From positions 1-56,042 of the forward strand of contig VFJJ01000063.1 in the NCBI GenBank assembly GCA_009886115.1: a stretch of 56,042 nucleotides of DNA. Reading direction: 5' to 3'. Of the stretch, positions 1 through 56,042 are shown piece by piece; position 1 is the first letter of the stretch; every line of letters starts with the position of its first letter. This DNA comes from Actinomycetota bacterium. Lineage in GTDB: Bacteria; Actinomycetota; Acidimicrobiia; IMCC26256; VFJJ01. The notes below the pieces were generated by a model that searched no databases, was not told the origin of the DNA, and saw nothing but the letters and a program-made list of their open reading frames with translations. Position numbers and translations under genes: made by a program.

Positions 1-107
1 CCCCCTCCGCCGGGCCCTCCCCCTCCGCCGGGATCTCCGCCTCCGCCGGGATCTCCGCCTCCGCCGGGATCTCCGCCTCCGCCGGGCCCTCCGCCTCCGC
101 CCGGCTC
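1..107 (+). repeat. 18-nt tandem repeat encoding Gly-Ser/Pro-Pro-Pro-Pro-Pro units
   Basis: Units of 18 nt recur at about positions 12, 30, 48, 66 and 84 (core CTCCGCCTCCGCCGGG). Each encodes a six-residue Pro-rich unit with Gly. Copy-number change by slippage would stay in frame. The array continues to the window edge, so its full length is unknown. Confidence 0.85.
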
Positions 108-642
108 GCAGAACGACGACCGAACCTCGACCACGAGCCGGGGAGCCGGGAGTGGGGTGACGCCGTCCACCGATCGCAGCACGGGTGCGGTGACTCCCGC
201 GTCCGGATCGAGCGGCGGCCCCCGATCGACGACGGTGAGCACTCGGGCGGGATCCCCGGGATCGTCCGGCGCCGGCTCCGGCAGCGGTGACGATGCCGTC
301 GCGGGTGACGTGAACCAGGGATCCGACGCCGCGCCCCTCGACGGTGGCGTCGTGGGGGGAAGTGGCGAGGATGTCTTCGGCAGCGGCAACGGGAGCGACG
401 TCTTCGGAGGCGGTGGGCTCGACGTGGGACAGCCACAGTCCGTCGGGGTTCGCTTCCTGTTCGACGCCGACGGGCGGCTCCGCCAGCTCGACCCCGGCGC
501 CGACAACCTCGACGGCGAGCCCGTGCTCTTCGCACGTGACCTGCCCTCGACCGTTCGGCTGTACGTGCTCGTGGGCGTCGCCGCGTTCGTGATCCTCGTT
601 CCCCCGTTCGTCGCGGCGCAACGCCGACGACGCCGATCGTGA
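1..642 (+). CDS. C-terminally anchored Pro/Gly-rich surface protein (5' end outside window)
   Basis: The frame is open from base 1, so the start lies upstream; 213 residues are visible. The visible part begins with a Pro-Pro-Gly-rich repeat, continues as a low-complexity Ser/Gly/Thr/Asp segment, and ends with a hydrophobic stretch (about residues 185-206) followed by five Arg and a final Ser. This is the layout of a protein exported and held by a C-terminal membrane anchor. LPST sits immediately before the hydrophobic stretch, resembling a sortase LPxT sorting signal, but the fifth residue is Val rather than Gly. The stop overlaps the start region of the next gene, which has the same type of C-terminal anchor, so the two are probably co-transcribed. 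No enzymatic domain is visible; the function is unknown. Confidence 0.7.
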   Translation, partial: PPPPGPPPPPGSPPPPGSPPPPGSPPPPGPPPPPGSQNDDRTSTTSRGAGSGVTPSTDRSTGAVTPASGSSGGPRSTTVSTRAGSPGSSGAGSGSGDDAVAGDVNQGSDAAPLDGGVVGGSGEDVFGSGNGSDVFGGGGLDVGQPQSVGVRFLFDADGRLRQLDPGADNLDGEPVLFARDLPSTVRLYVLVGVAAFVILVPPFVAAQRRRRRS

Positions 643-653
643 GGAGCACCGAC

Positions 654-2990
654 ATGACCGCTTCCCCCCATTCCCTTGCGAGCGGGACGCTCCTCGGGCG
701 CCGGCTGTTCCGGGTGGCCGGGCTGACGTGGCTCTTGGCATCGGTGTTGGCGACCTTGGTCGCGGTGGTCGTTCCGTCGGGTGGTGGTGTGGCGCATGCG
801 CAGGTGGGCCGGCAGGTGTCGTTGTCGCAGTCGACCTTGTTGGCTGATGATCAGGTGGTCACGGTGTCGTGGTCGGGGTTCACGCCGGGTGCGCCGGTGT
901 GGTTGCACGAGTGCGGGCCGGGGAGCCCGCCGGCGCCTCCGGCTGCGCTGGTTCCGCCGGCGTCGTGGACGAGTTGTGCGCCGCGGAGCCGGGTGTCGGG
1001 GGTGTCGGACGGCTCGGGTGCGGGAAGCGCGCAGTTCAAGGTCGATCGGAACGTCCCGGCGGTGTCGGGGAGCGCGACGACGGGGTTGACGTGCGGGCCG
1101 CTCGTGGCGGCGTCGAGTCCGTGTTGGTTGGCGGTGAGCGAGTGCGAGTTCGACGTGTTCGCGGGGCGGACGGTGGTGACCCGTCTGAACTTCGCTGCGG
1201 TGACGCCGTTGCCGAACACGACGACGACGACGACGGCGCCGCCGGCGACGACGACCACGACGCGTCCGTTGTTGGGGACGCCGAACCTGTCTGCGTCGGG
1301 TGGTGGTTCGGCGGGGCATGCGATCGGGGTGTGGGAGGTGGGTGCGGCGGGTCGTGGTGTGGTGCTCGATTACACGCGGTTGAACTCGCCGACGGGTCTG
1401 GACCGGTTCGTGTCGGGGAGCGTGAACGCGCAGATCGCGTTCAGCCGGATGGGGTTGTCGGGTCCGCAGTTGCAGGCGGTGCGTGACGCGGGTCGGGATG
1501 CGACGCATGTGCCGTTGGTGGCGGGGGCGACGGTGTTCGCGTTCTCTGGGAACTACTACGGGATCCCGATCACGAGGTTTCGTCTTTCGCCCGAGACGGT
1601 GTCGGGGATCTACCAGGGAGCTGTCCGTGACCTGAGCCACTCGTTGGTGACCGCCGATCACGGTGGCTGCCGTTTTCCCGCCGACCCGAAGACTGGTCGT
1701 GACTACCTGTTGTATCCGGGGGTGCGGACCGACTTGGCTGCGCAGTCGTTGCAGGTGAGCGAGTGGCTCGTTGCGACGGCGCCGAGTTGGACCGACGGGG
1801 CGTCGACGAACTTCCCGTTGGGGTCGAACGTGACGAACTTCTCGCGGAGTGCATCGGAGGAGCTGGCCAGGAAGATCGCCGATCCGTTGGCTGATGCGCT
1901 GGTCCCGTTCGACAGCTTGAAGGTGGCCTACGTCGATCTGTCGGATGCGCTCGAGTTCGGCTTGAACGTCGCCGAGATCGTCAATGCTGACGGTGACGTG
2001 GTGGGTCCGACACCGGCGGCGGTCGCGGCGTCGTTGGCGGCGTCGACGACGAACGCGGATGGTTCGATCGCGTTCGATCCGGCGGAGCCGGTCGACGGGG
2101 CGTATCCGTTGGTGAACTTCACGTATGCGGTGGTGCCGACGGTGGCGACGAGCGCGTTCACCGCAGCCCAGGGTGACCTGGCCCGGACCCTGCTCGACCA
2201 TGTGCTCGACCAGAACGGCGCCGACGTCGCCGATCTCGGGTTCTTCCCGTTGTCGGCCGCCCTCGCTGCCGGCGCGCGGACCCAGGCCAACCTGGTCCCC
2301 AGCGCCACCGGACCCACCACCACAACCACCACCACGACCACCACCACGACCACCACGACCAGCAGCTCGTCGACGTCGTCGACGTCGTCGACGACGAGCA
2401 CCACAAGAGCGTCGACGTCGTCATCGTCGAGCATCACGTCGACCACCAACGACCTCGGCGACAACGACCCCGACGGCGAGACCATCGTGGTCGACGACGA
2501 CGGGTTGGGAGATCCGCTCGGCGACGACGACCCGTTCGGCAGCTCCGGTGGCGGGAGCGGCGACTTCGACAGCGACTTCGGGAGCGGCTCCGGGAGCAGC
2601 TCCGGCAACGGATCGTTCGACACCGGAGAGCTCGGCGAGACGGGCGACACCAGCCTCGAAGGCTCCGGCGACGGTGGCGTGACCCCGGACGATCCTTCGG
2701 GCGATGCCGACGACGGCGGATCGGACGAGTCCGCAGGCGGTGTCGAGATCACCGATTCGGGTGACGAGGCCAACGACGTCCCCACGCTGCTCGCACCCAT
2801 CGCGTACGTCGCCGGGGGGAGCACCCCGGGGGTTCTGCTGCTCCTGCTGCTCGGTGCGGCGCTCCTGGCGGTCGGCGTGGTCACCCGGTTCGATGCCACG
2901 CGGTGGCGAGCGCTCCTCAGCGATGTCGGGCGGTTCGCGGGTGACATCAAGCGCAGCGCCCGGTCGAGCTTCCGACGGCCGGGGAGCTGA
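654..2990 (+). CDS. Mosaic surface protein: neocarzinostatin-like domain, PstS-like domain, Thr/Ser stalk, C-terminal TM anchor
   Basis: The ATG at 654 has AGGAG seven bases upstream and gives a good signal peptide (hydrophobic core WLLASVLATLVAVVV, cleavage near AHA); an in-frame GTG at 639 is the alternative. Residues about 50-185 resemble the neocarzinostatin/Ig-like fold (VTVSWSGFTPG, paired Cys, CEFDVFAG). A short Thr stalk follows. Residues about 210-560 resemble the PstS periplasmic phosphate-binding fold (NSPTGLDRFVSG, YPLVNFTYAVV). Next come a mucin-like Thr/Ser tract, an acidic Ser/Gly/Asp region, and a C-terminal TM helix near residues 722-743 with a basic tail. The Thr tract could be O-mannosylated. 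No pst transporter genes lie nearby, so the PstS-like domain may be an adhesin or a sensor. The 5' half uses many G- or T-ending codons, whereas the 3' half strongly prefers C-ending ones. Confidence 0.75.
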   Translation: MTASPHSLASGTLLGRRLFRVAGLTWLLASVLATLVAVVVPSGGGVAHAQVGRQVSLSQSTLLADDQVVTVSWSGFTPGAPVWLHECGPGSPPAPPAALVPPASWTSCAPRSRVSGVSDGSGAGSAQFKVDRNVPAVSGSATTGLTCGPLVAASSPCWLAVSECEFDVFAGRTVVTRLNFAAVTPLPNTTTTTTAPPATTTTTRPLLGTPNLSASGGGSAGHAIGVWEVGAAGRGVVLDYTRLNSPTGLDRFVSGSVNAQIAFSRMGLSGPQLQAVRDAGRDATHVPLVAGATVFAFSGNYYGIPITRFRLSPETVSGIYQGAVRDLSHSLVTADHGGCRFPADPKTGRDYLLYPGVRTDLAAQSLQVSEWLVATAPSWTDGASTNFPLGSNVTNFSRSASEELARKIADPLADALVPFDSLKVAYVDLSDALEFGLNVAEIVNADGDVVGPTPAAVAASLAASTTNADGSIAFDPAEPVDGAYPLVNFTYAVVPTVATSAFTAAQGDLARTLLDHVLDQNGADVADLGFFPLSAALAAGARTQANLVPSATGPTTTTTTTTTTTTTTTSSSSTSSTSSTTSTTRASTSSSSSITSTTNDLGDNDPDGETIVVDDDGLGDPLGDDDPFGSSGGGSGDFDSDFGSGSGSSSGNGSFDTGELGETGDTSLEGSGDGGVTPDDPSGDADDGGSDESAGGVEITDSGDEANDVPTLLAPIAYVAGGSTPGVLLLLLLGAALLAVGVVTRFDATRWRALLSDVGRFAGDIKRSARSSFRRPGS
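2314..2412 (+). repeat. Trinucleotide (ACC/ACG, then TCG) tract encoding a Thr/Ser stalk
   Basis: Degenerate ACC/ACA/ACG triplets run into GTCGTCGAC-type triplets, encoding an uninterrupted Thr run and then a Ser/Thr run. A second, shorter Thr tract lies at about 1216-1264 in the same gene. Both separate folded domains and look like extended surface stalks. Confidence 0.8.
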
Positions 2991-2995
2991 CGCCG

Positions 2996-4663
2996 ATGTC
3001 GACCGCGCGTCCTTCCGCTCTCGGGCCGACCCACCAGCGCGACGTGGTCACCACGACCACCGACCTGGTCCAGGTCGTCCGCGACGGTGTCGCCTCACTC
3101 GAAACCGAGGCTCGACGGGTCGGACCCGTGACCGAGGGCGAATCGTCGGACGAACCGGAGTTCATGCTCTTGCTGAAGGGTGTCAGCACGCTCCTCGAAC
3201 GGGTCCCGGCGTTCGCGCTCGACGAGCGCGAACGAGCGCTGATCGGAGCCCGGATCGACGATCTGGCGCGCTGGCATGCCGGTCGGGGTCGGTCGCGCAC
3301 CCCGGACAGCTCGATCGCCGCTGCCGGGCTCGAGCCCGTCACACCCGCCGCTCCTGCGCCACCCTCGCCGAGCACTCCGGTGCTGGAACTACCCGAGGCA
3401 GGTCCGGTGCTGGAACAGCAGCCGGCAGATCCGGTGTCGGAGGAGCAGCCGGCAGGTCGGGTGCTGGCGCAGCCCGCGCCAGGTCCGGTGCTGGAGGAGC
3501 AGCCGGCACAGGCACTGCCGCAGCTGCCTGCCCCGGTCGTTCCCGAGGATCCGGTCCTCGAGCACGGGGCGGGCGAACCCCGTGCGGTCTCCGATCCTCG
3601 GGGGCCTTCGCCGCTGCGGCGCCGGATCAGCCAGTTGATGACCGTCACCGGCGTGGTGATCGTGCTGTTCGTCGGCTACCTGCTTGTCGGCAGCGACGTC
3701 AGCCATCAGCGCGACCAGCGCGTCCTCGAGGACCGTCTCCAGCACCATCTCGTGCGGGCCAGCCAACTCGCGGCGCCCGTCGAGATCTTCTTCGAGACCG
3801 ATCCGGCCACGGGCGATCCTCAGATGCCCGAGCTGATCGGCCAACCCCTCGATGTCGCCGTTGCGGCACTCGAAGGACTCGAGTTGACCGTCCAGGTCCG
3901 GGCCACCAAGGACCCCGACGTTCCCGCGGGACGGGTCGTGGGGACCGACATCGAGACCGGCGCAGCGGTGCGCTCGGGAGCCGATGTCGTCGTCGAGGTG
4001 TCGAGTGGTCCGCCGGTCGGCTCGCCGATCGCCATGCTCGAGATCGACGCGGTCGGGGTGGAGGAGGTCGTCGTCGAGGCCACCGGCGCCAGTGAGCTCA
4101 AGGATGGGCCGGGCCACTACCGCGCCAGCTCGATGCCGGGCCACGTCGGCAACGTCGTGATCGCCGGTCGCCGGAGCACCTACGGTGGCCCGTTCTCGCG
4201 AATCGGTGAGCTCGATGCGGGTGACGAGATTCGTGTGACCACGGTGGACGGGGCGTTCACGTACGTCGTCGAGGCGACGGAGGTCGTCGAACGGGGCGAT
4301 CCCGACGTGATCGGCCCGACCGATGACGATCGCCTCACGCTCGTGACCGGCCACCCCCGGTTGCGAGCGGCCGAGCGTCTCGTCGTGACCGCGATCCTCG
4401 ACGGCGAGGCCCTGCCCGAGCCGTTGGGGATCGACCCGCCGACCGACGTCGAGCAGACCGAGACCGGGCTCTTCAGCGACGTCAGGGCGTGGGGCCCGAC
4501 GCTGTTCTGGGGGCAGCTCGTCCTCGGGGCCTACCTGGGGTTGCGGCTCATGGCACGACGGTGGCGTCGGTGGTCGACCTGGTTGGTGAGCACCCCGGTG
4601 CTGCTCGTCCTGGTGCTCGTCTGGTTCGAGAGCATCCACCGCCTGTTCCCGTCGACCCTGTGA
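2996..4663 (+). CDS. PASTA-domain plus class-E-sortase-like membrane protein lacking catalytic His and Cys
   Basis: 555 residues. The N-terminal 210 residues are cytosolic, with a Pro/Glu-rich part containing PVLEEQPA-like repeats. A TM helix at about 214-232 is followed by a PASTA domain (about 276-340, MPELIGQPLDVAVAALEGLE) and a class-E-sortase-like domain (about 341-470). Two more TM helices lie at about 502-520 and 528-545. Family members usually read VVIAGHR and TLxTCHP. Here the matching stretches read VVIAGRRSTYGGPFSRI and LTLVTGHPRL, so catalytic His is Arg392 and catalytic Cys is Gly452. The downstream Arg (R461 in AAERLVV) is kept. The fold appears intact, so this is probably a non-catalytic sortase-fold protein, perhaps a binding or scaffold partner for the two anchored proteins encoded just upstream. 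GGGGAG lies nine bases before the ATG, and the gap to the previous gene is five bases. Confidence 0.8.
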   Translation: MSTARPSALGPTHQRDVVTTTTDLVQVVRDGVASLETEARRVGPVTEGESSDEPEFMLLLKGVSTLLERVPAFALDERERALIGARIDDLARWHAGRGRSRTPDSSIAAAGLEPVTPAAPAPPSPSTPVLELPEAGPVLEQQPADPVSEEQPAGRVLAQPAPGPVLEEQPAQALPQLPAPVVPEDPVLEHGAGEPRAVSDPRGPSPLRRRISQLMTVTGVVIVLFVGYLLVGSDVSHQRDQRVLEDRLQHHLVRASQLAAPVEIFFETDPATGDPQMPELIGQPLDVAVAALEGLELTVQVRATKDPDVPAGRVVGTDIETGAAVRSGADVVVEVSSGPPVGSPIAMLEIDAVGVEEVVVEATGASELKDGPGHYRASSMPGHVGNVVIAGRRSTYGGPFSRIGELDAGDEIRVTTVDGAFTYVVEATEVVERGDPDVIGPTDDDRLTLVTGHPRLRAAERLVVTAILDGEALPEPLGIDPPTDVEQTETGLFSDVRAWGPTLFWGQLVLGAYLGLRLMARRWRRWSTWLVSTPVLLVLVLVWFESIHRLFPSTL

Positions 4664-4730
4664 GAGACACCGCTGTGCCGCCCATCAGCCCGGTCGCCAC
4701 GGACGGCGAAGCCCAGCCACGAGAGTGCCG

Positions 4731-5693
4731 ATGCCCTCGAATCGACTGACGCCGTTCATCGCAGCAGCTGTGCTCGTTGCCATCGTGATGGTGTCACCAG
4801 GAGCCGACGCGTCCGACGCATCCGATACCGCCGGCCCAGCGGGAGGGTCATCGACCGTCGAGTTGCCAGTGGACCTCTCGCCGGAGGTCGGCGCCGCGGC
4901 GATCGGCGCCATGAGCGTTGGCGCGGCCGCGGTCGTTCCCCAATCGCCGGTGGTGGGGATTGCGGCGACGCCGTCGGGCCTGGGGTATTGGTTGGTGGGG
5001 GCTGATGGTGGGATCTTCGCGTTCGGCGACGCCGCGTTCCTCGGTTCGATGGGCGGAGCCGCACTCCAGCGCGAGATCGTGGGGGTGGCTGCGACGCCTT
5101 CGGGTCGGGGGTATTGGTTGGTGGGGGCTGATGGTGGGATCTTCGCCTTCGGCGACGCCCACTTCGCCGGATCGACGGGGAGCTTCCGGCTCAACCGTCG
5201 GATCGTGGCGATTGCTGCGACGCCTTCGGGTCGGGGGTATTGGTTGGTGGCGGCTGATGGTGGGATCTTCGCGTTCGGTGACGCCCACTTCGCCGGATCG
5301 ACCGGAGGCATCGCCCTGAACCGGGCGATCGTGGGGATGGCTGCGACGCCTTCGGGTCGGGGGTATTGGTTGGTGGCGGCTGATGGTGGGATCTTCGCGT
5401 TCGGTGACGCGACGTTCCACGGATCGCCGGCCACCACCCCGGCCAGCCAGAACATCGTTGCGATGATCGCCGATCTCGACGGGGCCGGGTATCTCCTCGT
5501 CGGGGGAGCCGGAGCCATCTTCCCGTTCGGAGCGGCCCGGGCCCGAGGCGGTGCGGTGACGCTCGACCTCGTCGGGGCGGTGGTCGGGATCGTCCGCTCG
5601 GGGTCGGGCAGCGCCTATTGGCTCGGTGCGGCTGACGGTGGCGTCTTCTCGTACGGAAGTGCTCCCTTTCTGGGCTCGCTCTACACCAAGTGA
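4731..5693 (+). CDS. Secreted repeat protein with GYWLV-ADGGIFAFGDA repeats
   Basis: 320 residues from the ATG at 4731; a GTG two codons earlier is also possible. A signal peptide covers about the first 30 residues. The rest is built of 42-residue units with the core GYWLVxADGGIFAFGDA: four are nearly identical, followed by two or three diverged ones (GYLLVGGAGAIFPFG, AYWLGAADGGVFSYG). The pattern suggests beta-propeller blades or a solenoid. I associate this repeat with exported proteins of Acidimicrobiia and relatives, usually at the ends of larger enzymes. Here it stands alone, without an enzymatic domain. The repeated segments use codons such as GGT, GAT and TTG that are scarce in neighbouring genes. 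A diverged form of the repeat also ends the M23 peptidase at 20121-21794. The biochemical role is unknown. Confidence 0.75.
   Translation: MPSNRLTPFIAAAVLVAIVMVSPGADASDASDTAGPAGGSSTVELPVDLSPEVGAAAIGAMSVGAAAVVPQSPVVGIAATPSGLGYWLVGADGGIFAFGDAAFLGSMGGAALQREIVGVAATPSGRGYWLVGADGGIFAFGDAHFAGSTGSFRLNRRIVAIAATPSGRGYWLVAADGGIFAFGDAHFAGSTGGIALNRAIVGMAATPSGRGYWLVAADGGIFAFGDATFHGSPATTPASQNIVAMIADLDGAGYLLVGGAGAIFPFGAARARGGAVTLDLVGAVVGIVRSGSGSAYWLGAADGGVFSYGSAPFLGSLYTK
4950..5453 (+). repeat. Four near-identical 126-nt coding repeats
   Basis: Units begin at about 4950, 5076, 5202 and 5328, spaced exactly 126 nt. The shared block includes TCGGGGTATTGGTTGGTG and GCTGATGGTGGGATCTTC. Identity at the DNA level, including synonymous positions, implies recent duplication or ongoing gene conversion. 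Confidence 0.85.
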
Positions 5694-5872
5694 CCCTCAG
5701 ACACGCGCGTCCGAAGGTAGTCACTGTACGTCGTAACGTCGCCACAGAACAATAGAAATATCAGCCGCAACGTATGGCGAAGTTCACCCCAAGTTGTCGT
5801 AGGTGTCATGGCCGTCCCTTAGAACTGGTGGTGCGGAGATTCCGCAACATCCACCGATTTGGGGAGGGTACT

Positions 5873-7153
5873 TTGAAGCGAAGCAGGAAAGTCCTGATGC
5901 TCATGAGCCTGGGAGCGATTGCAGCTACTGCGATCATTCCCAGTGCTGGGGCGCTCCCGCCGCCCGGCAGTCCCGGATTGAACCCCGGCCTGAACGACGT
6001 CGTCGACAAGATCCAGGGTTACGGCTCCGACACCACCTACCCGCTGATGCAGCAGCTCGACGCGGCGTTCAACGGATCGCTGGGCTGCAACCAGGCTGCT
6101 CCGACGTCACCGTACGCCGGCGAGATCCAGAACACCTGTCTCCCGTTCGCGGCGCAGCCCCCGGGCGTGGTCCTGAACGAGAACTGGGACCACGACGCGG
6201 CGATCAGCTACTTCCCGCAAGGCTCGTCGGCTGGTCGCCGTCAGCTCTGCGAGCAGGACGTACCTCGGCCCGGCGGCATCGCGATCACCGACTACGCCCG
6301 TTCGTCGAGCGCCCCGAGCACGACGCCGACGTGTGGCGGCGCAGCCGGCCCGCACACGTTCCGCTTCGTGGCCTTCGCCCGTGACGCTCTCACCTGGGTG
6401 AAGTTCAACACGGTGGGTGGCGGCAGCACCCCTGTGACCAACCTCACGACGGTGCAGCTCAACGAGATCTTCGTGAACTGCGACCTCGAGGTCGGCGATG
6501 CCTTCCCCACGACATACTGGGACGAGGGAACCATCGGCGGCGCGAACCACAACCCGATCCGGGTGTGGAGCGTCCAGAGCGCCTCAGGCACCAGGGCCAC
6601 CTGGGACGGGTTCGTCGGCGGCAACAGCACGCTGTGCATCCCGGCCATCTACAAGGACGGGCTCCCGGCCAACGGCGAGCGCGTGATCCAGGAGCACAAC
6701 GCGGCACCGGTCGTCAGTGCCGTCAACGACGCTGACGCAGCCGACGAGGGCAACTCGATCTTCTACTACGGGTTCGGTCGCTACCAGGTGACCGGTGGAG
6801 AAGGCTCGATCCTCGGAAGCGTCAACGGCATCGCCCCGACCGAAGCCACCATCCAGAACGCGACCTTCCCCTTCGGTCGCTTCGTCTACAACGTGTACCG
6901 CCAGGCCGGCACCGGTCCGACGCTCGCTCCGTACGCGAACGGCTACATCGGATCGTCGGGTTGGATCTGCAAGCCTCCGGGCCAGCACGCCGAGCCCCCG
7001 GGCACGCCCGGCGTCGGCATCGAGGTCGGTGCTGCGCCGGTCGACTACGGCCAGCTGGTCCACGATGTCATCCGCTCGCAGGGCTTCATCCCCCTGCGGA
7101 CCGACATCCAGAACGTGAACCGTTGCGACTTCACCGACGTCGTGTACCCCTGA
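5873..7153 (+). CDS. Secreted PstS-like substrate-binding protein
   Basis: A TTG start at 5873 is favoured: GGGGAGGG lies just upstream, and it places a basic n-region (KRSRK) before the hydrophobic segment VLMLMSLGAIAATAII. An open frame continues upstream to 5774 but has no good start. The mature protein begins at about ALPPPGSPG. The fold looks like a PstS/PBP-like phosphate-binding protein: GYGSDTTYPLMQQL near the N terminus, SYFPQGSSAGRRQLC and AITDYARSSS where ligand-binding Ser/Asp residues normally lie, then a C-terminal lobe with several Cys. It lacks a lipobox and is longer than typical PstS (about 426 residues). No pstCAB genes accompany it, so high-affinity phosphate uptake is not demonstrated; extracellular binding or adhesion is possible. 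A hairpin at 7231-7258 probably ends the transcript. Confidence 0.75.
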   Translation: MKRSRKVLMLMSLGAIAATAIIPSAGALPPPGSPGLNPGLNDVVDKIQGYGSDTTYPLMQQLDAAFNGSLGCNQAAPTSPYAGEIQNTCLPFAAQPPGVVLNENWDHDAAISYFPQGSSAGRRQLCEQDVPRPGGIAITDYARSSSAPSTTPTCGGAAGPHTFRFVAFARDALTWVKFNTVGGGSTPVTNLTTVQLNEIFVNCDLEVGDAFPTTYWDEGTIGGANHNPIRVWSVQSASGTRATWDGFVGGNSTLCIPAIYKDGLPANGERVIQEHNAAPVVSAVNDADAADEGNSIFYYGFGRYQVTGGEGSILGSVNGIAPTEATIQNATFPFGRFVYNVYRQAGTGPTLAPYANGYIGSSGWICKPPGQHAEPPGTPGVGIEVGAAPVDYGQLVHDVIRSQGFIPLRTDIQNVNRCDFTDVVYP

Positions 7154-7230
7154 TCTGAGCTCGCCCACAGTCAGATCAAGCACCGGTCCGCACCGGTGAC
7201 AAGTATTGCGTAACTCATCGATTGCAGCAG

Positions 7231-7258
7231 CCGGGGTTCGGCACATGCCGAGCCCCGG
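7231..7258 (+). terminator. Hairpin, probable factor-independent terminator
   Basis: Arms CCGGGGTTCGGCA and TGCCGAGCCCCGG pair over 13 positions with a single G-T wobble. The hairpin lies 78 bases after the PstS-like stop. Only two T follow, as is common in GC-rich actinobacteria. Confidence 0.6.
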
Positions 7259-7268
7259 TTGCCGCGCG

Positions 7269-7296
7269 TTGACACCAAAGACTGTTCACGTAGATC
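7269..7296 (+). promoter_or_regulatory. Candidate sigma-70-type promoter for the polysaccharide locus
   Basis: A perfect -35 hexamer TTGACA (7269-7274) is followed after 16 bases by TAGATC (7291-7296). A strong Shine-Dalgarno AGGAGGTG sits at 7313-7320. This lies directly after the terminator-like hairpin and before the glycosyl-1-phosphate transferase gene. The -10 match is weak. Confidence 0.4.
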
Positions 7297-7339
7297 GCCA
7301 GTCAGCGGGTAGAGGAGGTGAGCAAGCGAGCTCCGACTG

Positions 7340-9055
7340 ATGTATACCGAGAGTTCGCATCAACGTCGTCTTCTGGCAAATCTCTCATTCCTTCGAGCGG
7401 TCAAACTCAACTCCGTGGACGCCACGGCACAGCACCCTCGTTCGTTTCCCGTATCCGAGCGTCATCTGGATGATGCTCCTTCGAGCGGCTCGGGCGGTCA
7501 CCGGCGCAGAACGCTGGACGCTCGGCTCGTCGGTCGGAACCTGACCCGGCTCGCGCTCGACATCGTCGGCGCCTCCGTCGGCGCTCTCGTCGCACGTGAT
7601 GCGGTGGGATCGGCGGTGTCGGTGGCCGAGCCCGAGCCGTGGTGGATCGCCGCCGCCGTGGTCCTGTTCGTCGGCGCCCGGTTCGCGACCGGCGCGTATC
7701 ACCGGGTGTGGACCGAGTCGCCGGGCGAGCTGATCGCCGTCTGGAAGGCCTGCGCCGCCGGGCTGGCCGCGGCCCTCGCCCTCGCCTTCGTCGCCGACTC
7801 CGACATGCCCGATCGCTGGGCGAGTGCGGCCGCCTTCACGACGGGCACCTTTGTGATGGCCCTGACGCTCCTCGAGCGCCGGACGGTGCGGTGGTTGCGC
7901 CTCCGGGGACGGATGCGCTGCCGGCTCCTGCTCGTCGGGGCGGGTGGCGACGTCGAACCGATGATCGAGATGCTGGCCGAGCATCCGGAGTGCGGCATCG
8001 ACGTCGTCGGCATCGCCGGACCCGGTGTGTCCGACCGGGCCGATCTGCTGGTGCCCTGGTTCTCGCCCCGAGCCGGTGCCGGAACCCGCCCGACGAACAG
8101 CGGGGCCGCCGACGCGCTCTCGGATGTGCCGGAGCTCGATGTCGACGGCATCTTGCTGCTGCCGGCGTCGGTGGGTGCCCCGACGGCGAACGCCTGTGCT
8201 CGAGCGGTGCGCCGCGTCGGCGGGGCGGTGCTCGTGGCCGGCCCGGTTCGGGGCGCGACCGCTTCATGCCTGCGACCGTCGACCGTGGCCCGCGAGCCGC
8301 TGTGGGACTATCGCGACGCCAGGCTCGGACCGGCGCAGCGCTTCGTCAAGCGCACCCTCGACCTGGGTCTGGGTCTCGTGCTCAGCCTCGTCGCCCTTCC
8401 CGTCATGGGGATCGTCTCGGTGGCGATCATGGTACGAGACGGTCGCCCGATCTTCTTCCGCCAGGTGAGGGTCGGGCGCGACGGCGAGCCGTTCACCATG
8501 TTCAAGTTCCGCACGATGGTGCCCGACGCCGAGCACCGGGTCATCGACCTCCGCTGCGCCAACGAGCGCACCGGACCCCTGTTCAAGCTCACCGACGACC
8601 CCCGGGTCACGCGTGTCGGGCGCTTTCTTCGGACCACCAGCCTCGATGAGCTCCCGCAGCTCATCAACGTGCTGGGCGGCGCGATGAGCCTGGTCGGGCC
8701 CCGTCCCGCCCTCCCGGCCGAGGTCGCCACCTTCGACGAGGCGCTGCTCGATCGGCACCGTGTGAAGCCCGGCATCACCGGGTTGTGGCAGGTCGAGTCA
8801 CGCGACTCCCCGTCGTTCGCCGCCTATCGCCGCCTCGACCTGCACTACGTCGAGAACTGGTCGGTGGGTCTCGACCTGGAGCTGATCGCTCGGACCATCG
8901 GGTCCGTGGCGACGCGAGGGCTCACGCTCGGGCGCGGGTCGAAGGTCGCTGAAGCGCCGCCGCCGTTCAGGGTCCTCGCTGAGGCTCCGGTACAGGTCAA
9001 CGACGGGTTCGTCGGGTTCACAACAGAGCGAGAGGAGCGCCCGTGCGCATCGTGA
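7340..9055 (+). CDS. Polyprenyl-phosphate glycosyl-1-phosphate transferase (WbaP/WcaJ type)
   Basis: Initiates lipid-linked polysaccharide assembly by moving a sugar-1-phosphate from a nucleotide sugar to undecaprenyl or decaprenyl phosphate at the membrane. The N-terminal half has several hydrophobic segments (about residues 70-170) and a soluble NAD-binding-like region (RCRLLLVGAGGDVEPM). The catalytic bacterial sugar-transferase domain starts at about residue 333 with RFVKRTLDLGLGLVLSL. It carries MFKFRTMVPDAE, TTSLDELPQLINVLGGAMSL, VGPRPALP and KPGITGLWQVE, all hallmarks of the family. Length 571 is typical of the long form. The ATG at 7340 lies 20 bases beyond the only strong SD (7313-7320), an unusually long gap; an in-frame TGA at 7319-7321 excludes an earlier start. 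The 3' end overlaps the next gene by 13 bases. Confidence 0.9.
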   Translation: MYTESSHQRRLLANLSFLRAVKLNSVDATAQHPRSFPVSERHLDDAPSSGSGGHRRRTLDARLVGRNLTRLALDIVGASVGALVARDAVGSAVSVAEPEPWWIAAAVVLFVGARFATGAYHRVWTESPGELIAVWKACAAGLAAALALAFVADSDMPDRWASAAAFTTGTFVMALTLLERRTVRWLRLRGRMRCRLLLVGAGGDVEPMIEMLAEHPECGIDVVGIAGPGVSDRADLLVPWFSPRAGAGTRPTNSGAADALSDVPELDVDGILLLPASVGAPTANACARAVRRVGGAVLVAGPVRGATASCLRPSTVAREPLWDYRDARLGPAQRFVKRTLDLGLGLVLSLVALPVMGIVSVAIMVRDGRPIFFRQVRVGRDGEPFTMFKFRTMVPDAEHRVIDLRCANERTGPLFKLTDDPRVTRVGRFLRTTSLDELPQLINVLGGAMSLVGPRPALPAEVATFDEALLDRHRVKPGITGLWQVESRDSPSFAAYRRLDLHYVENWSVGLDLELIARTIGSVATRGLTLGRGSKVAEAPPPFRVLAEAPVQVNDGFVGFTTEREERPCAS

Positions 9056-10329
9056 TGATCGGCCAGCGGGGCGTGCCGGCCACCCATGGCGGCGTCGAGC
9101 ACCACGTGGAGGAGATCGGCAGCCGCCTCGCCGACCGCGGCCACGACGTGACGGTGTTCTGCCGGACGAACTACGTCGAAGAGGGCCGCCGGCGGCATCG
9201 CGGGATGCGCATCGTGCGGGTACCCACGATCGGTACCAAGCACCTCGACGCCATCGTGCACAGCGGTCTCTCGACCGTCGCCGGTGCGCTCGCCCGGGCC
9301 GACATCTACCACTTCCACGCGCTCGGCCCCGGCCTGTTCACCCCGGTCCCCCGGCTGCTCGGGCGGGCCAAGGTGATCCAGACGATCCACGGCCTCGACC
9401 ACGAGCGCTCGAAATGGGGTGGCCTGGCTCAGCAGGTGCTCAAGACCGGCGCCGAGTTCTCGTATCGCGTGCCCCATGCCGTGGTTGCGGTCTCGCGAGC
9501 CCTCGCCGCGCACTACCGGGCGAACTCGTCGGTGCCGATCGCCTACGTGCCCAACGGCGCTCCGAGCCCGCGGCACCGGCCGCCGGGACCGGTGCTGGCC
9601 GAGCTGGGTCTCGAAGCGGGACGGTACGCGCTCTTCGTCGGGCGGCTGGTGCCCGAGAAGGCCCCCGATGCGCTGGTGCAGGCCTTCGCCCGACTCGAGA
9701 CCGACCAGAAGCTCGTGATCGTCGGGGGGAGCTCCTTCACCGACGGGTACGTGGAGTCGCTCGAACGGATGGCCGCGGCCGACCCCCGTTGCGTGATGGC
9801 CGGATGGCGTTTCGGTGAGGACCTCGACGAGCTGTACTCCAACGCCGGGCTGTTCGTGCTGCCCTCGCTGCTCGAAGGTCTGCCGCTCACGTTGCTCGAG
9901 GCCGCGTCGTTCGGGCTGCCGATCATCGCCAGCTCGATCCCCCCGCACGTCGAGGTCCTCAGGCATGCCGGCCCCGGGCGTCGTCTGGTCGAGCCCGGCG
10001 ACGTCGACGCGCTCGCGGCCGAGATCACCCAGGCGATGGCCGACCCCCGGGCCGAACGACTCGGCGCGACGGAGCTCCGGGCCGAGGTGTGCGAGCACTA
10101 CGACTGGGACCTCGTCACCGACGCCACCGAGGATCTCTACCAGCGGGTGATCGAGGGGCGGCCGCTGGGTCGGCCGGGCACGCTCTACGACAACGTGGTG
10201 CTGCGCCGACGACCCGAGACCATCGAGCTCGTCCAGCGGATCGGCGTGCCTGTCGGTGCGACGCCGATCCGGTGGTCACCCGCGTCGCCGGATCGCGATC
10301 ATCCCGCCGCGGCGAGCGCAGTGGCGTAG
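9043..10329 (+). CDS. GT4-family glycosyltransferase
   Basis: A GT-B glycosyltransferase that probably adds a sugar to the growing lipid-linked repeat unit on the cytosolic face. The N-terminal domain begins RIVMIGQRGVPATHGGVEHH, typical of the group related to rhamnosyltransferases and DUF1972 proteins. The C-terminal domain has YALFVGRLVPEKAPD for the donor site and EGLPLTLLEAASFGLPII, which contains the EX7E motif of GT4 enzymes. The GTG start at 9043 has GAGAGGAG upstream and overlaps the preceding gene, indicating translational coupling. The donor and acceptor sugars cannot be read from sequence. The 3' end overlaps the convergent glycosyltransferase gene by 31 bases. Confidence 0.9.
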   Translation: MRIVMIGQRGVPATHGGVEHHVEEIGSRLADRGHDVTVFCRTNYVEEGRRRHRGMRIVRVPTIGTKHLDAIVHSGLSTVAGALARADIYHFHALGPGLFTPVPRLLGRAKVIQTIHGLDHERSKWGGLAQQVLKTGAEFSYRVPHAVVAVSRALAAHYRANSSVPIAYVPNGAPSPRHRPPGPVLAELGLEAGRYALFVGRLVPEKAPDALVQAFARLETDQKLVIVGGSSFTDGYVESLERMAAADPRCVMAGWRFGEDLDELYSNAGLFVLPSLLEGLPLTLLEAASFGLPIIASSIPPHVEVLRHAGPGRRLVEPGDVDALAAEITQAMADPRAERLGATELRAEVCEHYDWDLVTDATEDLYQRVIEGRPLGRPGTLYDNVVLRRRPETIELVQRIGVPVGATPIRWSPASPDRDHPAAASAVA

Positions 10330-11567
10330 ATGCCGTCGAGCTCGTCGAGGTGGCGGTCACGGGCGAAGCGTCCGACCGCCACCGCTCGGGCTCGCGCACC
10401 CATGCCTCGGGCGCGCTCGGGATCCTCGAGCAGCATCGTGATGGCTCGGGCCAGTTCCTCGGGGTCGTTCGGCGGAACGAGCAGCCCGGTCGAGCCGTCC
10501 TCGACGAGGTCGGGAAGCCCTCCCAGCGTCGTGGCGATCACGGGTACGCCACAGGCGAACGCCTCGAGGACGATGATCGGCTGGTTCTCGTGCCACACGG
10601 ACGGGACCGCCACGGCCCTCGCCGATCGGATGAGGGCGTGGACCGCTGCTCGATCGAGTCGACCACGCCAGCTCACCCGTCCCGGCGCGATCCGCGCGGC
10701 CCGTTCCTCGAGCTCGGCCCGCAACGGCCCGTCACCGGCGATCACGAGACGCGCTTCGGGTCCAGCCTGGGCGATGGCGTCGATGAGGACGCCGACCCCC
10801 TTCTCGCTGGCGATCCGCCCGGCGAAGACGATCGGGCCATCGTCGGGTGTGCTCGGTCGGATGATCCCGGCCCGGAGGCCGATGTCGGTGTCGGTGTCGA
10901 TGTCGATGTCGACGAAGTGGTCGAGCACCTTGATCCGCTCGGCGGCGAAGCCGGCCGCCAGCATCCGCTCGGCCAGGAAACGACTCGGACAGATGAGGGT
11001 CGAGGCGTGACCGTACGCGCCGAGCGCCCGGTGCACCGTCGACTCAACCGCCAGCGTGAGGCTCGCGCCAAGCGATCCGTCCTTGCAGCGCATGGTGATC
11101 GCGTGGCGGAACGAGCTGCCGACGCAGCGCTCACAGATCGATCCGCCCGCGAGCAGCTGGTACGAGGGGCAGATCAGCTTGTAGTCGTGGAGGGTCATCA
11201 CGGTGGGGACTCCCGCTCGCCGGAGCGCCCACAGCACCGACGGTGAGAGCTGGTGGTACACGTTGTGGAGATGGGCGACGTCAGGTCGGAAGCGATCGAC
11301 GACAGCCCCGATGCCGTCGCTCGACGACTTCGACCACAGCATCCGTCCCGTCGCCCGGGCCTTGCCGATCGCCGAGCGCGGCGCCGGTTCGAGCTCGATG
11401 TGATCGGGGAACCAGGAGTCGTACTCGAACGGCGGGTTTTCGGGATGGTCCATCCCGAAGAACGCGATGTCATGGCCCCGGCTCGCCTGAGCATGGGCGA
11501 CGTCGAGCATGTACGCCTCGGCGCCGCCTTTTCGGTAGAGGAACTTGTTGACGTGGAGGATCCTCAT
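10299..11567 (-). CDS. GT4-family glycosyltransferase
   Basis: 422 residues, starting at the ATG at 11567 (MRILHVNKFLYRKGGAEAYM). The N-terminal GT-B domain includes DVAHLHNVYHQLSPSVL and a Cys-containing segment (CPSYQLLAGGSICERCVG) seen in GT4 enzymes of capsule and exopolysaccharide clusters. The donor domain has PIVFAGRIASEKGVGVLIDA and ENQPIIVLEAFACGVPVI, which contains the EX7E motif. A short acidic repeat (DIDIDTDTDI) near residue 215 is an insertion in a loop. It reads convergently into the other GT4 gene and is the last gene of the minus-strand sulfotransferase and Wzx-Wzy group. It probably extends the repeat unit; its sugar specificity is unknown. Confidence 0.9.
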   Translation of the reverse strand: MRILHVNKFLYRKGGAEAYMLDVAHAQASRGHDIAFFGMDHPENPPFEYDSWFPDHIELEPAPRSAIGKARATGRMLWSKSSSDGIGAVVDRFRPDVAHLHNVYHQLSPSVLWALRRAGVPTVMTLHDYKLICPSYQLLAGGSICERCVGSSFRHAITMRCKDGSLGASLTLAVESTVHRALGAYGHASTLICPSRFLAERMLAAGFAAERIKVLDHFVDIDIDTDTDIGLRAGIIRPSTPDDGPIVFAGRIASEKGVGVLIDAIAQAGPEARLVIAGDGPLRAELEERAARIAPGRVSWRGRLDRAAVHALIRSARAVAVPSVWHENQPIIVLEAFACGVPVIATTLGGLPDLVEDGSTGLLVPPNDPEELARAITMLLEDPERARGMGARARAVAVGRFARDRHLDELDGIYATALAAAG

Positions 11568-11602
11568 GGCGCGGCGGCTCCGCTGGGCTGGGAAGGACGG
11601 GC

Positions 11603-14389
11603 TCACGACGCGACGGCCTCGAGGTCGATGGTTCGCCCGTGCGCGTCGCCTTCGAGGTCTTGGAGGTCGATGACCCCGGGGCCGGCGACGGGGGCTCGGG
11701 TGGCCTCGTCGGGCGGCGGCGTCAGAGCTGATCGTGGGACGAGCGCGTTGGCACAACAGGCGAACGCGGCGAGATACCAGACCACCGCAACCTGCGACAC
11801 CACGTTGGCCGCGATCGACAGCGTCACGAACGCCGTGATGCAGCCGGCGAACGCGACGACCACGGCCCGGTCGAACGCTCGCGCCGTTCGTGTGGCCCGC
11901 AGGGCCTCGCGAGCGCCGCGAACCAGGCTGTTCATGAACCACAGGTAGCCGAACAGCCCCACGACGCCGGTCTCGACGAAGATCCGGAGGAAGTCGTTGT
12001 GCGGTGCCTTGCCGGTCACGAGCTCCTCGGCCGTGGTGTCGAGGCCGATCCCCGTCACCGGGTTGGCGTCGGCGAGCTCGAGGACGTCGCCCCAGTACTC
12101 GAAGCGCCAGACCAAAGAGTTCCCTGCGGTGCCCGAGAGGTTGCGGGTGTCCTCGAGCTCGGTGAAGCGCGCCACCGTCGACGGCACCAGCAGCGCGATG
12201 GCGATGACGCTTCCGACCAGCACCACGAGCAGACCCCGAGAACGCCGCAGGACGGCCACCACCACGATCCCGAGGAACGTGGCGATCCAAGCGCCGCGGG
12301 CATAGGAGCTCACCAGCCCCACGGCACAGGCCGCGGTGGCCGCCACCAACGCAACACGGGCGACACCCCGCACCACCGGGGCCAGCGCGATCCCGGCGAT
12401 GACGAGAAACGCGAGATACATGGCGTACGGGTTGGGGTGCAAGAAGGTGCCCCGGACCCGGTCGATCGTGTCGATCTCGACCCGGCCCCGCCTTGTCACC
12501 TGCTGATGGATGCCGACGAGGACGGGGATGAAGGCAGAGACGTAGACGGCGACCAGGACCCGTGAGACACGCCGTCGATCGGCGAGGAGACGGTCGCAGG
12601 CCGCGAACATCATGACGATGGTGAGGATGCGCAGCGCTTCGACGGCGCTCGTCGACGGGTTCACCGAGCCGAGCACGCTCACCGACGATGCGGCCACGAA
12701 CGCCACCGCCCCCTTGGTCACCGGCCCGTACCGGTGTGGGTGGCCCATGGTCTGCACGGTGAGCCAGAGCAGGGTCGCGAGGATGAGCGCGAAGCCCGTC
12801 ACCGAGGCCGGGTCGAGCTGGCCGCTGCGCTGCGAGCCGATGATGTCGAGGCTGGCCCGGACCGCGAGCGCCCCGAGCACCACCACCTCGAAGCGCACGA
12901 GGGTCACCGCCACGGCCGCCGCGGCGAGGGCGCCGAGCGCCACGCCGAGCACCACGGTCGATGACGCCCGTCCGAGCCCGTAGCCGGCCCCGGCGGTGAC
13001 GAGCGCGGCGATCACGAGCGCGCCGGTGAGCATCCCCGAGCCCGCCACCGGTGGCCTCGGAGAGGGAGCGAACGTCGGACCGCCATCCACGCCCGGATCG
13101 ACTGCGGCTCCAGCGGGCACCCGTCCGCGCGTCGCCGTCGCTGTCGCTGGCGCGGTCGCCGGATGCTCCGCCAGGGCCCGGTCGAGCTGGCGCCAGAACA
13201 GCCCGGCGCCGATGGCGTTGGCCAAGGCCAGCCCCGTGAGGGCGCCCGTCGAGCCGGCGACGGCGGCTCCGACCACCCCGCCGACCACGGTGAGGGGCAC
13301 GATCGAGATGCGGGCCCGGAACGATCGTTGCGACTCGGCGGTGGCCCGCAAGCCCACCAGGGCCCCCGATGTGGCGCCGATGCCGGCCATGAGCGCGGCC
13401 TGCGGCACCAGGACGGGCTGGGCTTCGCGCCAGCTCGCACCGAGCAGCTCGACGCCGATCGAGTCGGGGATGACCATGGCCCCGAGCCCGCACGCGAAGG
13501 CCACCAGGGCCAACGATGCCGAGAGCCGGACGGCGTAGGGACGGAGCGCGTCGGGGTCGCGGTGCCAGATCCGGACCGCCTCGGGCGTGGCCACGAGGTT
13601 GGCCCCCAGCAACAGCACCTGGAGCGGGCCGAACAGCACCTGCGCGGCGCGGATCGCTCCCAGGGCCGAGAGCCCTCCCGTGATGCCGACCGCGGTGATC
13701 GCCAGCTGGCGAGCCCCGGCCCGGGCCACGAACTCCCCGCTGTAGTGCCGTCCCAGGTCCCACGTCGAGCGCAACCACGTCGCCGCCCTGGCGGGAGCGG
13801 GCCTGATGCCCGACTGGACGATTCCGGCCACCGCCGCGACCGATGCCGCTGCACCCCAGGCGGCCGTGAACCAGAACACCGTCCGGTGCCCCGATGCGAT
13901 CACGAGCGCTACGGAGCCGCCCTGGGCCGCGGCCCAGATGGCGTCGTTGGCCACGGCCCGAGCGGGACGGCCCTGGGCGAGGAACACTTCGCGCCAGGTG
14001 TCTTGGACCAGGAGGCCCGGGAGGCTCAGCCCGAGAGCGAGCAGGGCCGCGCCGGCGTTGCCGGCGACAATCCCGCCGACGACCGCGAACGGGCCGCCCA
14101 CGACGATGCCCAGCACGAGTGCGTACCCCGTCGCCTCGGCGATGGGCCGGTCGGCGCTGCCACCCCAGCCCAGGGTGGCGCTGAAGCGGACGATCAGGGG
14201 CTCGCCCGAGGTGGCCCGGGCCAGTCCCAGCACGAGCGTGTAGGCGAGAAACGCCAGTCCGAAGGCCCCGAAGCCGTCGGCGTCGAGCTGGCGGGCCACC
14301 AGCACGGCCAGCGCGAAGTTCGTGAGGCTCGAGAGGCACTGGTCGAGGATCGTCCATGCGCCCCGCCGCGTCGCCGGGGCCGGGCTCAC
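11603..14389 (-). CDS. Fused Wzx-like flippase and Wzy/O-antigen-ligase-like protein
   Basis: One uninterrupted frame of 928 residues with two membrane domains. The GTG start at 14389 overlaps the upstream sulfotransferase stop (GTGA). Residues about 10-420 are a multi-TM MATE/PST-like polysaccharide exporter (WTILDQCLSSLTNFALAVL, RQLDADGFGAFGLAF). An Ala/Pro/Thr-rich linker of about 40 residues follows. From about residue 453 a second multi-TM domain resembles O-antigen polymerase/ligase proteins, with RGTFLHPNPYAMYLAFLVI and the diagnostic PHNDFLRIFVETGVVGLFGY near residue 795. In most Wzx/Wzy systems these are two genes. A Met at the start of the second domain (position 13033) has no good ribosome binding site, so a single polypeptide is more likely. 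Inferred role: flip the lipid-linked repeat unit and polymerise it outside. Confidence 0.85.
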   Translation of the reverse strand: MSPAPATRRGAWTILDQCLSSLTNFALAVLVARQLDADGFGAFGLAFLAYTLVLGLARATSGEPLIVRFSATLGWGGSADRPIAEATGYALVLGIVVGGPFAVVGGIVAGNAGAALLALGLSLPGLLVQDTWREVFLAQGRPARAVANDAIWAAAQGGSVALVIASGHRTVFWFTAAWGAAASVAAVAGIVQSGIRPAPARAATWLRSTWDLGRHYSGEFVARAGARQLAITAVGITGGLSALGAIRAAQVLFGPLQVLLLGANLVATPEAVRIWHRDPDALRPYAVRLSASLALVAFACGLGAMVIPDSIGVELLGASWREAQPVLVPQAALMAGIGATSGALVGLRATAESQRSFRARISIVPLTVVGGVVGAAVAGSTGALTGLALANAIGAGLFWRQLDRALAEHPATAPATATATRGRVPAGAAVDPGVDGGPTFAPSPRPPVAGSGMLTGALVIAALVTAGAGYGLGRASSTVVLGVALGALAAAAVAVTLVRFEVVVLGALAVRASLDIIGSQRSGQLDPASVTGFALILATLLWLTVQTMGHPHRYGPVTKGAVAFVAASSVSVLGSVNPSTSAVEALRILTIVMMFAACDRLLADRRRVSRVLVAVYVSAFIPVLVGIHQQVTRRGRVEIDTIDRVRGTFLHPNPYAMYLAFLVIAGIALAPVVRGVARVALVAATAACAVGLVSSYARGAWIATFLGIVVVAVLRRSRGLLVVLVGSVIAIALLVPSTVARFTELEDTRNLSGTAGNSLVWRFEYWGDVLELADANPVTGIGLDTTAEELVTGKAPHNDFLRIFVETGVVGLFGYLWFMNSLVRGAREALRATRTARAFDRAVVVAFAGCITAFVTLSIAANVVSQVAVVWYLAAFACCANALVPRSALTPPPDEATRAPVAGPGVIDLQDLEGDAHGRTIDLEAVAS

Positions 14390-15426
14390 GGCGTGCTCGC
14401 CCGGCCGACGACGCGGTTGGGGAGAGGGCCCGTGCCCGTTCGGTGGTCGATGGGTCGGGCGACGGTGCCCGCATCGATGGGTGCTTCGACGTCGCGGGTG
14501 GTGAGCGCCGGATCGTCGACCTCGTAACCGAGTCGGCGCAGGTGGACACGGAGCGACTCGTCGAGCAGCGCGCTCGCAGCGGGACCGAGGTCGCCGCGGA
14601 ACGCCGCGGTCCGGTCCGACGAGAAGCTGTGCCGGCCGAGCGCTCGCTCGAAGCCGACCGTCCAGGGTAGGCCGAGGAACTCCAGCATCCGGGCGAACGA
14701 CTCCCGCGGGGAATCGACGATGTCCTCGTAGCGCACCTCGAGCCAGCGGGCCTCGGGGATCTCGTCGCGAGCCGCGACGAAGGCGTCGAGCAGGAGCTTC
14801 CAGGCCAGGCCGGCGAGCAGCGTGTACGACCGTCCGCTCGACTCCCACTCGGCGGCCAGCGCCGGCGGGAGCGGCCCGAAGTGCCAACCCTCGGGGCCGT
14901 GATGCCCTCGCCACCAGGGCATCTGTACCCAGGAGTTGGCGACCGCCCGCCCGTCGCGCACCACATGGATGAAGCGCGCGCCCTCGAAGACCTCGTCGAG
15001 CAGGCCCACCCTGGGCCATCCCGTGAACTTGTGCAGGAGGAGATCACAGCCCTCGCGCTCGGCCACCGCTGCGAAGGAGCGGCGAAGGCGGTGGGCGATC
15101 CAGGGGGTCGCATCGCCGCGGCCGAGATCGCGTGACGGGTCGGACAGCATCGGCGAGATCTCGCGCTCGAGCAGCCGGTACCCCTCCGACGGGGCCAGGC
15201 GCACCCTGCCCTTGGTGGTCGCGCTCGGTGGCAAGCGCCGATAGAGGTCCGCCGCCAGGCGCTCGGCCCGACCACCGAGGCGGTACCGGTCCGACACGTT
15301 CGTGATGAAGGCCACGTCGCGGTGCCGGCTCAGCACCTCGTGCACCAGGGTCGAGCCGCACCGTCCGGTTCCGAGGACGAACGCCGTGCGCTGCCCGTCT
15401 TCGGGACGAGGTGAACGCCCGGTCAT
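14386..15426 (-). CDS. PAPS-dependent sulfotransferase family protein
   Basis: 346 residues. The ATG at 15426 overlaps the upstream sulfotransferase stop (ATGA), and its own stop overlaps the Wzx-Wzy start, so three genes are translationally coupled. The 5'-phosphosulfate-binding loop is visible as VLGTGRCGSTLVHEVLSRHR near residue 20, and the 3'-phosphate-binding segment as ARFIHVVRDGRAVANSW near residue 150. A C-terminal RYEDIVDSPRE element is also typical. These enzymes move sulfate from PAPS to hydroxyl or amino groups of sugars or other acceptors. The position between a flippase/polymerase and another sulfotransferase argues for sulfation of the polysaccharide repeat unit or its lipid intermediate. 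The acceptor is not determined. Confidence 0.87.
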   Translation of the reverse strand: MTGRSPRPEDGQRTAFVLGTGRCGSTLVHEVLSRHRDVAFITNVSDRYRLGGRAERLAADLYRRLPPSATTKGRVRLAPSEGYRLLEREISPMLSDPSRDLGRGDATPWIAHRLRRSFAAVAEREGCDLLLHKFTGWPRVGLLDEVFEGARFIHVVRDGRAVANSWVQMPWWRGHHGPEGWHFGPLPPALAAEWESSGRSYTLLAGLAWKLLLDAFVAARDEIPEARWLEVRYEDIVDSPRESFARMLEFLGLPWTVGFERALGRHSFSSDRTAAFRGDLGPAASALLDESLRVHLRRLGYEVDDPALTTRDVEAPIDAGTVARPIDHRTGTGPLPNRVVGRASTP

Positions 15427-16319
15427 GGATAGCCGTAGGTCGCCAGCTGCCCTGCCTGGTAGCTGTCGATGCGCTCGATCGTGTCGGGGTCGAGGCGCCG
15501 CTGCCAGTCCTCGTTGCGGTCGGGGTACGAGAGGCGGCTGAGCCGGTCTCGCCACGAGGGCATGGGGTCGAGACCACCCCAGGTCGCCACCTGTTCGAAC
15601 ACCCCGAGGGGATCCCGGGTGATCTCCTCGTAACGGACGCGCAGGACCTGCTGCGGCGGAACCCCGGCCAGGCCCTGCTCCATCGCCTGGCACTCCTCGA
15701 CCCAGTGGCGAGCCCGGAGCTCCCAGGGGTCACGTCCGAGACGGTCCCACGCCTGGGGCGTTCCGTCGTGCCACCACCACACCGGGAACGTCGGCCACCA
15801 GTCGACCTGGGCCAGCGACGCAGCGACGGCCCGGCCATCGCGGACGAGGGCCACGAAGCGGGCATCCGGGAACTCGTCGAGGAGACGGTCGACCCGGCGA
15901 TTGTGGTCGATGCGCTTGCTGATGACGACCCGGCCCCCGCTCCAGCGCTGGAGCTCGCGAAAGGTGCGCCGGACCGTGACCGCTGGCCGCCGGTCACCTG
16001 AGTCGGTCTCGTCGAGACCGAGGCCGCACCGGCGAAAGATCGGCTCGCCCTCGACCGGGGACGGAAACGCCCGTTCGAGCAGCCCTCGGCTGCGACCGTA
16101 GGAGTAGGCGTTGGAGTCGGGACCGAACCAGGCTGCGAGTTGCCGGTCAGGGGCAAATCGGATACCGCGATGGATGATCGCAACCGGTGCAAGCCCGGGA
16201 AAGCGACGAACCCAATTCGAGATGTATGCGGCACCCGGGTGCAGGCAGAGAACCTTGTAGAGCAGGCTCGTGCCCGAACGCGGCGCACCCAGGACGAACA
16301 GCGGTGTCTGCCGGCTCAT
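15423..16319 (-). CDS. PAPS-dependent sulfotransferase family protein
   Basis: 298 residues starting at the ATG at 16319 (MSRQTPLFVLGAPRSGTSLL). The PAPS 5'-binding loop is LGAPRSGTSLLYKVLCLHPG and the 3'-phosphate loop is ARFVALVRDGRAVAASL, with RYEEITRDPLG further on. It is first in a minus-strand operon (two sulfotransferases, Wzx-Wzy fusion, GT4), with overlapping or close starts throughout. It is divergent from the chain-length gene at 16551. It is only distantly similar to the next sulfotransferase, so the two probably act on different positions or sugars. Acceptor unknown. Confidence 0.87.
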   Translation of the reverse strand: MSRQTPLFVLGAPRSGTSLLYKVLCLHPGAAYISNWVRRFPGLAPVAIIHRGIRFAPDRQLAAWFGPDSNAYSYGRSRGLLERAFPSPVEGEPIFRRCGLGLDETDSGDRRPAVTVRRTFRELQRWSGGRVVISKRIDHNRRVDRLLDEFPDARFVALVRDGRAVAASLAQVDWWPTFPVWWWHDGTPQAWDRLGRDPWELRARHWVEECQAMEQGLAGVPPQQVLRVRYEEITRDPLGVFEQVATWGGLDPMPSWRDRLSRLSYPDRNEDWQRRLDPDTIERIDSYQAGQLATYGYP

Positions 16320-16550
16320 GACACCGCTCGCACGTCGCTCAACCTGGTCAACGTGGTCTTTCTTACGTTGGTCATGGCCCCCTGCGCTGGCCTCAGGCGC
16401 CGCTGCACGGCACGAACGTAGCCACAGACGCCGGGCCGGAGGCACTCGGTGCTCAGACGTTCATGGAGCATCCAGCTGGTGTTCGGGCGTTGTTCATGCA
16501 ACGGTTCAGCGCCCTTCCTATCGTCGAATGGTCCCGCATCAGGAGGTGTC
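16320..16550. promoter_or_regulatory. Divergent intergenic region of the polysaccharide locus
   Basis: This 231-bp stretch separates the minus-strand sulfotransferase operon from the plus-strand chain-length gene and must carry promoters for both. I see no convincing -35/-10 pair or strong palindrome. AGGAGGTG at 16541-16548 is the ribosome binding site of the plus-strand gene. Confidence 0.4.
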
Positions 16551-18104
16551 GTGGAGATCTGGAGCCTGGTGCGCCGCAGACCGATGGTGGTCGCGCTGGC
16601 CCTCGTGCTCGCCCTGGTCGGGGGAGCAGCGGCATACCTGAGCGCCTCGTCGCGCCCGGAGTCGGTGCGCATCAGCGTCACCGTCCCCGTCCCCGGCGCC
16701 GAGGCCCAGACCTTGGGCAGCGTGGCCCAGGCCGTGGCCAGCTTCCAAGCCACCGTCACCTCCCCGCTGGTGATCCCCGGCGTCGTGACCGACACCGGCG
16801 TGCCGCAGGAGCGGTTGCAACGGGGCCTCTCCACCCGTCAGATCGGCGGGGCCGCGATCGTGCAGATCTCGTGGACGTCGCTGTCGGACGAGTCCGATCC
16901 GGCGATTCTCGAGTCGGTGAGTCGTCGGGCGCTCGAGTCGGCCTTCGCTCCGCAGCTGCGCATCGCGCGCAACGAGCTCGAGATGGCCGCCACCCGGGCG
17001 TTGGCGGCCACGGACGCGTTGAACGAGTTGTTCGACGAGACGGCCGTCGACCTGCCTCGGCAGGAGTACGAGGCCGCGGTGGCAGACGCAGCAGCACTGC
17101 GGGCGCTCATCGAGCGGACCGAGGTGAGCGGCGAGGGCGCGGTCATCGGTCTCGACGGCTCGACCGTCGACTACCTCGAGCCCATGCGGAACCGCTTGAT
17201 CGAGGCCCAGGCGCGAGTCGACGAGCTGGCTCCGATCCTGGCCCGCCATGAGGAGCTGTTCGACGATCGTGACTCGGCTGCTGCGGTGGCCGACGAGCGC
17301 CAGGCGGTCGTCGACGACCTCGAGGCGCGGCTCGATGCCGCGCAGGCTCAGGTCACCTCGGTCACCGCGCCGGTCGCGGTCTCGAACCGGGGCTTCCTCG
17401 TGATGCGCAGCGTCGGTGGCGCGCTCATCGGTCTGGCGTTCGGGGCCGTGGTGTTCGTGTCGTCAGGTCGGCGCCGTCGCCCGACGCCGGTGCTCATGAC
17501 CGATTCGACGGGTGTGGTCGACGACGCGGCGGCGGAGGAAGGACCTGCCGGGCTCGAACCGGCCAACGAGTCCGCTCCCGCTGGTCGGGATCTCAGGACG
17601 GTCGTGTTCCTGCCGACGCCGCCCCTGCCCGAGCTGGTGCCCGTGGTCGCCCTCGACGAAGACGACCGTCCGCTCCCCATGGTCATCGACCTCACGACCC
17701 ATCGCGTGTCGGCGACCGCGCAATGGGCCACCGACGGGGCCAACGGCACTGCTCGGAGGACCACGAACGGCACGAACGGCACCAACGGCACGAACGGCAC
17801 GAACGGCACCTACGGCACGAACGGTGCGGCTCACCGGGCCACGAACGGCACGAACGGTGCGGCTCACCGGGCCACCAACGGCACGAACGGTGCGGCTCAC
17901 CGGGCCACCAACGGCTCCCAGGGGTTCACAGCTGCTGACGGACCGCGTCCTGGTGACGCCGTGCCGGCGGCCGGTTCCGCATCCCGCCCCGCCGCCGAGC
18001 GGCCCGGCGACGTCGCCGATCTCGACGACGAGACGCAGGCGCTGGCCAACCTGGTCGCCTCCCTGGTGCGCCGCAGCGGAGGACCCCCCGATGGGCGCGA
18101 CTGA
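16551..18104 (+). CDS. Wzz/YveK-like polysaccharide chain-length determinant with Asn-Gly-Thr repeat tail
   Basis: 517 residues from the GTG at 16551, which has AGGAGG four bases upstream. TM1 spans about residues 12-32 (VVALALVLALVGGAAAYL) and TM2 about 280-305 (GGALIGLAFGAVVFVSS). The extracytoplasmic loop between them is long, Ala/Glu/Asp-rich and likely helical. This two-TM layout is that of polysaccharide copolymerases that set chain length. No Walker A tyrosine-kinase domain follows. Instead the C-terminal tail (about 210 residues, predicted cytosolic) ends in a low-complexity region of Asn-Gly-Thr triplets and three copies of an 11-residue unit AAHRATNGTNG. The function of the tail is unknown. 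The 3' end overlaps the following sulfotransferase gene by 14 bases. Confidence 0.8.
   Translation: MEIWSLVRRRPMVVALALVLALVGGAAAYLSASSRPESVRISVTVPVPGAEAQTLGSVAQAVASFQATVTSPLVIPGVVTDTGVPQERLQRGLSTRQIGGAAIVQISWTSLSDESDPAILESVSRRALESAFAPQLRIARNELEMAATRALAATDALNELFDETAVDLPRQEYEAAVADAAALRALIERTEVSGEGAVIGLDGSTVDYLEPMRNRLIEAQARVDELAPILARHEELFDDRDSAAAVADERQAVVDDLEARLDAAQAQVTSVTAPVAVSNRGFLVMRSVGGALIGLAFGAVVFVSSGRRRRPTPVLMTDSTGVVDDAAAEEGPAGLEPANESAPAGRDLRTVVFLPTPPLPELVPVVALDEDDRPLPMVIDLTTHRVSATAQWATDGANGTARRTTNGTNGTNGTNGTNGTYGTNGAAHRATNGTNGAAHRATNGTNGAAHRATNGSQGFTAADGPRPGDAVPAAGSASRPAAERPGDVADLDDETQALANLVASLVRRSGGPPDGRD
17763..17914 (+). repeat. Tandem repeats encoding NGT triplets and AAHRATNGTNG units
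   Basis: A nonanucleotide core (ACGAACGGC with ACC variants) repeats several times. Three copies of a 33-nt unit containing GCGGCTCACCGGGCCAC then follow. All variation keeps frame. Silent-site identity suggests recent expansion by slippage. Confidence 0.85.
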
Positions 18105-20037
18105 CGTCGAGTCCAACCAGGGGCGCGATCTCGCTCACGGATCGTCGCCCAGCGCGATGGTTCGACCCTCGGTGGCATCGGCGAAGCCGGCTCCGGGCCC
18201 CCTGCAGGGCAACACCACCGTGGTGGCGATCGTCGGTGCCGGCCGCAGCGGCAGCACGCTGCTCGGTGCCCTGCTGGGTCAGAGCCCCGGCGTGTTCAAC
18301 GCCGGCGAGGTTCGCTACCTCTGGGACCGGGGCTTCGTCGAGCGGCGCCTGTGCGGCTGCGGCGAACCCGTTCCCCGATGTCCCGTCTGGTCGAGCGTGG
18401 CTGAGCAGGTCGGGACGCCCGTGCTGGAACGGATGCGCGATCTCCAGCGTCGGTACGGCCGGATCCGGCACGTTCCGATCGCGCTGGCTGGGCAGATGCT
18501 GCCGTCGATCATCGAACGGCGTGTCGGACAGGATCTCGAAGCTCTCGGTGCCCTGTACACGAGCATCGCCGCCGCCTCGGGCGCTCGGGTCATCGTCGAC
18601 TCCTCCAAGCTCCCGCTGTACACGCAGAGCCTCCGGCATGCTCCCGGCATCGACGTCAAGGTCCTCCATCTGGTCCGAGACTCACGAGCGACGGCGTTCT
18701 CGTGGCAACGCAAGAAGGCACTGACCGACGGCGCCCCCCGGGAGTTCAAGGAGACGATGTCGCCGGTGCGCAGTGCTGCGTTGTGGACGATCTGGAATTC
18801 GTTGTGCGACGGATTGTTCGCTACGGGGCCCGACTTCCGGCGCGTGCGCTACGAAGACCTCGTCGAGCATCCGTGGGCGACCCTGGCAGCGCTGCACCGC
18901 TGGATCGGGGTCCCGATGGATGACAGGATCTTCGTGGGCCAGCACCGGGTCGTACTCGGGGCAACGCACACCGTCGCCGGCAACGCCGACAGGATGCGGA
19001 CGGGCACCGTGGCGATACGCCCCGACGACGAATGGCGTCACGCCCAGACCGACGAGGTTCGCCGCACGGTCACCGCCATCAGCTGGCCGATGCTGGTTCG
19101 TCACGGCTATCCGATCCTCGACCCGATCGGGCGGACCTCGCTACACCTGCGCTTCCTGCGGATGCGCGGGCTCCCGGCGTTTCTCGAGGAGAAGCGCTTG
19201 AGTCCGCGTGCGTTGGCGTCGGGAACGGTCGTGGGTCTGCGCCGACGCGCCGAGCGCGGCGAGCCGGGGTCGACCGTTCCGCTGTGGCTCGTCGGTGCGC
19301 AACGCTCGGGCACGAACATGCTCGTCAACGCGTTCCGCTGCGCGCCCGAGGTCGAGGTGCGCAACGAGACCGACCGGGCCCTGTTCCGAGACTACGAGCT
19401 GCGAACGGACCGGGTGGCTGCCGCGGTGTCGGCATGTCGCAGCCCGGTGATGCTGGTCAAGGCGCTGTGCGACTCGCATCGCGCCCGATGGATGCTCGAT
19501 CTGCCCGGCACGACCCGGGTGCCCCGCATGATGTGGATGTTCCGCGGTGTCGATGCCCGAGCCCAATCGGCCGTCACCCGCTTCGGCCACGCCAACCAGT
19601 ACGCGCTCCGAGCGATCGTGTCCGGGAACGGCGATCATCTCTGGCAGGCCGGTGGCTTGTCGAGTGCCAATCGGCTGCTGCTCGAGCAGGTCGATGCCGA
19701 GCACCTCGACCCGCTCTCGGCGTCGGCGTTGTTCTGGTACCTGCGCAACAGCTTGTACTTCGAGCTCGGGATCGATCAGCGTACCGACGTCGTGGTCGTG
19801 TCGTACCAGCGCCTCGTCGAAGACCCGATCGGTGAGTTGGCATGGATCACCCGATTCGCCGGCATTCCCCTCCGGCCTTCGATGGCTCGCCATGTCGAGC
19901 GAGGTCGGGGCGGCGACACCGGCCCGGCAGTGATCGCGCCTCGTATCCGCGAGCTCTGCGAAGCGATGGATGCCCGGTTGACGGCGGTCTCCGCCCACCA
20001 TCGACGTCTGCACCTGCAGCCAACCATCGTGGCCTGA
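18091..20037 (+). CDS. Double-domain sulfotransferase
   Basis: 648 residues, ATG at 18091 with GGAGGA seven bases upstream, overlapping the chain-length gene. Two sulfotransferase-like domains are fused. Domain 1 has the PAPS loop VAIVGAGRSGSTLLGALLGQ (about residue 45), a Cys-rich insertion (CGCGEPVPRCPVW), and the 3'-phosphate segment VKVLHLVRDSRATAFSW (about 190). Domain 2 has LWLVGAQRSGTNMLVNAFRC (about 398) and MMWMFRGVDARAQS (about 480), where the usual RDGRA-type segment is altered to RGVDA. Domain 1 resembles actinobacterial single-domain sulfotransferases. Domain 2 is more diverged and may be weakly active or structural. With the two sulfotransferases on the other strand, this makes four such domains in the locus. 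The acceptor is probably the nascent polysaccharide. Confidence 0.82.
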   Translation: MGATDVESNQGRDLAHGSSPSAMVRPSVASAKPAPGPLQGNTTVVAIVGAGRSGSTLLGALLGQSPGVFNAGEVRYLWDRGFVERRLCGCGEPVPRCPVWSSVAEQVGTPVLERMRDLQRRYGRIRHVPIALAGQMLPSIIERRVGQDLEALGALYTSIAAASGARVIVDSSKLPLYTQSLRHAPGIDVKVLHLVRDSRATAFSWQRKKALTDGAPREFKETMSPVRSAALWTIWNSLCDGLFATGPDFRRVRYEDLVEHPWATLAALHRWIGVPMDDRIFVGQHRVVLGATHTVAGNADRMRTGTVAIRPDDEWRHAQTDEVRRTVTAISWPMLVRHGYPILDPIGRTSLHLRFLRMRGLPAFLEEKRLSPRALASGTVVGLRRRAERGEPGSTVPLWLVGAQRSGTNMLVNAFRCAPEVEVRNETDRALFRDYELRTDRVAAAVSACRSPVMLVKALCDSHRARWMLDLPGTTRVPRMMWMFRGVDARAQSAVTRFGHANQYALRAIVSGNGDHLWQAGGLSSANRLLLEQVDAEHLDPLSASALFWYLRNSLYFELGIDQRTDVVVVSYQRLVEDPIGELAWITRFAGIPLRPSMARHVERGRGGDTGPAVIAPRIRELCEAMDARLTAVSAHHRRLHLQPTIVA

Positions 20038-20066
20038 CCCCTGACCCCTGACCCCTGACCCCTGAC
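20034..20066 (+). repeat. Heptamer tandem repeat (CTGACCC) spanning the stop codon
   Basis: Four full copies and one partial copy of CTGACCC begin at the last codons of the sulfotransferase gene. The true TGA stop is inside the first unit. Because seven is not a multiple of three, the repeats place a TGA in all three plus-strand frames. Confidence 0.85.
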
Positions 20067-20120
20067 GCGGCGGCGCTGGCGACCCAACAGGCACCCGCGC
20101 CCCTACCGGGTTCGCGGCGG

Positions 20121-21794
20121 TCAGGCCGAGCTGGTCCCGTCGAGGTCGACCGGACCGACGGGAGACGTGACTCGACGAGCCGGTTGGAGCTGCCAGGTCG
20201 ACGCGTCCACCAGCTCGGTGCCGAGAGCGCCGATCGCTCGGCCCGTCCCGGCCGAATCGAGCAGCCACACCGCCGTGGTGTTGGCGGCCACCTGGACCGA
20301 GACCGTCGTCCGCAGCGCCCGGCACCACAGCGCCGTCCGATCGGGATCGGCGAGTTGCGTCGACCGGGCGGCCAGTCGGGCATCGCCGAAGGGGATCCAC
20401 CGACCCCGATCGGTGAGGACCGAGTAGCCCCGACCCGAAAGGGTCGAGCTGATCCCCACCGGCCGCTCGGTGGTCACGACACCGAACGGGCTCACCTCGG
20501 CGTTCAGCGGGACGTCGCCCAGATGCGGGGCCGCCCCGACCGCCTCGACCCGCCCGTCGGAACGGAGCAGCCAATACCCCGGCCCATCGGCCATGGACGC
20601 GATGTCGAGGTAGCTCGCCGCCTCCGGCTGACCGGCCGCGACACCGACGAGCAAGGCGCTCGCTCGCCACACGCCTTCCGTGACAGCGCTGCCGCGGGCC
20701 ACGACGGAGCCGTCGGCGAGCAGGACCCACAGGCCCAGGCCGTCCGACGTCGACGCGGCGCCCACGATGGGGTCCGAGAGCTCCCGGATCGACAGGCGGT
20801 TCAGGCTGGGCGCGTCGCCGTGCGCGACGATCACACCGAGATCGTCGATCTCCCACGAGCCGGCCCGGCGCCGGGCGGGGGCAAAGGCTGCCAACGTCGT
20901 CGCCCGTTGCCAGGGCCTGACCGTCCAGGCGCCGTCGATCGAGTCGACCGGGGCGTCCTCGACCGGGCACAGGACCTGCTCGGGCGCGGAACGGTCGGCG
21001 GCGACGAGGCTGGGGTGGGGGTCGACGGCGATCCCGTCGGGGTCGCGGATCTCGAAGTGCAGGTGGGGTACGGCCATCTCGGCGTTCCCGCTGTCGCCGA
21101 GGAACCCGATGGGCTCCCCGGCCTCGACGGCGACCCCGGCCTCGATACCCGGCCGGATCTGCAGGTCGGCCGGTCCGTCGTCGTCGTCGGTTCCGGGATG
21201 ATCGTTGTTGAGGTGGAGGTAGACGTACCGGTAGCCGTCGGCGTCCTCGATGACGATCCCGCCACCGGCCGTCTCGGTCGGGCGCGACTGCGCCGTGATC
21301 GCAGACACGATGGTCCCGTCCACGGCGGCGACGACCGTCTGGAGCTTGGAGCCCACGATGTCGTTTCCAGCGTGGGTGTGCCCGTCACGGGGGTCACCGA
21401 AGTCGGGCTGGAACGAGGTCGCTCCGGCCACCGGGAACTGGATTCTCCTGAGCACCGGCGGAGGTACGGGTACCTCCGGAGGCACGGGTACCTCCGGAGG
21501 CGCGATCTCCTCGGACGGCTCGGCCGCGAGCACCTCGGCCGCGGGCGGCTGCGGCTCGGACGCCGGGCCAGGGTCGCCGGGATTCGTGGAGGGCAGCGGG
21601 CCGGTGCCAACGCTGGCGATGCTGGAAACGGTGGTGACCACGGTGGCGACCGGTGCCGAGTGATCCGTCGGCTGGTCGGTGCCCCCCACATCGGCCTGGG
21701 CTGCTGACGCGAACGCGACGGCGACGATCGAGGAGATTGCTGCCCATCGGACCCGGGGAGACAGACGCACGCAGGGAACCGTAGGGGCCAACAT
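20121..21794 (-). CDS. Secreted M23-family (LytM) metallopeptidase with GYWLV-like repeat tail
   Basis: 557 residues from the ATG at 21794, giving a signal peptide (RVRWAAISSIVAVAFASAAQA); a GTG at 21839 would add 15 residues. A Pro/Glu-rich linker is followed by an M23 domain (about residues 115-260). Zn ligands are visible in the HAGND motif near residue 140 and in the HLHFEIRDPDG motif near residue 243. A DDDDG-containing insertion lies between them. M23 enzymes cut peptidoglycan cross-bridges or short Gly-containing peptides. The C-terminal half holds diverged repeats (GLWVLLADGSVVARG, GYWLLRSDGRVEAVG, GYSVLTDRGRWIPFG), related to the repeat protein at 4731-5693. These repeats probably bind the cell surface or polymer. 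It is divergent from the DUF839 gene. Confidence 0.82.
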   Translation of the reverse strand: MLAPTVPCVRLSPRVRWAAISSIVAVAFASAAQADVGGTDQPTDHSAPVATVVTTVSSIASVGTGPLPSTNPGDPGPASEPQPPAAEVLAAEPSEEIAPPEVPVPPEVPVPPPVLRRIQFPVAGATSFQPDFGDPRDGHTHAGNDIVGSKLQTVVAAVDGTIVSAITAQSRPTETAGGGIVIEDADGYRYVYLHLNNDHPGTDDDDGPADLQIRPGIEAGVAVEAGEPIGFLGDSGNAEMAVPHLHFEIRDPDGIAVDPHPSLVAADRSAPEQVLCPVEDAPVDSIDGAWTVRPWQRATTLAAFAPARRRAGSWEIDDLGVIVAHGDAPSLNRLSIRELSDPIVGAASTSDGLGLWVLLADGSVVARGSAVTEGVWRASALLVGVAAGQPEAASYLDIASMADGPGYWLLRSDGRVEAVGAAPHLGDVPLNAEVSPFGVVTTERPVGISSTLSGRGYSVLTDRGRWIPFGDARLAARSTQLADPDRTALWCRALRTTVSVQVAANTTAVWLLDSAGTGRAIGALGTELVDASTWQLQPARRVTSPVGPVDLDGTSSA

Positions 21795-22044
21795 GCGGTG
21801 GAACTCGTCACCGGGCGTGAGTGTTCGGCCAGTGCTCACGCCGAGTTTCCCGTCCCGCTACCCAGCGGTCGGTGACGCTGAAACGGGAGCCCGCTGGTGG
21901 GGACGAGGCGGAACGTACCCTTCGCGCACACTTCACGCGTTGGCCAGCTTGGCGCCGCCGTGTCGTTCCTGACGCTTCGTAGGTTCGGGGTTGCGGTGCG
22001 GTGTGCGCCGCTTCTCGCAGAGCTCGTTGCCAGGAGGCATACCC

Positions 22045-23613
22045 ATGAAGCACCCCAAGTTCAGCCGACGCTGGCTGGCGGTGACCGTCGCAGCCGCCGC
22101 AGCCACCGGCATGATCGCCAGCCCGGCGATCGCTGCTCCGCCGAACACCGGACCCACGACCAACGTCGATCCGTACATCCTGGGGGTCGGGCCCGGCGTG
22201 GCGACCACGTCGCTGCTCACCGTCAACGATCTGCCCGCGGGCAACGGCTACAGGATGGTCGGCATCCCCGATGGGCTCGGCGCCTTCCTCAACAGCAACG
22301 GGCGCGTCGTCGTCCAGATGAACCACGAGCTCCAAGCGACAGCGGGCATCGCTCGCCGCCACGGCAAGATCGGCTCGTTCGTCTCCCGCGTGGTGCTCAA
22401 CCCGGCCAACCTGGCGATCACGAGCGGCAAGGACCTCATCTCGCCCGACATCAAGTACTGGGACTACGCGGCCGGGGCCTACACCTCGACCGTCCCCGCT
22501 GGTCAGATCGCCGAGTTCGGCCGCTTCTGCTCGTCGTCGCTGACCGACCCCGGCCAGCTCTTCAACGCTGCCACGGGCAACGGCACCCGGACACAGATCT
22601 ACTTCGCCAACGAGGAGACCGGGAACGAAGGACGGGTCTTCGGCGTGCTCCCCAACGGCGTGACCCGGGCCTTGCCCCGCCTCGGCCTGTTCTCGTGGGA
22701 GAACACCATCGCAGCTCCCAACCAGTCCGACACCACGTTGGTGATGGGACAAGAAGACGGCGGCGTCGCCGAGCTGTGGGCCTACGTCGGCCGCAAGAAG
22801 GGCACCGGCAGCGAGTTCTTCAAGGCCGGTCTCACCAACGGCGTCAACTACACCGTCAAGCTCCCGAGTGGCCAGGTGACCGACGCCGCGTTCCGCGCCG
22901 CGTACAACGCCGGCGACGCCGTTCCGTTCGTGCTGACCCACAACGAATGGAACCAGACCGGAGCGGCGCAGAACGCCGAAGCCGTCGCCGACGGCGCGCT
23001 CGCCCTCAACCGCATCGAAGACGGCGCGTTCGATCCCAACAACAAGAACGACTTCTACTTCGTCACCACCTCAGGTGGCGAAGGCACCGGCACCGGTGGC
23101 GGTGGCGGTCTGTGGAAGCTGAGCTGGACCAACATCGAGCAGCCGCTGCTCGGCGGCACGCTCACGCTGATCCTCGACGGCACCCAGACCTTCACGACGG
23201 CGACCGGCACCACCACCATCGACTCGCCCGACAACCTGGAGATCGACTCCTCCGGCAACATCCTCATCCAGGAGGACCCGGGCAACAACGTCACCCTGGC
23301 CGAGATCCTCGCCTACCGGATCTCCGACGGGGCTCGCGCTGCACTCGCCCGCTTCGACGCCAACCGCTTCCTCATCGGTGGCTCGTCGTACATGGGGACC
23401 CAGGACGAGGAGTCGAGCGGGATCATCGACGTCGAGGACATCATGCCGCGGGCCGGCAAGGACGGCGTGTTCCTCTTCGATGCCCAGATCCACACGTCGA
23501 CCGGCCTCCCGGCCGGCACCGGTCCGGGCACCGTCCAGGAGCTCGTCGAGAACGGCCAGCTGCTCCTGCTCGAGGTCGACGACTGGGCCGCGGTGTACGC
23601 CGCCGGCGTGTGA
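22045..23613 (+). CDS. Secreted PhoX/DUF839-family protein
   Basis: 522 residues. The ATG at 22045 has AGGAGG at 22032-22037. The signal peptide is RRWLAVTVAAAAATGMIASPAIA. The protein follows the DUF839/PhoX pattern, a six-bladed-propeller family that includes Ca/Fe-dependent alkaline phosphatases: MNHELQ, FANEETGNEGRVFG, GQEDGG, RIEDGAFDPNN and DSPDNLEIDSSGNILIQED. Most acidic metal-ligand positions seem present, but the Cys ligand of true PhoX cannot be placed with certainty, so phosphatase activity is possible rather than shown. It lacks an obvious Tat twin-arginine consensus beyond SRRW. Neighbours are an M23 peptidase on the other strand and the NHL giant downstream. Confidence 0.78.
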   Translation: MKHPKFSRRWLAVTVAAAAATGMIASPAIAAPPNTGPTTNVDPYILGVGPGVATTSLLTVNDLPAGNGYRMVGIPDGLGAFLNSNGRVVVQMNHELQATAGIARRHGKIGSFVSRVVLNPANLAITSGKDLISPDIKYWDYAAGAYTSTVPAGQIAEFGRFCSSSLTDPGQLFNAATGNGTRTQIYFANEETGNEGRVFGVLPNGVTRALPRLGLFSWENTIAAPNQSDTTLVMGQEDGGVAELWAYVGRKKGTGSEFFKAGLTNGVNYTVKLPSGQVTDAAFRAAYNAGDAVPFVLTHNEWNQTGAAQNAEAVADGALALNRIEDGAFDPNNKNDFYFVTTSGGEGTGTGGGGGLWKLSWTNIEQPLLGGTLTLILDGTQTFTTATGTTTIDSPDNLEIDSSGNILIQEDPGNNVTLAEILAYRISDGARAALARFDANRFLIGGSSYMGTQDEESSGIIDVEDIMPRAGKDGVFLFDAQIHTSTGLPAGTGPGTVQELVENGQLLLLEVDDWAAVYAAGV

Positions 23614-23650
23614 CAGTCCGGCTCCCGATCGACCGGCTGCTCCGTTGAAC

Positions 23651-23677
23651 CACCAGCGTCACCGGTGTCACCGGTGT
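23651..23677 (+). repeat. Nonamer tandem repeat (CACCAGCGT, CACCGGTGT x2)
   Basis: Three 9-nt units lie in the intergenic region after the DUF839 gene. The shared GGTGTC core also occurs in nonamer arrays at 45464-45481 and 55886-55912. Confidence 0.6.
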
Positions 23678-23757
23678 CAAGGGCTTCACCAGGCAGGACC
23701 GGCTCAGGGTGAGCGATACGCCGCCAGGAGCTGAGAGCAGTTCCCCCCACCGGCAAC

Positions 23758-23797
23758 GTGGTGCCCGCCCTCTCCCGCCCCCCGGGGCGGGCACCAC
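23758..23797 (+). other. Strong GC-rich stem-loop in the leader of the NHL gene
   Basis: Arms GTGGTGCCCGCCC (23758-23770) and GGGCGGGCACCAC (23785-23797) are a perfect 13-bp inverted repeat with a 14-nt loop. No T-run follows. It lies 144 bases after the DUF839 stop and 55 bases before the NHL gene start. It could be a terminator, an mRNA-stabilising hairpin or a protein-binding palindrome. Confidence 0.65.
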
Positions 23798-23852
23798 AGC
23801 CCGGACCGCCGCAGCACACCGTTTGCGGCTCGCGCCCCCCAGGAGCACACCA

Positions 23853-26800
23853 ATGCCGCTGTCGAGACTCCGCCGCTTCGTCGCTCGCCGGAGCTGGCGC
23901 GATTGGGCACTCGTCGTCGCCCCGTTCCTCGTGGGCTCGATGCTGATCGCCTCGACGGGCGGATCGCGCGCCACGGCCGCTCCGGTGTTCGACCCCCACC
24001 CGGTCCGCGTGCTCGGCGGGCCCGGTCACGCCGGTCTCTACGGCTGGGGTGTGGCCCGGATGCTCGACGGCACGATGCTCGTGGGCGACTACCTGAACAA
24101 GCGGGTCGTCCGCTACGACAGCGACGGCACACCGTTGGGAACCTTCATCAACAACGTCGGCTACGCCGACAGCCAGCACCAGTCGCCGTACGGGATGGGC
24201 GTCGACCCGGTGACCGGCGACATCTACCTCGCCGACACCGACAACCGCCAGGTCGACAAGTACTCGGCCGACGGCACCTATCTCCTGTCGATCGGCACGG
24301 TCGGCACCGGGCCGGGGAAGTTCCAGTACCCGTCGCGTGTGGCGGTGAGCCCCGACCGGCGGGTGTACATCGTCGACAGCTGGGACCACCTGGTCTCGGT
24401 CCACCAGCCCGACGGCACCGAGCTCTTCGCGTTCGGAGGCCTGGGCTCGGGCAACGGCAAGTTCCGGCAGATCCACGGTGCCGCGTTCGACGCCGCCGGT
24501 CGGATCTTCGTGGCCGACGAGGGAAACAGGCGGATCCAGGTCTTCGACGGCTCCGGCGTGTTCCTCTTCAAATTCGGCTCGGAGGGCTCGGGTCCGGGCC
24601 AGTTCCTCTTCGACCTGCGCGGCGTGGCCATCGACCAGGCTCAGGGCTGGGTCTACGTGGTCGACGCCGGTGGGAACCAGGTCGAGAAGTTCGACACGTC
24701 GGGCAACTTCATCGAGAGCATCGGCTCCGAGGGCATCGGTGACGGCCAGTTCACCGACGGCGGGCGCGAGATCGCTGTCGGGCCCGACGGCCGGATCTGG
24801 GTGGGCGACATGCCCAACTTCCGCGTCCAGGTCTTCGAGCCCGACGGCACGTTCGCGTTCCTCCGGCCCGATCCCCCGGCGCCGCCGCCCCTCGGCCGCT
24901 TCAATGCGCCGCGAGGCGTCGCTGTCGACTCCAACGGCGCGATCTTCGTCACCGACACCGCGAACCAGCGCATCCAGAAACTCGATGCCAACGGTGAGTA
25001 CCTGGCCGGCTGGGGCTCACGCGGCCGTGGCAACGACCGGTTCAACTACGCCAGGTTGATCGCCACCGACCCCGTCTCGGGCGATGTCGTGGTTGTCGAC
25101 ACCGACAACCACGTGATCAAGAAGTTCACCGGTGATGGCACGTTCGTCTGGGCTGCCGCAGGAGTTCGGGGCTCGGGCGTCAACCAGATGAGGAACCCCC
25201 ACGGCGTCGACATCGCGCCGAACGGGACGATCTACGTGACCGACGCCAACAACGATCGCATCGTCGTGCTCGGCTCGGACGGATCCTGGATCGGGAGCTT
25301 CGGCACCAGCGGAACGGGAGACGGGCAGTTCCTGTTCCCCCGTGGCGTCGCCGTCGACCCGCTCGACGGGACCCTCTGGGTCTCCGACTCCAACCGCAAC
25401 GACGTTCAGCACCTCACCGCCAACGGCGTGTTCATCAGCCGTTTCGGCTCCGCCGCGCTCGGGCCCAACCGGCTCCTGCGCCCGTTCGACGTCGAGGTCG
25501 GTCCCGAGTGGATCTTCGTGGCCAGCTCAGGTACCCATGAGGTCAAGGCCTTCGACCGGACAGGCACCTATGTCGGCACGATCGGAGGGTTCGGCACGGG
25601 TCTGGGCCGCCTGAGCATCCCCCAGGGCATGGAGCTCACACCCGACGGGCATCTCTACGTGGCCGAGCAGGGCAACGACCGGGTGACGGAGTTCGCCTTC
25701 CAGGCCCTCGGAACCAGCGGGACGGTGCCCAGCGAGGTGGCCTCCTTCGGCGGTCCTGGTCACGCGGCCATGTATCCCTCGGGCCTCGAGACCACTCCCG
25801 GCGGGGGGATCGTCGTCGCCGACACCGGCAACAGCCGGCTCCGCCGCTACGACGCCAGCGGAGCGCTCCTGTGGAGCGTCGGGGGCCAGGACGACGGGCC
25901 GGGCGAGCTCGACAACCCCCGCGACGCGGGCGTCGACCCCGTCTCGGGCCAGATCTACGTCGCCGACACCGGGAACAACCGCGTCGCGGTGTTCTCGGCG
26001 GCTGGCGCATACCTGTTCAGCCTGTCGCCCCCCGACGGGGCCGCGTTCAGCTCGGTGATCGGTGTCACCGTGCGCAACAACCGGGTGCTGGTCGCCGACG
26101 CGGGTCGCCAACAGGTCAGGATCTTCAACCTCGCAGGCAACCACATCCGCTCGTTCGGCAGCAGCGGCGCCTGCGTCGTCGGACAGCTCCGCGACATCGA
26201 CGCCGACGCCTCCAACAACGTCTACATCGCGAACTACACGCTCAACACGATCGTCAAGATGTCGGGTACGGGGACCTGCCTGCTCTCCTGGGGCACCAAG
26301 GGCACGGGGCCGGGCCAGTTCGCCAACCCCTACGGTGTCGCCGTCGAGACTCCCCCGGGCGGTGCCGCGCGGGTGCACGTGGCCGATTCGAACAACAACC
26401 GGGTGCAGGTGTTCACCACGGCCGGGGTCTTCGTCGAGGAGATCCCGATGTCGCTCGCCGGGGCGCCGGCCAGCGCGTCGCCGGCTCTGCGACGAGTTGC
26501 CGTCGACAGCGCAGGGGCCGTGTGGATGGCCGACCTGTGGGGGAATCGGGCGATCAGGTTCACCGGCGGCGCCGGGGCCTGGACCGCCGCGCAGACCATC
26601 GGCGGGACCGCAGCCCCGCTGGCTCCGACCCAGGTGTTCAACGAGGTGCGCAGCCCCACCTTCACCGCCGCCGGCGATCTCGTCGCCGTCGACACCGTGA
26701 ACCACCGCATCGTGACGTTCGCGCCCGACGGCTCGATCGCCTCGACCTGCGGGAACCGCGGCTTCGAGGAGATCGGTGGGTTCAACTGGCCGCGTGGTGT

Positions 26801-29800
26801 CGCTGCCGACCCGGTGTCGGGATACCTGTGGGTGGCCGACACCAAGCAGAACCGGCTCCAGGTGCTCCGGCCCGATTGCACCGCGGTCACCCGCATCGGC
26901 GCCTCGGGATCGGGCGCCACCCAGTTCAACTGGCCGCACGCCATCGCCTACCGGGCATCCGACCAGACCATGTGGGTGGCCGACACCCGCAACAACCGCA
27001 TCAAGGTCTACAGCGCGACGACCCAGGCCCTGCTGGCCACGTTCGGCACCCGGGGTGCTGGAGTGGGCCAGTTCGACCAGCCCCGCGGGATCTCGGTCGA
27101 CCCCAACGGCCAGATCTGGGTGGCCGACACCCGCAATGACCGGGTCGTGGCGCTCGATGTCTCAGCCGGGGCCACGACGTTCGCCACCGCGAGGGTGATC
27201 AGCGGTTTGTTCAACGGCCCGGAAGGAGTGGCGGCCGACGACGAGGGCCGCATCTACGTGGCCGACACGCAGAACGACCAGGTCACGATCCTCGATTCCT
27301 CGGGAACCCCGCGTGGTGTGTTGCGAGGCTTCCTCGAACCGGCGTCGGTGACCGTGGGGCCCGACGGTCATCTCTACGTCGCCGACACCTACCAGGACCG
27401 TGTCGTCGAGTACGCCTGGCCGACGCTCCCGCCGCCGCCGCCCGCCTTGGGCTATGAGGCGACGTTGCTCGACGGGGCCGTCCCCGACATGTACCCCGTC
27501 GACATCGCGGCCTCCGCCAGCCGGTACTACGTGCTCGACCCCGGGCGCTACCGAATCGTCGGCATCAACCGCGCGACCGGGGCCATCGACGTGACGACGG
27601 GCGACCCTACCGGTCTACCGACGCTGGGCGCTGCGCGCGCACTCGATCGCGACTCGACGGGCAAGGTGTACGTGGCCGACACCGGCGACAACCAGATCGT
27701 GGTCTACGGCGCCAACCTCAACTTCCTCAGGGAGTGGGGCGCCACGGGCACCGGGCCGGGCGAGTTCCAGCGGGTGTACGGCGTGGCCGTCGGCCCGGGG
27801 AACACCGCTCTCGGGGAGCCCGCCGAGGTCGTCTACGCCGTCGACGACCCGGGCCGGATCCAGGTGTTCACCCTCACCGGCGACTATCTCCGAGAGTTCG
27901 GGGGCGCGCCGGCGCTCGACAGCCCCCGCCAGATGTCGGTGAACCCGGTGACGGGCAACCTCTACGTGATCAGCGCCCGTGACCGCGAGGTCGTTGTCTT
28001 CGATCCCCTGACCGGCGTCGAGCAGTTCCGCTTCGGTGGTGCTGGCAGCGGGCCCGGGCAGTTCAACGACGACCCGCGCGGCATCACGATCTCGGCCGAC
28101 CAGCGGGTGTTCGTGACCGACGCCGGGAACCACCGGGTCCAGGAGTTCACCGCCACCGGGACCTTCGTCGCCGTCATCGGCAGCCAGGGGGCCGGTGCCG
28201 GACAGTTCACCGGCCCCCGCGGCCTGGCCGTGACCGCTGACGGCCTGCTGGCCGTGGCCGACGAGTGGGATTTCGCCGTCGAGGAGTTCACGATCGACGG
28301 GACACACGTCCGGCGGCTCTTCGGGACGCCGCCACCGGTTGACGGGGTGCACATCCCCCGGGGCGTCGCCGTCGACGGCTCCGGACGGGTTCTCAGCGTC
28401 GACTGGTGGAACCAGCGGGTCGTCGAGATCGATCCCGACGGCACCGACGTGTCGGCCTACGGATACCGGGGTGATCGCAGCGACCCCGGGTCGTTGAACT
28501 TCGCCTACGACGTGGCCGTGCAGCCCTCGACCCAGCGACGCTTCGTGGCCAACCGCGAAGGCCACGAGATCGTGGTCTTCGCGCCCGACGGATCGTTCGT
28601 GACCCGCTTCGGCGTGCGGGGAGCAGCCGACGGGCAGTTCACCTTCCCGACCGGCGTCGCCTTCGATCCTGACGGCACCCTGCTGGTCGCCGACTCGACC
28701 AACGACCGCATCCAACGCTTCTCGATCGCTCCCGGTGGGGTCGGGACGTGGATCCAGAACATCGGACAGTCGGGCAACCGGGCTGCCGGAGCAGGATTCC
28801 TGAACAATCCGACCGACGTCGCCGTTGCCGCCGACGGGACCCTGTGGGTGACCGACACGTTCAACAACAGCATCCAGCGGCGCCTCCCCGACGGCACGTG
28901 GACCCGCTACATCACGTACGGGGGCACCGAGTTGTTCGACCCCCGGGGCATCGATGTCGCCGACGACGGCTCGGTGTGGATCGCCGACGCCGGCAACAAC
29001 CGGATCGTGGCCATCGAGGCCGACGGGGTCGAGCGCCTGGTGCGCTCGGGAACCGACCTCGGTATCGGGGCGTTCGCCTACCCGTTCGGGATCGCCGCCG
29101 GCCCGGCCGGCGCGGTGTATGTGTCCGACATGTGGCACGACCGCGTGGTGGCGCTGCGTCACTTCCACGATGCGGTCGCCCCCGAGACGACCCTGGGTTT
29201 CCCGGCGCAGGCGAGCCTCGTGGTGGCCAGCGACGTCGACGTTCGTGGATCGGCATCGGATGACGGTCGGGTCGACGAGGTGCGGCTCACCGTTCGCGAC
29301 CTCGCCACAGGCGATTTCTGGCAGGGCGGCGTCGCGTGGGGTGAGACGGTCGAGCACTTCGCCGAGCTGAGCGCTCCCGGAGCGGTCCAGACCCCGTGGA
29401 CGTTCCGATGGCTCCCGTCCTTCGGTGGCAACTTCGAGATCGTCGCCACGGCCTACGACGCCTACGGCCGACCCGACCCGACGCCGGTGGTGAGGCAGTT
29501 CAGCTACGAGCTGCCGGCTCCGGGCCAGGCATACCTGACGCTGATGTTCGGGCGCACCCAGTGGCAGCAGCTCGAGCAGTGCAACCCGATCCCCGGGACC
29601 GTGCCCCTCGACCGTGTCGCCGACGATCTCACCGCCCGGGGGTTGACCGCCGTCGGACCCGTGGTGATCGACCGGACGAACGAGACGACCCGGGTGTGCG
29701 ACAACCAGATCTTCGAGCACGCGTCGTGGGCCGATCTCGCGATGTTGCGTGACGTGCACGGCTGGAGCTTCATCAGCAACGGCACGACCCACGACGACAT

Positions 29801-30377
29801 CACGCTGATGACCCCGGCACAGCAGCTCCAGGAGAGCTGCGGATCGTTGCCGCCCCTCGAGGCGCACGGTCACGACCGGGCCTGGGGGCTGTTCGCGTAC
29901 GGCAACAACCGCTACACCCAGGCGCTGCAGACGAACCTGGTGTCGACGTGCTTCTCGTACGGACGGCGCTACTTCAACACGATCAACGATCGCTCGACGA
30001 TGTCAGCACCCTGGTTCACCAACACCCGCTCGTACAACGGTGGCAAGTGCAACAACGCGGCACTGGCCTGTTTCACGATGACCGTGCCCACGAACCGGTT
30101 CTACGAGAGCCCGACGGTGTTGGCGTCGCTGATGGCTCCCGGACCCGAGCAGTGGAGCATCGTCCAGCTCTACCGCTTCGTCGAGGGTTCGAAGCTGACC
30201 GGCGTCGACCGGTGGGACTGCACCAGCTCCGACTGGCGCAACCACTACACCTCACGGCCCGAGCTCTACTGCTACAACGACTATCTCTCGGCGATCGACA
30301 CGATCCCGACGAACGTCTCGGTCACCGATCCGGCGACCGTCGCCGAGAACTGGGGCCGGGGCAACCCCAATCAATGA
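23853..30377 (+). CDS. Giant secreted NHL-repeat protein with polysaccharide-deacetylase-like C-terminal domain
   Basis: 2174 residues; ATG at 23853 with AGGAG seven bases upstream; signal peptide or anchor in WRDWALVVAPFLVGSMLIAS. I count 36 NHL blade signatures of the form YVADTxNxRVxxF, in three blocks of 12 (about 575 residues each). Blocks begin near 23989, 25735 (VASFGGPGHAAMYPSG, like VLGGPGHAGLYGWG of block 1) and 27445 (LGYEATLLDGAVPDMYP). Each block would suit two six-bladed propellers. A beta-sandwich-like module follows (about 1778-1886, VRLTVRDLATGDFWQGG). The C-terminal ~280 residues resemble NodB-type polysaccharide deacetylases (SWADLAMLRDVHGWSFISNG, THDD, LFAYGNN), but the TFDD motif and the first His of the metal site are not preserved. 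It may bind or process extracellular polysaccharide. The stop overlaps the next start (ATGA). Confidence 0.82.
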   Translation: MPLSRLRRFVARRSWRDWALVVAPFLVGSMLIASTGGSRATAAPVFDPHPVRVLGGPGHAGLYGWGVARMLDGTMLVGDYLNKRVVRYDSDGTPLGTFINNVGYADSQHQSPYGMGVDPVTGDIYLADTDNRQVDKYSADGTYLLSIGTVGTGPGKFQYPSRVAVSPDRRVYIVDSWDHLVSVHQPDGTELFAFGGLGSGNGKFRQIHGAAFDAAGRIFVADEGNRRIQVFDGSGVFLFKFGSEGSGPGQFLFDLRGVAIDQAQGWVYVVDAGGNQVEKFDTSGNFIESIGSEGIGDGQFTDGGREIAVGPDGRIWVGDMPNFRVQVFEPDGTFAFLRPDPPAPPPLGRFNAPRGVAVDSNGAIFVTDTANQRIQKLDANGEYLAGWGSRGRGNDRFNYARLIATDPVSGDVVVVDTDNHVIKKFTGDGTFVWAAAGVRGSGVNQMRNPHGVDIAPNGTIYVTDANNDRIVVLGSDGSWIGSFGTSGTGDGQFLFPRGVAVDPLDGTLWVSDSNRNDVQHLTANGVFISRFGSAALGPNRLLRPFDVEVGPEWIFVASSGTHEVKAFDRTGTYVGTIGGFGTGLGRLSIPQGMELTPDGHLYVAEQGNDRVTEFAFQALGTSGTVPSEVASFGGPGHAAMYPSGLETTPGGGIVVADTGNSRLRRYDASGALLWSVGGQDDGPGELDNPRDAGVDPVSGQIYVADTGNNRVAVFSAAGAYLFSLSPPDGAAFSSVIGVTVRNNRVLVADAGRQQVRIFNLAGNHIRSFGSSGACVVGQLRDIDADASNNVYIANYTLNTIVKMSGTGTCLLSWGTKGTGPGQFANPYGVAVETPPGGAARVHVADSNNNRVQVFTTAGVFVEEIPMSLAGAPASASPALRRVAVDSAGAVWMADLWGNRAIRFTGGAGAWTAAQTIGGTAAPLAPTQVFNEVRSPTFTAAGDLVAVDTVNHRIVTFAPDGSIASTCGNRGFEEIGGFNWPRGVAADPVSGYLWVADTKQNRLQVLRPDCTAVTRIGASGSGATQFNWPHAIAYRASDQTMWVADTRNNRIKVYSATTQALLATFGTRGAGVGQFDQPRGISVDPNGQIWVADTRNDRVVALDVSAGATTFATARVISGLFNGPEGVAADDEGRIYVADTQNDQVTILDSSGTPRGVLRGFLEPASVTVGPDGHLYVADTYQDRVVEYAWPTLPPPPPALGYEATLLDGAVPDMYPVDIAASASRYYVLDPGRYRIVGINRATGAIDVTTGDPTGLPTLGAARALDRDSTGKVYVADTGDNQIVVYGANLNFLREWGATGTGPGEFQRVYGVAVGPGNTALGEPAEVVYAVDDPGRIQVFTLTGDYLREFGGAPALDSPRQMSVNPVTGNLYVISARDREVVVFDPLTGVEQFRFGGAGSGPGQFNDDPRGITISADQRVFVTDAGNHRVQEFTATGTFVAVIGSQGAGAGQFTGPRGLAVTADGLLAVADEWDFAVEEFTIDGTHVRRLFGTPPPVDGVHIPRGVAVDGSGRVLSVDWWNQRVVEIDPDGTDVSAYGYRGDRSDPGSLNFAYDVAVQPSTQRRFVANREGHEIVVFAPDGSFVTRFGVRGAADGQFTFPTGVAFDPDGTLLVADSTNDRIQRFSIAPGGVGTWIQNIGQSGNRAAGAGFLNNPTDVAVAADGTLWVTDTFNNSIQRRLPDGTWTRYITYGGTELFDPRGIDVADDGSVWIADAGNNRIVAIEADGVERLVRSGTDLGIGAFAYPFGIAAGPAGAVYVSDMWHDRVVALRHFHDAVAPETTLGFPAQASLVVASDVDVRGSASDDGRVDEVRLTVRDLATGDFWQGGVAWGETVEHFAELSAPGAVQTPWTFRWLPSFGGNFEIVATAYDAYGRPDPTPVVRQFSYELPAPGQAYLTLMFGRTQWQQLEQCNPIPGTVPLDRVADDLTARGLTAVGPVVIDRTNETTRVCDNQIFEHASWADLAMLRDVHGWSFISNGTTHDDITLMTPAQQLQESCGSLPPLEAHGHDRAWGLFAYGNNRYTQALQTNLVSTCFSYGRRYFNTINDRSTMSAPWFTNTRSYNGGKCNNAALACFTMTVPTNRFYESPTVLASLMAPGPEQWSIVQLYRFVEGSKLTGVDRWDCTSSDWRNHYTSRPELYCYNDYLSAIDTIPTNVSVTDPATVAENWGRGNPNQ

Positions 30378-31990
30378 GCCTTCGTCCGACGACGGCCGTC
30401 CGTTCGTGCGTGGTGACACTGGCGGCCTGTGTCGGGCTGGGCTCGGCCGCGTGCACATCGGGCTCGGAAGGCAGGTCCGGGGCGGATGTGACGTCGGCAT
30501 CGGACGTGCCATCCGATGCACCGGCGACGTCCGGGGCTGGGGCCCCCACCGGGCCGATCCAACCTGGAGCAGCCGCGCCTTCGGCTGCTCCAGGGACCGG
30601 CGCAGAGACCTCGGGAGCGGGCATCGACGGGGTGCTGGCCCCGGTGGGGACCCCGAACCCCTTGGGTGCGCGATGGAACTGGTTCCGCTACGAGACCGAC
30701 GGGTTCGGGCAGGCGGTTCGGGACCTCGCCGGTGGCAGCACCTGGATCGAGCTCGTCTGGTGTGACGTCGCCGGGCAGCCCGCTGCGTTGAACTGGACCA
30801 TCCCCGACCGGGCGTTCAGCGAGGCGATCGAGCTGGGTTACACGCTGGCATTCAAGCTGCGCACCGGTTCGTGCGCGCTCACCGTCGACCCTGCCTCCGA
30901 CGTCGATCCGCGGCGGGCTTCGTCGTCGCCGCCGGTCGATACGGACAGCTACCTCGCCTTCGTGCGCGAGGCAGTGACGCGATATTCCAGCCAGCGTGTG
31001 CACCTGTGGGCGATCGAGAACGAGATCGACGCCGCGAACGCCTGGATGGGAACGGATGGCGAGTACGCGGCCCTGGCCCGGGCCGTCGTACCGGTGGTTC
31101 GCGAGGCGGATCCGCAGGCCGTCGTCGCCGATGCAGGAGTGTCGAGTGTCGTGTACGGGATCGCTGTCGCCGCCTCCCGTATCGACGACGGAGACCCCGC
31201 CGGAGCGCTGGGGTGGTTCCAGGAGTTCAGCAGGAGACGGGCCGAGGGCGGCGGGTACCGCTTCGGGGTGGCGTCGACCTCCGACGAGCTGAGCGCGCTG
31301 TTGGCCGCGCCCGATGCCGTCCGGGCGCTCGACGCGCTCGACGCAATCCTCGCCCTGCACGCCGAGAACCTGTTCGACGTCTACCAACTCCACTGGTACG
31401 ACCCCTGGACCCTGTTGGCCGACGCGCTCGGCTTCGTGCGAGAGCAGTTGCCGACGGGCCGGCCGGTCGAGGCCTGGGAGGTCGGTGTGGCCTGGCCGGG
31501 CCCTGGTTACGACCCCGACGAGCATGCGCTCGACACGGTGCGGCTGGTGGCCGTGCTCCTGGCGAACGGCGTTCAGCGGGTCATCTATCTGCCCGTTTTT
31601 CAGACGGAGGGCAGCCGCCTCCAGCCCGTCGAGATCTGGCGGGGCCTCTACGAGCCCGACGCCCGTCCCCGGCCTGCGGCGGCGGTCTACGAGACCCTCA
31701 CGCGACTGAGCGCAGGAGACGACGTGTCGTTCGAGCCCATCGCAGCCGACCCGGACCCCGACGCCGCTCGGGAGGACGGGCTGTCGGGCCTGGTGATCGG
31801 CCGCCCCGACACCACGGCGTTCGTGGTGTGGAGTGACACCGACCTCGACCTCGATCTCCCTGAGGGTTGGCTGCACGCCGACCCGAGCGGCGGGCCCGCA
31901 CCGTCGACGATCACGAGCACACCGTCGATCATCTGGGCCGACCAGCCGGCACCGCCCGCCATCGTGGCCTTGCACGAGAGCGTCCGATGA
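30374..31990 (+). CDS. Glycoside-hydrolase-like lipoprotein (clan GH-A type)
   Basis: 538 residues; ATG at 30374 overlaps the NHL gene stop, indicating translational coupling. The N terminus carries a lipobox, LAAC with Cys19, then a Gly/Ala/Pro/Ser-rich linker to about residue 85. The remainder looks like a TIM-barrel hydrolase: HLWAIENEIDAANAWMG supplies the Asn-Glu pair (N216-E217) expected for the acid/base at strand 4 of clan GH-A. VEAWEVGVAWPGPGYD (E366 or E369) is placed right for the strand-7 nucleophile. QLHWYDPW between them is typical of strand-5/6 regions. The likely substrate is an extracellular glycan, perhaps the polymer made by the neighbouring locus. Family assignment (GH39/GH5-like) is tentative. 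Confidence 0.72.
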   Translation: MSLRPTTAVRSCVVTLAACVGLGSAACTSGSEGRSGADVTSASDVPSDAPATSGAGAPTGPIQPGAAAPSAAPGTGAETSGAGIDGVLAPVGTPNPLGARWNWFRYETDGFGQAVRDLAGGSTWIELVWCDVAGQPAALNWTIPDRAFSEAIELGYTLAFKLRTGSCALTVDPASDVDPRRASSSPPVDTDSYLAFVREAVTRYSSQRVHLWAIENEIDAANAWMGTDGEYAALARAVVPVVREADPQAVVADAGVSSVVYGIAVAASRIDDGDPAGALGWFQEFSRRRAEGGGYRFGVASTSDELSALLAAPDAVRALDALDAILALHAENLFDVYQLHWYDPWTLLADALGFVREQLPTGRPVEAWEVGVAWPGPGYDPDEHALDTVRLVAVLLANGVQRVIYLPVFQTEGSRLQPVEIWRGLYEPDARPRPAAAVYETLTRLSAGDDVSFEPIAADPDPDAAREDGLSGLVIGRPDTTAFVVWSDTDLDLDLPEGWLHADPSGGPAPSTITSTPSIIWADQPAPPAIVALHESVR

Positions 31991-34900
31991 ACCGGCTGGG
32001 CCGGGCCGGGGCGGCCACGATCGTGCTGGTGTGCTGCTCGCTGGTCGCGGCCGTGCTCGGGGTTGCGCCCCGGTTGCGTGGTGGCGCCGGGGTCGGAGTC
32101 ACGCCAGCCCAGGCCGCGCCCGCGCTGGCGGCGGGGAACCGCCTCTCGCCGTGGGCGCCGGGCTGGCAGGACAGCGGAGCCGTGACCTACACCCGAGCCG
32201 AAGCCGTCGAGATCGCCACCCGATACGACTTCATCGTGACGCTGGCGACGTCACTGCGCCTGCACGTCGCGGCCATGAAGGCCGCCAACCCGGACGTGCA
32301 GATCCACGTCTACCTCCAGGGCACGTTCGCCGGCACCCAGTGGCCCGAGGACTGGTATCTCCACGATGCCACCGGAGCCCGGATCAAGGAGTCCAGCGGC
32401 TCGAGCTGGCTGATGGACCCGAGGAGCGCCGGCTGGCGCGACGAGGTTGCGACCCGATGCCGGGACCGACTGGTCACGACCGGCTACGAAGGGTGCTTCC
32501 TCGATTCGCTGGGCGCCGCGCCACTCGTCGGCAACTTCGTCACCGCTGCACCGATCGATCCGCTGACCGGTGCCGTGTGGACCTTTCCCGACTGGCTCAC
32601 CGCCACCTCGAGCCTGGCCCGGCACGTCACCCAGCAGAACGTGCCCGCGCCGATCAGCGGCAATGGCCTCGGGCGGGGAGACATCTGGTTCGACGCCGAG
32701 CGCCGGACCGACGGCCTGGCCCGCGAGCTCACCGGCGGGGCGATGGCCGAGCTGTTCCTGCGCACACCGAGCGACCCGGTCGACGCCTGGCCCGACGAAT
32801 CGACGTGGCGCAACGACGTCGACATGCTGGCCGCAGCCGCAGCCATGGGGATCCCGGTCATGACCACCACCAAGGTGTGGTCCACCCCGGCGCCCACTGC
32901 GGCCGAGGCGACGGCGTGGTATCGACTCGCCGCGGCGACGTTCCTCCTGGGTTCCGACGGCACCGCCCGGTTCGCGTTCTCGACCGAACGCGCCGACGGC
33001 GCCTACGGGACCGACTACTCCCAGCCGTTCCTCGACCTGGGCGTTCCGGTCGGCTCCTACCGGCACTCGGATGGCGCCTACCAGCGCGACTTCGCCGGGG
33101 GGCGGGTCGTGGTCAACCCGTCGACGGCTCCGGCGACCGTGCCGTTGCACACCGCACTGCGCGACGAGGCCGGCGCCCTCGTGACGACCGTCGTCGTCGC
33201 TCCGCGCGGCGCGGCCTTCCTCAGATCCGATCCGAGCGCGCCACCGGTGGTGTCGGTCCGTGACGTCGGCGTGAACGAGGCGGGGGTCGCGCTGGTCGTC
33301 GTGACATCGTCGAAACCGTCGGGGTCGGTCCTCGGCATCGATTGGACGCTGGCATCGGGGACGGCCCGGATGGGGACGGACTTCGTCGCTCCGGGCGCGG
33401 GGAACGGTACCGGGACGCTGGTGATCCCCGCCGGGGCGACCCAGGCCTCGTTGGCGGTGGGGATCGTCGCCGACGCGCTCGACGAGCACTCGCCCGAGAC
33501 CTTCTCGCTCACCATCTCGCCACCGGCAGGCGTGCTGGCCGGCCAGACCGTCGCCGATGTCGCGATCGTCGACGACGACTCGCCACCGGCGCTCTCGGTG
33601 GCCGACCGCAAGCACATCGAGGGCAGCGGCGCCACCGGGCTCGTCGTGTCGCTCGACCGACCCAGCGGACGGACCGTGACCGCGTCGTGGCGCCTCGTCG
33701 CCGGCTCGGCCGCCGCCGGTGTCGACTACCAGGACGCGTCGGGGACGTTGACGATCCCCGAGGCGGCCACGTCGGTCCTCGTTCCGATCGTCGTCGTCGA
33801 CGACGACGATGACGAGCTCGCCGAGACCGTCAGCGTGGTGCTCTCGAGCCCCGACGGGGCGACGGTCGCCGACGGCACCGGTCGATTGACGATCGTCGAC
33901 GCCGACCCGACGCCGACGGTCACGATCGGTGACGGCGAGGTGTTGGAAGGAACCTCGGGCGCTGCGATGGGCTTCACCGTCCGCATCAACGCCGTCCAGG
34001 CCGCACCGGTCACCGTCGGTTGGACGACCGAGCCCCAGAGCGCTTCGCCCGGGACCGACTACCTGCCCTCCCAGGCCACCGTGACGATCCCGGCGGGCAG
34101 CCTGTCGGCCCAGGTCTCGGTCGGGCTGGTCGACGACTCCGCTGACGAAGGCGACGAGACCTTCACCGTCCGGCTCACGACCGTCCCGGCCGGTGTCGCC
34201 ATCGGAGACGCGACGGCCCGTGGTCGCATCGTCGACAACGACAACACCCCCAAGCTCAGGGTCATGGACGCCGAGATCGGCGAGAACGGCGCTTCGATCG
34301 CCTTCCCGGTGCTCGTGAGCCCGGTCGCCTCCCAGCCGATCGGGTTCTCGTTCGAGACCCGGGGCGCCTCGGCCGCGGCCGGGGTCGACTTCGTCACGAG
34401 CACGGGGAACGTGACGATCCCCGCCGGTGTCGAACGGTACGTGGTGAGCGTGCCGATGCTCGACGACGCCCTCGACGAGGCGAACGAACGCCTGTCGCTC
34501 GTCGTCTCCGCGGTGACCGGCGGCGTCCTCGTGACCGACGCCGCGGCCGCCGGTCGGATCGTCGACGACGAGAACGTCGTGGTGTCCGCTCCAGCGTCGT
34601 TGGCGATCGCCGATGCCGAGCGGTTCGAGGGGAACTCGACGGGCACCATGCCGATGTCCGTCTCGATCTCGAAGCGGCTCACCAACGACGTGATGGTCGA
34701 CTGGGTGGCCACTGCGGAGTCCGCCACGGCCGGCGTCGACTACACGGCCACCACGGGCACGATCACCATCCCGGCCGGCACGAGCACCGTGGGCTTCGCC
34801 GTCCCGATCGTCGACGACGGCCTGGACGAGCCGACCGAGACGTTCAGCGTCAGCATCGCCACCACATCGCAGAACGTCGTCGTGGGTGACGCCGTGGCCG

Positions 34901-35259
34901 CGGGTCGTATCGTCGACGACGACCGCACCCCCACGCTCGCCGTGACCGGCGCCGAGGCTGCGGAAGCGTCGGGCAGGGTGGCCGTCAGGGTCCGGCTCGA
35001 TCGGGTCTCGGTGGCCGATGTGTCGTTCGACGTGTCGACCACCTCGGGCTCCGCGGTCGCCGGAGGCGACTTCGTGGGGTCGGTGCGCCGGGTCACCATC
35101 CCGGCCGGATCGACGATCGCGACGGTGAACATCACGCTCGTCGACGACGGGCTCGACGAGCCGACCGAGACGTTCACGGTGGTCATCAGTGTCCCGTCGG
35201 GCGCCGTGATCGCCGACAGCTCCGCCTTCGCCGTGGTCCTCGACGACGACCCGGGTTGA
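31987..35259 (+). CDS. Secreted glycoside-hydrolase-like protein with six Calx-beta domains
   Basis: 1090 residues; ATG at 31987 overlaps the preceding stop (ATGA). A signal peptide (ATIVLVCCSLVAAVLGVA) precedes a TIM-barrel-like domain (about 50-415). It contains YEGCFLDSLGAAP, IWFDAERRTDGLAREL and GGAMAELFLRTP, similar to putative glycoside hydrolases of the GHL15-like type; acidic residues in FLDS and MAELF are candidate catalytic groups. From about residue 419 there are six Calx-beta domains of about 112 residues, each starting like PALSVADRKHIEGSGATG and containing GVDY..SGTLTIPAG and VDDDxxE..ETFSV. These bind Ca2+ in other proteins and mediate adhesion or extend enzymes from the surface. 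With the NHL and GH lipoprotein genes it forms a tightly coupled three-gene unit. Confidence 0.78.
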   Translation: MNRLGRAGAATIVLVCCSLVAAVLGVAPRLRGGAGVGVTPAQAAPALAAGNRLSPWAPGWQDSGAVTYTRAEAVEIATRYDFIVTLATSLRLHVAAMKAANPDVQIHVYLQGTFAGTQWPEDWYLHDATGARIKESSGSSWLMDPRSAGWRDEVATRCRDRLVTTGYEGCFLDSLGAAPLVGNFVTAAPIDPLTGAVWTFPDWLTATSSLARHVTQQNVPAPISGNGLGRGDIWFDAERRTDGLARELTGGAMAELFLRTPSDPVDAWPDESTWRNDVDMLAAAAAMGIPVMTTTKVWSTPAPTAAEATAWYRLAAATFLLGSDGTARFAFSTERADGAYGTDYSQPFLDLGVPVGSYRHSDGAYQRDFAGGRVVVNPSTAPATVPLHTALRDEAGALVTTVVVAPRGAAFLRSDPSAPPVVSVRDVGVNEAGVALVVVTSSKPSGSVLGIDWTLASGTARMGTDFVAPGAGNGTGTLVIPAGATQASLAVGIVADALDEHSPETFSLTISPPAGVLAGQTVADVAIVDDDSPPALSVADRKHIEGSGATGLVVSLDRPSGRTVTASWRLVAGSAAAGVDYQDASGTLTIPEAATSVLVPIVVVDDDDDELAETVSVVLSSPDGATVADGTGRLTIVDADPTPTVTIGDGEVLEGTSGAAMGFTVRINAVQAAPVTVGWTTEPQSASPGTDYLPSQATVTIPAGSLSAQVSVGLVDDSADEGDETFTVRLTTVPAGVAIGDATARGRIVDNDNTPKLRVMDAEIGENGASIAFPVLVSPVASQPIGFSFETRGASAAAGVDFVTSTGNVTIPAGVERYVVSVPMLDDALDEANERLSLVVSAVTGGVLVTDAAAAGRIVDDENVVVSAPASLAIADAERFEGNSTGTMPMSVSISKRLTNDVMVDWVATAESATAGVDYTATTGTITIPAGTSTVGFAVPIVDDGLDEPTETFSVSIATTSQNVVVGDAVAAGRIVDDDRTPTLAVTGAEAAEASGRVAVRVRLDRVSVADVSFDVSTTSGSAVAGGDFVGSVRRVTIPAGSTIATVNITLVDDGLDEPTETFTVVISVPSGAVIADSSAFAVVLDDDPG

Positions 35260-35281
35260 GCCGGGGCCCGGCAACCCCATT

Positions 35282-35314
35282 GTTCACCCGGATATCGATC
35301 GTGTTGGGGTGAAC
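35282..35314. promoter_or_regulatory. Inverted repeat GTTCACCC-N17-GGGTGAAC
   Basis: Perfect 8-bp arms at 35282-35289 and 35307-35314 flank a 17-nt spacer that itself contains GATATC and ATCGAT. The site lies between the Calx-beta gene and the quinoprotein gene, about 40-70 bases upstream of the latter's start. It could be an operator or a weak terminator. GTTCACCCGG resembles a unit of the actinobacterial PHO box, but here the units are inverted rather than direct. Confidence 0.45.
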
Positions 35315-35352
35315 GCAACCTTTTCGGCATGTCGGGCCGTCAGGATGGTCCG

Positions 35353-38082
35353 ATGCGCGCGAACGTGGCGTTTCGAGTGCTCGATCGCCAGCGTCGGACG
35401 ACGAGCAGGTCGACGAAGCGGCGGGGGCTCGCCTGCCTGGTCGTGATCGCGGCGGTGGTGGCGGCGGCGTTGCCGTCAACGCCGGCCGGATCGGCCGAAG
35501 TGCTCGACGGCTTCGTCGACGAGGTCGTGCAAGCGAACCTGCCCCAGCCCATGGGCATGGAGTTCGCTCCTGACGGGCGGCTGTTCGTGTACGGCAAGCA
35601 GTCGGGCGTGGGTCACGTCATCTCGATCGTGAAGAACGGCGTGTTCCTGGCCCCGCCGGCGCTGGCCGTTCCCGGGCCGCTCGAAGGCTCAGCCGGCATC
35701 CTCGGCCTGGCCTTCCACCCCAACTTCGCCACCAACGGTTGGATGTACATGAACCGCACCGTCACCGTCGGGGGCGTCAAGCTCAACCGGGTCAGCCGAC
35801 TCAGCGTCGTCGGCGACAGCATCAACGCGGCGAGCGAGGTGGTGCTCGTCGATCTGGAGCCCGTCCCGGCCGGCGAGATCCTGCACTACGGCGGCGACAT
35901 CGAGATCGGGAACGACGGGCGCCTGTACGTGTCGACGGGCGAGTTCACGATCGGGCCCGATGCCCGCCGCCTCACGAGCCGCAACGGCAAGATCCTCCGC
36001 TACGAGCTCGACGGCACCATCCCCGCCGACAACCCCTTCGTCGATCGCACCACCGGCAAGGAACGGGCCATCTACGCCATCGGTCTGCGCAACCCCTGGA
36101 AGATGGACCGCCACCCGGTGACCGGTGCGATCTACATCTCCGACGTCGGCTACGACACCTGGGAGGAGCTGAACCGCCTCGCCTACGGTGCCGACTACGG
36201 CTGGAACATCACCGAGGGCCCGACCACCGTGGCCGGGGTCACCAATCCCGACCTCGCCTACCCGCACGACGGGCCCGACCCCGAGACCTCGGGGTGCGCG
36301 ATCGTAGGAGGCGACTTCTACGCGGCGACAACGCCGAGCTTCCCGCCCGAGTACGTCGGCGACTACCTGTTCGCCGACTACTGCAACGGCTGGATCCGGG
36401 CTTGGGATCCGGCGACGGGCACCGTCACGACGCTGTCGCGGGGCCTGACCTTCGCCGTCGACGTCAAGGTCGACCCGGCGACGGGCGACGTGTACTACCT
36501 CGACCGCGAGCTCAACGGTGATTCGAGCTCGCCGAGTGGGGGCCTCGGGCGCATCCGTCACGTCGGCGGCACGCTCGGTCTGCGCGTCACCGTCCCGCCG
36601 ATACCCCTGACCGTGGCCATCGGTGAAGCGGCCACGTTCTCGGTGACGGCCAGTGCGCCTCCGCCGCTCAGCTACCAGTGGGAGCGCAACGGGACGCCCG
36701 TCCCCGGAGCGACGCTGCGTGAGCTGACCATCCCCGATCCGCAACCGGCAGATTCCGCAGCCACGTTCACCGTCGTCATCCGCGACGGCACCAGCGCGCA
36801 GCTCGAGACGACGCCCGTGGCGCTCACCGTGACGGCCAACCACGCGCCCACGCCCCAGATCTTCCGGCCCGTTGTGGGGCGGCAGTTCGTCGCCGGGCGG
36901 ACGATCCAGTTCCAGGGAGCCGCGTCCGACGCCGAGGACGGCGTGCTCCCCGATGCCCAGCTGACCTGGGAGGTCGAGCTGCGCCACGGGATCCACACCC
37001 ATGGCCTCGTCCCCGAGACGTCGGGTATCTCCAGCGGGTCGTTCGTGATACCGACCGGCGGCGAGACCGACCCCGACGTGTCGTATCTCGTTCGCCTCAC
37101 CGCGGTCGATGGCGACGGGGCCGTGCGCAGCGTCGTGCGCGAGGTGCTGCCGACCCACGTGGTCATGACGTTGCGGACCGAGCCCCCGGGGCTGCCCGTC
37201 CGGCTCGACGGGCTGCTGCAGGGCACCCCGTCCGACGTCACCGGTGTGGCCGGCGTGTTGCGCTCGCTCGAGGCGCCGGCGCAGGCGATCGTGGGCTCGC
37301 AGGTGTACGTGTTCAGCCATTGGTCCGACGGGGGAGCGCGGGTCCACACGATCTCGACGCCGGGCTCGTCGAAGGCCTACACCGCCCACTACATCCCCGC
37401 CCCGCTCGACACCACCATCACCAAACCCGCAGCCAACTCGACCGTCGCCGCACCGATGGTGATCGCCGGGTCGGCCACCGCCCCCTCCGGCGTCGCCGGC
37501 GTCGAGGTCGCGGTGCGTGATCTCGACTCGGGCCTGTGGTGGACGGGCTCGGGCTGGCGGACCACGCACGCGAAGTTCGCGGCCACCGTCGCCTCGCCGG
37601 GCAGCGCCCAGTCGAGCTGGACCGCATCGTTCGATCCGCCGGCCGTGAGTGGCCGCTACTACCTGGGAGCCGTGGCGCGGGGAGCCGACAACGTGCGAGA
37701 CGCGACGCCGGCGCAGGTGACCCCGGTGCGTATCGCTCCGCCGCTCGACACCACGATCACCAACCCCGTCAAGGGTCAGGTCGGTCCGTCTCCCATGATC
37801 CTGAGGGGCGCCGCGACGGCACCGGGCGGCGTGCGATCCGTCACCCTCGCTGTGCGCGAGCTCCCCAACGGGCGTTGGTGGAACGGATCGGCCTGGCAGT
37901 CGGCGTTCGTGCGCTTCCCGGCGACACTGGCGGTCGCCGGTGCCGTCGAGACCACGTGGAGCTCCTCCTTCGCCCCGCTCCCGTCGACAGGACGGTTCTT
38001 CATGTCGGCCCGCACGACCGACATGTACGGCGCCTACGACACGTCGGTGCCGATCGTCGACCCGTTCGACGTCACCGGCTGA
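35353..38082 (+). CDS. Secreted PQQ-dependent sugar dehydrogenase-like protein with Ig-like and two C-terminal modules
   Basis: 909 residues from the ATG at 35353 (AGGATGG upstream); an ATG at 35329 would add eight residues. A signal peptide includes LACLVVIAAVVAAALPS. Residues about 45-400 match the soluble glucose/sorbosone dehydrogenase propeller: LPQPMGMEFAPDGRLFV, GILGLAFHPNFATNGWMYM, NGKILRYELDGTIPADNPF, YAIGLRNPWKMD and ISDVGYDTWEELNRL. These enzymes oxidise sugars or sugar ends using PQQ and Ca2+. An Ig-like domain lies at about 415-495, followed by a PKD-like stretch. Two copies of a module starting PLDTTITxP (about 685-796 and 797-909) close the protein; the same module occurs in the NHL giant. 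A His equivalent to the catalytic base was not positively located. Confidence 0.8.
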   Translation: MRANVAFRVLDRQRRTTSRSTKRRGLACLVVIAAVVAAALPSTPAGSAEVLDGFVDEVVQANLPQPMGMEFAPDGRLFVYGKQSGVGHVISIVKNGVFLAPPALAVPGPLEGSAGILGLAFHPNFATNGWMYMNRTVTVGGVKLNRVSRLSVVGDSINAASEVVLVDLEPVPAGEILHYGGDIEIGNDGRLYVSTGEFTIGPDARRLTSRNGKILRYELDGTIPADNPFVDRTTGKERAIYAIGLRNPWKMDRHPVTGAIYISDVGYDTWEELNRLAYGADYGWNITEGPTTVAGVTNPDLAYPHDGPDPETSGCAIVGGDFYAATTPSFPPEYVGDYLFADYCNGWIRAWDPATGTVTTLSRGLTFAVDVKVDPATGDVYYLDRELNGDSSSPSGGLGRIRHVGGTLGLRVTVPPIPLTVAIGEAATFSVTASAPPPLSYQWERNGTPVPGATLRELTIPDPQPADSAATFTVVIRDGTSAQLETTPVALTVTANHAPTPQIFRPVVGRQFVAGRTIQFQGAASDAEDGVLPDAQLTWEVELRHGIHTHGLVPETSGISSGSFVIPTGGETDPDVSYLVRLTAVDGDGAVRSVVREVLPTHVVMTLRTEPPGLPVRLDGLLQGTPSDVTGVAGVLRSLEAPAQAIVGSQVYVFSHWSDGGARVHTISTPGSSKAYTAHYIPAPLDTTITKPAANSTVAAPMVIAGSATAPSGVAGVEVAVRDLDSGLWWTGSGWRTTHAKFAATVASPGSAQSSWTASFDPPAVSGRYYLGAVARGADNVRDATPAQVTPVRIAPPLDTTITNPVKGQVGPSPMILRGAATAPGGVRSVTLAVRELPNGRWWNGSAWQSAFVRFPATLAVAGAVETTWSSSFAPLPSTGRFFMSARTTDMYGAYDTSVPIVDPFDVTG

Positions 38083-38097
38083 GCAGACCTCGCACGG

Positions 38098-38310
38098 CCG
38101 GTACGTTCGCAAGCGGCCGTCGGCACAACGGCGACCTTCGGCGAGCCCGACGACCGCTTCGTGAGCGACGACGCACTCGAACGCGATGGTTGGCGTTTCA
38201 CGGCCCGGCACCGACACGTGACCAAGGCGCTCGCCGACCCCCTCGACCCTGAGCAGGGTTACCGGATCGTCAATCGGGAGAACCACTTCGTGTTCCGCGC
38301 CGCACCACGC
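38098..38310 (+). pseudogene. Orphan coding-like remnant of unknown family
   Basis: One plus-strand frame reads sensibly as protein over about 70 codons (TATFGEPDDRFV, DGWRFTARHRHVTKALADPL, GYRIVNRENHFVFRA). It has normal codon bias but no ribosome binding site, and it runs out against the convergent Fic gene. A GTG at 38161 is the only possible start. I do not recognise the family. It is probably the tail end of a gene truncated by rearrangement; a functional small protein is less likely. Confidence 0.25.
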
Positions 38311-38335
38311 CTACCTCGCCTTCCAGCAGAGTCCT

Positions 38336-39385
38336 TCACGCGCCGACTCTGTGCCAGCTCGCGCTGCGGCCGGTCCCGTCGTTGGCGATCAGGCCTTCGT
38401 TCCGCAGCTCGCTGAGAACGAGCCGGATGGTGTTGTCGCTGATGCCGGGCACGGTTCTCCGGATGTCGGCGATGGTGAACGGGGTCGGTGCGTGGAGCAG
38501 AACGAAGTCGCGTACCCGATCCTGCTTGGTACCGCCACCCGTGCCCGCAGCGACGCGGGTTCCGAAACGCGTGTAGGCGGCGTCGAGTCTCCCCAGCAGA
38601 TAGCTGGCCCACGGCCACGCGGCGTGTTGTCCGTCGTCGAACCAGCCCTTCGTCGATGCTTCGAGCGACCGGTAGTACTCGTCCTTGGTTTCGTAGATGA
38701 GTTGTTCCACACTCACGTACCTGCCGACCCCGTAGCCGGCCCGCTGGAGCAGGTGTGTGGTCACAAGCCGTGCGACGCGGCCGTTGCCATCGGCGAAGGG
38801 GTGGATGCACAGCAGGTCGAGCACGAACACGGCGATCACCAGGAGGGGATGGGTCTCGTTGTCGCGGAGCGCAGTGTTGGTGCGGGCGACGAGCTCGTCC
38901 ACGTAGAACGGTGTCTCCTGCCAACCGACCGGGGCAAAACGGGTGCTGGTGCTGCCGTCAGGGTGGCGATCGATGACCAAGTTGTCGTCGACCTTGAACT
39001 GGCCGCCGCGTCCGTCGGTGAAGGCGAACAGCAGTCGATGGAGGTGCAACACCAATCCGACGGCGAGGTCACCTGGGCCCTGTTGGTTGAGGTAGTCGAG
39101 CGCGGCGCTGTAGCCGGCGAACTCGGCTTCGCTGCGGTCGCGAATGCGCTGCGGATTCCCCGACACGAGGTTGGGCACCCGCACCTTGGCGACGTGTACA
39201 CCCTCGATCGCGCTCGAGGCGGTCACCGACTCGATGCGGGCCTGTTCCTGCAGGGCACCGAGCAGCTGCGGAAGCTGGTCGAGGTAACGGGCTTCGGCAC
39301 CGGCCGCCATGTCGATCCGGCGCAGCAGGGCGACGATGTCGCCTGGGACGGGATCGAGGGTGCTGGCTCGGGTAAAGCTCCTCAT
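38336..39385 (-). CDS. Fic family protein with C-terminal winged helix
   Basis: 349 residues. The catalytic Fic motif is complete: HPFADGNGR at residues 195-203, with His195 and the anion-binding NGR. These enzymes usually transfer AMP from ATP to Ser, Thr or Tyr of a target protein. An inhibitory helix motif SSAIEG (residues 57-62, Glu61) lies in the N-terminal region, so the protein belongs to the self-inhibited class and needs no separate antitoxin. The last ~70 residues form a winged helix (TIADIRRTVPGISDNTIRLV), typical of this large Fic subgroup and able to bind DNA. The ATG at 39385 lacks a clear Shine-Dalgarno. An AT-rich region with direct repeats lies 35-65 bases upstream. The target is unknown. 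Confidence 0.9.
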   Translation of the reverse strand: MRSFTRASTLDPVPGDIVALLRRIDMAAGAEARYLDQLPQLLGALQEQARIESVTASSAIEGVHVAKVRVPNLVSGNPQRIRDRSEAEFAGYSAALDYLNQQGPGDLAVGLVLHLHRLLFAFTDGRGGQFKVDDNLVIDRHPDGSTSTRFAPVGWQETPFYVDELVARTNTALRDNETHPLLVIAVFVLDLLCIHPFADGNGRVARLVTTHLLQRAGYGVGRYVSVEQLIYETKDEYYRSLEASTKGWFDDGQHAAWPWASYLLGRLDAAYTRFGTRVAAGTGGGTKQDRVRDFVLLHAPTPFTIADIRRTVPGISDNTIRLVLSELRNEGLIANDGTGRSASWHRVGA

Positions 39386-39418
39386 AGAACGTCACAAACC
39401 TATCAACATCGAGGACCT

Positions 39419-39449
39419 TTGGGTAGTTTGTTGGGTTCGTTGGGTAGTT
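39419..39449. promoter_or_regulatory. Direct repeats TTGGGTAGTT upstream of the Fic gene
   Basis: Two exact copies of TTGGGTAGTT (39419-39428 and 39440-39449) are spaced 21 bp, two helical turns, with a partial copy TTGGGTTCG between. They lie in the short AT-richer stretch just upstream of the Fic start. The Fic protein carries a winged helix, so autoregulation is conceivable. Confidence 0.35.
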
Positions 39450-39573
39450 CGGCGCGCAGGCTCGCGTCGGCCTCGGTCCCGTACGCAGACCATGCGGCCG
39501 GGTCGGCCGGTACGTGAGGGTGAGGGTGGGGGCGACGGTCGTCAGATGGTGCGCCGGTGCCTCGGGCCGTGCT

Positions 39574-39972
39574 TCAGGGTGTCACCTCACGGCGTTCGAT
39601 CATGCCGGCGAAGTGCTTGGGGGCATCGGGGTTGAGGCCCCAGCTCCAGATGACCTCGGGCGTGATCCTGATGAACTTCCTGCCGTGTTCGTCGGTCTCG
39701 GCCGAGGCTGCGCCGCGGACCTTGACGCCCCGTGGCGACCAGGGCTCGACGCTGGCGAGGTCGTCGATCACGAACGCAGCTCGTCCGGTCGCGGCGACGT
39801 TGCGCCACTTGATCGTCTTGGGGTTGTCGAGACCGTCGATCTCGATCCGACCGGTGGCGGTGATCGTGAAGGTGACCGGGGAGACGTCGGGCTCGCCGGA
39901 GGCCGACGCGGTCGCGATGCGCCCGAGCCGTTGCGTGGCAAGGTAGGCCTGCTCGTGGTCGGTGAAGGTCAT
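39574..39972 (-). CDS. PPOX-class F420-dependent oxidoreductase family protein
   Basis: 132 residues from the ATG at 39972, with GAGGAGCG upstream. The split-barrel flavin/F420-binding fold is recognisable: YLATQRLGRIATASASGEPD at the N terminus, PKTIKWRNVAATGRAAFVID in the core and a C-terminal RFIRITPEVIWSWGLNP-like strand (read KFIRITPEVIWSWGLNPDAP). This matches the small OxyR-type PPOX class F420 family of actinobacteria. Such proteins reduce varied substrates or bind F420; the substrate here is unknown. The gene is 86 bases downstream of the CDGSH gene on the same strand only by orientation (the CDGSH gene is upstream), so the two may share a transcript. Confidence 0.82.
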   Translation of the reverse strand: MTFTDHEQAYLATQRLGRIATASASGEPDVSPVTFTITATGRIEIDGLDNPKTIKWRNVAATGRAAFVIDDLASVEPWSPRGVKVRGAASAETDEHGRKFIRITPEVIWSWGLNPDAPKHFAGMIERREVTP

Positions 39973-40058
39973 CGTGCGCTCCTCGGATCGTTGCGATGTT
40001 GGTGTGTCGCCGGGTCGGCGTCGTCGTGGTGTCGTCGGCCGAGTGGCCACCCGACGGC

Positions 40059-40748
40059 TCAGTCGTCGATGAACCCGACCGCCTTGTGGCTCCCGTCGCA
40101 CAGCGGCTTGTTGGCCGATGCGCCGCAGCGACAGAGCGTGACCCGGTTGCGGGTCTCGATCGATCGTCCGTCGGTGTCGGCGATCGGGATGCTGCCGGTC
40201 ACCCACAGGGGTCCGTCGTCGGTGACCGCAATCGCTTGGGGCAACAGGGCTTCGATGTCGTCACCGTCGAAGCGGTAGGTGAGCGCACCCGACGGGCACC
40301 GTTCGATCATGGCGATCACCTGGGCCCTGACCGTCGAATCGGCCGTCTCGGGTACCTGCTTCCAGACGTTGGTCACGCGGGAGCCGCAAAAGCCTGCGTG
40401 CACGCAGATGGTGCGGTCGTCGCGAACGGTGATGCCCGTGCCGCCCAGCTCGTTCGAGCGCTCGTCGTAGGTACCCGTCGCGGTGTCGTCGGTGGTGAAG
40501 CCGGCCTTGGCGTGGGAGCGGTCGCAGAAGGGTTTGCGTTCGGACTGGCCGCAGCGGCACAGGACGTACCGGCCGCGGGTCTCGATCCGTTCGGTCGTCT
40601 CCCACGTCAGTGGCTCGCCGTGCTCGCTCGTGACTGCTCGGCGCCGGTACAGAGCAACGTCGCCGTTGACGGCCAGCGGACCGTTCGGCACCGTGGTGAT
40701 GGACGGGGAGGGGGTCTCGGTCGCAGGCGCGGTGTCGGCTTCGCTCAT
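40059..40748 (-). CDS. Iron-sulfur protein with two CDGSH domains and a divergent 4Fe-4S domain
   Basis: 229 residues from the ATG at 40748. Two CDGSH [2Fe-2S] motifs are present: CRCGQSERKPFCDRSH (Cys64, Cys66, Cys75, His79) and CRCGASANKPLCDGSH near the C terminus. Between them CVHAGFCG and CPSGALTYR match the divergent single-cluster ferredoxin domain often called Fer4_19. This combination is known from bacterial proteins thought to handle electron transfer or iron-sulfur stress; no substrate is known. The start codon lies only about seven bases after a TATAGT -10 element and has no Shine-Dalgarno, so the mRNA is probably leaderless. The promoter is overlaid by a perfect palindrome, implying tight repression. 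Confidence 0.88.
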   Translation of the reverse strand: MSEADTAPATETPSPSITTVPNGPLAVNGDVALYRRRAVTSEHGEPLTWETTERIETRGRYVLCRCGQSERKPFCDRSHAKAGFTTDDTATGTYDERSNELGGTGITVRDDRTICVHAGFCGSRVTNVWKQVPETADSTVRAQVIAMIERCPSGALTYRFDGDDIEALLPQAIAVTDDGPLWVTGSIPIADTDGRSIETRNRVTLCRCGASANKPLCDGSHKAVGFIDD

Positions 40749-40754
40749 GGTGAC

Positions 40755-40784
40755 CACTATACCTGAACAATCAGGTATAGTGAA
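40755..40784 (-). promoter_or_regulatory. Promoter of the CDGSH gene covered by a perfect 12+12 palindrome
   Basis: Arms CACTATACCTGA (40755-40766) and TCAGGTATAGTG (40771-40782) are perfectly complementary around ACAA. On the minus strand, TTCACT (40784-40779), a 17-base spacer and TATAGT (40761-40756) form a good core promoter. The palindrome thus covers the -10 and the spacer, an ideal repressor operator. The symmetric arm gives a TATAGT facing the other way too. No regulator gene is adjacent. Confidence 0.7.
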
Positions 40785-40788
40785 GGGA

Positions 40789-40902
40789 GTGTTCGGCTCG
40801 ATGCACCGAGTCCGCCGGAGCGCCGAGACGATGCCCTCCGCCGCCCGTCCCCGCCAACTGTTGGGTGTACGCATGACCCGCACCGGCACCGCGGTGGCAT
40901 GA
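40789..40902 (+). other. Possible 37-codon leaderless micro-ORF divergent from the CDGSH gene
   Basis: GTG at 40789 lies eight bases after the plus-strand TATAGT of the palindrome and opens a 37-codon frame ending at 40902. The peptide is Arg-rich and matches nothing I know. It may be the remnant of a lost divergent regulator or chance. Confidence 0.2.
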
Positions 40903-40909
40903 AGCTCAA

Positions 40910-40954
40910 CCGTCTTGACCGTCTCAGCCGTCTCAGCCGTCTCGGCCGTGTCAC
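40910..40954 (+). repeat. Nonamer tandem repeat (CCGTCTCAG type)
   Basis: Five 9-nt units: CCGTCTTGA, CCGTCTCAG twice, CCGTCTCGG and CCGTGTCAC. They lie in a 425-bp stretch (40749-41173) that holds no intact gene. Confidence 0.65.
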
Positions 40955-40995
40955 GGTCGTCGGCGACACCATCAACCCGGCGACCGAGGCCGGGA

Positions 40996-41125
40996 TCAGC
41001 GTTCGAGGATTCGCAGGACGTCGTCGGCTGCGTAGACCCGCCCGTAGGTGCCACCCGTGGTCTCCCGCAGGAGGCCGAGCCGTTCGAGGCGGGCGACGGG
41101 CGCTGTTGGCTGTGGGGTAGCTCAC
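40996..41125 (-). pseudogene. Frameshifted remnant of a Fic-family C-terminal winged helix
   Basis: On the minus strand, SYPTANSA is readable from 41122. A shift of frame then gives PVARLERLGLLRETTGG, TYGRVYAADDVLRILER and a stop at 40996-40998. SYPTA..A..RLxxLGxLRExTG..xGRVYxxDxxLxIL is the conserved end of many Fic proteins. Only this last ~43 codons survives, and the frame is broken at about 41100. It is unrelated in sequence to the winged helix of the intact Fic gene at 38336, so it marks loss of a second Fic gene. Confidence 0.65.
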
Positions 41126-41173
41126 GGCGTGCTAGGTGAAGCCGACGGTTGCGTCGAGGTTCGTTGATCTGGT

Positions 41174-41770
41174 TCACCGCGCCGGGTCGCTCGGGTCGGC
41201 CCCGCCGAGGGCCCGCCACACCAGCGTCGCGGTTCGGGCTGCCCAGCGCGAGGGGGCGGGCCCGCCGGCGAGAGCACGGGCGTACCAGTTCCCCGTCAAC
41301 ATCGCGACCGCCACCTCGAGATCGGCGTCGTGGTCGAGCAGGTCCGCGGAGCGAGCCCGCTCGAGGATCTCGCGCAGGCGGGTTCGGCGGGGAGCCACGA
41401 TCCGCTTGCGGTACAAGGCGACGAGGTCGGCGTCGGTACCGGCGTTCAGCATGGTGCCGACCATCGAGAGGCCGTCGGGACGGCTGATACCCTGCCGGAA
41501 CGCGTCGAGCTCGCGGACGAGATCGGCGTACGGGTCGTCGGTGTGCGGGCGCTCCTCGGCCCGGCTGAGCGCGGCGATGGCCGCCGTGGCCAGATCGGCC
41601 TTGGTCGGCCACCGGCGGTAGACGGCCTGGCGTGTCGTCCCGGCCTCCTGGGCGATGGCCACGACCGACATGGCCTCGTACCCGTGCTGGGCCAGATGCC
41701 GACGAGTGACCTCGAGCACCCGCTGATCGATCTCGGGATCCCTCGGCCGGCCCCGGCCCGCTTCGATCAT
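41174..41770 (-). CDS. TetR-family transcriptional regulator
   Basis: 198 residues from the ATG at 41770; a start 30 bases earlier at 41800 is possible. The N-terminal helix-turn-helix is typical: VLEVTRRHLAQHGYEAMSVV, AIAQEAGTTRQAVYRRWPTK. The C-terminal domain (about 70-198) is a generic ligand-binding helical bundle with YRKRIVAPRRTRLREILERA, common in TetR proteins with the TetR_C_11-like fold. The gene follows the PPOX gene at 41879 on the same strand, with 108 bases between. A partial dyad at 41805-41818, just upstream of its start, may be its own operator. Ligand unknown; the PPOX protein is a likely target gene. Confidence 0.88.
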   Translation of the reverse strand: MIEAGRGRPRDPEIDQRVLEVTRRHLAQHGYEAMSVVAIAQEAGTTRQAVYRRWPTKADLATAAIAALSRAEERPHTDDPYADLVRELDAFRQGISRPDGLSMVGTMLNAGTDADLVALYRKRIVAPRRTRLREILERARSADLLDHDADLEVAVAMLTGNWYARALAGGPAPSRWAARTATLVWRALGGADPSDPAR

Positions 41771-41804
41771 CGGCTCATGCGTTCGTCCGCGCCATCGCAA
41801 TACG

Positions 41805-41818
41805 TTACTGGTCTGTAA
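41805..41818. promoter_or_regulatory. Candidate TetR operator TTACTGGTCTGTAA
   Basis: The 14-bp site has perfect TTAC/GTAA ends, and 10 of 14 positions are symmetric. It lies 34 bases upstream of the TetR start, within a short AT-richer stretch. This is the size and position expected for an autoregulatory site. Confidence 0.35.
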
Positions 41819-41878
41819 TGGAGATGACCGGGGAGCGGTTGCAGCGGTGCGCCGCGCTCCCAGGTCTCGATGCAGCCT

Positions 41879-42331
41879 TCAGCCCGTCGCCGCGGCTTCG
41901 GCCGCAGCCGCGGCTTCGGCGACCCAGGGCCCGCTGCCGCCGATGCGTTCCGGGGTGATCCGCAGCACCCAGCCGGCGGGGGCCCCGGGAGGCGGGAACG
42001 CCGCGTCGGGTCCGAGGAAGCGCGGGGCGAGCAGCGTCAACAACTCCGGGGCCCCTCCCGCGGCGACGCGTGCGCGCCCGTGGATCACGAGATACTCACG
42101 CAGCCCGGCCGCGTCCCTGGATTCACCCTCCACCGACACGACCACCCGTGGATCGCGTTCGACGTTGCGCAGCTTCTGGTGCAAGCGCAGGTGGCCAGCG
42201 ACGATCTCGCCGCCCTCGACACCAGGCCATATCAGCGAGAGCTGCGGGCTGCCGTCGAGGTTGAGCGTGACCAGATGGGCGTTCGCACCGGATTCGAGGA
42301 GCGCGACGGCAGAAGCGGGGAGGATCACCAT
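41879..42331 (-). CDS. PPOX-class (pyridoxamine oxidase-fold) F420/FMN-binding protein
   Basis: 150 residues, ATG at 42331. The split-barrel fold is indicated by ANAHLVTLNLDGSPQLSLIW, EIVAGHLRLHQKLRNVERDP and RVVVSVEGES, matching actinobacterial PPOX class F420-dependent proteins. The C terminus (about residues 110-150) has a WVLRITPERIGG strand and ends in an Ala/Glu-rich tail, which is not conserved in the family. Likely a reductase or cofactor-binding protein of unknown substrate. It lies directly upstream of the TetR gene on the same strand. Confidence 0.82.
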   Translation of the reverse strand: MVILPASAVALLESGANAHLVTLNLDGSPQLSLIWPGVEGGEIVAGHLRLHQKLRNVERDPRVVVSVEGESRDAAGLREYLVIHGRARVAAGGAPELLTLLAPRFLGPDAAFPPPGAPAGWVLRITPERIGGSGPWVAEAAAAAEAAATG

Positions 42332-42454
42332 GGCCCGAAGTTACCCGTCAACCGACGGTGGCTGGCCCGAGCGCCGACACCCGGCTGTCGAGAGGTCCCG
42401 GCGCCGGCTCAGGCCCCACTGCCCTCGCAGCGTGGTCGACCTCGATGATTGAGA

Positions 42455-42475
42455 AATACAATGCAGGACTGTATT
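42455..42475. promoter_or_regulatory. Dyad AATACA-N9-TGTATT, candidate operator/promoter
   Basis: Perfect 6-bp arms AATACA (42455-42460) and TGTATT (42470-42475), with further symmetric positions in the spacer. TACAAT inside it (42457-42462) is a good plus-strand -10 element. It lies between the divergent PPOX gene and the DJ-1 remnant / F420 reductase pair and probably controls the latter. Confidence 0.5.
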
Positions 42476-42522
42476 GTTACGAACTCCAGATCATCGCACG
42501 TCTCGCATCAGAAGGAGCGCAC

Positions 42523-42669
42523 ATGGCCGCGTCGATCGACATCCTCCATCCGACCCGTCCGAAGATGTTCAAGCCCTTCGCGCTGCGTGATGGCAACCTG
42601 ATCACCGGGCAACAGCAGTACTCGGGAGCCGCCGCAGCTCGGCTCGTCATCGAAGCGTTGGGCGTCTGA
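42523..42669 (+). pseudogene. C-terminal remnant of a DJ-1/PfpI (type 1 glutamine amidotransferase-like) protein
   Basis: The ATG at 42523 has AAGGAG five bases away from it, so a 48-residue peptide could still be made. Its end, ALRDGNLITGQQQYSGAAAA plus RLVIEAL, matches the C terminus of ThiJ/PfpI proteins, where DGNLITGQNP followed by an Ala-rich helix is characteristic. Full members have about 190-230 residues and a nucleophilic Cys, both missing here. The N-terminal three quarters have been lost, and a promoter-like region now abuts the remnant. It is 12 bases upstream of the F420 reductase-like gene and may serve as its leader. Confidence 0.6.
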
Positions 42670-42681
42670 GAGGAGCTGGTC

Positions 42682-43290
42682 ATGAAGCTCGCGATCATCG
42701 GAGCGGGGCGGGTCGGCACGACGCTGGGCGGGCGCTGGTCGGGGCTCGGCCACGAGGTCGTGTACGGCGTGCGCGACCCCGACGACGCCCGCCATGCGGC
42801 TCTGGGCACGCGCGCCCTCCCGGCCGACGCCGTTCGTGGTGTCGACGTCGTGCTGGTCGCCCTGCCGTGGGAGAGCGCCGAGACGGTGCTGCGTTCGATC
42901 GACGTCGGTGGAGCCGTCGTGATCGACGCGACCAACCCCCTCGCTGCGAACGCCCGGGAGCTCACCGGCCACCCTGAGCTGTCGGGTGCCGAGCTCGTCG
43001 CCCGGTGGACGGGCAGCGCCCGGGTCGTGAAGGCCTTCAACACCACGGGATCAGCGAACATGGCCGACCCCGGCTATCCGGGTGGTGCGCCCGTCATGCC
43101 CGTCGCCGGCGACGATCCCGATGCCAAGGCGACGGTGATGGCGCTCGCGCTCGAGATCGGCTTCGACGCCATCGACGCCGGCGGGCTGAGCGCGGCATCC
43201 GATCTCGAGCATCTCGCCATGATCTGGATCCGCCTCGCCTACTCGCTCGGCCACGGCCCCGGCATCGCGCTCGCGCTGCTCCGCCGATGA
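42682..43290 (+). CDS. F420/NADP oxidoreductase-family protein
   Basis: 202 residues, ATG at 42682 with GAGAGGAG upstream. The Rossmann motif is MKLAIIGAGRVGTTLGGRW, with a short strand and Arg (VRDPDD) suited to NADP(H). DVVLVALPWES, VVIDATNPLA and RVVKAFNTTGSANMADP are typical of NADPH-dependent F420 reductases and close relatives (PF03807 family). These exchange hydride between F420 and NADP; some relatives act on other substrates, so the specificity is not certain. Two F420-type PPOX proteins encoded nearby make an F420 link plausible. Confidence 0.85.
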   Translation: MKLAIIGAGRVGTTLGGRWSGLGHEVVYGVRDPDDARHAALGTRALPADAVRGVDVVLVALPWESAETVLRSIDVGGAVVIDATNPLAANARELTGHPELSGAELVARWTGSARVVKAFNTTGSANMADPGYPGGAPVMPVAGDDPDAKATVMALALEIGFDAIDAGGLSAASDLEHLAMIWIRLAYSLGHGPGIALALLRR

Positions 43291-43348
43291 CCGCATCGAA
43301 CGCGCCTGTCGACGACCCGGGCGCCGGGGTTGAAGGGCTGATGGGCCG

Positions 43349-44470
43349 ATGACGCCCGACGCTGCCGTGGAGATGACCAAGCGGACGTCGTACCTCGAGC
43401 TGTTCTTTGATCTGGTGTTCGTGTTCGCCATCACCCAGGTGGCCAACGCCCTGCAAGCGAACCATTCGGGCGCGGGGTGGGCTCATGCCGGTCTCGGGCT
43501 GTGGCTCGTCTGGTGGGCGTGGTCGCAGTTCACCTGGGCCGGCAACGCCATCGACCTCCAGCGCACCCCGGTCCGTCTCGCGATGCTGGCCGTGACCGGG
43601 TTGACCCTCGTCGCCGCACTGGCGATCCCCCATGCGTTCGACGATCGCGGTGCCTGGTTCGCCCTTCCGTACGCAGCCGTGCGGCTCGGCGGACTCGCCC
43701 TCTACTGGGCCGGTCTCCGCCACGACCCCGACTACCTCGCGGCGCTGCGCACGTACGTCCCCTTGGCGTCGATCAGCCCGCTCGTGGTCGTGGTCGGCGG
43801 GTTCACGTCCGACGGGGTGCGTCCGTGGGTCTGGACGCTCGCGGTGGTGGTCGATCTCGCCAGCGCGCTCGCAGCCGGGCGCGGGGAGTTCCGGATCGCG
43901 CCCGCGCACTTCGCAGAGCGTCACGCGCTCTTCGTGATCATCGCGATCGGCGAGTCGGTCGTCGCCGTCGGGGCGACGACGGCTGAGCTCGAACCGACGG
44001 CCCGGGTCGTGACCACTGCGGTGATCGCCTTCTCCATCGTCGCCACGCTGTGGTGGACCTACTTCGACTGGGTCCAAGCGGCGGCCGAGGCCCGTCTCGC
44101 GTCCGAGCCCGACCATGGGATCCGGTCGAGCCTGGCGCGCGACCTGTTCTCGTTCGCCCACCTGCCGATCGTTACGGGGGTGGTGGTGTTCTCGGTCGGT
44201 GCCGAGGAGGCGATCCTGCACCCCGATCAGCCCCTCGCGTCGTTCGGGCGCCTGGCCATGGTCGTCGGGCTCGTCGTGTTCCTCGTGGGATTCGTGGCCG
44301 GCAACGCCCGGGCGACCCACACGCTCCTCGTCGAGCGATCGGTCGCTGCGGGCGCCGTCATCGCGATCGGCGGCCTCCTCGCCCCGAACGTGAGTGCGCT
44401 GTCGGTGGTGGCGACAATCGCCGCGGTGATGATCGCCACGACGGTCATCGAGACGGTCCGCCGACGCTGA
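43349..44470 (+). CDS. LtrA-family (low temperature requirement A) membrane protein
   Basis: 373 residues with about 10-11 TM helices. The N-terminal signature SYLELFFDLVFVFAITQVA is the hallmark of LtrA. Further conserved parts are WLVWWAWSQFTWAGNAIDLQ, HFAERHALFVIIAIGESVVA and WWTYFDWV. LtrA was named from Listeria, where disruption affected growth at low temperature; its biochemical function is unknown. The ATG at 43349 is supported by nearby purine-rich sequence, but an ATG eight codons later would also fit. It is 58 bases downstream of the F420/NADP reductase gene and may be co-transcribed. Confidence 0.88.
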   Translation: MTPDAAVEMTKRTSYLELFFDLVFVFAITQVANALQANHSGAGWAHAGLGLWLVWWAWSQFTWAGNAIDLQRTPVRLAMLAVTGLTLVAALAIPHAFDDRGAWFALPYAAVRLGGLALYWAGLRHDPDYLAALRTYVPLASISPLVVVVGGFTSDGVRPWVWTLAVVVDLASALAAGRGEFRIAPAHFAERHALFVIIAIGESVVAVGATTAELEPTARVVTTAVIAFSIVATLWWTYFDWVQAAAEARLASEPDHGIRSSLARDLFSFAHLPIVTGVVVFSVGAEEAILHPDQPLASFGRLAMVVGLVVFLVGFVAGNARATHTLLVERSVAAGAVIAIGGLLAPNVSALSVVATIAAVMIATTVIETVRRR

Positions 44471-44603
44471 TCGAGACGGCGGCCTGCGACCCGGAGCCGC
44501 CCGTCGTCCGGGTCGACGACGCCGGCCACGTCGTGCTCCCGTTCAGCGATGCGCCCGACCGGCCCTGATCCCGAAGCCGATGAGCGCCGACCCTCCGACC
44601 GCC

Positions 44604-44638
44604 GAATACCTCAACCGCCCGGCGCACGTTCGGTATTC
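44604..44638. promoter_or_regulatory. Inverted GAATACC...GGTATTC upstream of the GntR gene
   Basis: GAATACC (44604-44610) and GGTATTC (44632-44638) form a perfect 7-bp inverted repeat with a 21-bp spacer, 28 bp centre to centre. TATTCT at the right end could be a -10 element. The site ends 42 bases before the GntR start and may be an autoregulatory double site. Confidence 0.4.
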
Positions 44639-44680
44639 TCGACGTCGGGCGCCGATCGCAGCCCCGTCAGGAGAGTGTGC

Positions 44681-45445
44681 GTGGGCACCAGGAAGCACGA
44701 CGGGGCGCAGTTGCGCGAGAAGCCGCAGCTGATCGCCGACGAGTTGCGGGCCTCGATCGTCAGCGGTGAGCTCTCCGAGGGCGACTGGCTGGGTCACGAG
44801 CCCGATCTCGTCGAGCGATTCGGCGTGTCCCGCCCGTCGTTGCGGGAGGCGCTGCGGATCCTCGAAGCCGAAGGCTTCATCACCGTCATGCGGGGAGTGC
44901 ACGGTGGGGTCATCGTCCACGAGCCCGACGAGCGGATGACCGCGCGCACGGCGGCGATGGTGCTCCAGGCCCGCAACGTGGCGCTGTCTGACGTGTTCGA
45001 GGCCCGGGCCCAGATCGAGCCGCTGGCCGCTCGGGCGATCGCGGGCTCGCGTCGGCGGAAGTCGGCGGTGGCCGAGCTGCGGATGCTGGTGGCCGAGGAA
45101 GAGGCCGCGTTGGGAGACCCGGTGGCGTTCGGGGTGGCGAATGCCGCGTTCCACGAGCGGCTGGTTGCGCTCGGAGAGAACCAGACGTTGGCCATCGTCG
45201 CCGAGATGCTCAACGAGATCGTCGTGCGGGCGGTCACCGCGGTGAGCTGCTCGGCCGACGTCGTCGGGTCGCTCCGGACCCGACGACGGGGGATCGCCTC
45301 CCAGCATCATCTGCTGAACCTGCTCGAAGCGGGCGACGCCACGGCGGCCGAGGAGCACTGGCGCGAGCACATGGCCATCGTCGGCAAGGTGATGCTCGGC
45401 CAGGACGCGGCGACCGTGGTGGCCCTCCTCGATCACCACCGCTGA
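44681..45445 (+). CDS. FadR-type GntR transcriptional regulator
   Basis: 254 residues; GTG at 44681 is chosen because AGGAG sits seven bases upstream (44669-44673). The winged helix-turn-helix covers about residues 10-75: LIADELRASIVSGELSEGDW, LVERFGVSRPSLREALRILE and GFITVMRGVHGGVIV. The C-terminal FCD domain has DVFEARAQIEPLAARAIAGS, FHERLVALGENQTLAIVAEM and the His-containing QHHLLNLLEAGD, typical metal/ligand-binding positions. FCD-GntR proteins usually sense acids or acyl-CoAs. It converges on the amidohydrolase/acyl-CoA ligase cluster with only 16 bases between stops, so control of that cluster is plausible but not shown. Confidence 0.9.
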   Translation: MGTRKHDGAQLREKPQLIADELRASIVSGELSEGDWLGHEPDLVERFGVSRPSLREALRILEAEGFITVMRGVHGGVIVHEPDERMTARTAAMVLQARNVALSDVFEARAQIEPLAARAIAGSRRRKSAVAELRMLVAEEEAALGDPVAFGVANAAFHERLVALGENQTLAIVAEMLNEIVVRAVTAVSCSADVVGSLRTRRRGIASQHHLLNLLEAGDATAAEEHWREHMAIVGKVMLGQDAATVVALLDHHR

Positions 45446-45461
45446 TCGCCTGCTCCGGGCC

Positions 45462-46331
45462 TCAGGGTGTCGAGGGTGTCGAGCCCGCCGACGACGGAGG
45501 GGCGAGCCGGTCGAAGAAGAGGCTCTGCGCGTTGGCGTAGAGGTAGTTGTCGCGGATGTCGTCGGGAAGATCGAGCTGCATGGCCTCGCCGATCGTCCGG
45601 GTGATCGACAACACCGGAGCGTCGGAGGCGAAGATGATCTTGGTCTTGCCTCGGCTGCGCATGTAGTGCAGCAGGGCCTCGGGGAGGTACTTGGGCGCCC
45701 ACGCCGAGGTCATCAGGTGCAGGTTCTTGTACTTGATCATCAACCGGATGGCGGTGTCCCACCACGGATCGGCACCGTGCATCATGCACAGCTTCAACTC
45801 GGGGAACCGGACGCACACCCGGTCGAGGTGGATCGGGTTCTGCGCCTCACCGGGGATGGGCGGCCCGGGCAGCCCGGTGTTCAACGCGAGCGGGAGGTCG
45901 AGCTCACAACACTTCACGTACAGCGGGTAGTACACGGCGTCGCTCGGCGGGTACATCCCGTCACCCCAGAACGACGGACCCACCGACGCGAACGCCACCG
46001 GGTGGTCCTTCACGAACGACTCCAGCTTTCGCAGTGTCGGCATCGGCCGGAGCAGATCGAGCCCGCCCGCGGTGAGAGCGAACCGGTCGGGCCGAGCCTC
46101 CACGAAGTCGTACGGCGAACCCTTGGGATTGTTGATGTTCGCCGTGATGATCGCCCGCTCGACACCGTTGGCGTCCATCTCGTCGATGACCTTCGACAGC
46201 TCCCACTTCCCGAAGATCGAGTCGTCCTTCTTGAAGTAGTCGTCCTTCACCCGGAACATCCACTCCGGTTGTGCGGTGTCGCCGAAGTGGACGTTGATCA
46301 GGCAGTCGTGGGCGCGGCGTGCGGTGGGCAT
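45462..46331 (-). CDS. Amidohydrolase-family (Amidohydro_2) protein
   Basis: 289 residues, ATG at 46331 with GAAGGGA upstream. A TIM-barrel amidohydrolase of the Amidohydro_2 type, which includes decarboxylases of aromatic and related acids (ACMSD-like) and lactone hydrolases. Visible features: INVHFGD near the N terminus, SKVIDEMDANGVERAIITAN, FPELKLCMMHGADPWWDTAI with the metal-site His, and KIIFASDAPVLSITR carrying the conserved Asp. The N-terminal HxH metal motif is reduced to a single VHF. Last gene of the minus-strand ligase run, 111 bases after the preceding gene. Probably acts on an intermediate of the acid degraded by the cluster. Confidence 0.82.
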   Translation of the reverse strand: MPTARRAHDCLINVHFGDTAQPEWMFRVKDDYFKKDDSIFGKWELSKVIDEMDANGVERAIITANINNPKGSPYDFVEARPDRFALTAGGLDLLRPMPTLRKLESFVKDHPVAFASVGPSFWGDGMYPPSDAVYYPLYVKCCELDLPLALNTGLPGPPIPGEAQNPIHLDRVCVRFPELKLCMMHGADPWWDTAIRLMIKYKNLHLMTSAWAPKYLPEALLHYMRSRGKTKIIFASDAPVLSITRTIGEAMQLDLPDDIRDNYLYANAQSLFFDRLAPPSSAGSTPSTP

Positions 46332-46442
46332 GGCTGGCGATCCCTTCGAGCAGAACGTGGCTCAGTTGGCGGCGGTCGTTGCATACAGCGGCGTTGGGGT
46401 ACGGCTCACCGGGAAGGACCGGCGACCCGTGCCGATCGGGAA

Positions 46443-48203
46443 TCATCTGAATCGTTCGACGTTGGTGCCGCCGGCCCGGACGAGGGCGCGCAGCTCGTTC
46501 TTGGCGACCTTCGAGGTGGCCGTCTTGGGCAGCTCGCGGGCCACGAGCACCAGCGCCTCGGGACACTTGAACCCGGCGAGACGGGCCGAGGCGAACGATC
46601 GGAGGCTGGCCAGGTCGACCTCGTGGCCGGTTCGGACCACGACGACGGCGCACACCAGCTCGCCGAGGCTTCGGTCGTCGATGCCGACGATGGCCACCTC
46701 GGTCACCGCTGGATGCTCCTGCAGTACCGCCTCGACCTCGGCGCAGTACACGTTCTCGCCGCCCCTGATGACGACGTCCTTCAGCCGGTCGACCACGAAG
46801 AGGTAGCCCTCGTCGTCGAAGCGTCCGAGGTCGCCGGAGTGGAACCAGCCGTCGACGAACGACGCCTTCGTCGCGGTCTCGTCGTTCCAGTAGCCCTTGA
46901 CGACCTGGGGGGACCGCATGCAGATCTCCCCCACCTCGCCGGGTGCGAGCTCCCGCCCGTCGGGGTCGACCACCTTCACGTCGGCGGTGAGGTTGGGCCG
47001 GCCGACGCTGTCGGGCCGGGCCGCGAACTCCGCGCCCACGTTCGTCACCACCGCCGAGGTCGTCTCGGTCAACCCGTAGCCGTTGAGGATCTGCACCGAC
47101 TCGCCGAACACAGCCAGCGCCCGCAACGGGAGGTCGGGCGCCACCGCGGCGCCGCCGAGGGGAACGCCCCGTACGTCGAGGCCGAGCTCGCCGATGCGCG
47201 GGTGCTCGAGGAGGTCTCGGGCCATGGCCGGTACGCCCCCGAGGGTGGTCACCTCCTCCGCCTTGGCGAGTCGCAGCGCTTCTTCGACGTCCCACTTGCG
47301 CATGAGGACCAGCTTCGAGCCGCCCATCTGACCGCCGATGATCGCCGCGACCCCACCGATGTGGAACAGCGGCCCGGCCGACAGCGTGGCGGTCTGGCGC
47401 GCCGGCGGGGGTGCTGACGCCCGTCCGCTGATGATCGCCGCCCGGGCACTCACGAACGCCATGTTCCACAGGTTCGCAATCGCCCCCCGGTTGGTCCCGA
47501 GCGCACCCTTGGGGCGACCGGTGGTCCCCGACGTGTAGAGGATCGTCACCGGGTCGTCCGGGCCGAGCCGAACGATCTCGTCGGGGGCCAGGGGTGCTCC
47601 GTGCACCAGATCGTCGAACTCGTCGTCGCCGCGGTCGTCGCCGCCGTCGCCGCGAACGCTCACGACCCTGACGCCTTTCGGGTGACCGCCGTCGAGGACC
47701 CGCTCGAGCCGCTCCCGGTCGGCGAACACGACCTTCGCTCCGGCGTTCTCGAGCGCGTAACGCAGCTCCGGTCCCGTCCACCACGAGTTCAGCGGTACGA
47801 CGATGGCGCCGTTGAGCGCCGCGCCCCAGAACGAGACGATGAACTCAGGCAGGTTCCGCATGGCGATCGCCACCCGGTCGCCCGGGCCCACACCGAACTC
47901 GTCGCGTAGCGCCCGAGCCAGCCGAAGCGATCGGTCGTGCACCTGCGCGAACGTCCAGCGCTCGCTGTCGTGCACGAGATGGACGAGCTGCGCGTGCGCT
48001 CGGCCCATCTCGAAGCAGTCGAGGATCGTGCGGGGCGCCCGCACGAACGAGCGCATGGGGATCCCGTCGAGGGTCACCTCCTCGACCTCGAACTGCCCAC
48101 CCGGACCGATGAGGGGCACCAGCCGGGGATCGTCCCGGTACACCGCTGCCAGTGACCGGCACAGCACCGGCCCGTCCTCGACCGCTCGACCTTCATCAGA
48201 CAC
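46443..48203 (-). CDS. Acyl-CoA ligase (class I adenylate-forming enzyme)
   Basis: 586 residues from the GTG at 48203 with GGAGG six bases upstream. All core motifs are present: the phosphate loop YTSGTTGRPKGALGT, NGYGLTETTSAV, the hinge-region Asp in DGWFHSGDLGRFDDEGYLF, VIRGGENVYCAEVE, and the catalytic Lys region LPKTATSKVAKNELR. It activates a carboxylic acid as acyl-AMP and transfers it to CoA. The N terminus (about 90 residues before the adenylation fold proper) includes RTILDCFEMGRAHAQLVHLV. One of four ligases in this cluster; the least similar to the other three. The substrate cannot be predicted. Confidence 0.9.
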   Translation of the reverse strand: MSDEGRAVEDGPVLCRSLAAVYRDDPRLVPLIGPGGQFEVEEVTLDGIPMRSFVRAPRTILDCFEMGRAHAQLVHLVHDSERWTFAQVHDRSLRLARALRDEFGVGPGDRVAIAMRNLPEFIVSFWGAALNGAIVVPLNSWWTGPELRYALENAGAKVVFADRERLERVLDGGHPKGVRVVSVRGDGGDDRGDDEFDDLVHGAPLAPDEIVRLGPDDPVTILYTSGTTGRPKGALGTNRGAIANLWNMAFVSARAAIISGRASAPPPARQTATLSAGPLFHIGGVAAIIGGQMGGSKLVLMRKWDVEEALRLAKAEEVTTLGGVPAMARDLLEHPRIGELGLDVRGVPLGGAAVAPDLPLRALAVFGESVQILNGYGLTETTSAVVTNVGAEFAARPDSVGRPNLTADVKVVDPDGRELAPGEVGEICMRSPQVVKGYWNDETATKASFVDGWFHSGDLGRFDDEGYLFVVDRLKDVVIRGGENVYCAEVEAVLQEHPAVTEVAIVGIDDRSLGELVCAVVVVRTGHEVDLASLRSFASARLAGFKCPEALVLVARELPKTATSKVAKNELRALVRAGGTNVERFR

Positions 48204-48274
48204 CGTGACCTCCGACCACGCTCATGTGCTCGACGGGCTCGGCGCCCGCGTGTCTCGACTCGGTCATGGCGGCA

Positions 48275-49969
48275 TCACCCTCGCCCGCCGAACCCGCCGA
48301 GACCGCCGGGCGCGCCGAGCCGCAGGCCCGACTGGGCCAGGATCTCCTGGAGCTTGGCCTTGTCGACCTTGGCGGTGGCGGTCATGGGGACGAGATCGGC
48401 GCTGGGAGTGGCGATCCAGACCGTCGGGACCTTGAACGGGCTGAGCCGGGAACGGGCGCCCTCGACGAGCTCGGCGAACCCGTCGAGCTCCCGTAGGGTG
48501 ACGACGAGCGCGCCGACGGCTTCGGCGCCGTCGGGGCCGATCACGTTGGTGACGTGCGCCTGGGTCACGCCGCCGATGGTCCGCAGCGCGGCCTCCACCT
48601 CCGAGGGGTACACGGTGGCGCCGCTCACCTTGAACATGTCGTCGCGGCGGCCGTGGTACCACACGTAGCCGGCGGCATCGCGCGATCCGAGGTCGCCCGT
48701 CGGGTAGAAGCCGTCGGTGTCGAAGACCTGGTCTCGGGTCAGCCCGCAGATGCCGCGCATCACGGTGAGGCCGCGCAGGCGGAGCTCGCCGGTGGTCCCG
48801 GGCGGGGAGGCGGCCCCGGTGTCGGGGTCGACGATGCGGAGCTCGATCCCCGGGAACGGCCGTCCACAACTCCCCCGGGCGTCGGCCGGCAGGTCGGTGT
48901 CGAGGCGGTCGCCGCTCCAGGGCCCGTTCGTCTCGGTCATCCCGAACAGCACGGCCCGGGCACCGGGGGACGGACGCTGCTCGGGCGGGAGGACGGCGGG
49001 CAGGCTGGCCGGGCGGAGGCTCGACAGGTCGGTCGAGGCGAAGCTCGGGTGCGCGGCGAGCCGGGCGGCCTGGTCGGGCCAGCCGCGAAACAGCGTGACC
49101 CGCTCCCGCTCGAGCAGTCGCAGGGTGCGCTCGGGCTCGGCGACGGCCTCGGTGATGAGCGTGGCGCAGGCGACCAGCACCGCGAGCAGGCCCTGTGAGA
49201 AGCCGCCCGTCCAGAAGAACGGCATCGGGATGTACAGCCGCTCACCGGGGCTGATGCGCCGAGCCGTCAGGCTCGCCGCCGGTGCCCGCAGACCGTTGCC
49301 GTGGGTGTGGATCGTGCCCTTCGGCGCGCCCCGGCTGCCCGAGGTGAACAGGATCGCGAAGTCGTCGGCGGGCCGGACGGCCGCTTCGAGCGCGTCGACG
49401 AGCGCCGTGCTCACCTCGGCCTCGGGCTGCCCGCCGCCGGCCTCGGACCCGCCGCCGGCCTCGGACCGTCCGCCACCGGTCGGGGAGACCACGCGGACGT
49501 GGCGCAAGAACGGCAGGCGGCGATGGCGTCGGCCGGCCGCGACCTCGGCCAGCACTCCCGGGGCGATCGCCTCGAGATCGGCCAGGCACGACCGGCCCCG
49601 AAACTCGTCGGCCACGACCAGGTGGGTCACGCACGCCACGTTGAGCTGGGCCTCCAGCTCCGGCGGTCGCAGCAGCGTGCTCAGCGGCACCAGCACGCCG
49701 CCGACGCGCGCCACCGCCATCGCGGTCACCGCCCACTCGATCCCGTTCGGGAGCGCGATCCCCACCCGGGCGCCCTTGCCGACCCCGACCGCCACCAGCC
49801 GGCAGGCCCGAGCCCGGCTCTGGTCGTCGAGCTCGGCGTGGGTGATCGATCGGTCCTCGGTGACGAGCACCGGCTCGTCGGCGGCCTCGGCCCGGTTGCG
49901 CGCGAGGAGCGCGGGCATGGTCAGCGGGTCTGGCAACGCCAGCGGTTCGGAGCATCGATCACGAGGCAC
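48275..49969 (-). CDS. Acyl-CoA ligase (class I adenylate-forming enzyme)
   Basis: 564 residues; GTG at 49969 has GAAGGAGCG upstream and overlaps the preceding ligase stop by 11 bases, indicating coupling. Motifs: phosphate loop LFTSGSRGAPKGTIHTHG, LFGMTETNGPW, the hinge-region FYPTGDLGSRDAAGYVWY, VSGATVYPSEVEAALR, and the catalytic Lys region PMTATAKVDKAKLQEIL. A Gly/Ser/Glu repeat (GGGRSEAGGGSEAGGG) interrupts the region before the phosphate loop. Its N-terminal 110 residues are clearly similar to the next ligase (49959-51617), so the pair arose by tandem duplication. Substrate unknown. Confidence 0.9.
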   Translation of the reverse strand: MPRDRCSEPLALPDPLTMPALLARNRAEAADEPVLVTEDRSITHAELDDQSRARACRLVAVGVGKGARVGIALPNGIEWAVTAMAVARVGGVLVPLSTLLRPPELEAQLNVACVTHLVVADEFRGRSCLADLEAIAPGVLAEVAAGRRHRRLPFLRHVRVVSPTGGGRSEAGGGSEAGGGQPEAEVSTALVDALEAAVRPADDFAILFTSGSRGAPKGTIHTHGNGLRAPAASLTARRISPGERLYIPMPFFWTGGFSQGLLAVLVACATLITEAVAEPERTLRLLERERVTLFRGWPDQAARLAAHPSFASTDLSSLRPASLPAVLPPEQRPSPGARAVLFGMTETNGPWSGDRLDTDLPADARGSCGRPFPGIELRIVDPDTGAASPPGTTGELRLRGLTVMRGICGLTRDQVFDTDGFYPTGDLGSRDAAGYVWYHGRRDDMFKVSGATVYPSEVEAALRTIGGVTQAHVTNVIGPDGAEAVGALVVTLRELDGFAELVEGARSRLSPFKVPTVWIATPSADLVPMTATAKVDKAKLQEILAQSGLRLGAPGGLGGFGGRG

Positions 49970-51617
49970 CGAAGCGCTCCTTCAACGCGCGGGCGTCGAG
50001 CTTGCCGCTCGAGAGCATCGGCACGTCGGCGTCGGCCATCACCAGGATCCGCTGCGGCACCTTGTATGCCGAGAGCCGGGCCCGCAGCATCGTGCGAAGC
50101 TCGTCGGGGTCGGGTCGAACCTGGCCCTCGGGGACCCGAACGGCGGCCGCCACGATCTGGCCCCGAGCGGCGTCGTCGATCCCCACGACATGGGCGACGA
50201 ACCCGGTCAGCTCCGCGATGGCAGCCTCCACCTCGCGGGGCGAAACGTTCGCCCCGGCGGTCTTGATCATGTCGCCCAGTCGGCCCGTGAAGTAGTACCA
50301 GCCTTCGGCGTCGATGTGGAACTGGTCGCCGGTGCGGAGCCATCCGTCGGGCTCGAACGTCTCGTGCCGCTCGCGCCCGTAGTAGCCCTCCATGAGGAAC
50401 GGGCCGCGCAGCCACAGCTCGCCCACCACGCCGGCTGCGCAGTTGGCCCCCGTCTCGGGATCGACGACGCGGGCCTCGAATCCCGGCACGGGGCGGCCGA
50501 AGGAGCCCCGCCGGTGCTCGGGTTGATCGGACTCGTCCTCGCTGGCCAGGCACACGCTGCCCGTCTCGGTCATCCCCAGCATGTTGTGGCGCAGCTCGGG
50601 ATCGGCGGCCCGCAGCTCGGCCGGCATGATCGGCCACAGGTTCCCCCGCCGGATCGAGGACAGGTCACGGTCGGCGAACGTCTGGTGGGCACCGAGGTGG
50701 GCGACGGTCTGGGCGAACCCGTTCACCATGGTGGGCCTGACCCGTTCGAGGAGATCGAGGGTACGGGCCGGGTCGGTGGCGTTCGAGCACACGAGCGTGC
50801 CTCCGGCCACCAACGTGGCGAGCAGGCTGTAGCCGAACCCGCCGATCCAGAAGAACGGCGAGTTCGAGAACAGGACCTCGTGCTCGTCGTAGCGGCGCAG
50901 GACGTTGAGGTTGTGCTGGTGGCGGATCAGCGGGCCGTGCTGGTGGATCACCCCCTTGGGGTCGCTCGTCGAGCCCGACGTGTGCACGATCACCAGCCGG
51001 TCACCGGGACGCACGAGCGCCTCGGCCGCTTCGAGCACGCCAGGGTGGAGGCCCTCGCCCTCGGCGATCAGCGCGTCGAGGCCTGACGGGCCGGCGTGGT
51101 CGACGACCAACCGCCGCAACGCCGGCACCGCCGGGAACTGCAACGGGGGCGGCGTCGTGAGGTCGAGGCCCGGCACTGCGTCGCCGAGCAGAGCCACGTG
51201 GTCTCGTCCCCGGTACGACGCCGAGGCGATGATCAGCTCGATGTCGGCGTTGCGCATCAGGGTCCGCAGCTCACCGGCGGTCGAGAACGTGGACAGCGGC
51301 AGGACGACAGCGCCGATGCGAGCGGCACCGAGCGTTGCGACCACGAACTCGGGGCCGTTCGGCACGAGCAGGCCGACGTGGGTGCCCTTCCCGGCACCGG
51401 CGCCGGCGGCGAGCAACCCGCGAGCCAGCGCTGCCGAACGACGCTCGGCCTCGGCGTAGGTGAGGACGTCGTCGTCGCAGACGAGCAACGGGTGCTCGCC
51501 CCGCTCCGCCGCCCGGGCCCGCAGGAGCGCGGGCACGGTGAGCGCCAGCCCGTCGCCGGCGTCGACCACGGCGGCCGTCGACCGTCCCGAGAACGCGGCG
51601 ACGGTCAGGGCGGTCAT
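49959..51617 (-). CDS. Acyl-CoA ligase (class I adenylate-forming enzyme)
   Basis: 552 residues; ATG at 51617 overlaps the upstream thioesterase-like stop (ATGA). Motifs: phosphate loop VHTSGSTSDPKGVIHQHG, MLGMTETGSVCLA, the hinge-region Asp in DGWLRTGDQFHIDAEGWYYF, IKTAGANVSPREVEAAI, and the catalytic Lys region MLSSGKLDARALKER. A near paralogue of the following ligase gene (shared TVPALL start and LPNG..P..LG.A.IGAVVLPL-type segment). It belongs to the hotdog-ligase-ligase-ligase-amidohydrolase run. Substrate unknown. Confidence 0.9.
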   Translation of the reverse strand: MTALTVAAFSGRSTAAVVDAGDGLALTVPALLRARAAERGEHPLLVCDDDVLTYAEAERRSAALARGLLAAGAGAGKGTHVGLLVPNGPEFVVATLGAARIGAVVLPLSTFSTAGELRTLMRNADIELIIASASYRGRDHVALLGDAVPGLDLTTPPPLQFPAVPALRRLVVDHAGPSGLDALIAEGEGLHPGVLEAAEALVRPGDRLVIVHTSGSTSDPKGVIHQHGPLIRHQHNLNVLRRYDEHEVLFSNSPFFWIGGFGYSLLATLVAGGTLVCSNATDPARTLDLLERVRPTMVNGFAQTVAHLGAHQTFADRDLSSIRRGNLWPIMPAELRAADPELRHNMLGMTETGSVCLASEDESDQPEHRRGSFGRPVPGFEARVVDPETGANCAAGVVGELWLRGPFLMEGYYGRERHETFEPDGWLRTGDQFHIDAEGWYYFTGRLGDMIKTAGANVSPREVEAAIAELTGFVAHVVGIDDAARGQIVAAAVRVPEGQVRPDPDELRTMLRARLSAYKVPQRILVMADADVPMLSSGKLDARALKERFGAS

Positions 51618-52288
51618 GGCGTGCCCCGGCGCGGCGACACGTGCGGCAGGTTGCGGCGATCGCCGGCCACGGCCTCCATGGTGGCCACGCTCAGGAGCTC
51701 CTCGTCGTGCAGCAGGCGAACGGTGGACGTGATCCGGCGCTCGTCGACCTCGCGGTCGAGCTCGAACCGCAGGGCGACGCCCACCGGCGTCGGTCGGCGG
51801 TAGCGGATCTGCAACGTGGCCGTCCTGCCCGCCTGGCCGATCTCGCAGTTGTGGTGCTGGATCACGCAGTCGAAGAACGTGGCGATCACCCCGCCGTGCA
51901 CGATGCCCGGGGGCCCCTCGAACGCCAGAGGGAACGTCACCGTGCCGATCGCCCGCGAGCCGTCGACCGCGATCTCGTACTCGGGAAAGCCCGGGTTGTA
52001 CGCGCCGATGTCGCGCCCGTGGTCGAGGTACACCCGCTGCTCCGGCCGAGCGCTCTCGCCGAGCCGGGGCGCCGGATCCGACGGCGCCCGGACGAGCAGA
52101 TCGCGCTCGGCGCGCCGCAGATCGTCGATCAGCCGGGCCACCACCGGCTCGGACTCCTCCATCGACACCGCGAGCCCCGCCACTCGCCGCAACAGCGGGG
52201 CCAGCTCGCAGGTCTGGGGCAACGGCGCCTCGCCGAAGATCCACGGGCCCGGGTCGGGAGGCGTTGGCTCGGTGCTCTCACGGCCCAT
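51614..52288 (-). CDS. Hotdog-fold PaaI-like thioesterase family protein
   Basis: 224 residues from the ATG at 52288, with GGGGGTG upstream; earlier in-frame starts exist but lie inside the promoter. The C-terminal half is a hotdog domain: GTVTFPLAFEGPPGIVHGGV, IATFFDCVIQHHNCEIGQAG and TATLQIRYRRPTPVGVALRF. VHGG followed by a helix with FFD is the typical PaaI active-site arrangement, with Asp as the general base. The N-terminal ~95 residues form a helical extension with RAERDLLVRAPS. It probably releases CoA from acyl-CoA intermediates made by the neighbouring ligases. First gene of the sub-operon downstream of the promoter at 52318-52356. Confidence 0.82.
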   Translation of the reverse strand: MGRESTEPTPPDPGPWIFGEAPLPQTCELAPLLRRVAGLAVSMEESEPVVARLIDDLRRAERDLLVRAPSDPAPRLGESARPEQRVYLDHGRDIGAYNPGFPEYEIAVDGSRAIGTVTFPLAFEGPPGIVHGGVIATFFDCVIQHHNCEIGQAGRTATLQIRYRRPTPVGVALRFELDREVDERRITSTVRLLHDEELLSVATMEAVAGDRRNLPHVSPRRGTP

Positions 52289-52317
52289 GCACCACACCCC
52301 CACGGTCGGCAAAAGAT

Positions 52318-52356
52318 CTAGAGGTAATTCTAGCCGTTGCCGCCTGGGCGGGTCAT
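52318..52356 (-). promoter_or_regulatory. Candidate promoter with CTAGA-N6-TCTAG operator
   Basis: On the minus strand, ATGACC (52356-52351), 18 bases, then TAGAAT (52332-52327) make a plausible core promoter about 40 bases before the thioesterase-like start. The palindrome CTAGA (52318-52322) / TCTAG (52329-52333) overlaps the -10. It partly resembles the KstR motif (TAGAAC-N2-GTTCTA) of actinobacterial lipid catabolism, with a different centre. Confidence 0.45.
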
Positions 52357-52413
52357 TGAGCATCGCTGACGAGCCGGCCGTGGTTGGAAGGCCGTTGGAA
52401 GGCCGGCGACCGG

Positions 52414-53273
52414 TCAGCGGGGCATGCCGAGGATGCGCTCGGCGATCAGGTTCCGTTGGATCTGGGAGGTGCCGGCGGCGATGGTGCACTGCAACGACCA
52501 CAGGTGGTTGCGTACCGCTTCGACGCTGTCGATGTCGCCGAGGTGGACGCCGCCGAGGGCGAGCCGTCCGAGGGTCTTCACCATGAGCTCGGTGATCTCC
52601 TGGCTACCCGGGCGTCGGTGAGGAACACGTCGCAGAAGTGGCTCTCGCCGTCGATCGTGCGCATCGGCCGCACCTCGACGCCGGGCTGGTGCATGTCGAG
52701 GATCAGCCAGGTGATGCCCCGATGCTTGGAGGCGTCGGGGTCGGTGCGCACCAGGAGCTCGCAGTGGTCGGCGACGTGTGCCCGGGTGCTCCAGATCTTC
52801 TGGCCGTTCACGATGTATTCGTCGCCGTGGCGAACGGCGCGGGTGCACAGCGACGCCAGGTCGGACCCCGCTTCCGGCTCGGAGAAACCCTGACACCACA
52901 CGGCTTCCCCCCGCAAGATCCGCGGCAGGTGGAACGCTCGTTGCTCGTCGGTGCCCTCGGCGATGAGTGTGGGTCCGGCGTGCATCATCCCCACGAAGTT
53001 CACGCTGATGTACGGGGCGTTGGCGCGGGCGTACTCCTCGAGGTACACGAGTTGTCGGGTGACCGGCAGGCCCCGGCCGCCGAACTCCCTGGGCCAGTGC
53101 ACTCCGGCGTAGCCGCCCTGGTGGAGCGTGCGCTGCCACGCGGTGTCGTAGGCGCGCCGGGCCGGCCAGTCGCCCGTGGGAGGCGGCTGACCGTGGGCCG
53201 GCACCTCCCGTTCCAACCAGGCGCGGAGCTCGTGACGGAAGCGCTCGTCCTCGGCGCTGTAGGTGAGGTCCAT
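52414..53273 (-). pseudogene. Acyl-CoA dehydrogenase gene with internal deletion and frameshift
   Basis: The ATG at 53273 overlaps the preceding ligase stop by one base. The first ~222 residues are a normal acyl-CoA dehydrogenase N-terminal and middle part: WPREFGGRGLPVTRQLVYLE, WCQGFSEPEAGSDLASLCTR, IVNGQKIWSTRAHVADHCEL and DGESHFCDVFLTDARV. At about 52602-52612 the sequence jumps to QEITELMVKTLGRLALGG in another frame, ending SQIQRNLIAERILGMPR at 52414. Roughly 100 residues of the C-terminal helical domain, normally between FLTDxRV and QEITELM, are absent, and the frame is broken, giving a short ARRSPSSW tail instead. No active enzyme is expected from this copy. Both flanks keep family identity, so the deletion is probably recent. 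Confidence 0.8.
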
Positions 53274-54772
53274 CAGGTCGGATCCGCGAACAGCTCGCGC
53301 ACTGCGGTGAGGTCGACCTTGCCCGAGGGGGTTCGGGGCAGCGTCTCGATCACCATGAGCTCGACGGGGATCTCGTACGGGGCGAGCACAGCGGCCACCG
53401 TCGCCAGGAGCTCCCCTGGCGTCGCCGCCGCGTGCTCGTCTCGCAACTCGACAGCGGCGACGGGAACGGCGCCGAGCCGGGCGTCGGGGCGGCCGATCAC
53501 CGCGGCTCCCCGCACCCGGGGATCACGCTCGAGCGCAGCGCGGACGTCGTCGGGCAGAACCTTGAACCCGCCGCGAATGATCGCCTGGTCGGCCCGACCG
53601 AGGATCCACAAGAACCCGTCGGCGTCGAGGCGGGCCAGATCGGTCGTGCGGGACCAACCGGCATCGTCACCGAGCTGGCGGGCCTTGACCTCCAGCAGCC
53701 CCTCCGAGCCCGTCGCGAGCGGCGCACCGGTCGCGGGATCGACGACGCGCAGCTCGCAGCCTGCGTGGGCCCGTCCGACGCTTCCCCGCTTGCGCGACCA
53801 GAACTGCTCGTGATCGGCCAGGTTCCAGCCTGCGACGCCACCACCGAACTCGGTCGCCGCGTACGACGCCAGCACCGGAACCCCGTACTTCGCCCGGAAC
53901 GCGTCGGCGTCGTCGGGCGACAGCGGCGCCGTCCCTGACACCACCGATCGGACGCTGGCCAGATCGGCCGGGTCGAGATCGGCGTCCAGGACCGTGCGCA
54001 GCGCCGCGGGGACGAGGCTGACCGTGCTCGGTCGGTGGCGGCGCACGGCGTCGACCCACTGTTCGAGGCCGAAGCGCTCGAGCAGGCAGAAGGAGCGGCC
54101 GTCGTTGACGCATTGCAGTACCCGGAACAGGCCGCCCAGGTGCACCAGTGGCGAGTTGACGACCACCACCCCCGACCGCAGCCGGAGGTCGGTCTGCTGG
54201 TTGCGCTCGTAGTGCTTGGCCCCGACGAGCACCCGGAACAACGTCTCGTGGGTCAACGGGACGCGTTTGGGCGGCCCGGTGGTGCCGCTGGTGAGCATCT
54301 CGACTGCCACCCCCGGCCGGCGTCCGGCCGGGTCGGCAACGGCCTCGCCGACGATCGTGACGGCCGCCGGATGCTCGCTCACAAGGCGGAGCGCCGCCGC
54401 GCTGGCGTCGCCGAAGGCCGCGAGGTCACGGGGCTCGCCGGCCAGTGCTGCGAGATCGAGCCCGGCCAGGTCGGAGCGCACCCGTTCGTCGCCCCGGTCG
54501 GGGTTGATGGTCACGACGCACGCGCCGGCCCGCAACAGCCCCACCAGCAAGCCGATCTGGGGCGGCCGGTTCCGCAACAGGACCCCGATCCGGGTTCCGG
54601 GCTCGACTGCCGCGGCGATCGTCCCGGCCGAGGCACGGAGATCGCCCCACGAGTACCAGTGCTGCTCGAACTCGAACGCCGGCGCCGCAGGGTCGATGGC
54701 GAGGATGCCCGCGATCCGCTGACTCAGCTCGCTCAGCTCGGGCAGCGCGTGCATCGCGTGCGGGTCGCCCAT
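53273..54772 (-). CDS. Acyl-CoA ligase (class I adenylate-forming enzyme)
   Basis: 499 residues; ATG at 54772 overlaps the enoyl-CoA hydratase stop by one base (TGATG). Motifs: phosphate loop MLTSGTTGPPKRVPLTHE, SYAATEFGGGVAGWN in place of the usual YGxTE, hinge-region TTDLARLDADGFLWILGRAD, IIRGGFKVLPDDVRAALE, and the catalytic Lys in LPRTPSGKVDLTAVREL. Shorter at the N terminus than the other ligases. It sits between enoyl-CoA hydratase and an acyl-CoA dehydrogenase, the layout of a beta-oxidation-type operon for an organic acid. Substrate unknown. Confidence 0.9.
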   Translation of the reverse strand: MGDPHAMHALPELSELSQRIAGILAIDPAAPAFEFEQHWYSWGDLRASAGTIAAAVEPGTRIGVLLRNRPPQIGLLVGLLRAGACVVTINPDRGDERVRSDLAGLDLAALAGEPRDLAAFGDASAAALRLVSEHPAAVTIVGEAVADPAGRRPGVAVEMLTSGTTGPPKRVPLTHETLFRVLVGAKHYERNQQTDLRLRSGVVVVNSPLVHLGGLFRVLQCVNDGRSFCLLERFGLEQWVDAVRRHRPSTVSLVPAALRTVLDADLDPADLASVRSVVSGTAPLSPDDADAFRAKYGVPVLASYAATEFGGGVAGWNLADHEQFWSRKRGSVGRAHAGCELRVVDPATGAPLATGSEGLLEVKARQLGDDAGWSRTTDLARLDADGFLWILGRADQAIIRGGFKVLPDDVRAALERDPRVRGAAVIGRPDARLGAVPVAAVELRDEHAAATPGELLATVAAVLAPYEIPVELMVIETLPRTPSGKVDLTAVRELFADPT

Positions 54773-55548
54773 CAGCGGAGCCTCGGATCGGTCCGGTCGA
54801 CTCCCCGTTCGGCCACCTCGGCCTGACCCAGCGGGTTGCCGAGCCGGGTGTAGATCAGGCCCTGTTCCATGGCGGCACGATACGGACGGTCGAGCGATTC
54901 CCAGATCGCCCGCACGGTCCCCTGCGTCGCCGACGTGGGCTTGCGGGCGATCGCCGCCGCGATCTCGTGTGCTCGGGTCCAGAGCTGATCGCGGGGCACG
55001 ACCTCGGTGACGAGGCTGATCCGCAAGGCCGTCTCGGCGCTGACCCGTTCGTCGTTGCCCGACAAGGCGATGCGCAGCGTCTCGGCCAGGCCGACCCTGC
55101 GCATCAACCCCACCGGTTCGAGCGCGCACACGAGCCCGTAGGTGACGTGCGAGTCGAAGAACGTGGCGTCCGGCGAGCAGATGACGATGTCGGCCTCGTT
55201 GAGGAAGTAGAACGCGCCGGCCGTGCACATGCCCTGCACCGCGCACACCACGGGCTTCCAACACTTCTGCCACTTGGGGCTCAGGTACTCGCCGGGGTCC
55301 TCGTGGTTCCAGATGTCGTCGGGCTGGCCGAAGGGCGTCTTGGTGTCGAGCCCGGCGCAGAACGCCCGGTCACCGGCCGCCCGGAGGACCACGGCGCTGA
55401 CCGCCGGGTCGCCCGTGACCCGGCTCCACGCGTGGCGCACCTCCTCGCACATTCGACGGTCGAAGGCGTTGAGCACCTCCGGCCGGTTGAGCGTGATGGT
55501 GGCGACCTTGTCGGCTGACACCTCGTAGAGGATCGTGGTGTATTCCAT
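54772..55548 (-). CDS. Enoyl-CoA hydratase/isomerase family protein
   Basis: 258 residues, ATG at 55548 with GAGAGGAA upstream. The crotonase fold is clear: ATITLNRPEVLNAFDRRMCE, AFCAGLDTKTPF (oxyanion-hole region) and VCAVQGMCTAGAFYFLNEAD (second oxyanion-hole loop). ALEPVGLMRRVGLAETLRIA supplies a candidate catalytic Glu; the first family Glu, usually just after the GG of the second loop, is not obvious. It probably hydrates or isomerises an enoyl-CoA intermediate. Genes downstream are coupled by one-base overlaps; 59 bases separate it from the truncated dehydrogenase upstream. Confidence 0.9.
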   Translation of the reverse strand: MEYTTILYEVSADKVATITLNRPEVLNAFDRRMCEEVRHAWSRVTGDPAVSAVVLRAAGDRAFCAGLDTKTPFGQPDDIWNHEDPGEYLSPKWQKCWKPVVCAVQGMCTAGAFYFLNEADIVICSPDATFFDSHVTYGLVCALEPVGLMRRVGLAETLRIALSGNDERVSAETALRISLVTEVVPRDQLWTRAHEIAAAIARKPTSATQGTVRAIWESLDRPYRAAMEQGLIYTRLGNPLGQAEVAERGVDRTDPRLR

Positions 55549-55607
55549 CCGGTTCCTCTCGACCTACCGTCGTCCGCTCGGGCCTTGGCGATCGACCGCT
55601 TCGGCGC

Positions 55608-56042
55608 TCACCGGGCCACCTCGGCACCGACGGAAGCGCCCAGCATCGCGGCATGCGACGAGCCGGTGCCGAACCCGTGCTCGAGCACCCAGGCCCGCTT
55701 CAGGAAGTAGTGCGCAAGCATGTCCCAGGTGAACCCCATGCCGCCGTGGAGCTGGATCGCAGCTCGGGCGTTGCCCAAGCCGGCCTCGCCGGCGAGCAGC
55801 TTGGCCGCGCTGGCTGCACGCTCCTCGAAGGCGATGACCGCCTCGACCATGCCGACACCTCCGACGTCTCCCCTGTCGCTCCGTCCGGGTGTCGCGGGTG
55901 TCGCGGGTGTCTCGGGTACGAGCATGCCCAGCGCGCCGAGACCGGCGAGGCCGTGCCACACCGCAGCATCGGCGGGCCGACCCTCCCGCTCGGCGACACG
56001 GTCGAGGGCGAGCCGGTCCGCGCAGGACCCGTGTACGGCATC
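55608..56042 (-). pseudogene. Acyl-CoA dehydrogenase gene lacking its central part (5' end outside window)
   Basis: The frame is open to the window edge, so the start lies beyond 56042. Visible are 144 residues. The first part is the N-terminal helical domain (WHGLAGLGALGMLVPE, then GGVGMVEAVIAFEE). It is followed at once by the C-terminal domain (RAASAAKLLAGEAGLGNARA, AIQLHGGMGFTWDMLAHYFL, KRAWVLEHGFGTGSSHAAML). The FAD-binding beta domain and part of the helical domain, about 200 residues in the family, are missing between FEE and RAAS, yet the frame stays open. A TPATPATPG segment from a nonamer repeat lies near the junction side. Without the beta domain it is unlikely to be an active dehydrogenase, though a short folded product cannot be excluded. 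Confidence 0.7.
55886..55912 (+). repeat. Nonamer tandem repeat CGGGTGTCG inside the truncated dehydrogenase gene
   Basis: Three units of CGGGTGTCG (the last ends in CT). In the minus-strand reading frame they encode TPATPA. The array sits where the normal N-terminal domain would continue toward the FAD-binding domain. Confidence 0.7.

Follow-up and report, generated by a model that had tools for sequence, protein, structure and literature searches.

A sortase-like protein without the catalytic His and Cys is linked to pst loci in Actinomycetota

The window, as we call the whole stretch of 56,042 nucleotides that was analysed, encodes a sortase-like protein in which the catalytic His and Cys are replaced by Arg and Gly. 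With a probability of roughly 0.9, we regard its gene as a pst-linked pseudo-sortase. We define this lineage here by Arg or Lys in place of His together with the absence of Cys, by an adjacent PstS-like protein that lacks the phosphate motif, by a place on the dead side of the sortase tree and by pst permeases in the locus. The window protein and the partner encoded next to it show the first three of these features, and the contig ends ahead of any permease gene. Sequence data show the sortase fold, the loss of residues across the lineage, the conserved neighbourhood, the fusion of partner and dead sortase in two genomes, and purifying selection in near pairs. The protein is probably a class-E-derived, non-catalytic, membrane-anchored accessory of the phosphate transporter Pst, where it would form a complex with a PstS-like partner no longer binding phosphate in the usual way.

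The features of the locus are listed in Table 1. In the dead sortase, about 210 residues that are predicted to be cytoplasmic precede the first transmembrane (TM) helix. The PASTA domain matches Pfam PF03793 (3.2e-9; 37.1 bits at a cut-off of 23.2) and the sortase domain matches Pfam PF04203 (6e-26, above the cut-off). The top NCBIfam match of the protein is class E sortase NF033747 (2.3e-33), with a score of 115.8 bits that lies under the curated cut-off of 160. Nine dead relatives score between 56 and 121 bits on this profile, and the canonical class E sortase of the same genome, a second sortase with AGHR and TTCHP on the separate contig C159, passes with 190 bits. Across its sortase domain, the window protein aligns with solved class D and E sortases.

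The initial annotation had described a class-E-like sortase domain with Arg392 in place of His, Gly452 in place of Cys and a retained Arg461, and both numbering and codons of these residues were verified. It had also proposed that the fold is preserved without the catalytic residues. This was borne out by an AlphaFold2 model, in which the pLDDT exceeds 90 across much of the sortase domain and for which the best PDB matches found with Foldseek are sortases (SrtD 4d70, E-value 1.6e-14; SrtE 5go5/5go6, target TM-score 0.76-0.77). By fold and profile the protein belongs to the sortase superfamily; as an enzyme with His, Cys and Arg it does not, having R392, G452 and R461 at these positions. There is no Cys in the whole 555-residue protein.

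Table 1. Positions of the features in the window; codons are given for the three catalytic positions.
Feature	Position	Strand	Remarks
ORF open at contig start	1..642	+	Pro/Gly-rich linker, one TM, basic tail
PstS-like partner	639..2990	+	neocarzinostatin-like aa 60-167; PstS-fold ~aa 240-551; linker; C-terminal TM; basic tail
Dead sortase ORF P0001	2996..4663	+	555 aa
TM1 of dead sortase, aa 214-232	3635..3691	+	hydropathy; helix in model
PASTA domain, aa 276-336	3821..4003	+	Pfam
Sortase domain, aa 348-467	4037..4396	+	Pfam; model and PDB matches
Arg392 (CGC), catalytic His position	4169..4171	+	
Gly452 (GGC), catalytic Cys position	4349..4351	+	
Arg461 (CGT), catalytic Arg position, retained	4376..4378	+	
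C-terminal TM pair of dead sortase, limits approximate	4493..4633	+	Glu close to end (FESIHRLFPSTL)
Secreted PBP	5774..7153	+	PBP_like_2, PstS superfamily; usual third gene of unit

Relatives were sought in 58 genomes of the window's order, in about 395 of its class and then in the phylum. Nearly all of the 58 order genomes contain sortases, mostly canonical, and a subset of these proteins is degenerate at the two sites that are altered in the window protein. When the class was searched with an alignment of degenerate sortases (A1), degenerate sequences ranked at the top. Together with searches using the partner protein, this gave further dead sortases in other orders, and the phylum search gave four in other classes (G395, G561, G639 and G590). 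The resulting 36 rows represent 34 distinct genes, with the window's own gene and one of G106 repeated, from several orders of the class and from other classes of the phylum. The distribution is patchy, as the module occurs in a few dozen of the approximately 395 class genomes. A scan of genome contigs detected distant canonical sortases only.

In the dead rows, the His position is occupied by Arg (34 of 36) or Lys (2), and the Cys position by Ser (18), Ala (9), Gly (3), Thr (2), Met (1) or Val (1), with a gap in two rows. The catalytic Arg is gone in about half of the dead sortases. All 80 canonical rows have His, Cys and Arg. Hence, the residues of the window protein obey a rule, with Arg replacing His and no thiol. 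More than 30 relatives have equivalent replacements, and the loss is not local. Since the relatives share the loss, the search did not lead to orthologues with intact His and Cys, which the initial annotation had named as speaking against it. Compared with most dead sortases, the window copy has kept a larger part of the ancestral motif (TGHPR, AGRRSTYGGPF). All 11 rows of A1 have a Glu in the last TM helix (position E343; FESIHRLFPSTL in the window), which many of the remoter members (alignment A3) have replaced.

A tree was calculated from 98 sortase domains after removal of the three catalytic columns. In this short alignment, a branch with support of 99/92 separates 34 rows (32 dead sortases and two HSQ sequences, L065 and L066) from 64 canonical rows; all canonical rows are on one side and the window copy is on the dead side. 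Grouping of the dead rows apart from L065 and L066 is weakly supported (77/28), as is the order inside the dead side, where the window copy is placed near the base. L065 (1668-2090, minus strand) and L066 (6445-6852, plus strand) keep the His, with Ser for Cys and Gln for the catalytic Arg, and form a second, separate degenerate group. Despite their member-like look, they were set apart from the dead lineage because they have no pst neighbours. Near pairs of dead sortases gave dN/dS values of 0.085/0.433, 0.004/0.033 and 0.311/0.932, the last pair being near saturation. Judged from these pairs, the dead sortase is maintained as a protein by purifying selection.

A PstS-type gene lies within 4 kb in 31 of the 34 dead or degenerate rows (one gene entered twice) and in none of the 64 canonical rows (Fisher 1.9e-22). 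The count is favoured by a bias in flank length, as the canonical loci had a median of 1.7 kb and most dead loci had longer flanks. The three rows without such a neighbour are L050, which is located at a contig edge, and the His-keeping pair L065 and L066. In the dead loci, the distance to the PstS-type gene is mostly 0.5-1 kb. In the usual unit of three genes, a membrane-anchored PstS-like protein is encoded first, then the dead sortase and then a secreted binding protein; the unit is usually found within a full pst locus. The loci of the relatives hold two permeases, identified by BPD_transp_1 matches, an ATPase, for which pstB was recognized from its sequence, and a PstS that has the phosphate motif. 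In the window's order, these transporter genes are mostly divergent from the three genes of the unit; in other orders, a large part of the locus is co-directional and two extra membrane-anchored genes can separate the partner from the dead sortase. The canonical class E sortase of the window's genome (L064, G000:C159) and that of a second genome (L062) adjoin ABC/heme-export-like (ccm-type) genes, which were named by eye.

Two genomes, G034 and G035, encode the PstS-like domain together with the dead sortase in one ORF; the fused ORFs have 1000 aa (L067) and 1324 aa (L068). L068 (ORF 4616-8587) has more than 100 Thr/Ser-rich low-complexity residues inserted inside its sortase domain. In a reverse check of the 395 genomes, 19 partner matches reached at least 457 bits, and all those not truncated at a contig end adjoin a dead sortase. 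The initial annotation had suggested a link of the dead sortase to the surface genes upstream, and the two upstream ORFs do each finish in a TM segment and a basic tail. Conserved neighbours and the fusion in two genomes make the link to the upstream gene stronger than it had supposed, while the pst locus and the lost ligand motif of the partner had been overlooked.

The gene order in the window is partner, dead sortase, repeat protein and secreted PBP. The repeat protein (4725-5693), which lies in the interval between dead sortase and secreted PBP, is no fixed component of the module. The contig ends at base 1, ahead of any permease gene. The tail of the ORF at 1-642 is similar to the TM-plus-RRRR tails of operon PstS proteins (L042-L044), and by this similarity the ORF is probably the C-terminal end of a pst-operon PstS. 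An LPSTV ahead of its TM segment was given no weight, as the operon PstS tails read in relatives are without such a motif. A second pst operon of the same genome is found on contig C195 (L166, G000:C195) in the order PstS, permease, permease, PstB; joining this contig to the window was dismissed, as the ends do not overlap. At 23709-30374, the window also contains a very long ORF of about 2222 aa.

A profile of 11 partner proteins matches PstS3 at 5.8e-27, and the model of the partner, which is of moderate confidence, matches PstS in the PDB at 3.8e-11 (Foldseek). The linker ahead of its C-terminal TM segment is of low complexity. The phosphate motif R-x-D-G-S-G-T is missing in the partner, which reads RTDLAAQS in the window and RxExNADT in most relatives. 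The PstS of the pst operon retains the motif as RSDGSGTT, and in E. coli PstS the residues at this position hold phosphate. The partners have a common motif of their own, R-x-E-x-N-A-D-T (alignment A2), so their ligand may have been changed rather than lost. The secreted PBP retains the motifs GSDTT, GSSAG and SGT. Thus, an intact binding protein accompanies two proteins that are each without their old function, given the missing motif of the partner and the missing residues of the sortase.

The PHO box of actinobacteria consists of 11-bp direct repeats with GTTCACC (PMC9019756). In the dead-sortase loci, we counted 14 repeats of the type GTTCA-N6-GTTCA, with 0.8 expected from single-base shuffles and with a pattern that let the first G be C; in 272 kb of control loci there were none. 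Some of these repeats are located in the divergent intergenic region and several are outside the partner's promoter. The own genome contains 11 such repeats and one for the reversed pattern, and none was found in the window. As a sequence signal, the enrichment supports a tie of the module to the phosphate regulon in general, but not at the window locus.

The fusion to a PASTA domain had been regarded initially as a key feature. This did not hold, as PASTA is absent from every other dead sortase examined, and as a defining feature it was discarded. The stretch between TM helix and sortase domain comprises 106 residues in the window and 24-62 in the other dead sortases. From these comparisons, PASTA looks like a late addition to the window's copy. 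Binding of muropeptides cannot be a common function, since no other examined dead sortase has this domain.

We propose that the gene descends from a class E sortase, with an ancient loss of His and Cys and with recruitment to the locus of the Pst phosphate ABC transporter. Partner and pseudo-sortase would probably assemble into a single complex on the external side of the membrane, where their TM helices would hold it; this complex would neither transport nor cleave. It could act as a docking or sensing platform, and its most likely task would be to handle the secreted binding protein next to the Pst permease when phosphate is limiting. The dead sortase may serve as receptor or scaffold, as suggested initially; the PASTA domain of the window's copy might add a contact to the cell wall. 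A broader interpretation has slightly less than even odds in our judgement: dead sortase and dead PstS may constitute one membrane receptor or sensor serving the secreted binding protein, which would be a non-enzymatic, phylum-wide surface module of Pst and the first family of sortase pseudoenzymes with a fixed partner and pathway.

Other explanations were considered. The intact fold would suit a groove that binds LPXTG-type tails uncleaved and thereby retains or shields surface proteins there. One sub-lineage has, immediately upstream of the dead sortase, a gene for a protein with a terminal LPXTG-like signal and a TM segment (IPRTG in L150, LPVTG in L152, LPRTG in L154, LPGTG in L156, LPMTG in L159 and VPVTG in L161). 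However, the window and the loci of its order have no such gene in the interval from partner to dead sortase, the tail of the window's partner is without LPXTG, and the motif may be a signal for a canonical housekeeping sortase encoded at another site of the genome. We consider this role unlikely. It is quite improbable that the Arg at the His position and the old catalytic Arg form an anion pocket which reports phosphate to Pst/PhoR: Arg or Lys is present at the His position in every dead row and the pst neighbourhood would fit, but the second Arg is gone in about half of the dead sortases.

An enzyme using another nucleophile or other chemistry is very improbable. Ser is found most often in place of the Cys, in 18 of 36 rows, yet the window has Gly and no Cys, and others have Ala, Val, Met or Thr. 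A serine-type sortase is unlikely in view of the Gly, Ala, Val and Met members, and the Arg or Lys everywhere in place of the His and the loss of the catalytic Arg in about half of the dead sortases also speak against an enzyme. No more credible is a wall sensor in which PASTA does the work and the sortase remnant is a mere spacer. The domain matches Pfam well and resembles the PASTA of PknB, but the other examined dead sortases conserve sortase domain and TM segments without it. The codons of R392 and G452 (CGC and GGC) are each one base from His CAC and Cys TGC, which would fit a sequencing error or a decaying gene. Both were dismissed and their chance is close to nil: equivalent replacements recur across independent assemblies, in more than 30 relatives altogether, the frames are open, and dN is well below dS in the near pairs.

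In the open-access literature, a scope with subscription journals mostly outside it, we found no published sortase pseudoenzyme or pseudosortase, no sortase with PstS or in pst loci, and nothing relevant on a class E sortase with PASTA. The lineage represents a catalytically dead offshoot of a known fold that is placed in a new setting, and a pst-linked, non-enzymatic surface part has apparently not been described. Sortases are known and annotated as transpeptidases; the dead lineage would carry a wrong annotation wherever it is present. Its tie to a motif-less PstS in pst loci suggests that the sortase fold has a non-catalytic use which has so far been overlooked, and that high-GC Gram-positive bacteria possess an additional layer for capturing or sensing phosphate. 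Moreover, these proteins make the question of whether a sortase fold can serve as a receptor testable.

Class E sortases (SrtE of Streptomyces, 5go5; of Thermobifida, 9iok; and the C159 protein of the own genome) share with the dead sortase the fold and the GPGH...PG..GN motifs, and canonical class E copies of the same order likewise have an N-terminal TM helix and a C-terminal TM pair. In contrast to them, the dead sortase has Arg for His and Gly, Ser or Ala for Cys, scores below the NCBIfam class E cut-off, sits in a pst locus and, in the window's copy, carries PASTA. The loci of the relatives have the two permeases, the ATPase and the phosphate-motif PstS of the transporter PstSCAB, to which a second, motif-less and TM-anchored PstS-like protein, the dead sortase and a secreted PBP are added. 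As in PknB/Stk1, a PASTA repeat is located on the extracytoplasmic part of a membrane protein, but in the window protein there is no kinase, the PASTA is single and it is not conserved in the family. In pseudoenzymes such as dead kinases and dead rhomboids, selection keeps the fold after the catalytic residues are gone, and the protein has a fixed partner. The dead sortase resembles them in a fold that is kept under selection and in its tie to a fixed partner.

Follow-up and report, generated by a model that had tools for sequence, protein, structure and literature searches.

The gene set at positions 7340–20037 of the window (the whole 56,042-nt stretch of DNA analysed here, from an uncultured actinobacterium) comprises a priming polyprenyl glycosyl-1-phosphate transferase (PGT), two GT4 glycosyltransferases, a Wzx-Wzy fusion, a Wzz-type protein and three sulfotransferase genes (Table 1), and it probably (with a likelihood of about 80%, as judged from sequence) makes a Wzx/Wzy-type surface polysaccharide that carries several sulfates in each short repeat. 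An earlier sequence-only reading had listed the same components, with four sulfotransferase domains in three genes, and every one of them was located. The coupled gene starts that it had described also proved real: ATGA at 15423–15426, GTGA at 14386–14389, and overlaps of the PGT and GT4a genes at 9043–9055 and of wzz and ST3-ST4 at 18091–18104. The GT4a and GT4b genes are convergent, and their tails overlap at 10299–10329. The strand layout consists of one minus-strand block and two plus-strand blocks, and the locus is not a single operon. The start of wzz was moved from 16449 to the GTG at 16551 because AGGAGG lies just upstream of the latter. Next to the locus, no gene for nucleotide sugars could be recognised. 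Homologues of the surface protein P639 adjoin the locus in relatives.

Table 1. Features of the locus and of its flanks in the window
Feature	Position	Strand	Evidence and remarks
P639, surface protein, in part neocarzinostatin-like and in part PstS-like; possible accessory	639–2990	+	PF00960; TIGR00975 61 bits, under its cut-off
Sortase with PASTA domain; possible accessory	2996–4663	+	PF04203 E 6e-26; homologues in relatives
PBP, PstS-family binding protein; possible accessory	5774–7153	+	PF12849 E 2e-13; 11/80 named ST2 loci
PGT, priming polyprenyl glycosyl-1-phosphate transferase	7340–9055	+	TIGR03025 332.5 bits (cut-off 295.55); PF02397 E 6e-63
GT4a, GT4 glycosyltransferase	9043–10329	+	PF00534/PF13692; 57% identity to G040 orthologue
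GT4b, GT4 glycosyltransferase	10299–11567	-	PF00534 E 2e-37; start at 11567
Wzx-Wzy fusion, 928 aa	11603–14389	-	Wzy_C E 2e-20 in C half; N half by structure model
ST2, sulfotransferase	14386–15426	-	PF13469 84.5 bits
ST1, sulfotransferase	15423–16319	-	PF13469 85.2 bits; ATG 16317–16319; paired with ST2 in relatives
Divergent intergenic region, ST1/wzz	16320–16550	.	GTTCA-type repeats, 11-nt period, 16459–16496
Wzz-type polysaccharide co-polymerase, TNG-repeat tail	16551–18104	+	AlphaFold model fold; without Pfam match
ST3-ST4, double sulfotransferase	18091–20037	+	PF13469 residues 45–278; PF00685 residues 398–597

The priming transferase that is characteristic of Wzx/Wzy systems is present, with a TIGR03025 score over the cut-off. 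In the fused protein, a flippase half (approximately residues 1–412) and a polymerase/ligase half (approximately residues 444–928) are joined by a Pro/Ala-rich linker. The flippase half had no Pfam match and was recognised by structure only: modelled alone (pLDDT 87.3), it gave WzxE as the best PDB match (9g9p, E 1.3e-7) and also matched MurJ, and the model thus presents it as a WzxE/MurJ-like flippase of the MOP superfamily. The C-terminal half is assigned by Wzy_C, a domain that also covers O-antigen ligases. For the Wzz-type protein, the best PDB matches of the model (pLDDT 67) were Wzc, FepE, KpsE and WzzE, with low TM-scores, so by its predicted fold it resembles Wzc/FepE, without a recognised kinase domain; it recurs together with the locus in relatives. 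Among the loci examined, a fused Wzx-Wzy copy was found only in the window, in one assembly, and the fused protein as a single-protein query gave no match in the genome contig search. The fusion may be an artefact of assembly or sequencing that joined two ordinary head-to-tail genes, which we consider somewhat unlikely and which would leave the main reading unaffected. The linker shows a dip in third-position GC (0.75) and possible internal starts, and of 35-codon stretches taken arbitrarily from the window, 69% contain no stop. However, the 928 codons form a single open frame with no stop, both halves score fully, and the codon pattern is normal on either side of the linker.

The sulfotransferase domains ST1–ST4 belong to four distinct orthologous groups, each of which forms a clade with a support of 0.98–1.0; a fifth group, STx, occurs in relatives. 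Three of the domains match PF13469 and one matches PF00685, each over the profile cut-off. The ST2 family conserves a GTGRCGST loop and a VRDGRAVANS motif, which we take to be the 5'-PSB loop and the 3'-phosphate-binding motif. The family-conserved columns are kept in ST1, ST2 and ST3 save for 2, 4 and 3 substitutions, respectively; ST4 retains GAQRSGTN, but 38 of 114 conserved columns deviate. ST1–ST4 are therefore predicted PAPS-dependent sulfotransferases. The presence of four distinct co-inherited groups lends support to the earlier proposal of a product sulfated at several positions. That proposal had called for a search for PAPS-synthesis genes, and cysD (453 bits), cysN (585 bits) and cysC (215 bits) were found clustered in the same genome, on a contig other than that of the locus, each over its curated cut-off. 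Because these genes are present, the genome can make PAPS, and an organism without PAPS synthesis, which the earlier reading had named as a finding that would refute it, is ruled out. A CysQ-like gene scored 94 bits against a cut-off of 228.8, which is suggestive only.

Related loci were found in the genome contig search with a ten-row ST2 alignment as the query. The sulfotransferase HMM families were built from seeds of the window and of G040, a genome of the same order and another family, the choice of families being ours; gene calls in relatives were based on codon-position GC and are approximate. The cluster sulfotransferases recur with Wzx/Wzy/Wzz in other actinobacteria, in Dormibacterota and in a few proteobacteria. 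At least one other cluster sulfotransferase was present in 54 of the 80 named ST2 loci, at least two in 37 and at least three in 24. Wzx, Wzy, Wzz or a priming enzyme accompanied ST2 in 58/80, and all of Wzx, Wzy and Wzz in 26/80. Ten of the 80 contained neither machinery nor GT4 over the thresholds; the examined stretch was ≤12.3 kb in five of these and >20 kb in the other five. In G040, PGT, Wzy, GT4b, GT4a, Wzz, STx, Wzx, ST2-ST1 and ST3 lie in one stretch. STx had no match in the window and is present in G040 and in the wps-1 cluster discussed below. The ST3-ST4 fusion is also found in three Dormibacterota loci, a Sinorhizobium carries ST3 and STx homologues within one exopolysaccharide-like cluster, and these sulfotransferase families occur in one genome each of Nostocoides and Tetrasphaera. 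Within the order, ST2 is patchy, with a clear orthologue only in the two seed genomes of 58.

The co-occurrence of the gene set, which the earlier reading had proposed to examine, was thus observed in many genomes, and the set is not a chance assembly: it recurs in relatives, and it was missing from all 27 control loci, whose sulfotransferases are unrelated members of PF13469 and which contained no Wzx, Wzy or Wzz (0/27). This bears on the idea that the sulfotransferases act on a lipid, a small molecule or protein tyrosine and are mere neighbours of an ordinary polysaccharide locus. PF13469 is common in the order (18 of 21 genomes), and when solved structures were compared by sequence, the closest were protein-tyrosine and polyketide sulfotransferases, both matching weakly. 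However, the same sulfotransferase families accompany the same machinery in distantly related taxa, including the Sinorhizobium, and unrelated PF13469 genes lack it, which makes this idea highly improbable.

From what was observed (gene content, folds, the signatures of the sulfotransferases, the genes for PAPS synthesis and the conserved co-occurrence), we infer a pathway, including its substrate, step order, the formation of a polymer, the addition of a single sulfate by each sulfotransferase and the timing of sulfation. PGT would load a sugar-1-phosphate onto a polyprenyl carrier, and GT4a and GT4b would extend the carrier-bound sugar to a trisaccharide, provided that no other transferase participates. 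Each of the four PAPS-dependent domains would act on its own specific site in the lipid-linked repeat; this step is placed in the cytoplasm because PAPS is cytoplasmic. The Wzx half would then flip the repeat, the Wzy half would polymerise it, and the Wzz-type protein would set chain length. Alternatively, the product could be a sulfated glycolipid or a protein-linked glycan, with the Wzy_C half acting as a ligase that attaches a short sulfated glycan to a lipid or protein of the surface; the sortase-linked proteins encoded nearby are possible acceptors. Genes for a sortase and for surface proteins lie next to the locus both in the window and in relatives, and NCBIfam models of O-glycosylation ligases also give scores for the C half, although none comes near its cut-off (39.9 bits for PEP_O_lig_1, 22.7 bits for TfpM). 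This alternative appears improbable, as 39/80 named ST2 loci retain the Wzz-type co-polymerase, a protein that acts in chain-length control, and many loci have Wzx/Wzy/Wzz but no sortase group in the stretch examined.

For the surface polysaccharide, a more specific role is conceivable, although rather unlikely: a phosphate-sparing anionic wall polymer, with a multi-sulfated short repeat replacing phosphate-rich wall polymers under phosphate scarcity. In Bacillus, teichuronic acid substitutes for such phosphate-rich polymers when phosphate is low. The neighbouring genes for the PstS-like protein, the sortase and PBP count for this role; a PhoX-family gene adjoins the locus, and pst permease genes lie near 10 of the 80 named ST2 loci and near the G040 locus, compared with 0/27 controls. 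The 4-unit GTTCA array between ST1 and wzz (11-nt period) occurred in none of 40 Markov-sampled copies of the window; a GTTCA-type 11-nt repeat is also found where wzz starts in G040, and the organism's own pst operon contains a perfect pair. With two GTTCA units, a scan yielded 27 sites where 21.75 were expected, which is the level of chance. Two results count against this role: when GTTCACC was used as a longer unit, the window gave no significant result, and that scan revealed no clear box in the Planotetraspora group.

Our sulfotransferase models also matched a genome that we take, from position and gene order, to be that of Actinoplanes missouriensis, in which WpsB is the ST3 homologue (320 bits) and WpsH the STx homologue (292 bits). 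Together with cysD-cysN-cysC and the co-occurrence of sulfotransferases with the machinery, these matches favour the earlier suggestion of a sulfated polysaccharide or glycolipid. Like the window, wps-1 combines Wzx/Wzy/Wzz with sulfotransferases, including the ST3 homologue; the window differs in its four sulfotransferase domains of four groups, its GT4 enzymes, its Wzx-Wzy fusion and its lack of STx. A sulfate adenylyltransferase/APS kinase gene adjoins wps-1, whereas the cysDNC genes of the window's genome are on another contig. The accessible text on wps-1 (AMIS_7280-7380) lists two sulfotransferases, GT2, GT26, GH26 and methyltransferase genes, presents its sulfated polysaccharide only as a prediction, and reports that WpsB and WpsH are both required for normal sporangia, which are disturbed in knock-outs (PMC13390465, 2026). 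The synechan xss cluster of Synechocystis PCC 6803 also contains Wzx/Wzy and sulfotransferases; as excerpted, it differs in having two sulfotransferases and eight glycosyltransferases, and the composition and sulfate of its polymer have been measured (PMC8205485). Synechocystis was absent from the genus tallies of the plasmid tblastn among the matches listed (15 of 83 in one search). By their published descriptions, the capsules of Vibrio KMM 8419 and Cobetia KMM 1449 (PMC11641403, PMC11766843) and the surface polysaccharide associated with KpsS of Mesorhizobium loti (PMC11625862) are likewise sulfated, in Gram-negative hosts. The putative sulfated glycosaminoglycan cluster of Pontiella, in which a sulfated exopolymer was detected, likewise places a sulfotransferase within a glycosyltransferase cluster, but it has one sulfotransferase and belongs to another phylum, and its description makes no mention of Wzx (PMC7356697).

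Sulfated polysaccharides of bacteria have been held to be essentially cyanobacterial, according to excerpts of two reports (PMC8205485, PMC13390465), and the latter was the only one found in the literature on actinobacterial or acidimicrobial gene clusters for such polymers. Judged from its distribution, the gene set looks widespread in actinobacteria yet almost unpublished, and its carriers include Micromonospora, Planotetraspora and Actinoplanes relatives that can be cultured. For granular sludge, whose extracellular polymers are sulfated, few sulfotransferase matches that would explain these polymers are described in the available text, and the references used were perhaps the wrong enzymes (PMC10483923). 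The families defined here, carried by one genome of each of Nostocoides and Tetrasphaera, are new references to try for these polymers. If the main reading is true, the four to five co-conserved sulfotransferases, together with Wzx/Wzy, would point to a class of densely sulfated, GAG-like polymers in actinobacteria and would provide marker genes for it.

The window is contig C127 of a 5.45 Mb genome in 224 contigs, and examination of the locus confirmed the gene set that the sequence-only reading had described, i.e. a priming glycosyl-1-phosphate transferase (PGT), GT4 glycosyltransferases, a flippase-polymerase fusion, a chain-length protein and sulfotransferases; the four start/stop overlaps it had listed are exact. 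The GT4a and GT4b genes are convergent and overlap at their tails, and ST1 and wzz are divergent, with 231 bases between them. That reading had also held that a lack of PAPS synthesis would count against it. In the same genome, cysD (453 bits; cut-off 396.6), cysN (585; 336.1) and cysC (215; 138.7), which are adjacent on contig C169, all exceed their cut-offs, so PAPS synthesis is not lacking. A CysQ-like gene on C169 (94 bits) is below its cut-off of 228.8. In two MAGs, one of Dermatophilaceae (L178) and one of Thiomicrorhabdus (L152), CysN homologues are located next to the sulfotransferase cluster.

Features of the locus, its surroundings and the loci compared with it
Feature	Sequence	Coordinates	Content
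Upstream neighbours	window	639-7153	PstS-like surface protein, sortase, PstS-family protein
Locus	window	7340-20037	PGT, GT4a, GT4b, Wzx-Wzy fusion (928 aa), ST2, ST1, Wzz-type protein, ST3-ST4 double sulfotransferase
GTTCA array	window	16459-16496	11-nt period, between ST1 and wzz
Tail of Wzz-type protein	window	17500-18000	long TNG-repeat tail, low model confidence
Downstream neighbours	window		M23 peptidase, PhoX-family protein
Large repeat protein	window	23709-30377	2222 aa, many NHL repeats; neighbours are Calx-beta and Ig-domain proteins
GTTCA-type repeat (11-nt period), own pst operon	L249	9216-9253	
GTTCA-type repeat (11-nt period), wzz start of G040	L016	12973-12999	

The N-terminal half of the fused protein had no match in Pfam. 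Its model, built with eleven homologues (pLDDT 87.3, pTM 0.85), matched best in the PDB the lipid III flippase WzxE (9g9p; E 1.3e-7, TM 0.69/0.72); MATE-family transporters and MurJ ranked next. The C-terminal half is Wzy_C (Pfam, E 2e-20). Among the loci examined, only the window contains such a fusion. It could be a product of misassembly in which a stop was lost, because 69% of arbitrary 35-codon stretches in the window are open without a stop; the open frame, however, was seen directly in the sequence. A Pfam search with the Wzz-type protein gave no match, and therefore no kinase domain was recognised. Its model (pLDDT 67), in which the coiled-coil part is ordered, resembles Wzc, FepE, KpsE and WzzE.

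The sulfotransferases fall into distinct groups. A tree was built from 74 cluster sulfotransferases, with no family contributing more than 15 after subsampling, and from five sulfotransferases of the window's own genome as controls. Group support was 0.988 for ST1, 0.998 for ST2, 1.0 for ST3, 0.999 for ST4, 0.982 for STx (a fifth group, found in relatives) and 1.0 for the controls; the members had been pre-assigned by best model, a procedure that favours clean groups. Of the family-conserved residues, the window copies retain 67/69 (ST1), 64/68 (ST2) and 55/58 (ST3). ST4 keeps the phosphate loop, and because it departs at 38 of 114 conserved columns, it is the one whose predicted activity is least certain. 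In relatives ST3 and ST4 are mostly separate genes; a fusion as in the window occurs in three Dormibacterota loci.

Clear ST2 orthologues are rare in the order (2/58 genomes, both seeds), scattered in the class (8/395 at E ≤ 1e-20, seeds included) and present in 13 of 396 genomes of the phylum, including the window's own; these samples overlap. The closest carrier of the locus, G040, belongs to the same order. A scan of named genomes with ST2 as marker gave 233 relatives. The analysis covered the best 80 of them, up to 10 kb on each side of ST2, many contigs being shorter. They include many Micromonosporaceae and Streptosporangiaceae, Actinomadura, Nocardioides and Nostocoides/Tetrasphaera, Acidimicrobiia and Dormibacterota MAGs, a few MAGs labelled Chloroflexi, Armatimonadetes or Gemmatimonadetes, some Gammaproteobacteria and one Rubrivivax. 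These loci are not independent, since some come from genomes already sampled and two species are present twice. Other cluster sulfotransferase families numbered at least one in 54/80, at least two in 37/80 and at least three in 24/80 of these best 80. At least one of PGT, Wzx, Wzy and Wzz was found in 58 and at least two in 38, and Wzx, Wzy and Wzz were all present in 26; ten had neither machinery nor GT4 at the thresholds used. The same models were applied to 27 control loci: seven further sulfotransferase loci from the window's genome and 20 PF13469 loci of order relatives, the latter being the first 20 search rows outside the own genome with a few further same-contig rows skipped (four ranking rows, G020:C195, the second row of G003:C89 and the G000 rows, are not separate control regions). 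None of the 27 contained Wzx, Wzy or Wzz; a weak PGT match (49 bits) occurred in one and weak GT4b matches in one.

The PstS-like, sortase and PstS-family genes adjoin the locus, with pst permease nearby, also in relatives (loci L103-L119, L130 and L016/L028). Adjoining pst permease genes were found in 10 of the best 80 named loci and in G040 (controls 0/27), the carriers being Planotetraspora, Acrocarpospora, Sphaerisporangium and Actinomadura relatives and two Acidimicrobiia. The GTTCA array was matched in 0/40 Markov-sampled copies, although it was spotted after a looser scan that itself gave chance-level results. In scans with the unit GTTCACC, which we take to be a PHO-box repeat, the window site was not significant and the Planotetraspora group was not convincing; the own pst operon and the wzz start of G040 were significant (0/100 each). 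PhoX is the same family as DUF839. The Pho regulon of Planobispora rosea includes a secreted DUF839 phosphatase (PMC8269224). We regard the phosphate link of the locus as a lead only. Both ends of a small pst contig, L248 (G000:C195, 5605 bases), lie within apparently the same PstS-like gene, which suggests a repeat, a tandem copy or a circular piece.

The locus also resembles wps-1 of Actinoplanes missouriensis. A genome that we take to be this species, partly by position and gene order, carries in order homologues of ST3 (320 bits), Wzx (236) and STx (292) and an APS-kinase gene (143); its remaining wps-1 genes were recognised by eye only. In the genus to which one Actinoplanes locus belongs, 60/60 searched genomes contained an STx homologue (E ≤ 1e-15). 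Two clusters occur in Actinoplanes sp. NBRC 103695, one of wps-1 type (L239) and one multi-sulfotransferase cluster of window type (L171 with L241). According to the wps-1 report, a sulfated exopolysaccharide is the predicted product, and every gene except wpsD is needed for normal sporangium formation (PMC13390465). On the Sinorhizobium megaplasmids pNGR234b (L250) and pSymB (L251), homologues of ST3 and of STx share an exopolysaccharide-like cluster with GT4-, PGT- and Wzy-like genes, joined in NGR234 by a Wzx-like gene. A sulfated polymer has been shown to be the product of such a cluster for synechan, where gene and residue numbers roughly match (two sulfotransferases for two sulfates, eight transferases for eight sugars; PMC8205485). 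The same arithmetic applied to the window gives the prediction, and no more than that, of a repeat of three sugars that would carry up to four sulfates.

In summary, the recurring gene set, the PAPS genes and the distinct sulfotransferase groups support the proposed sulfated Wzx/Wzy polysaccharide as the predicted product; the locus would be an unusually sulfotransferase-rich form of this kind. The sulfotransferase-rich Wzx/Wzy gene set is conserved among actinobacteria.
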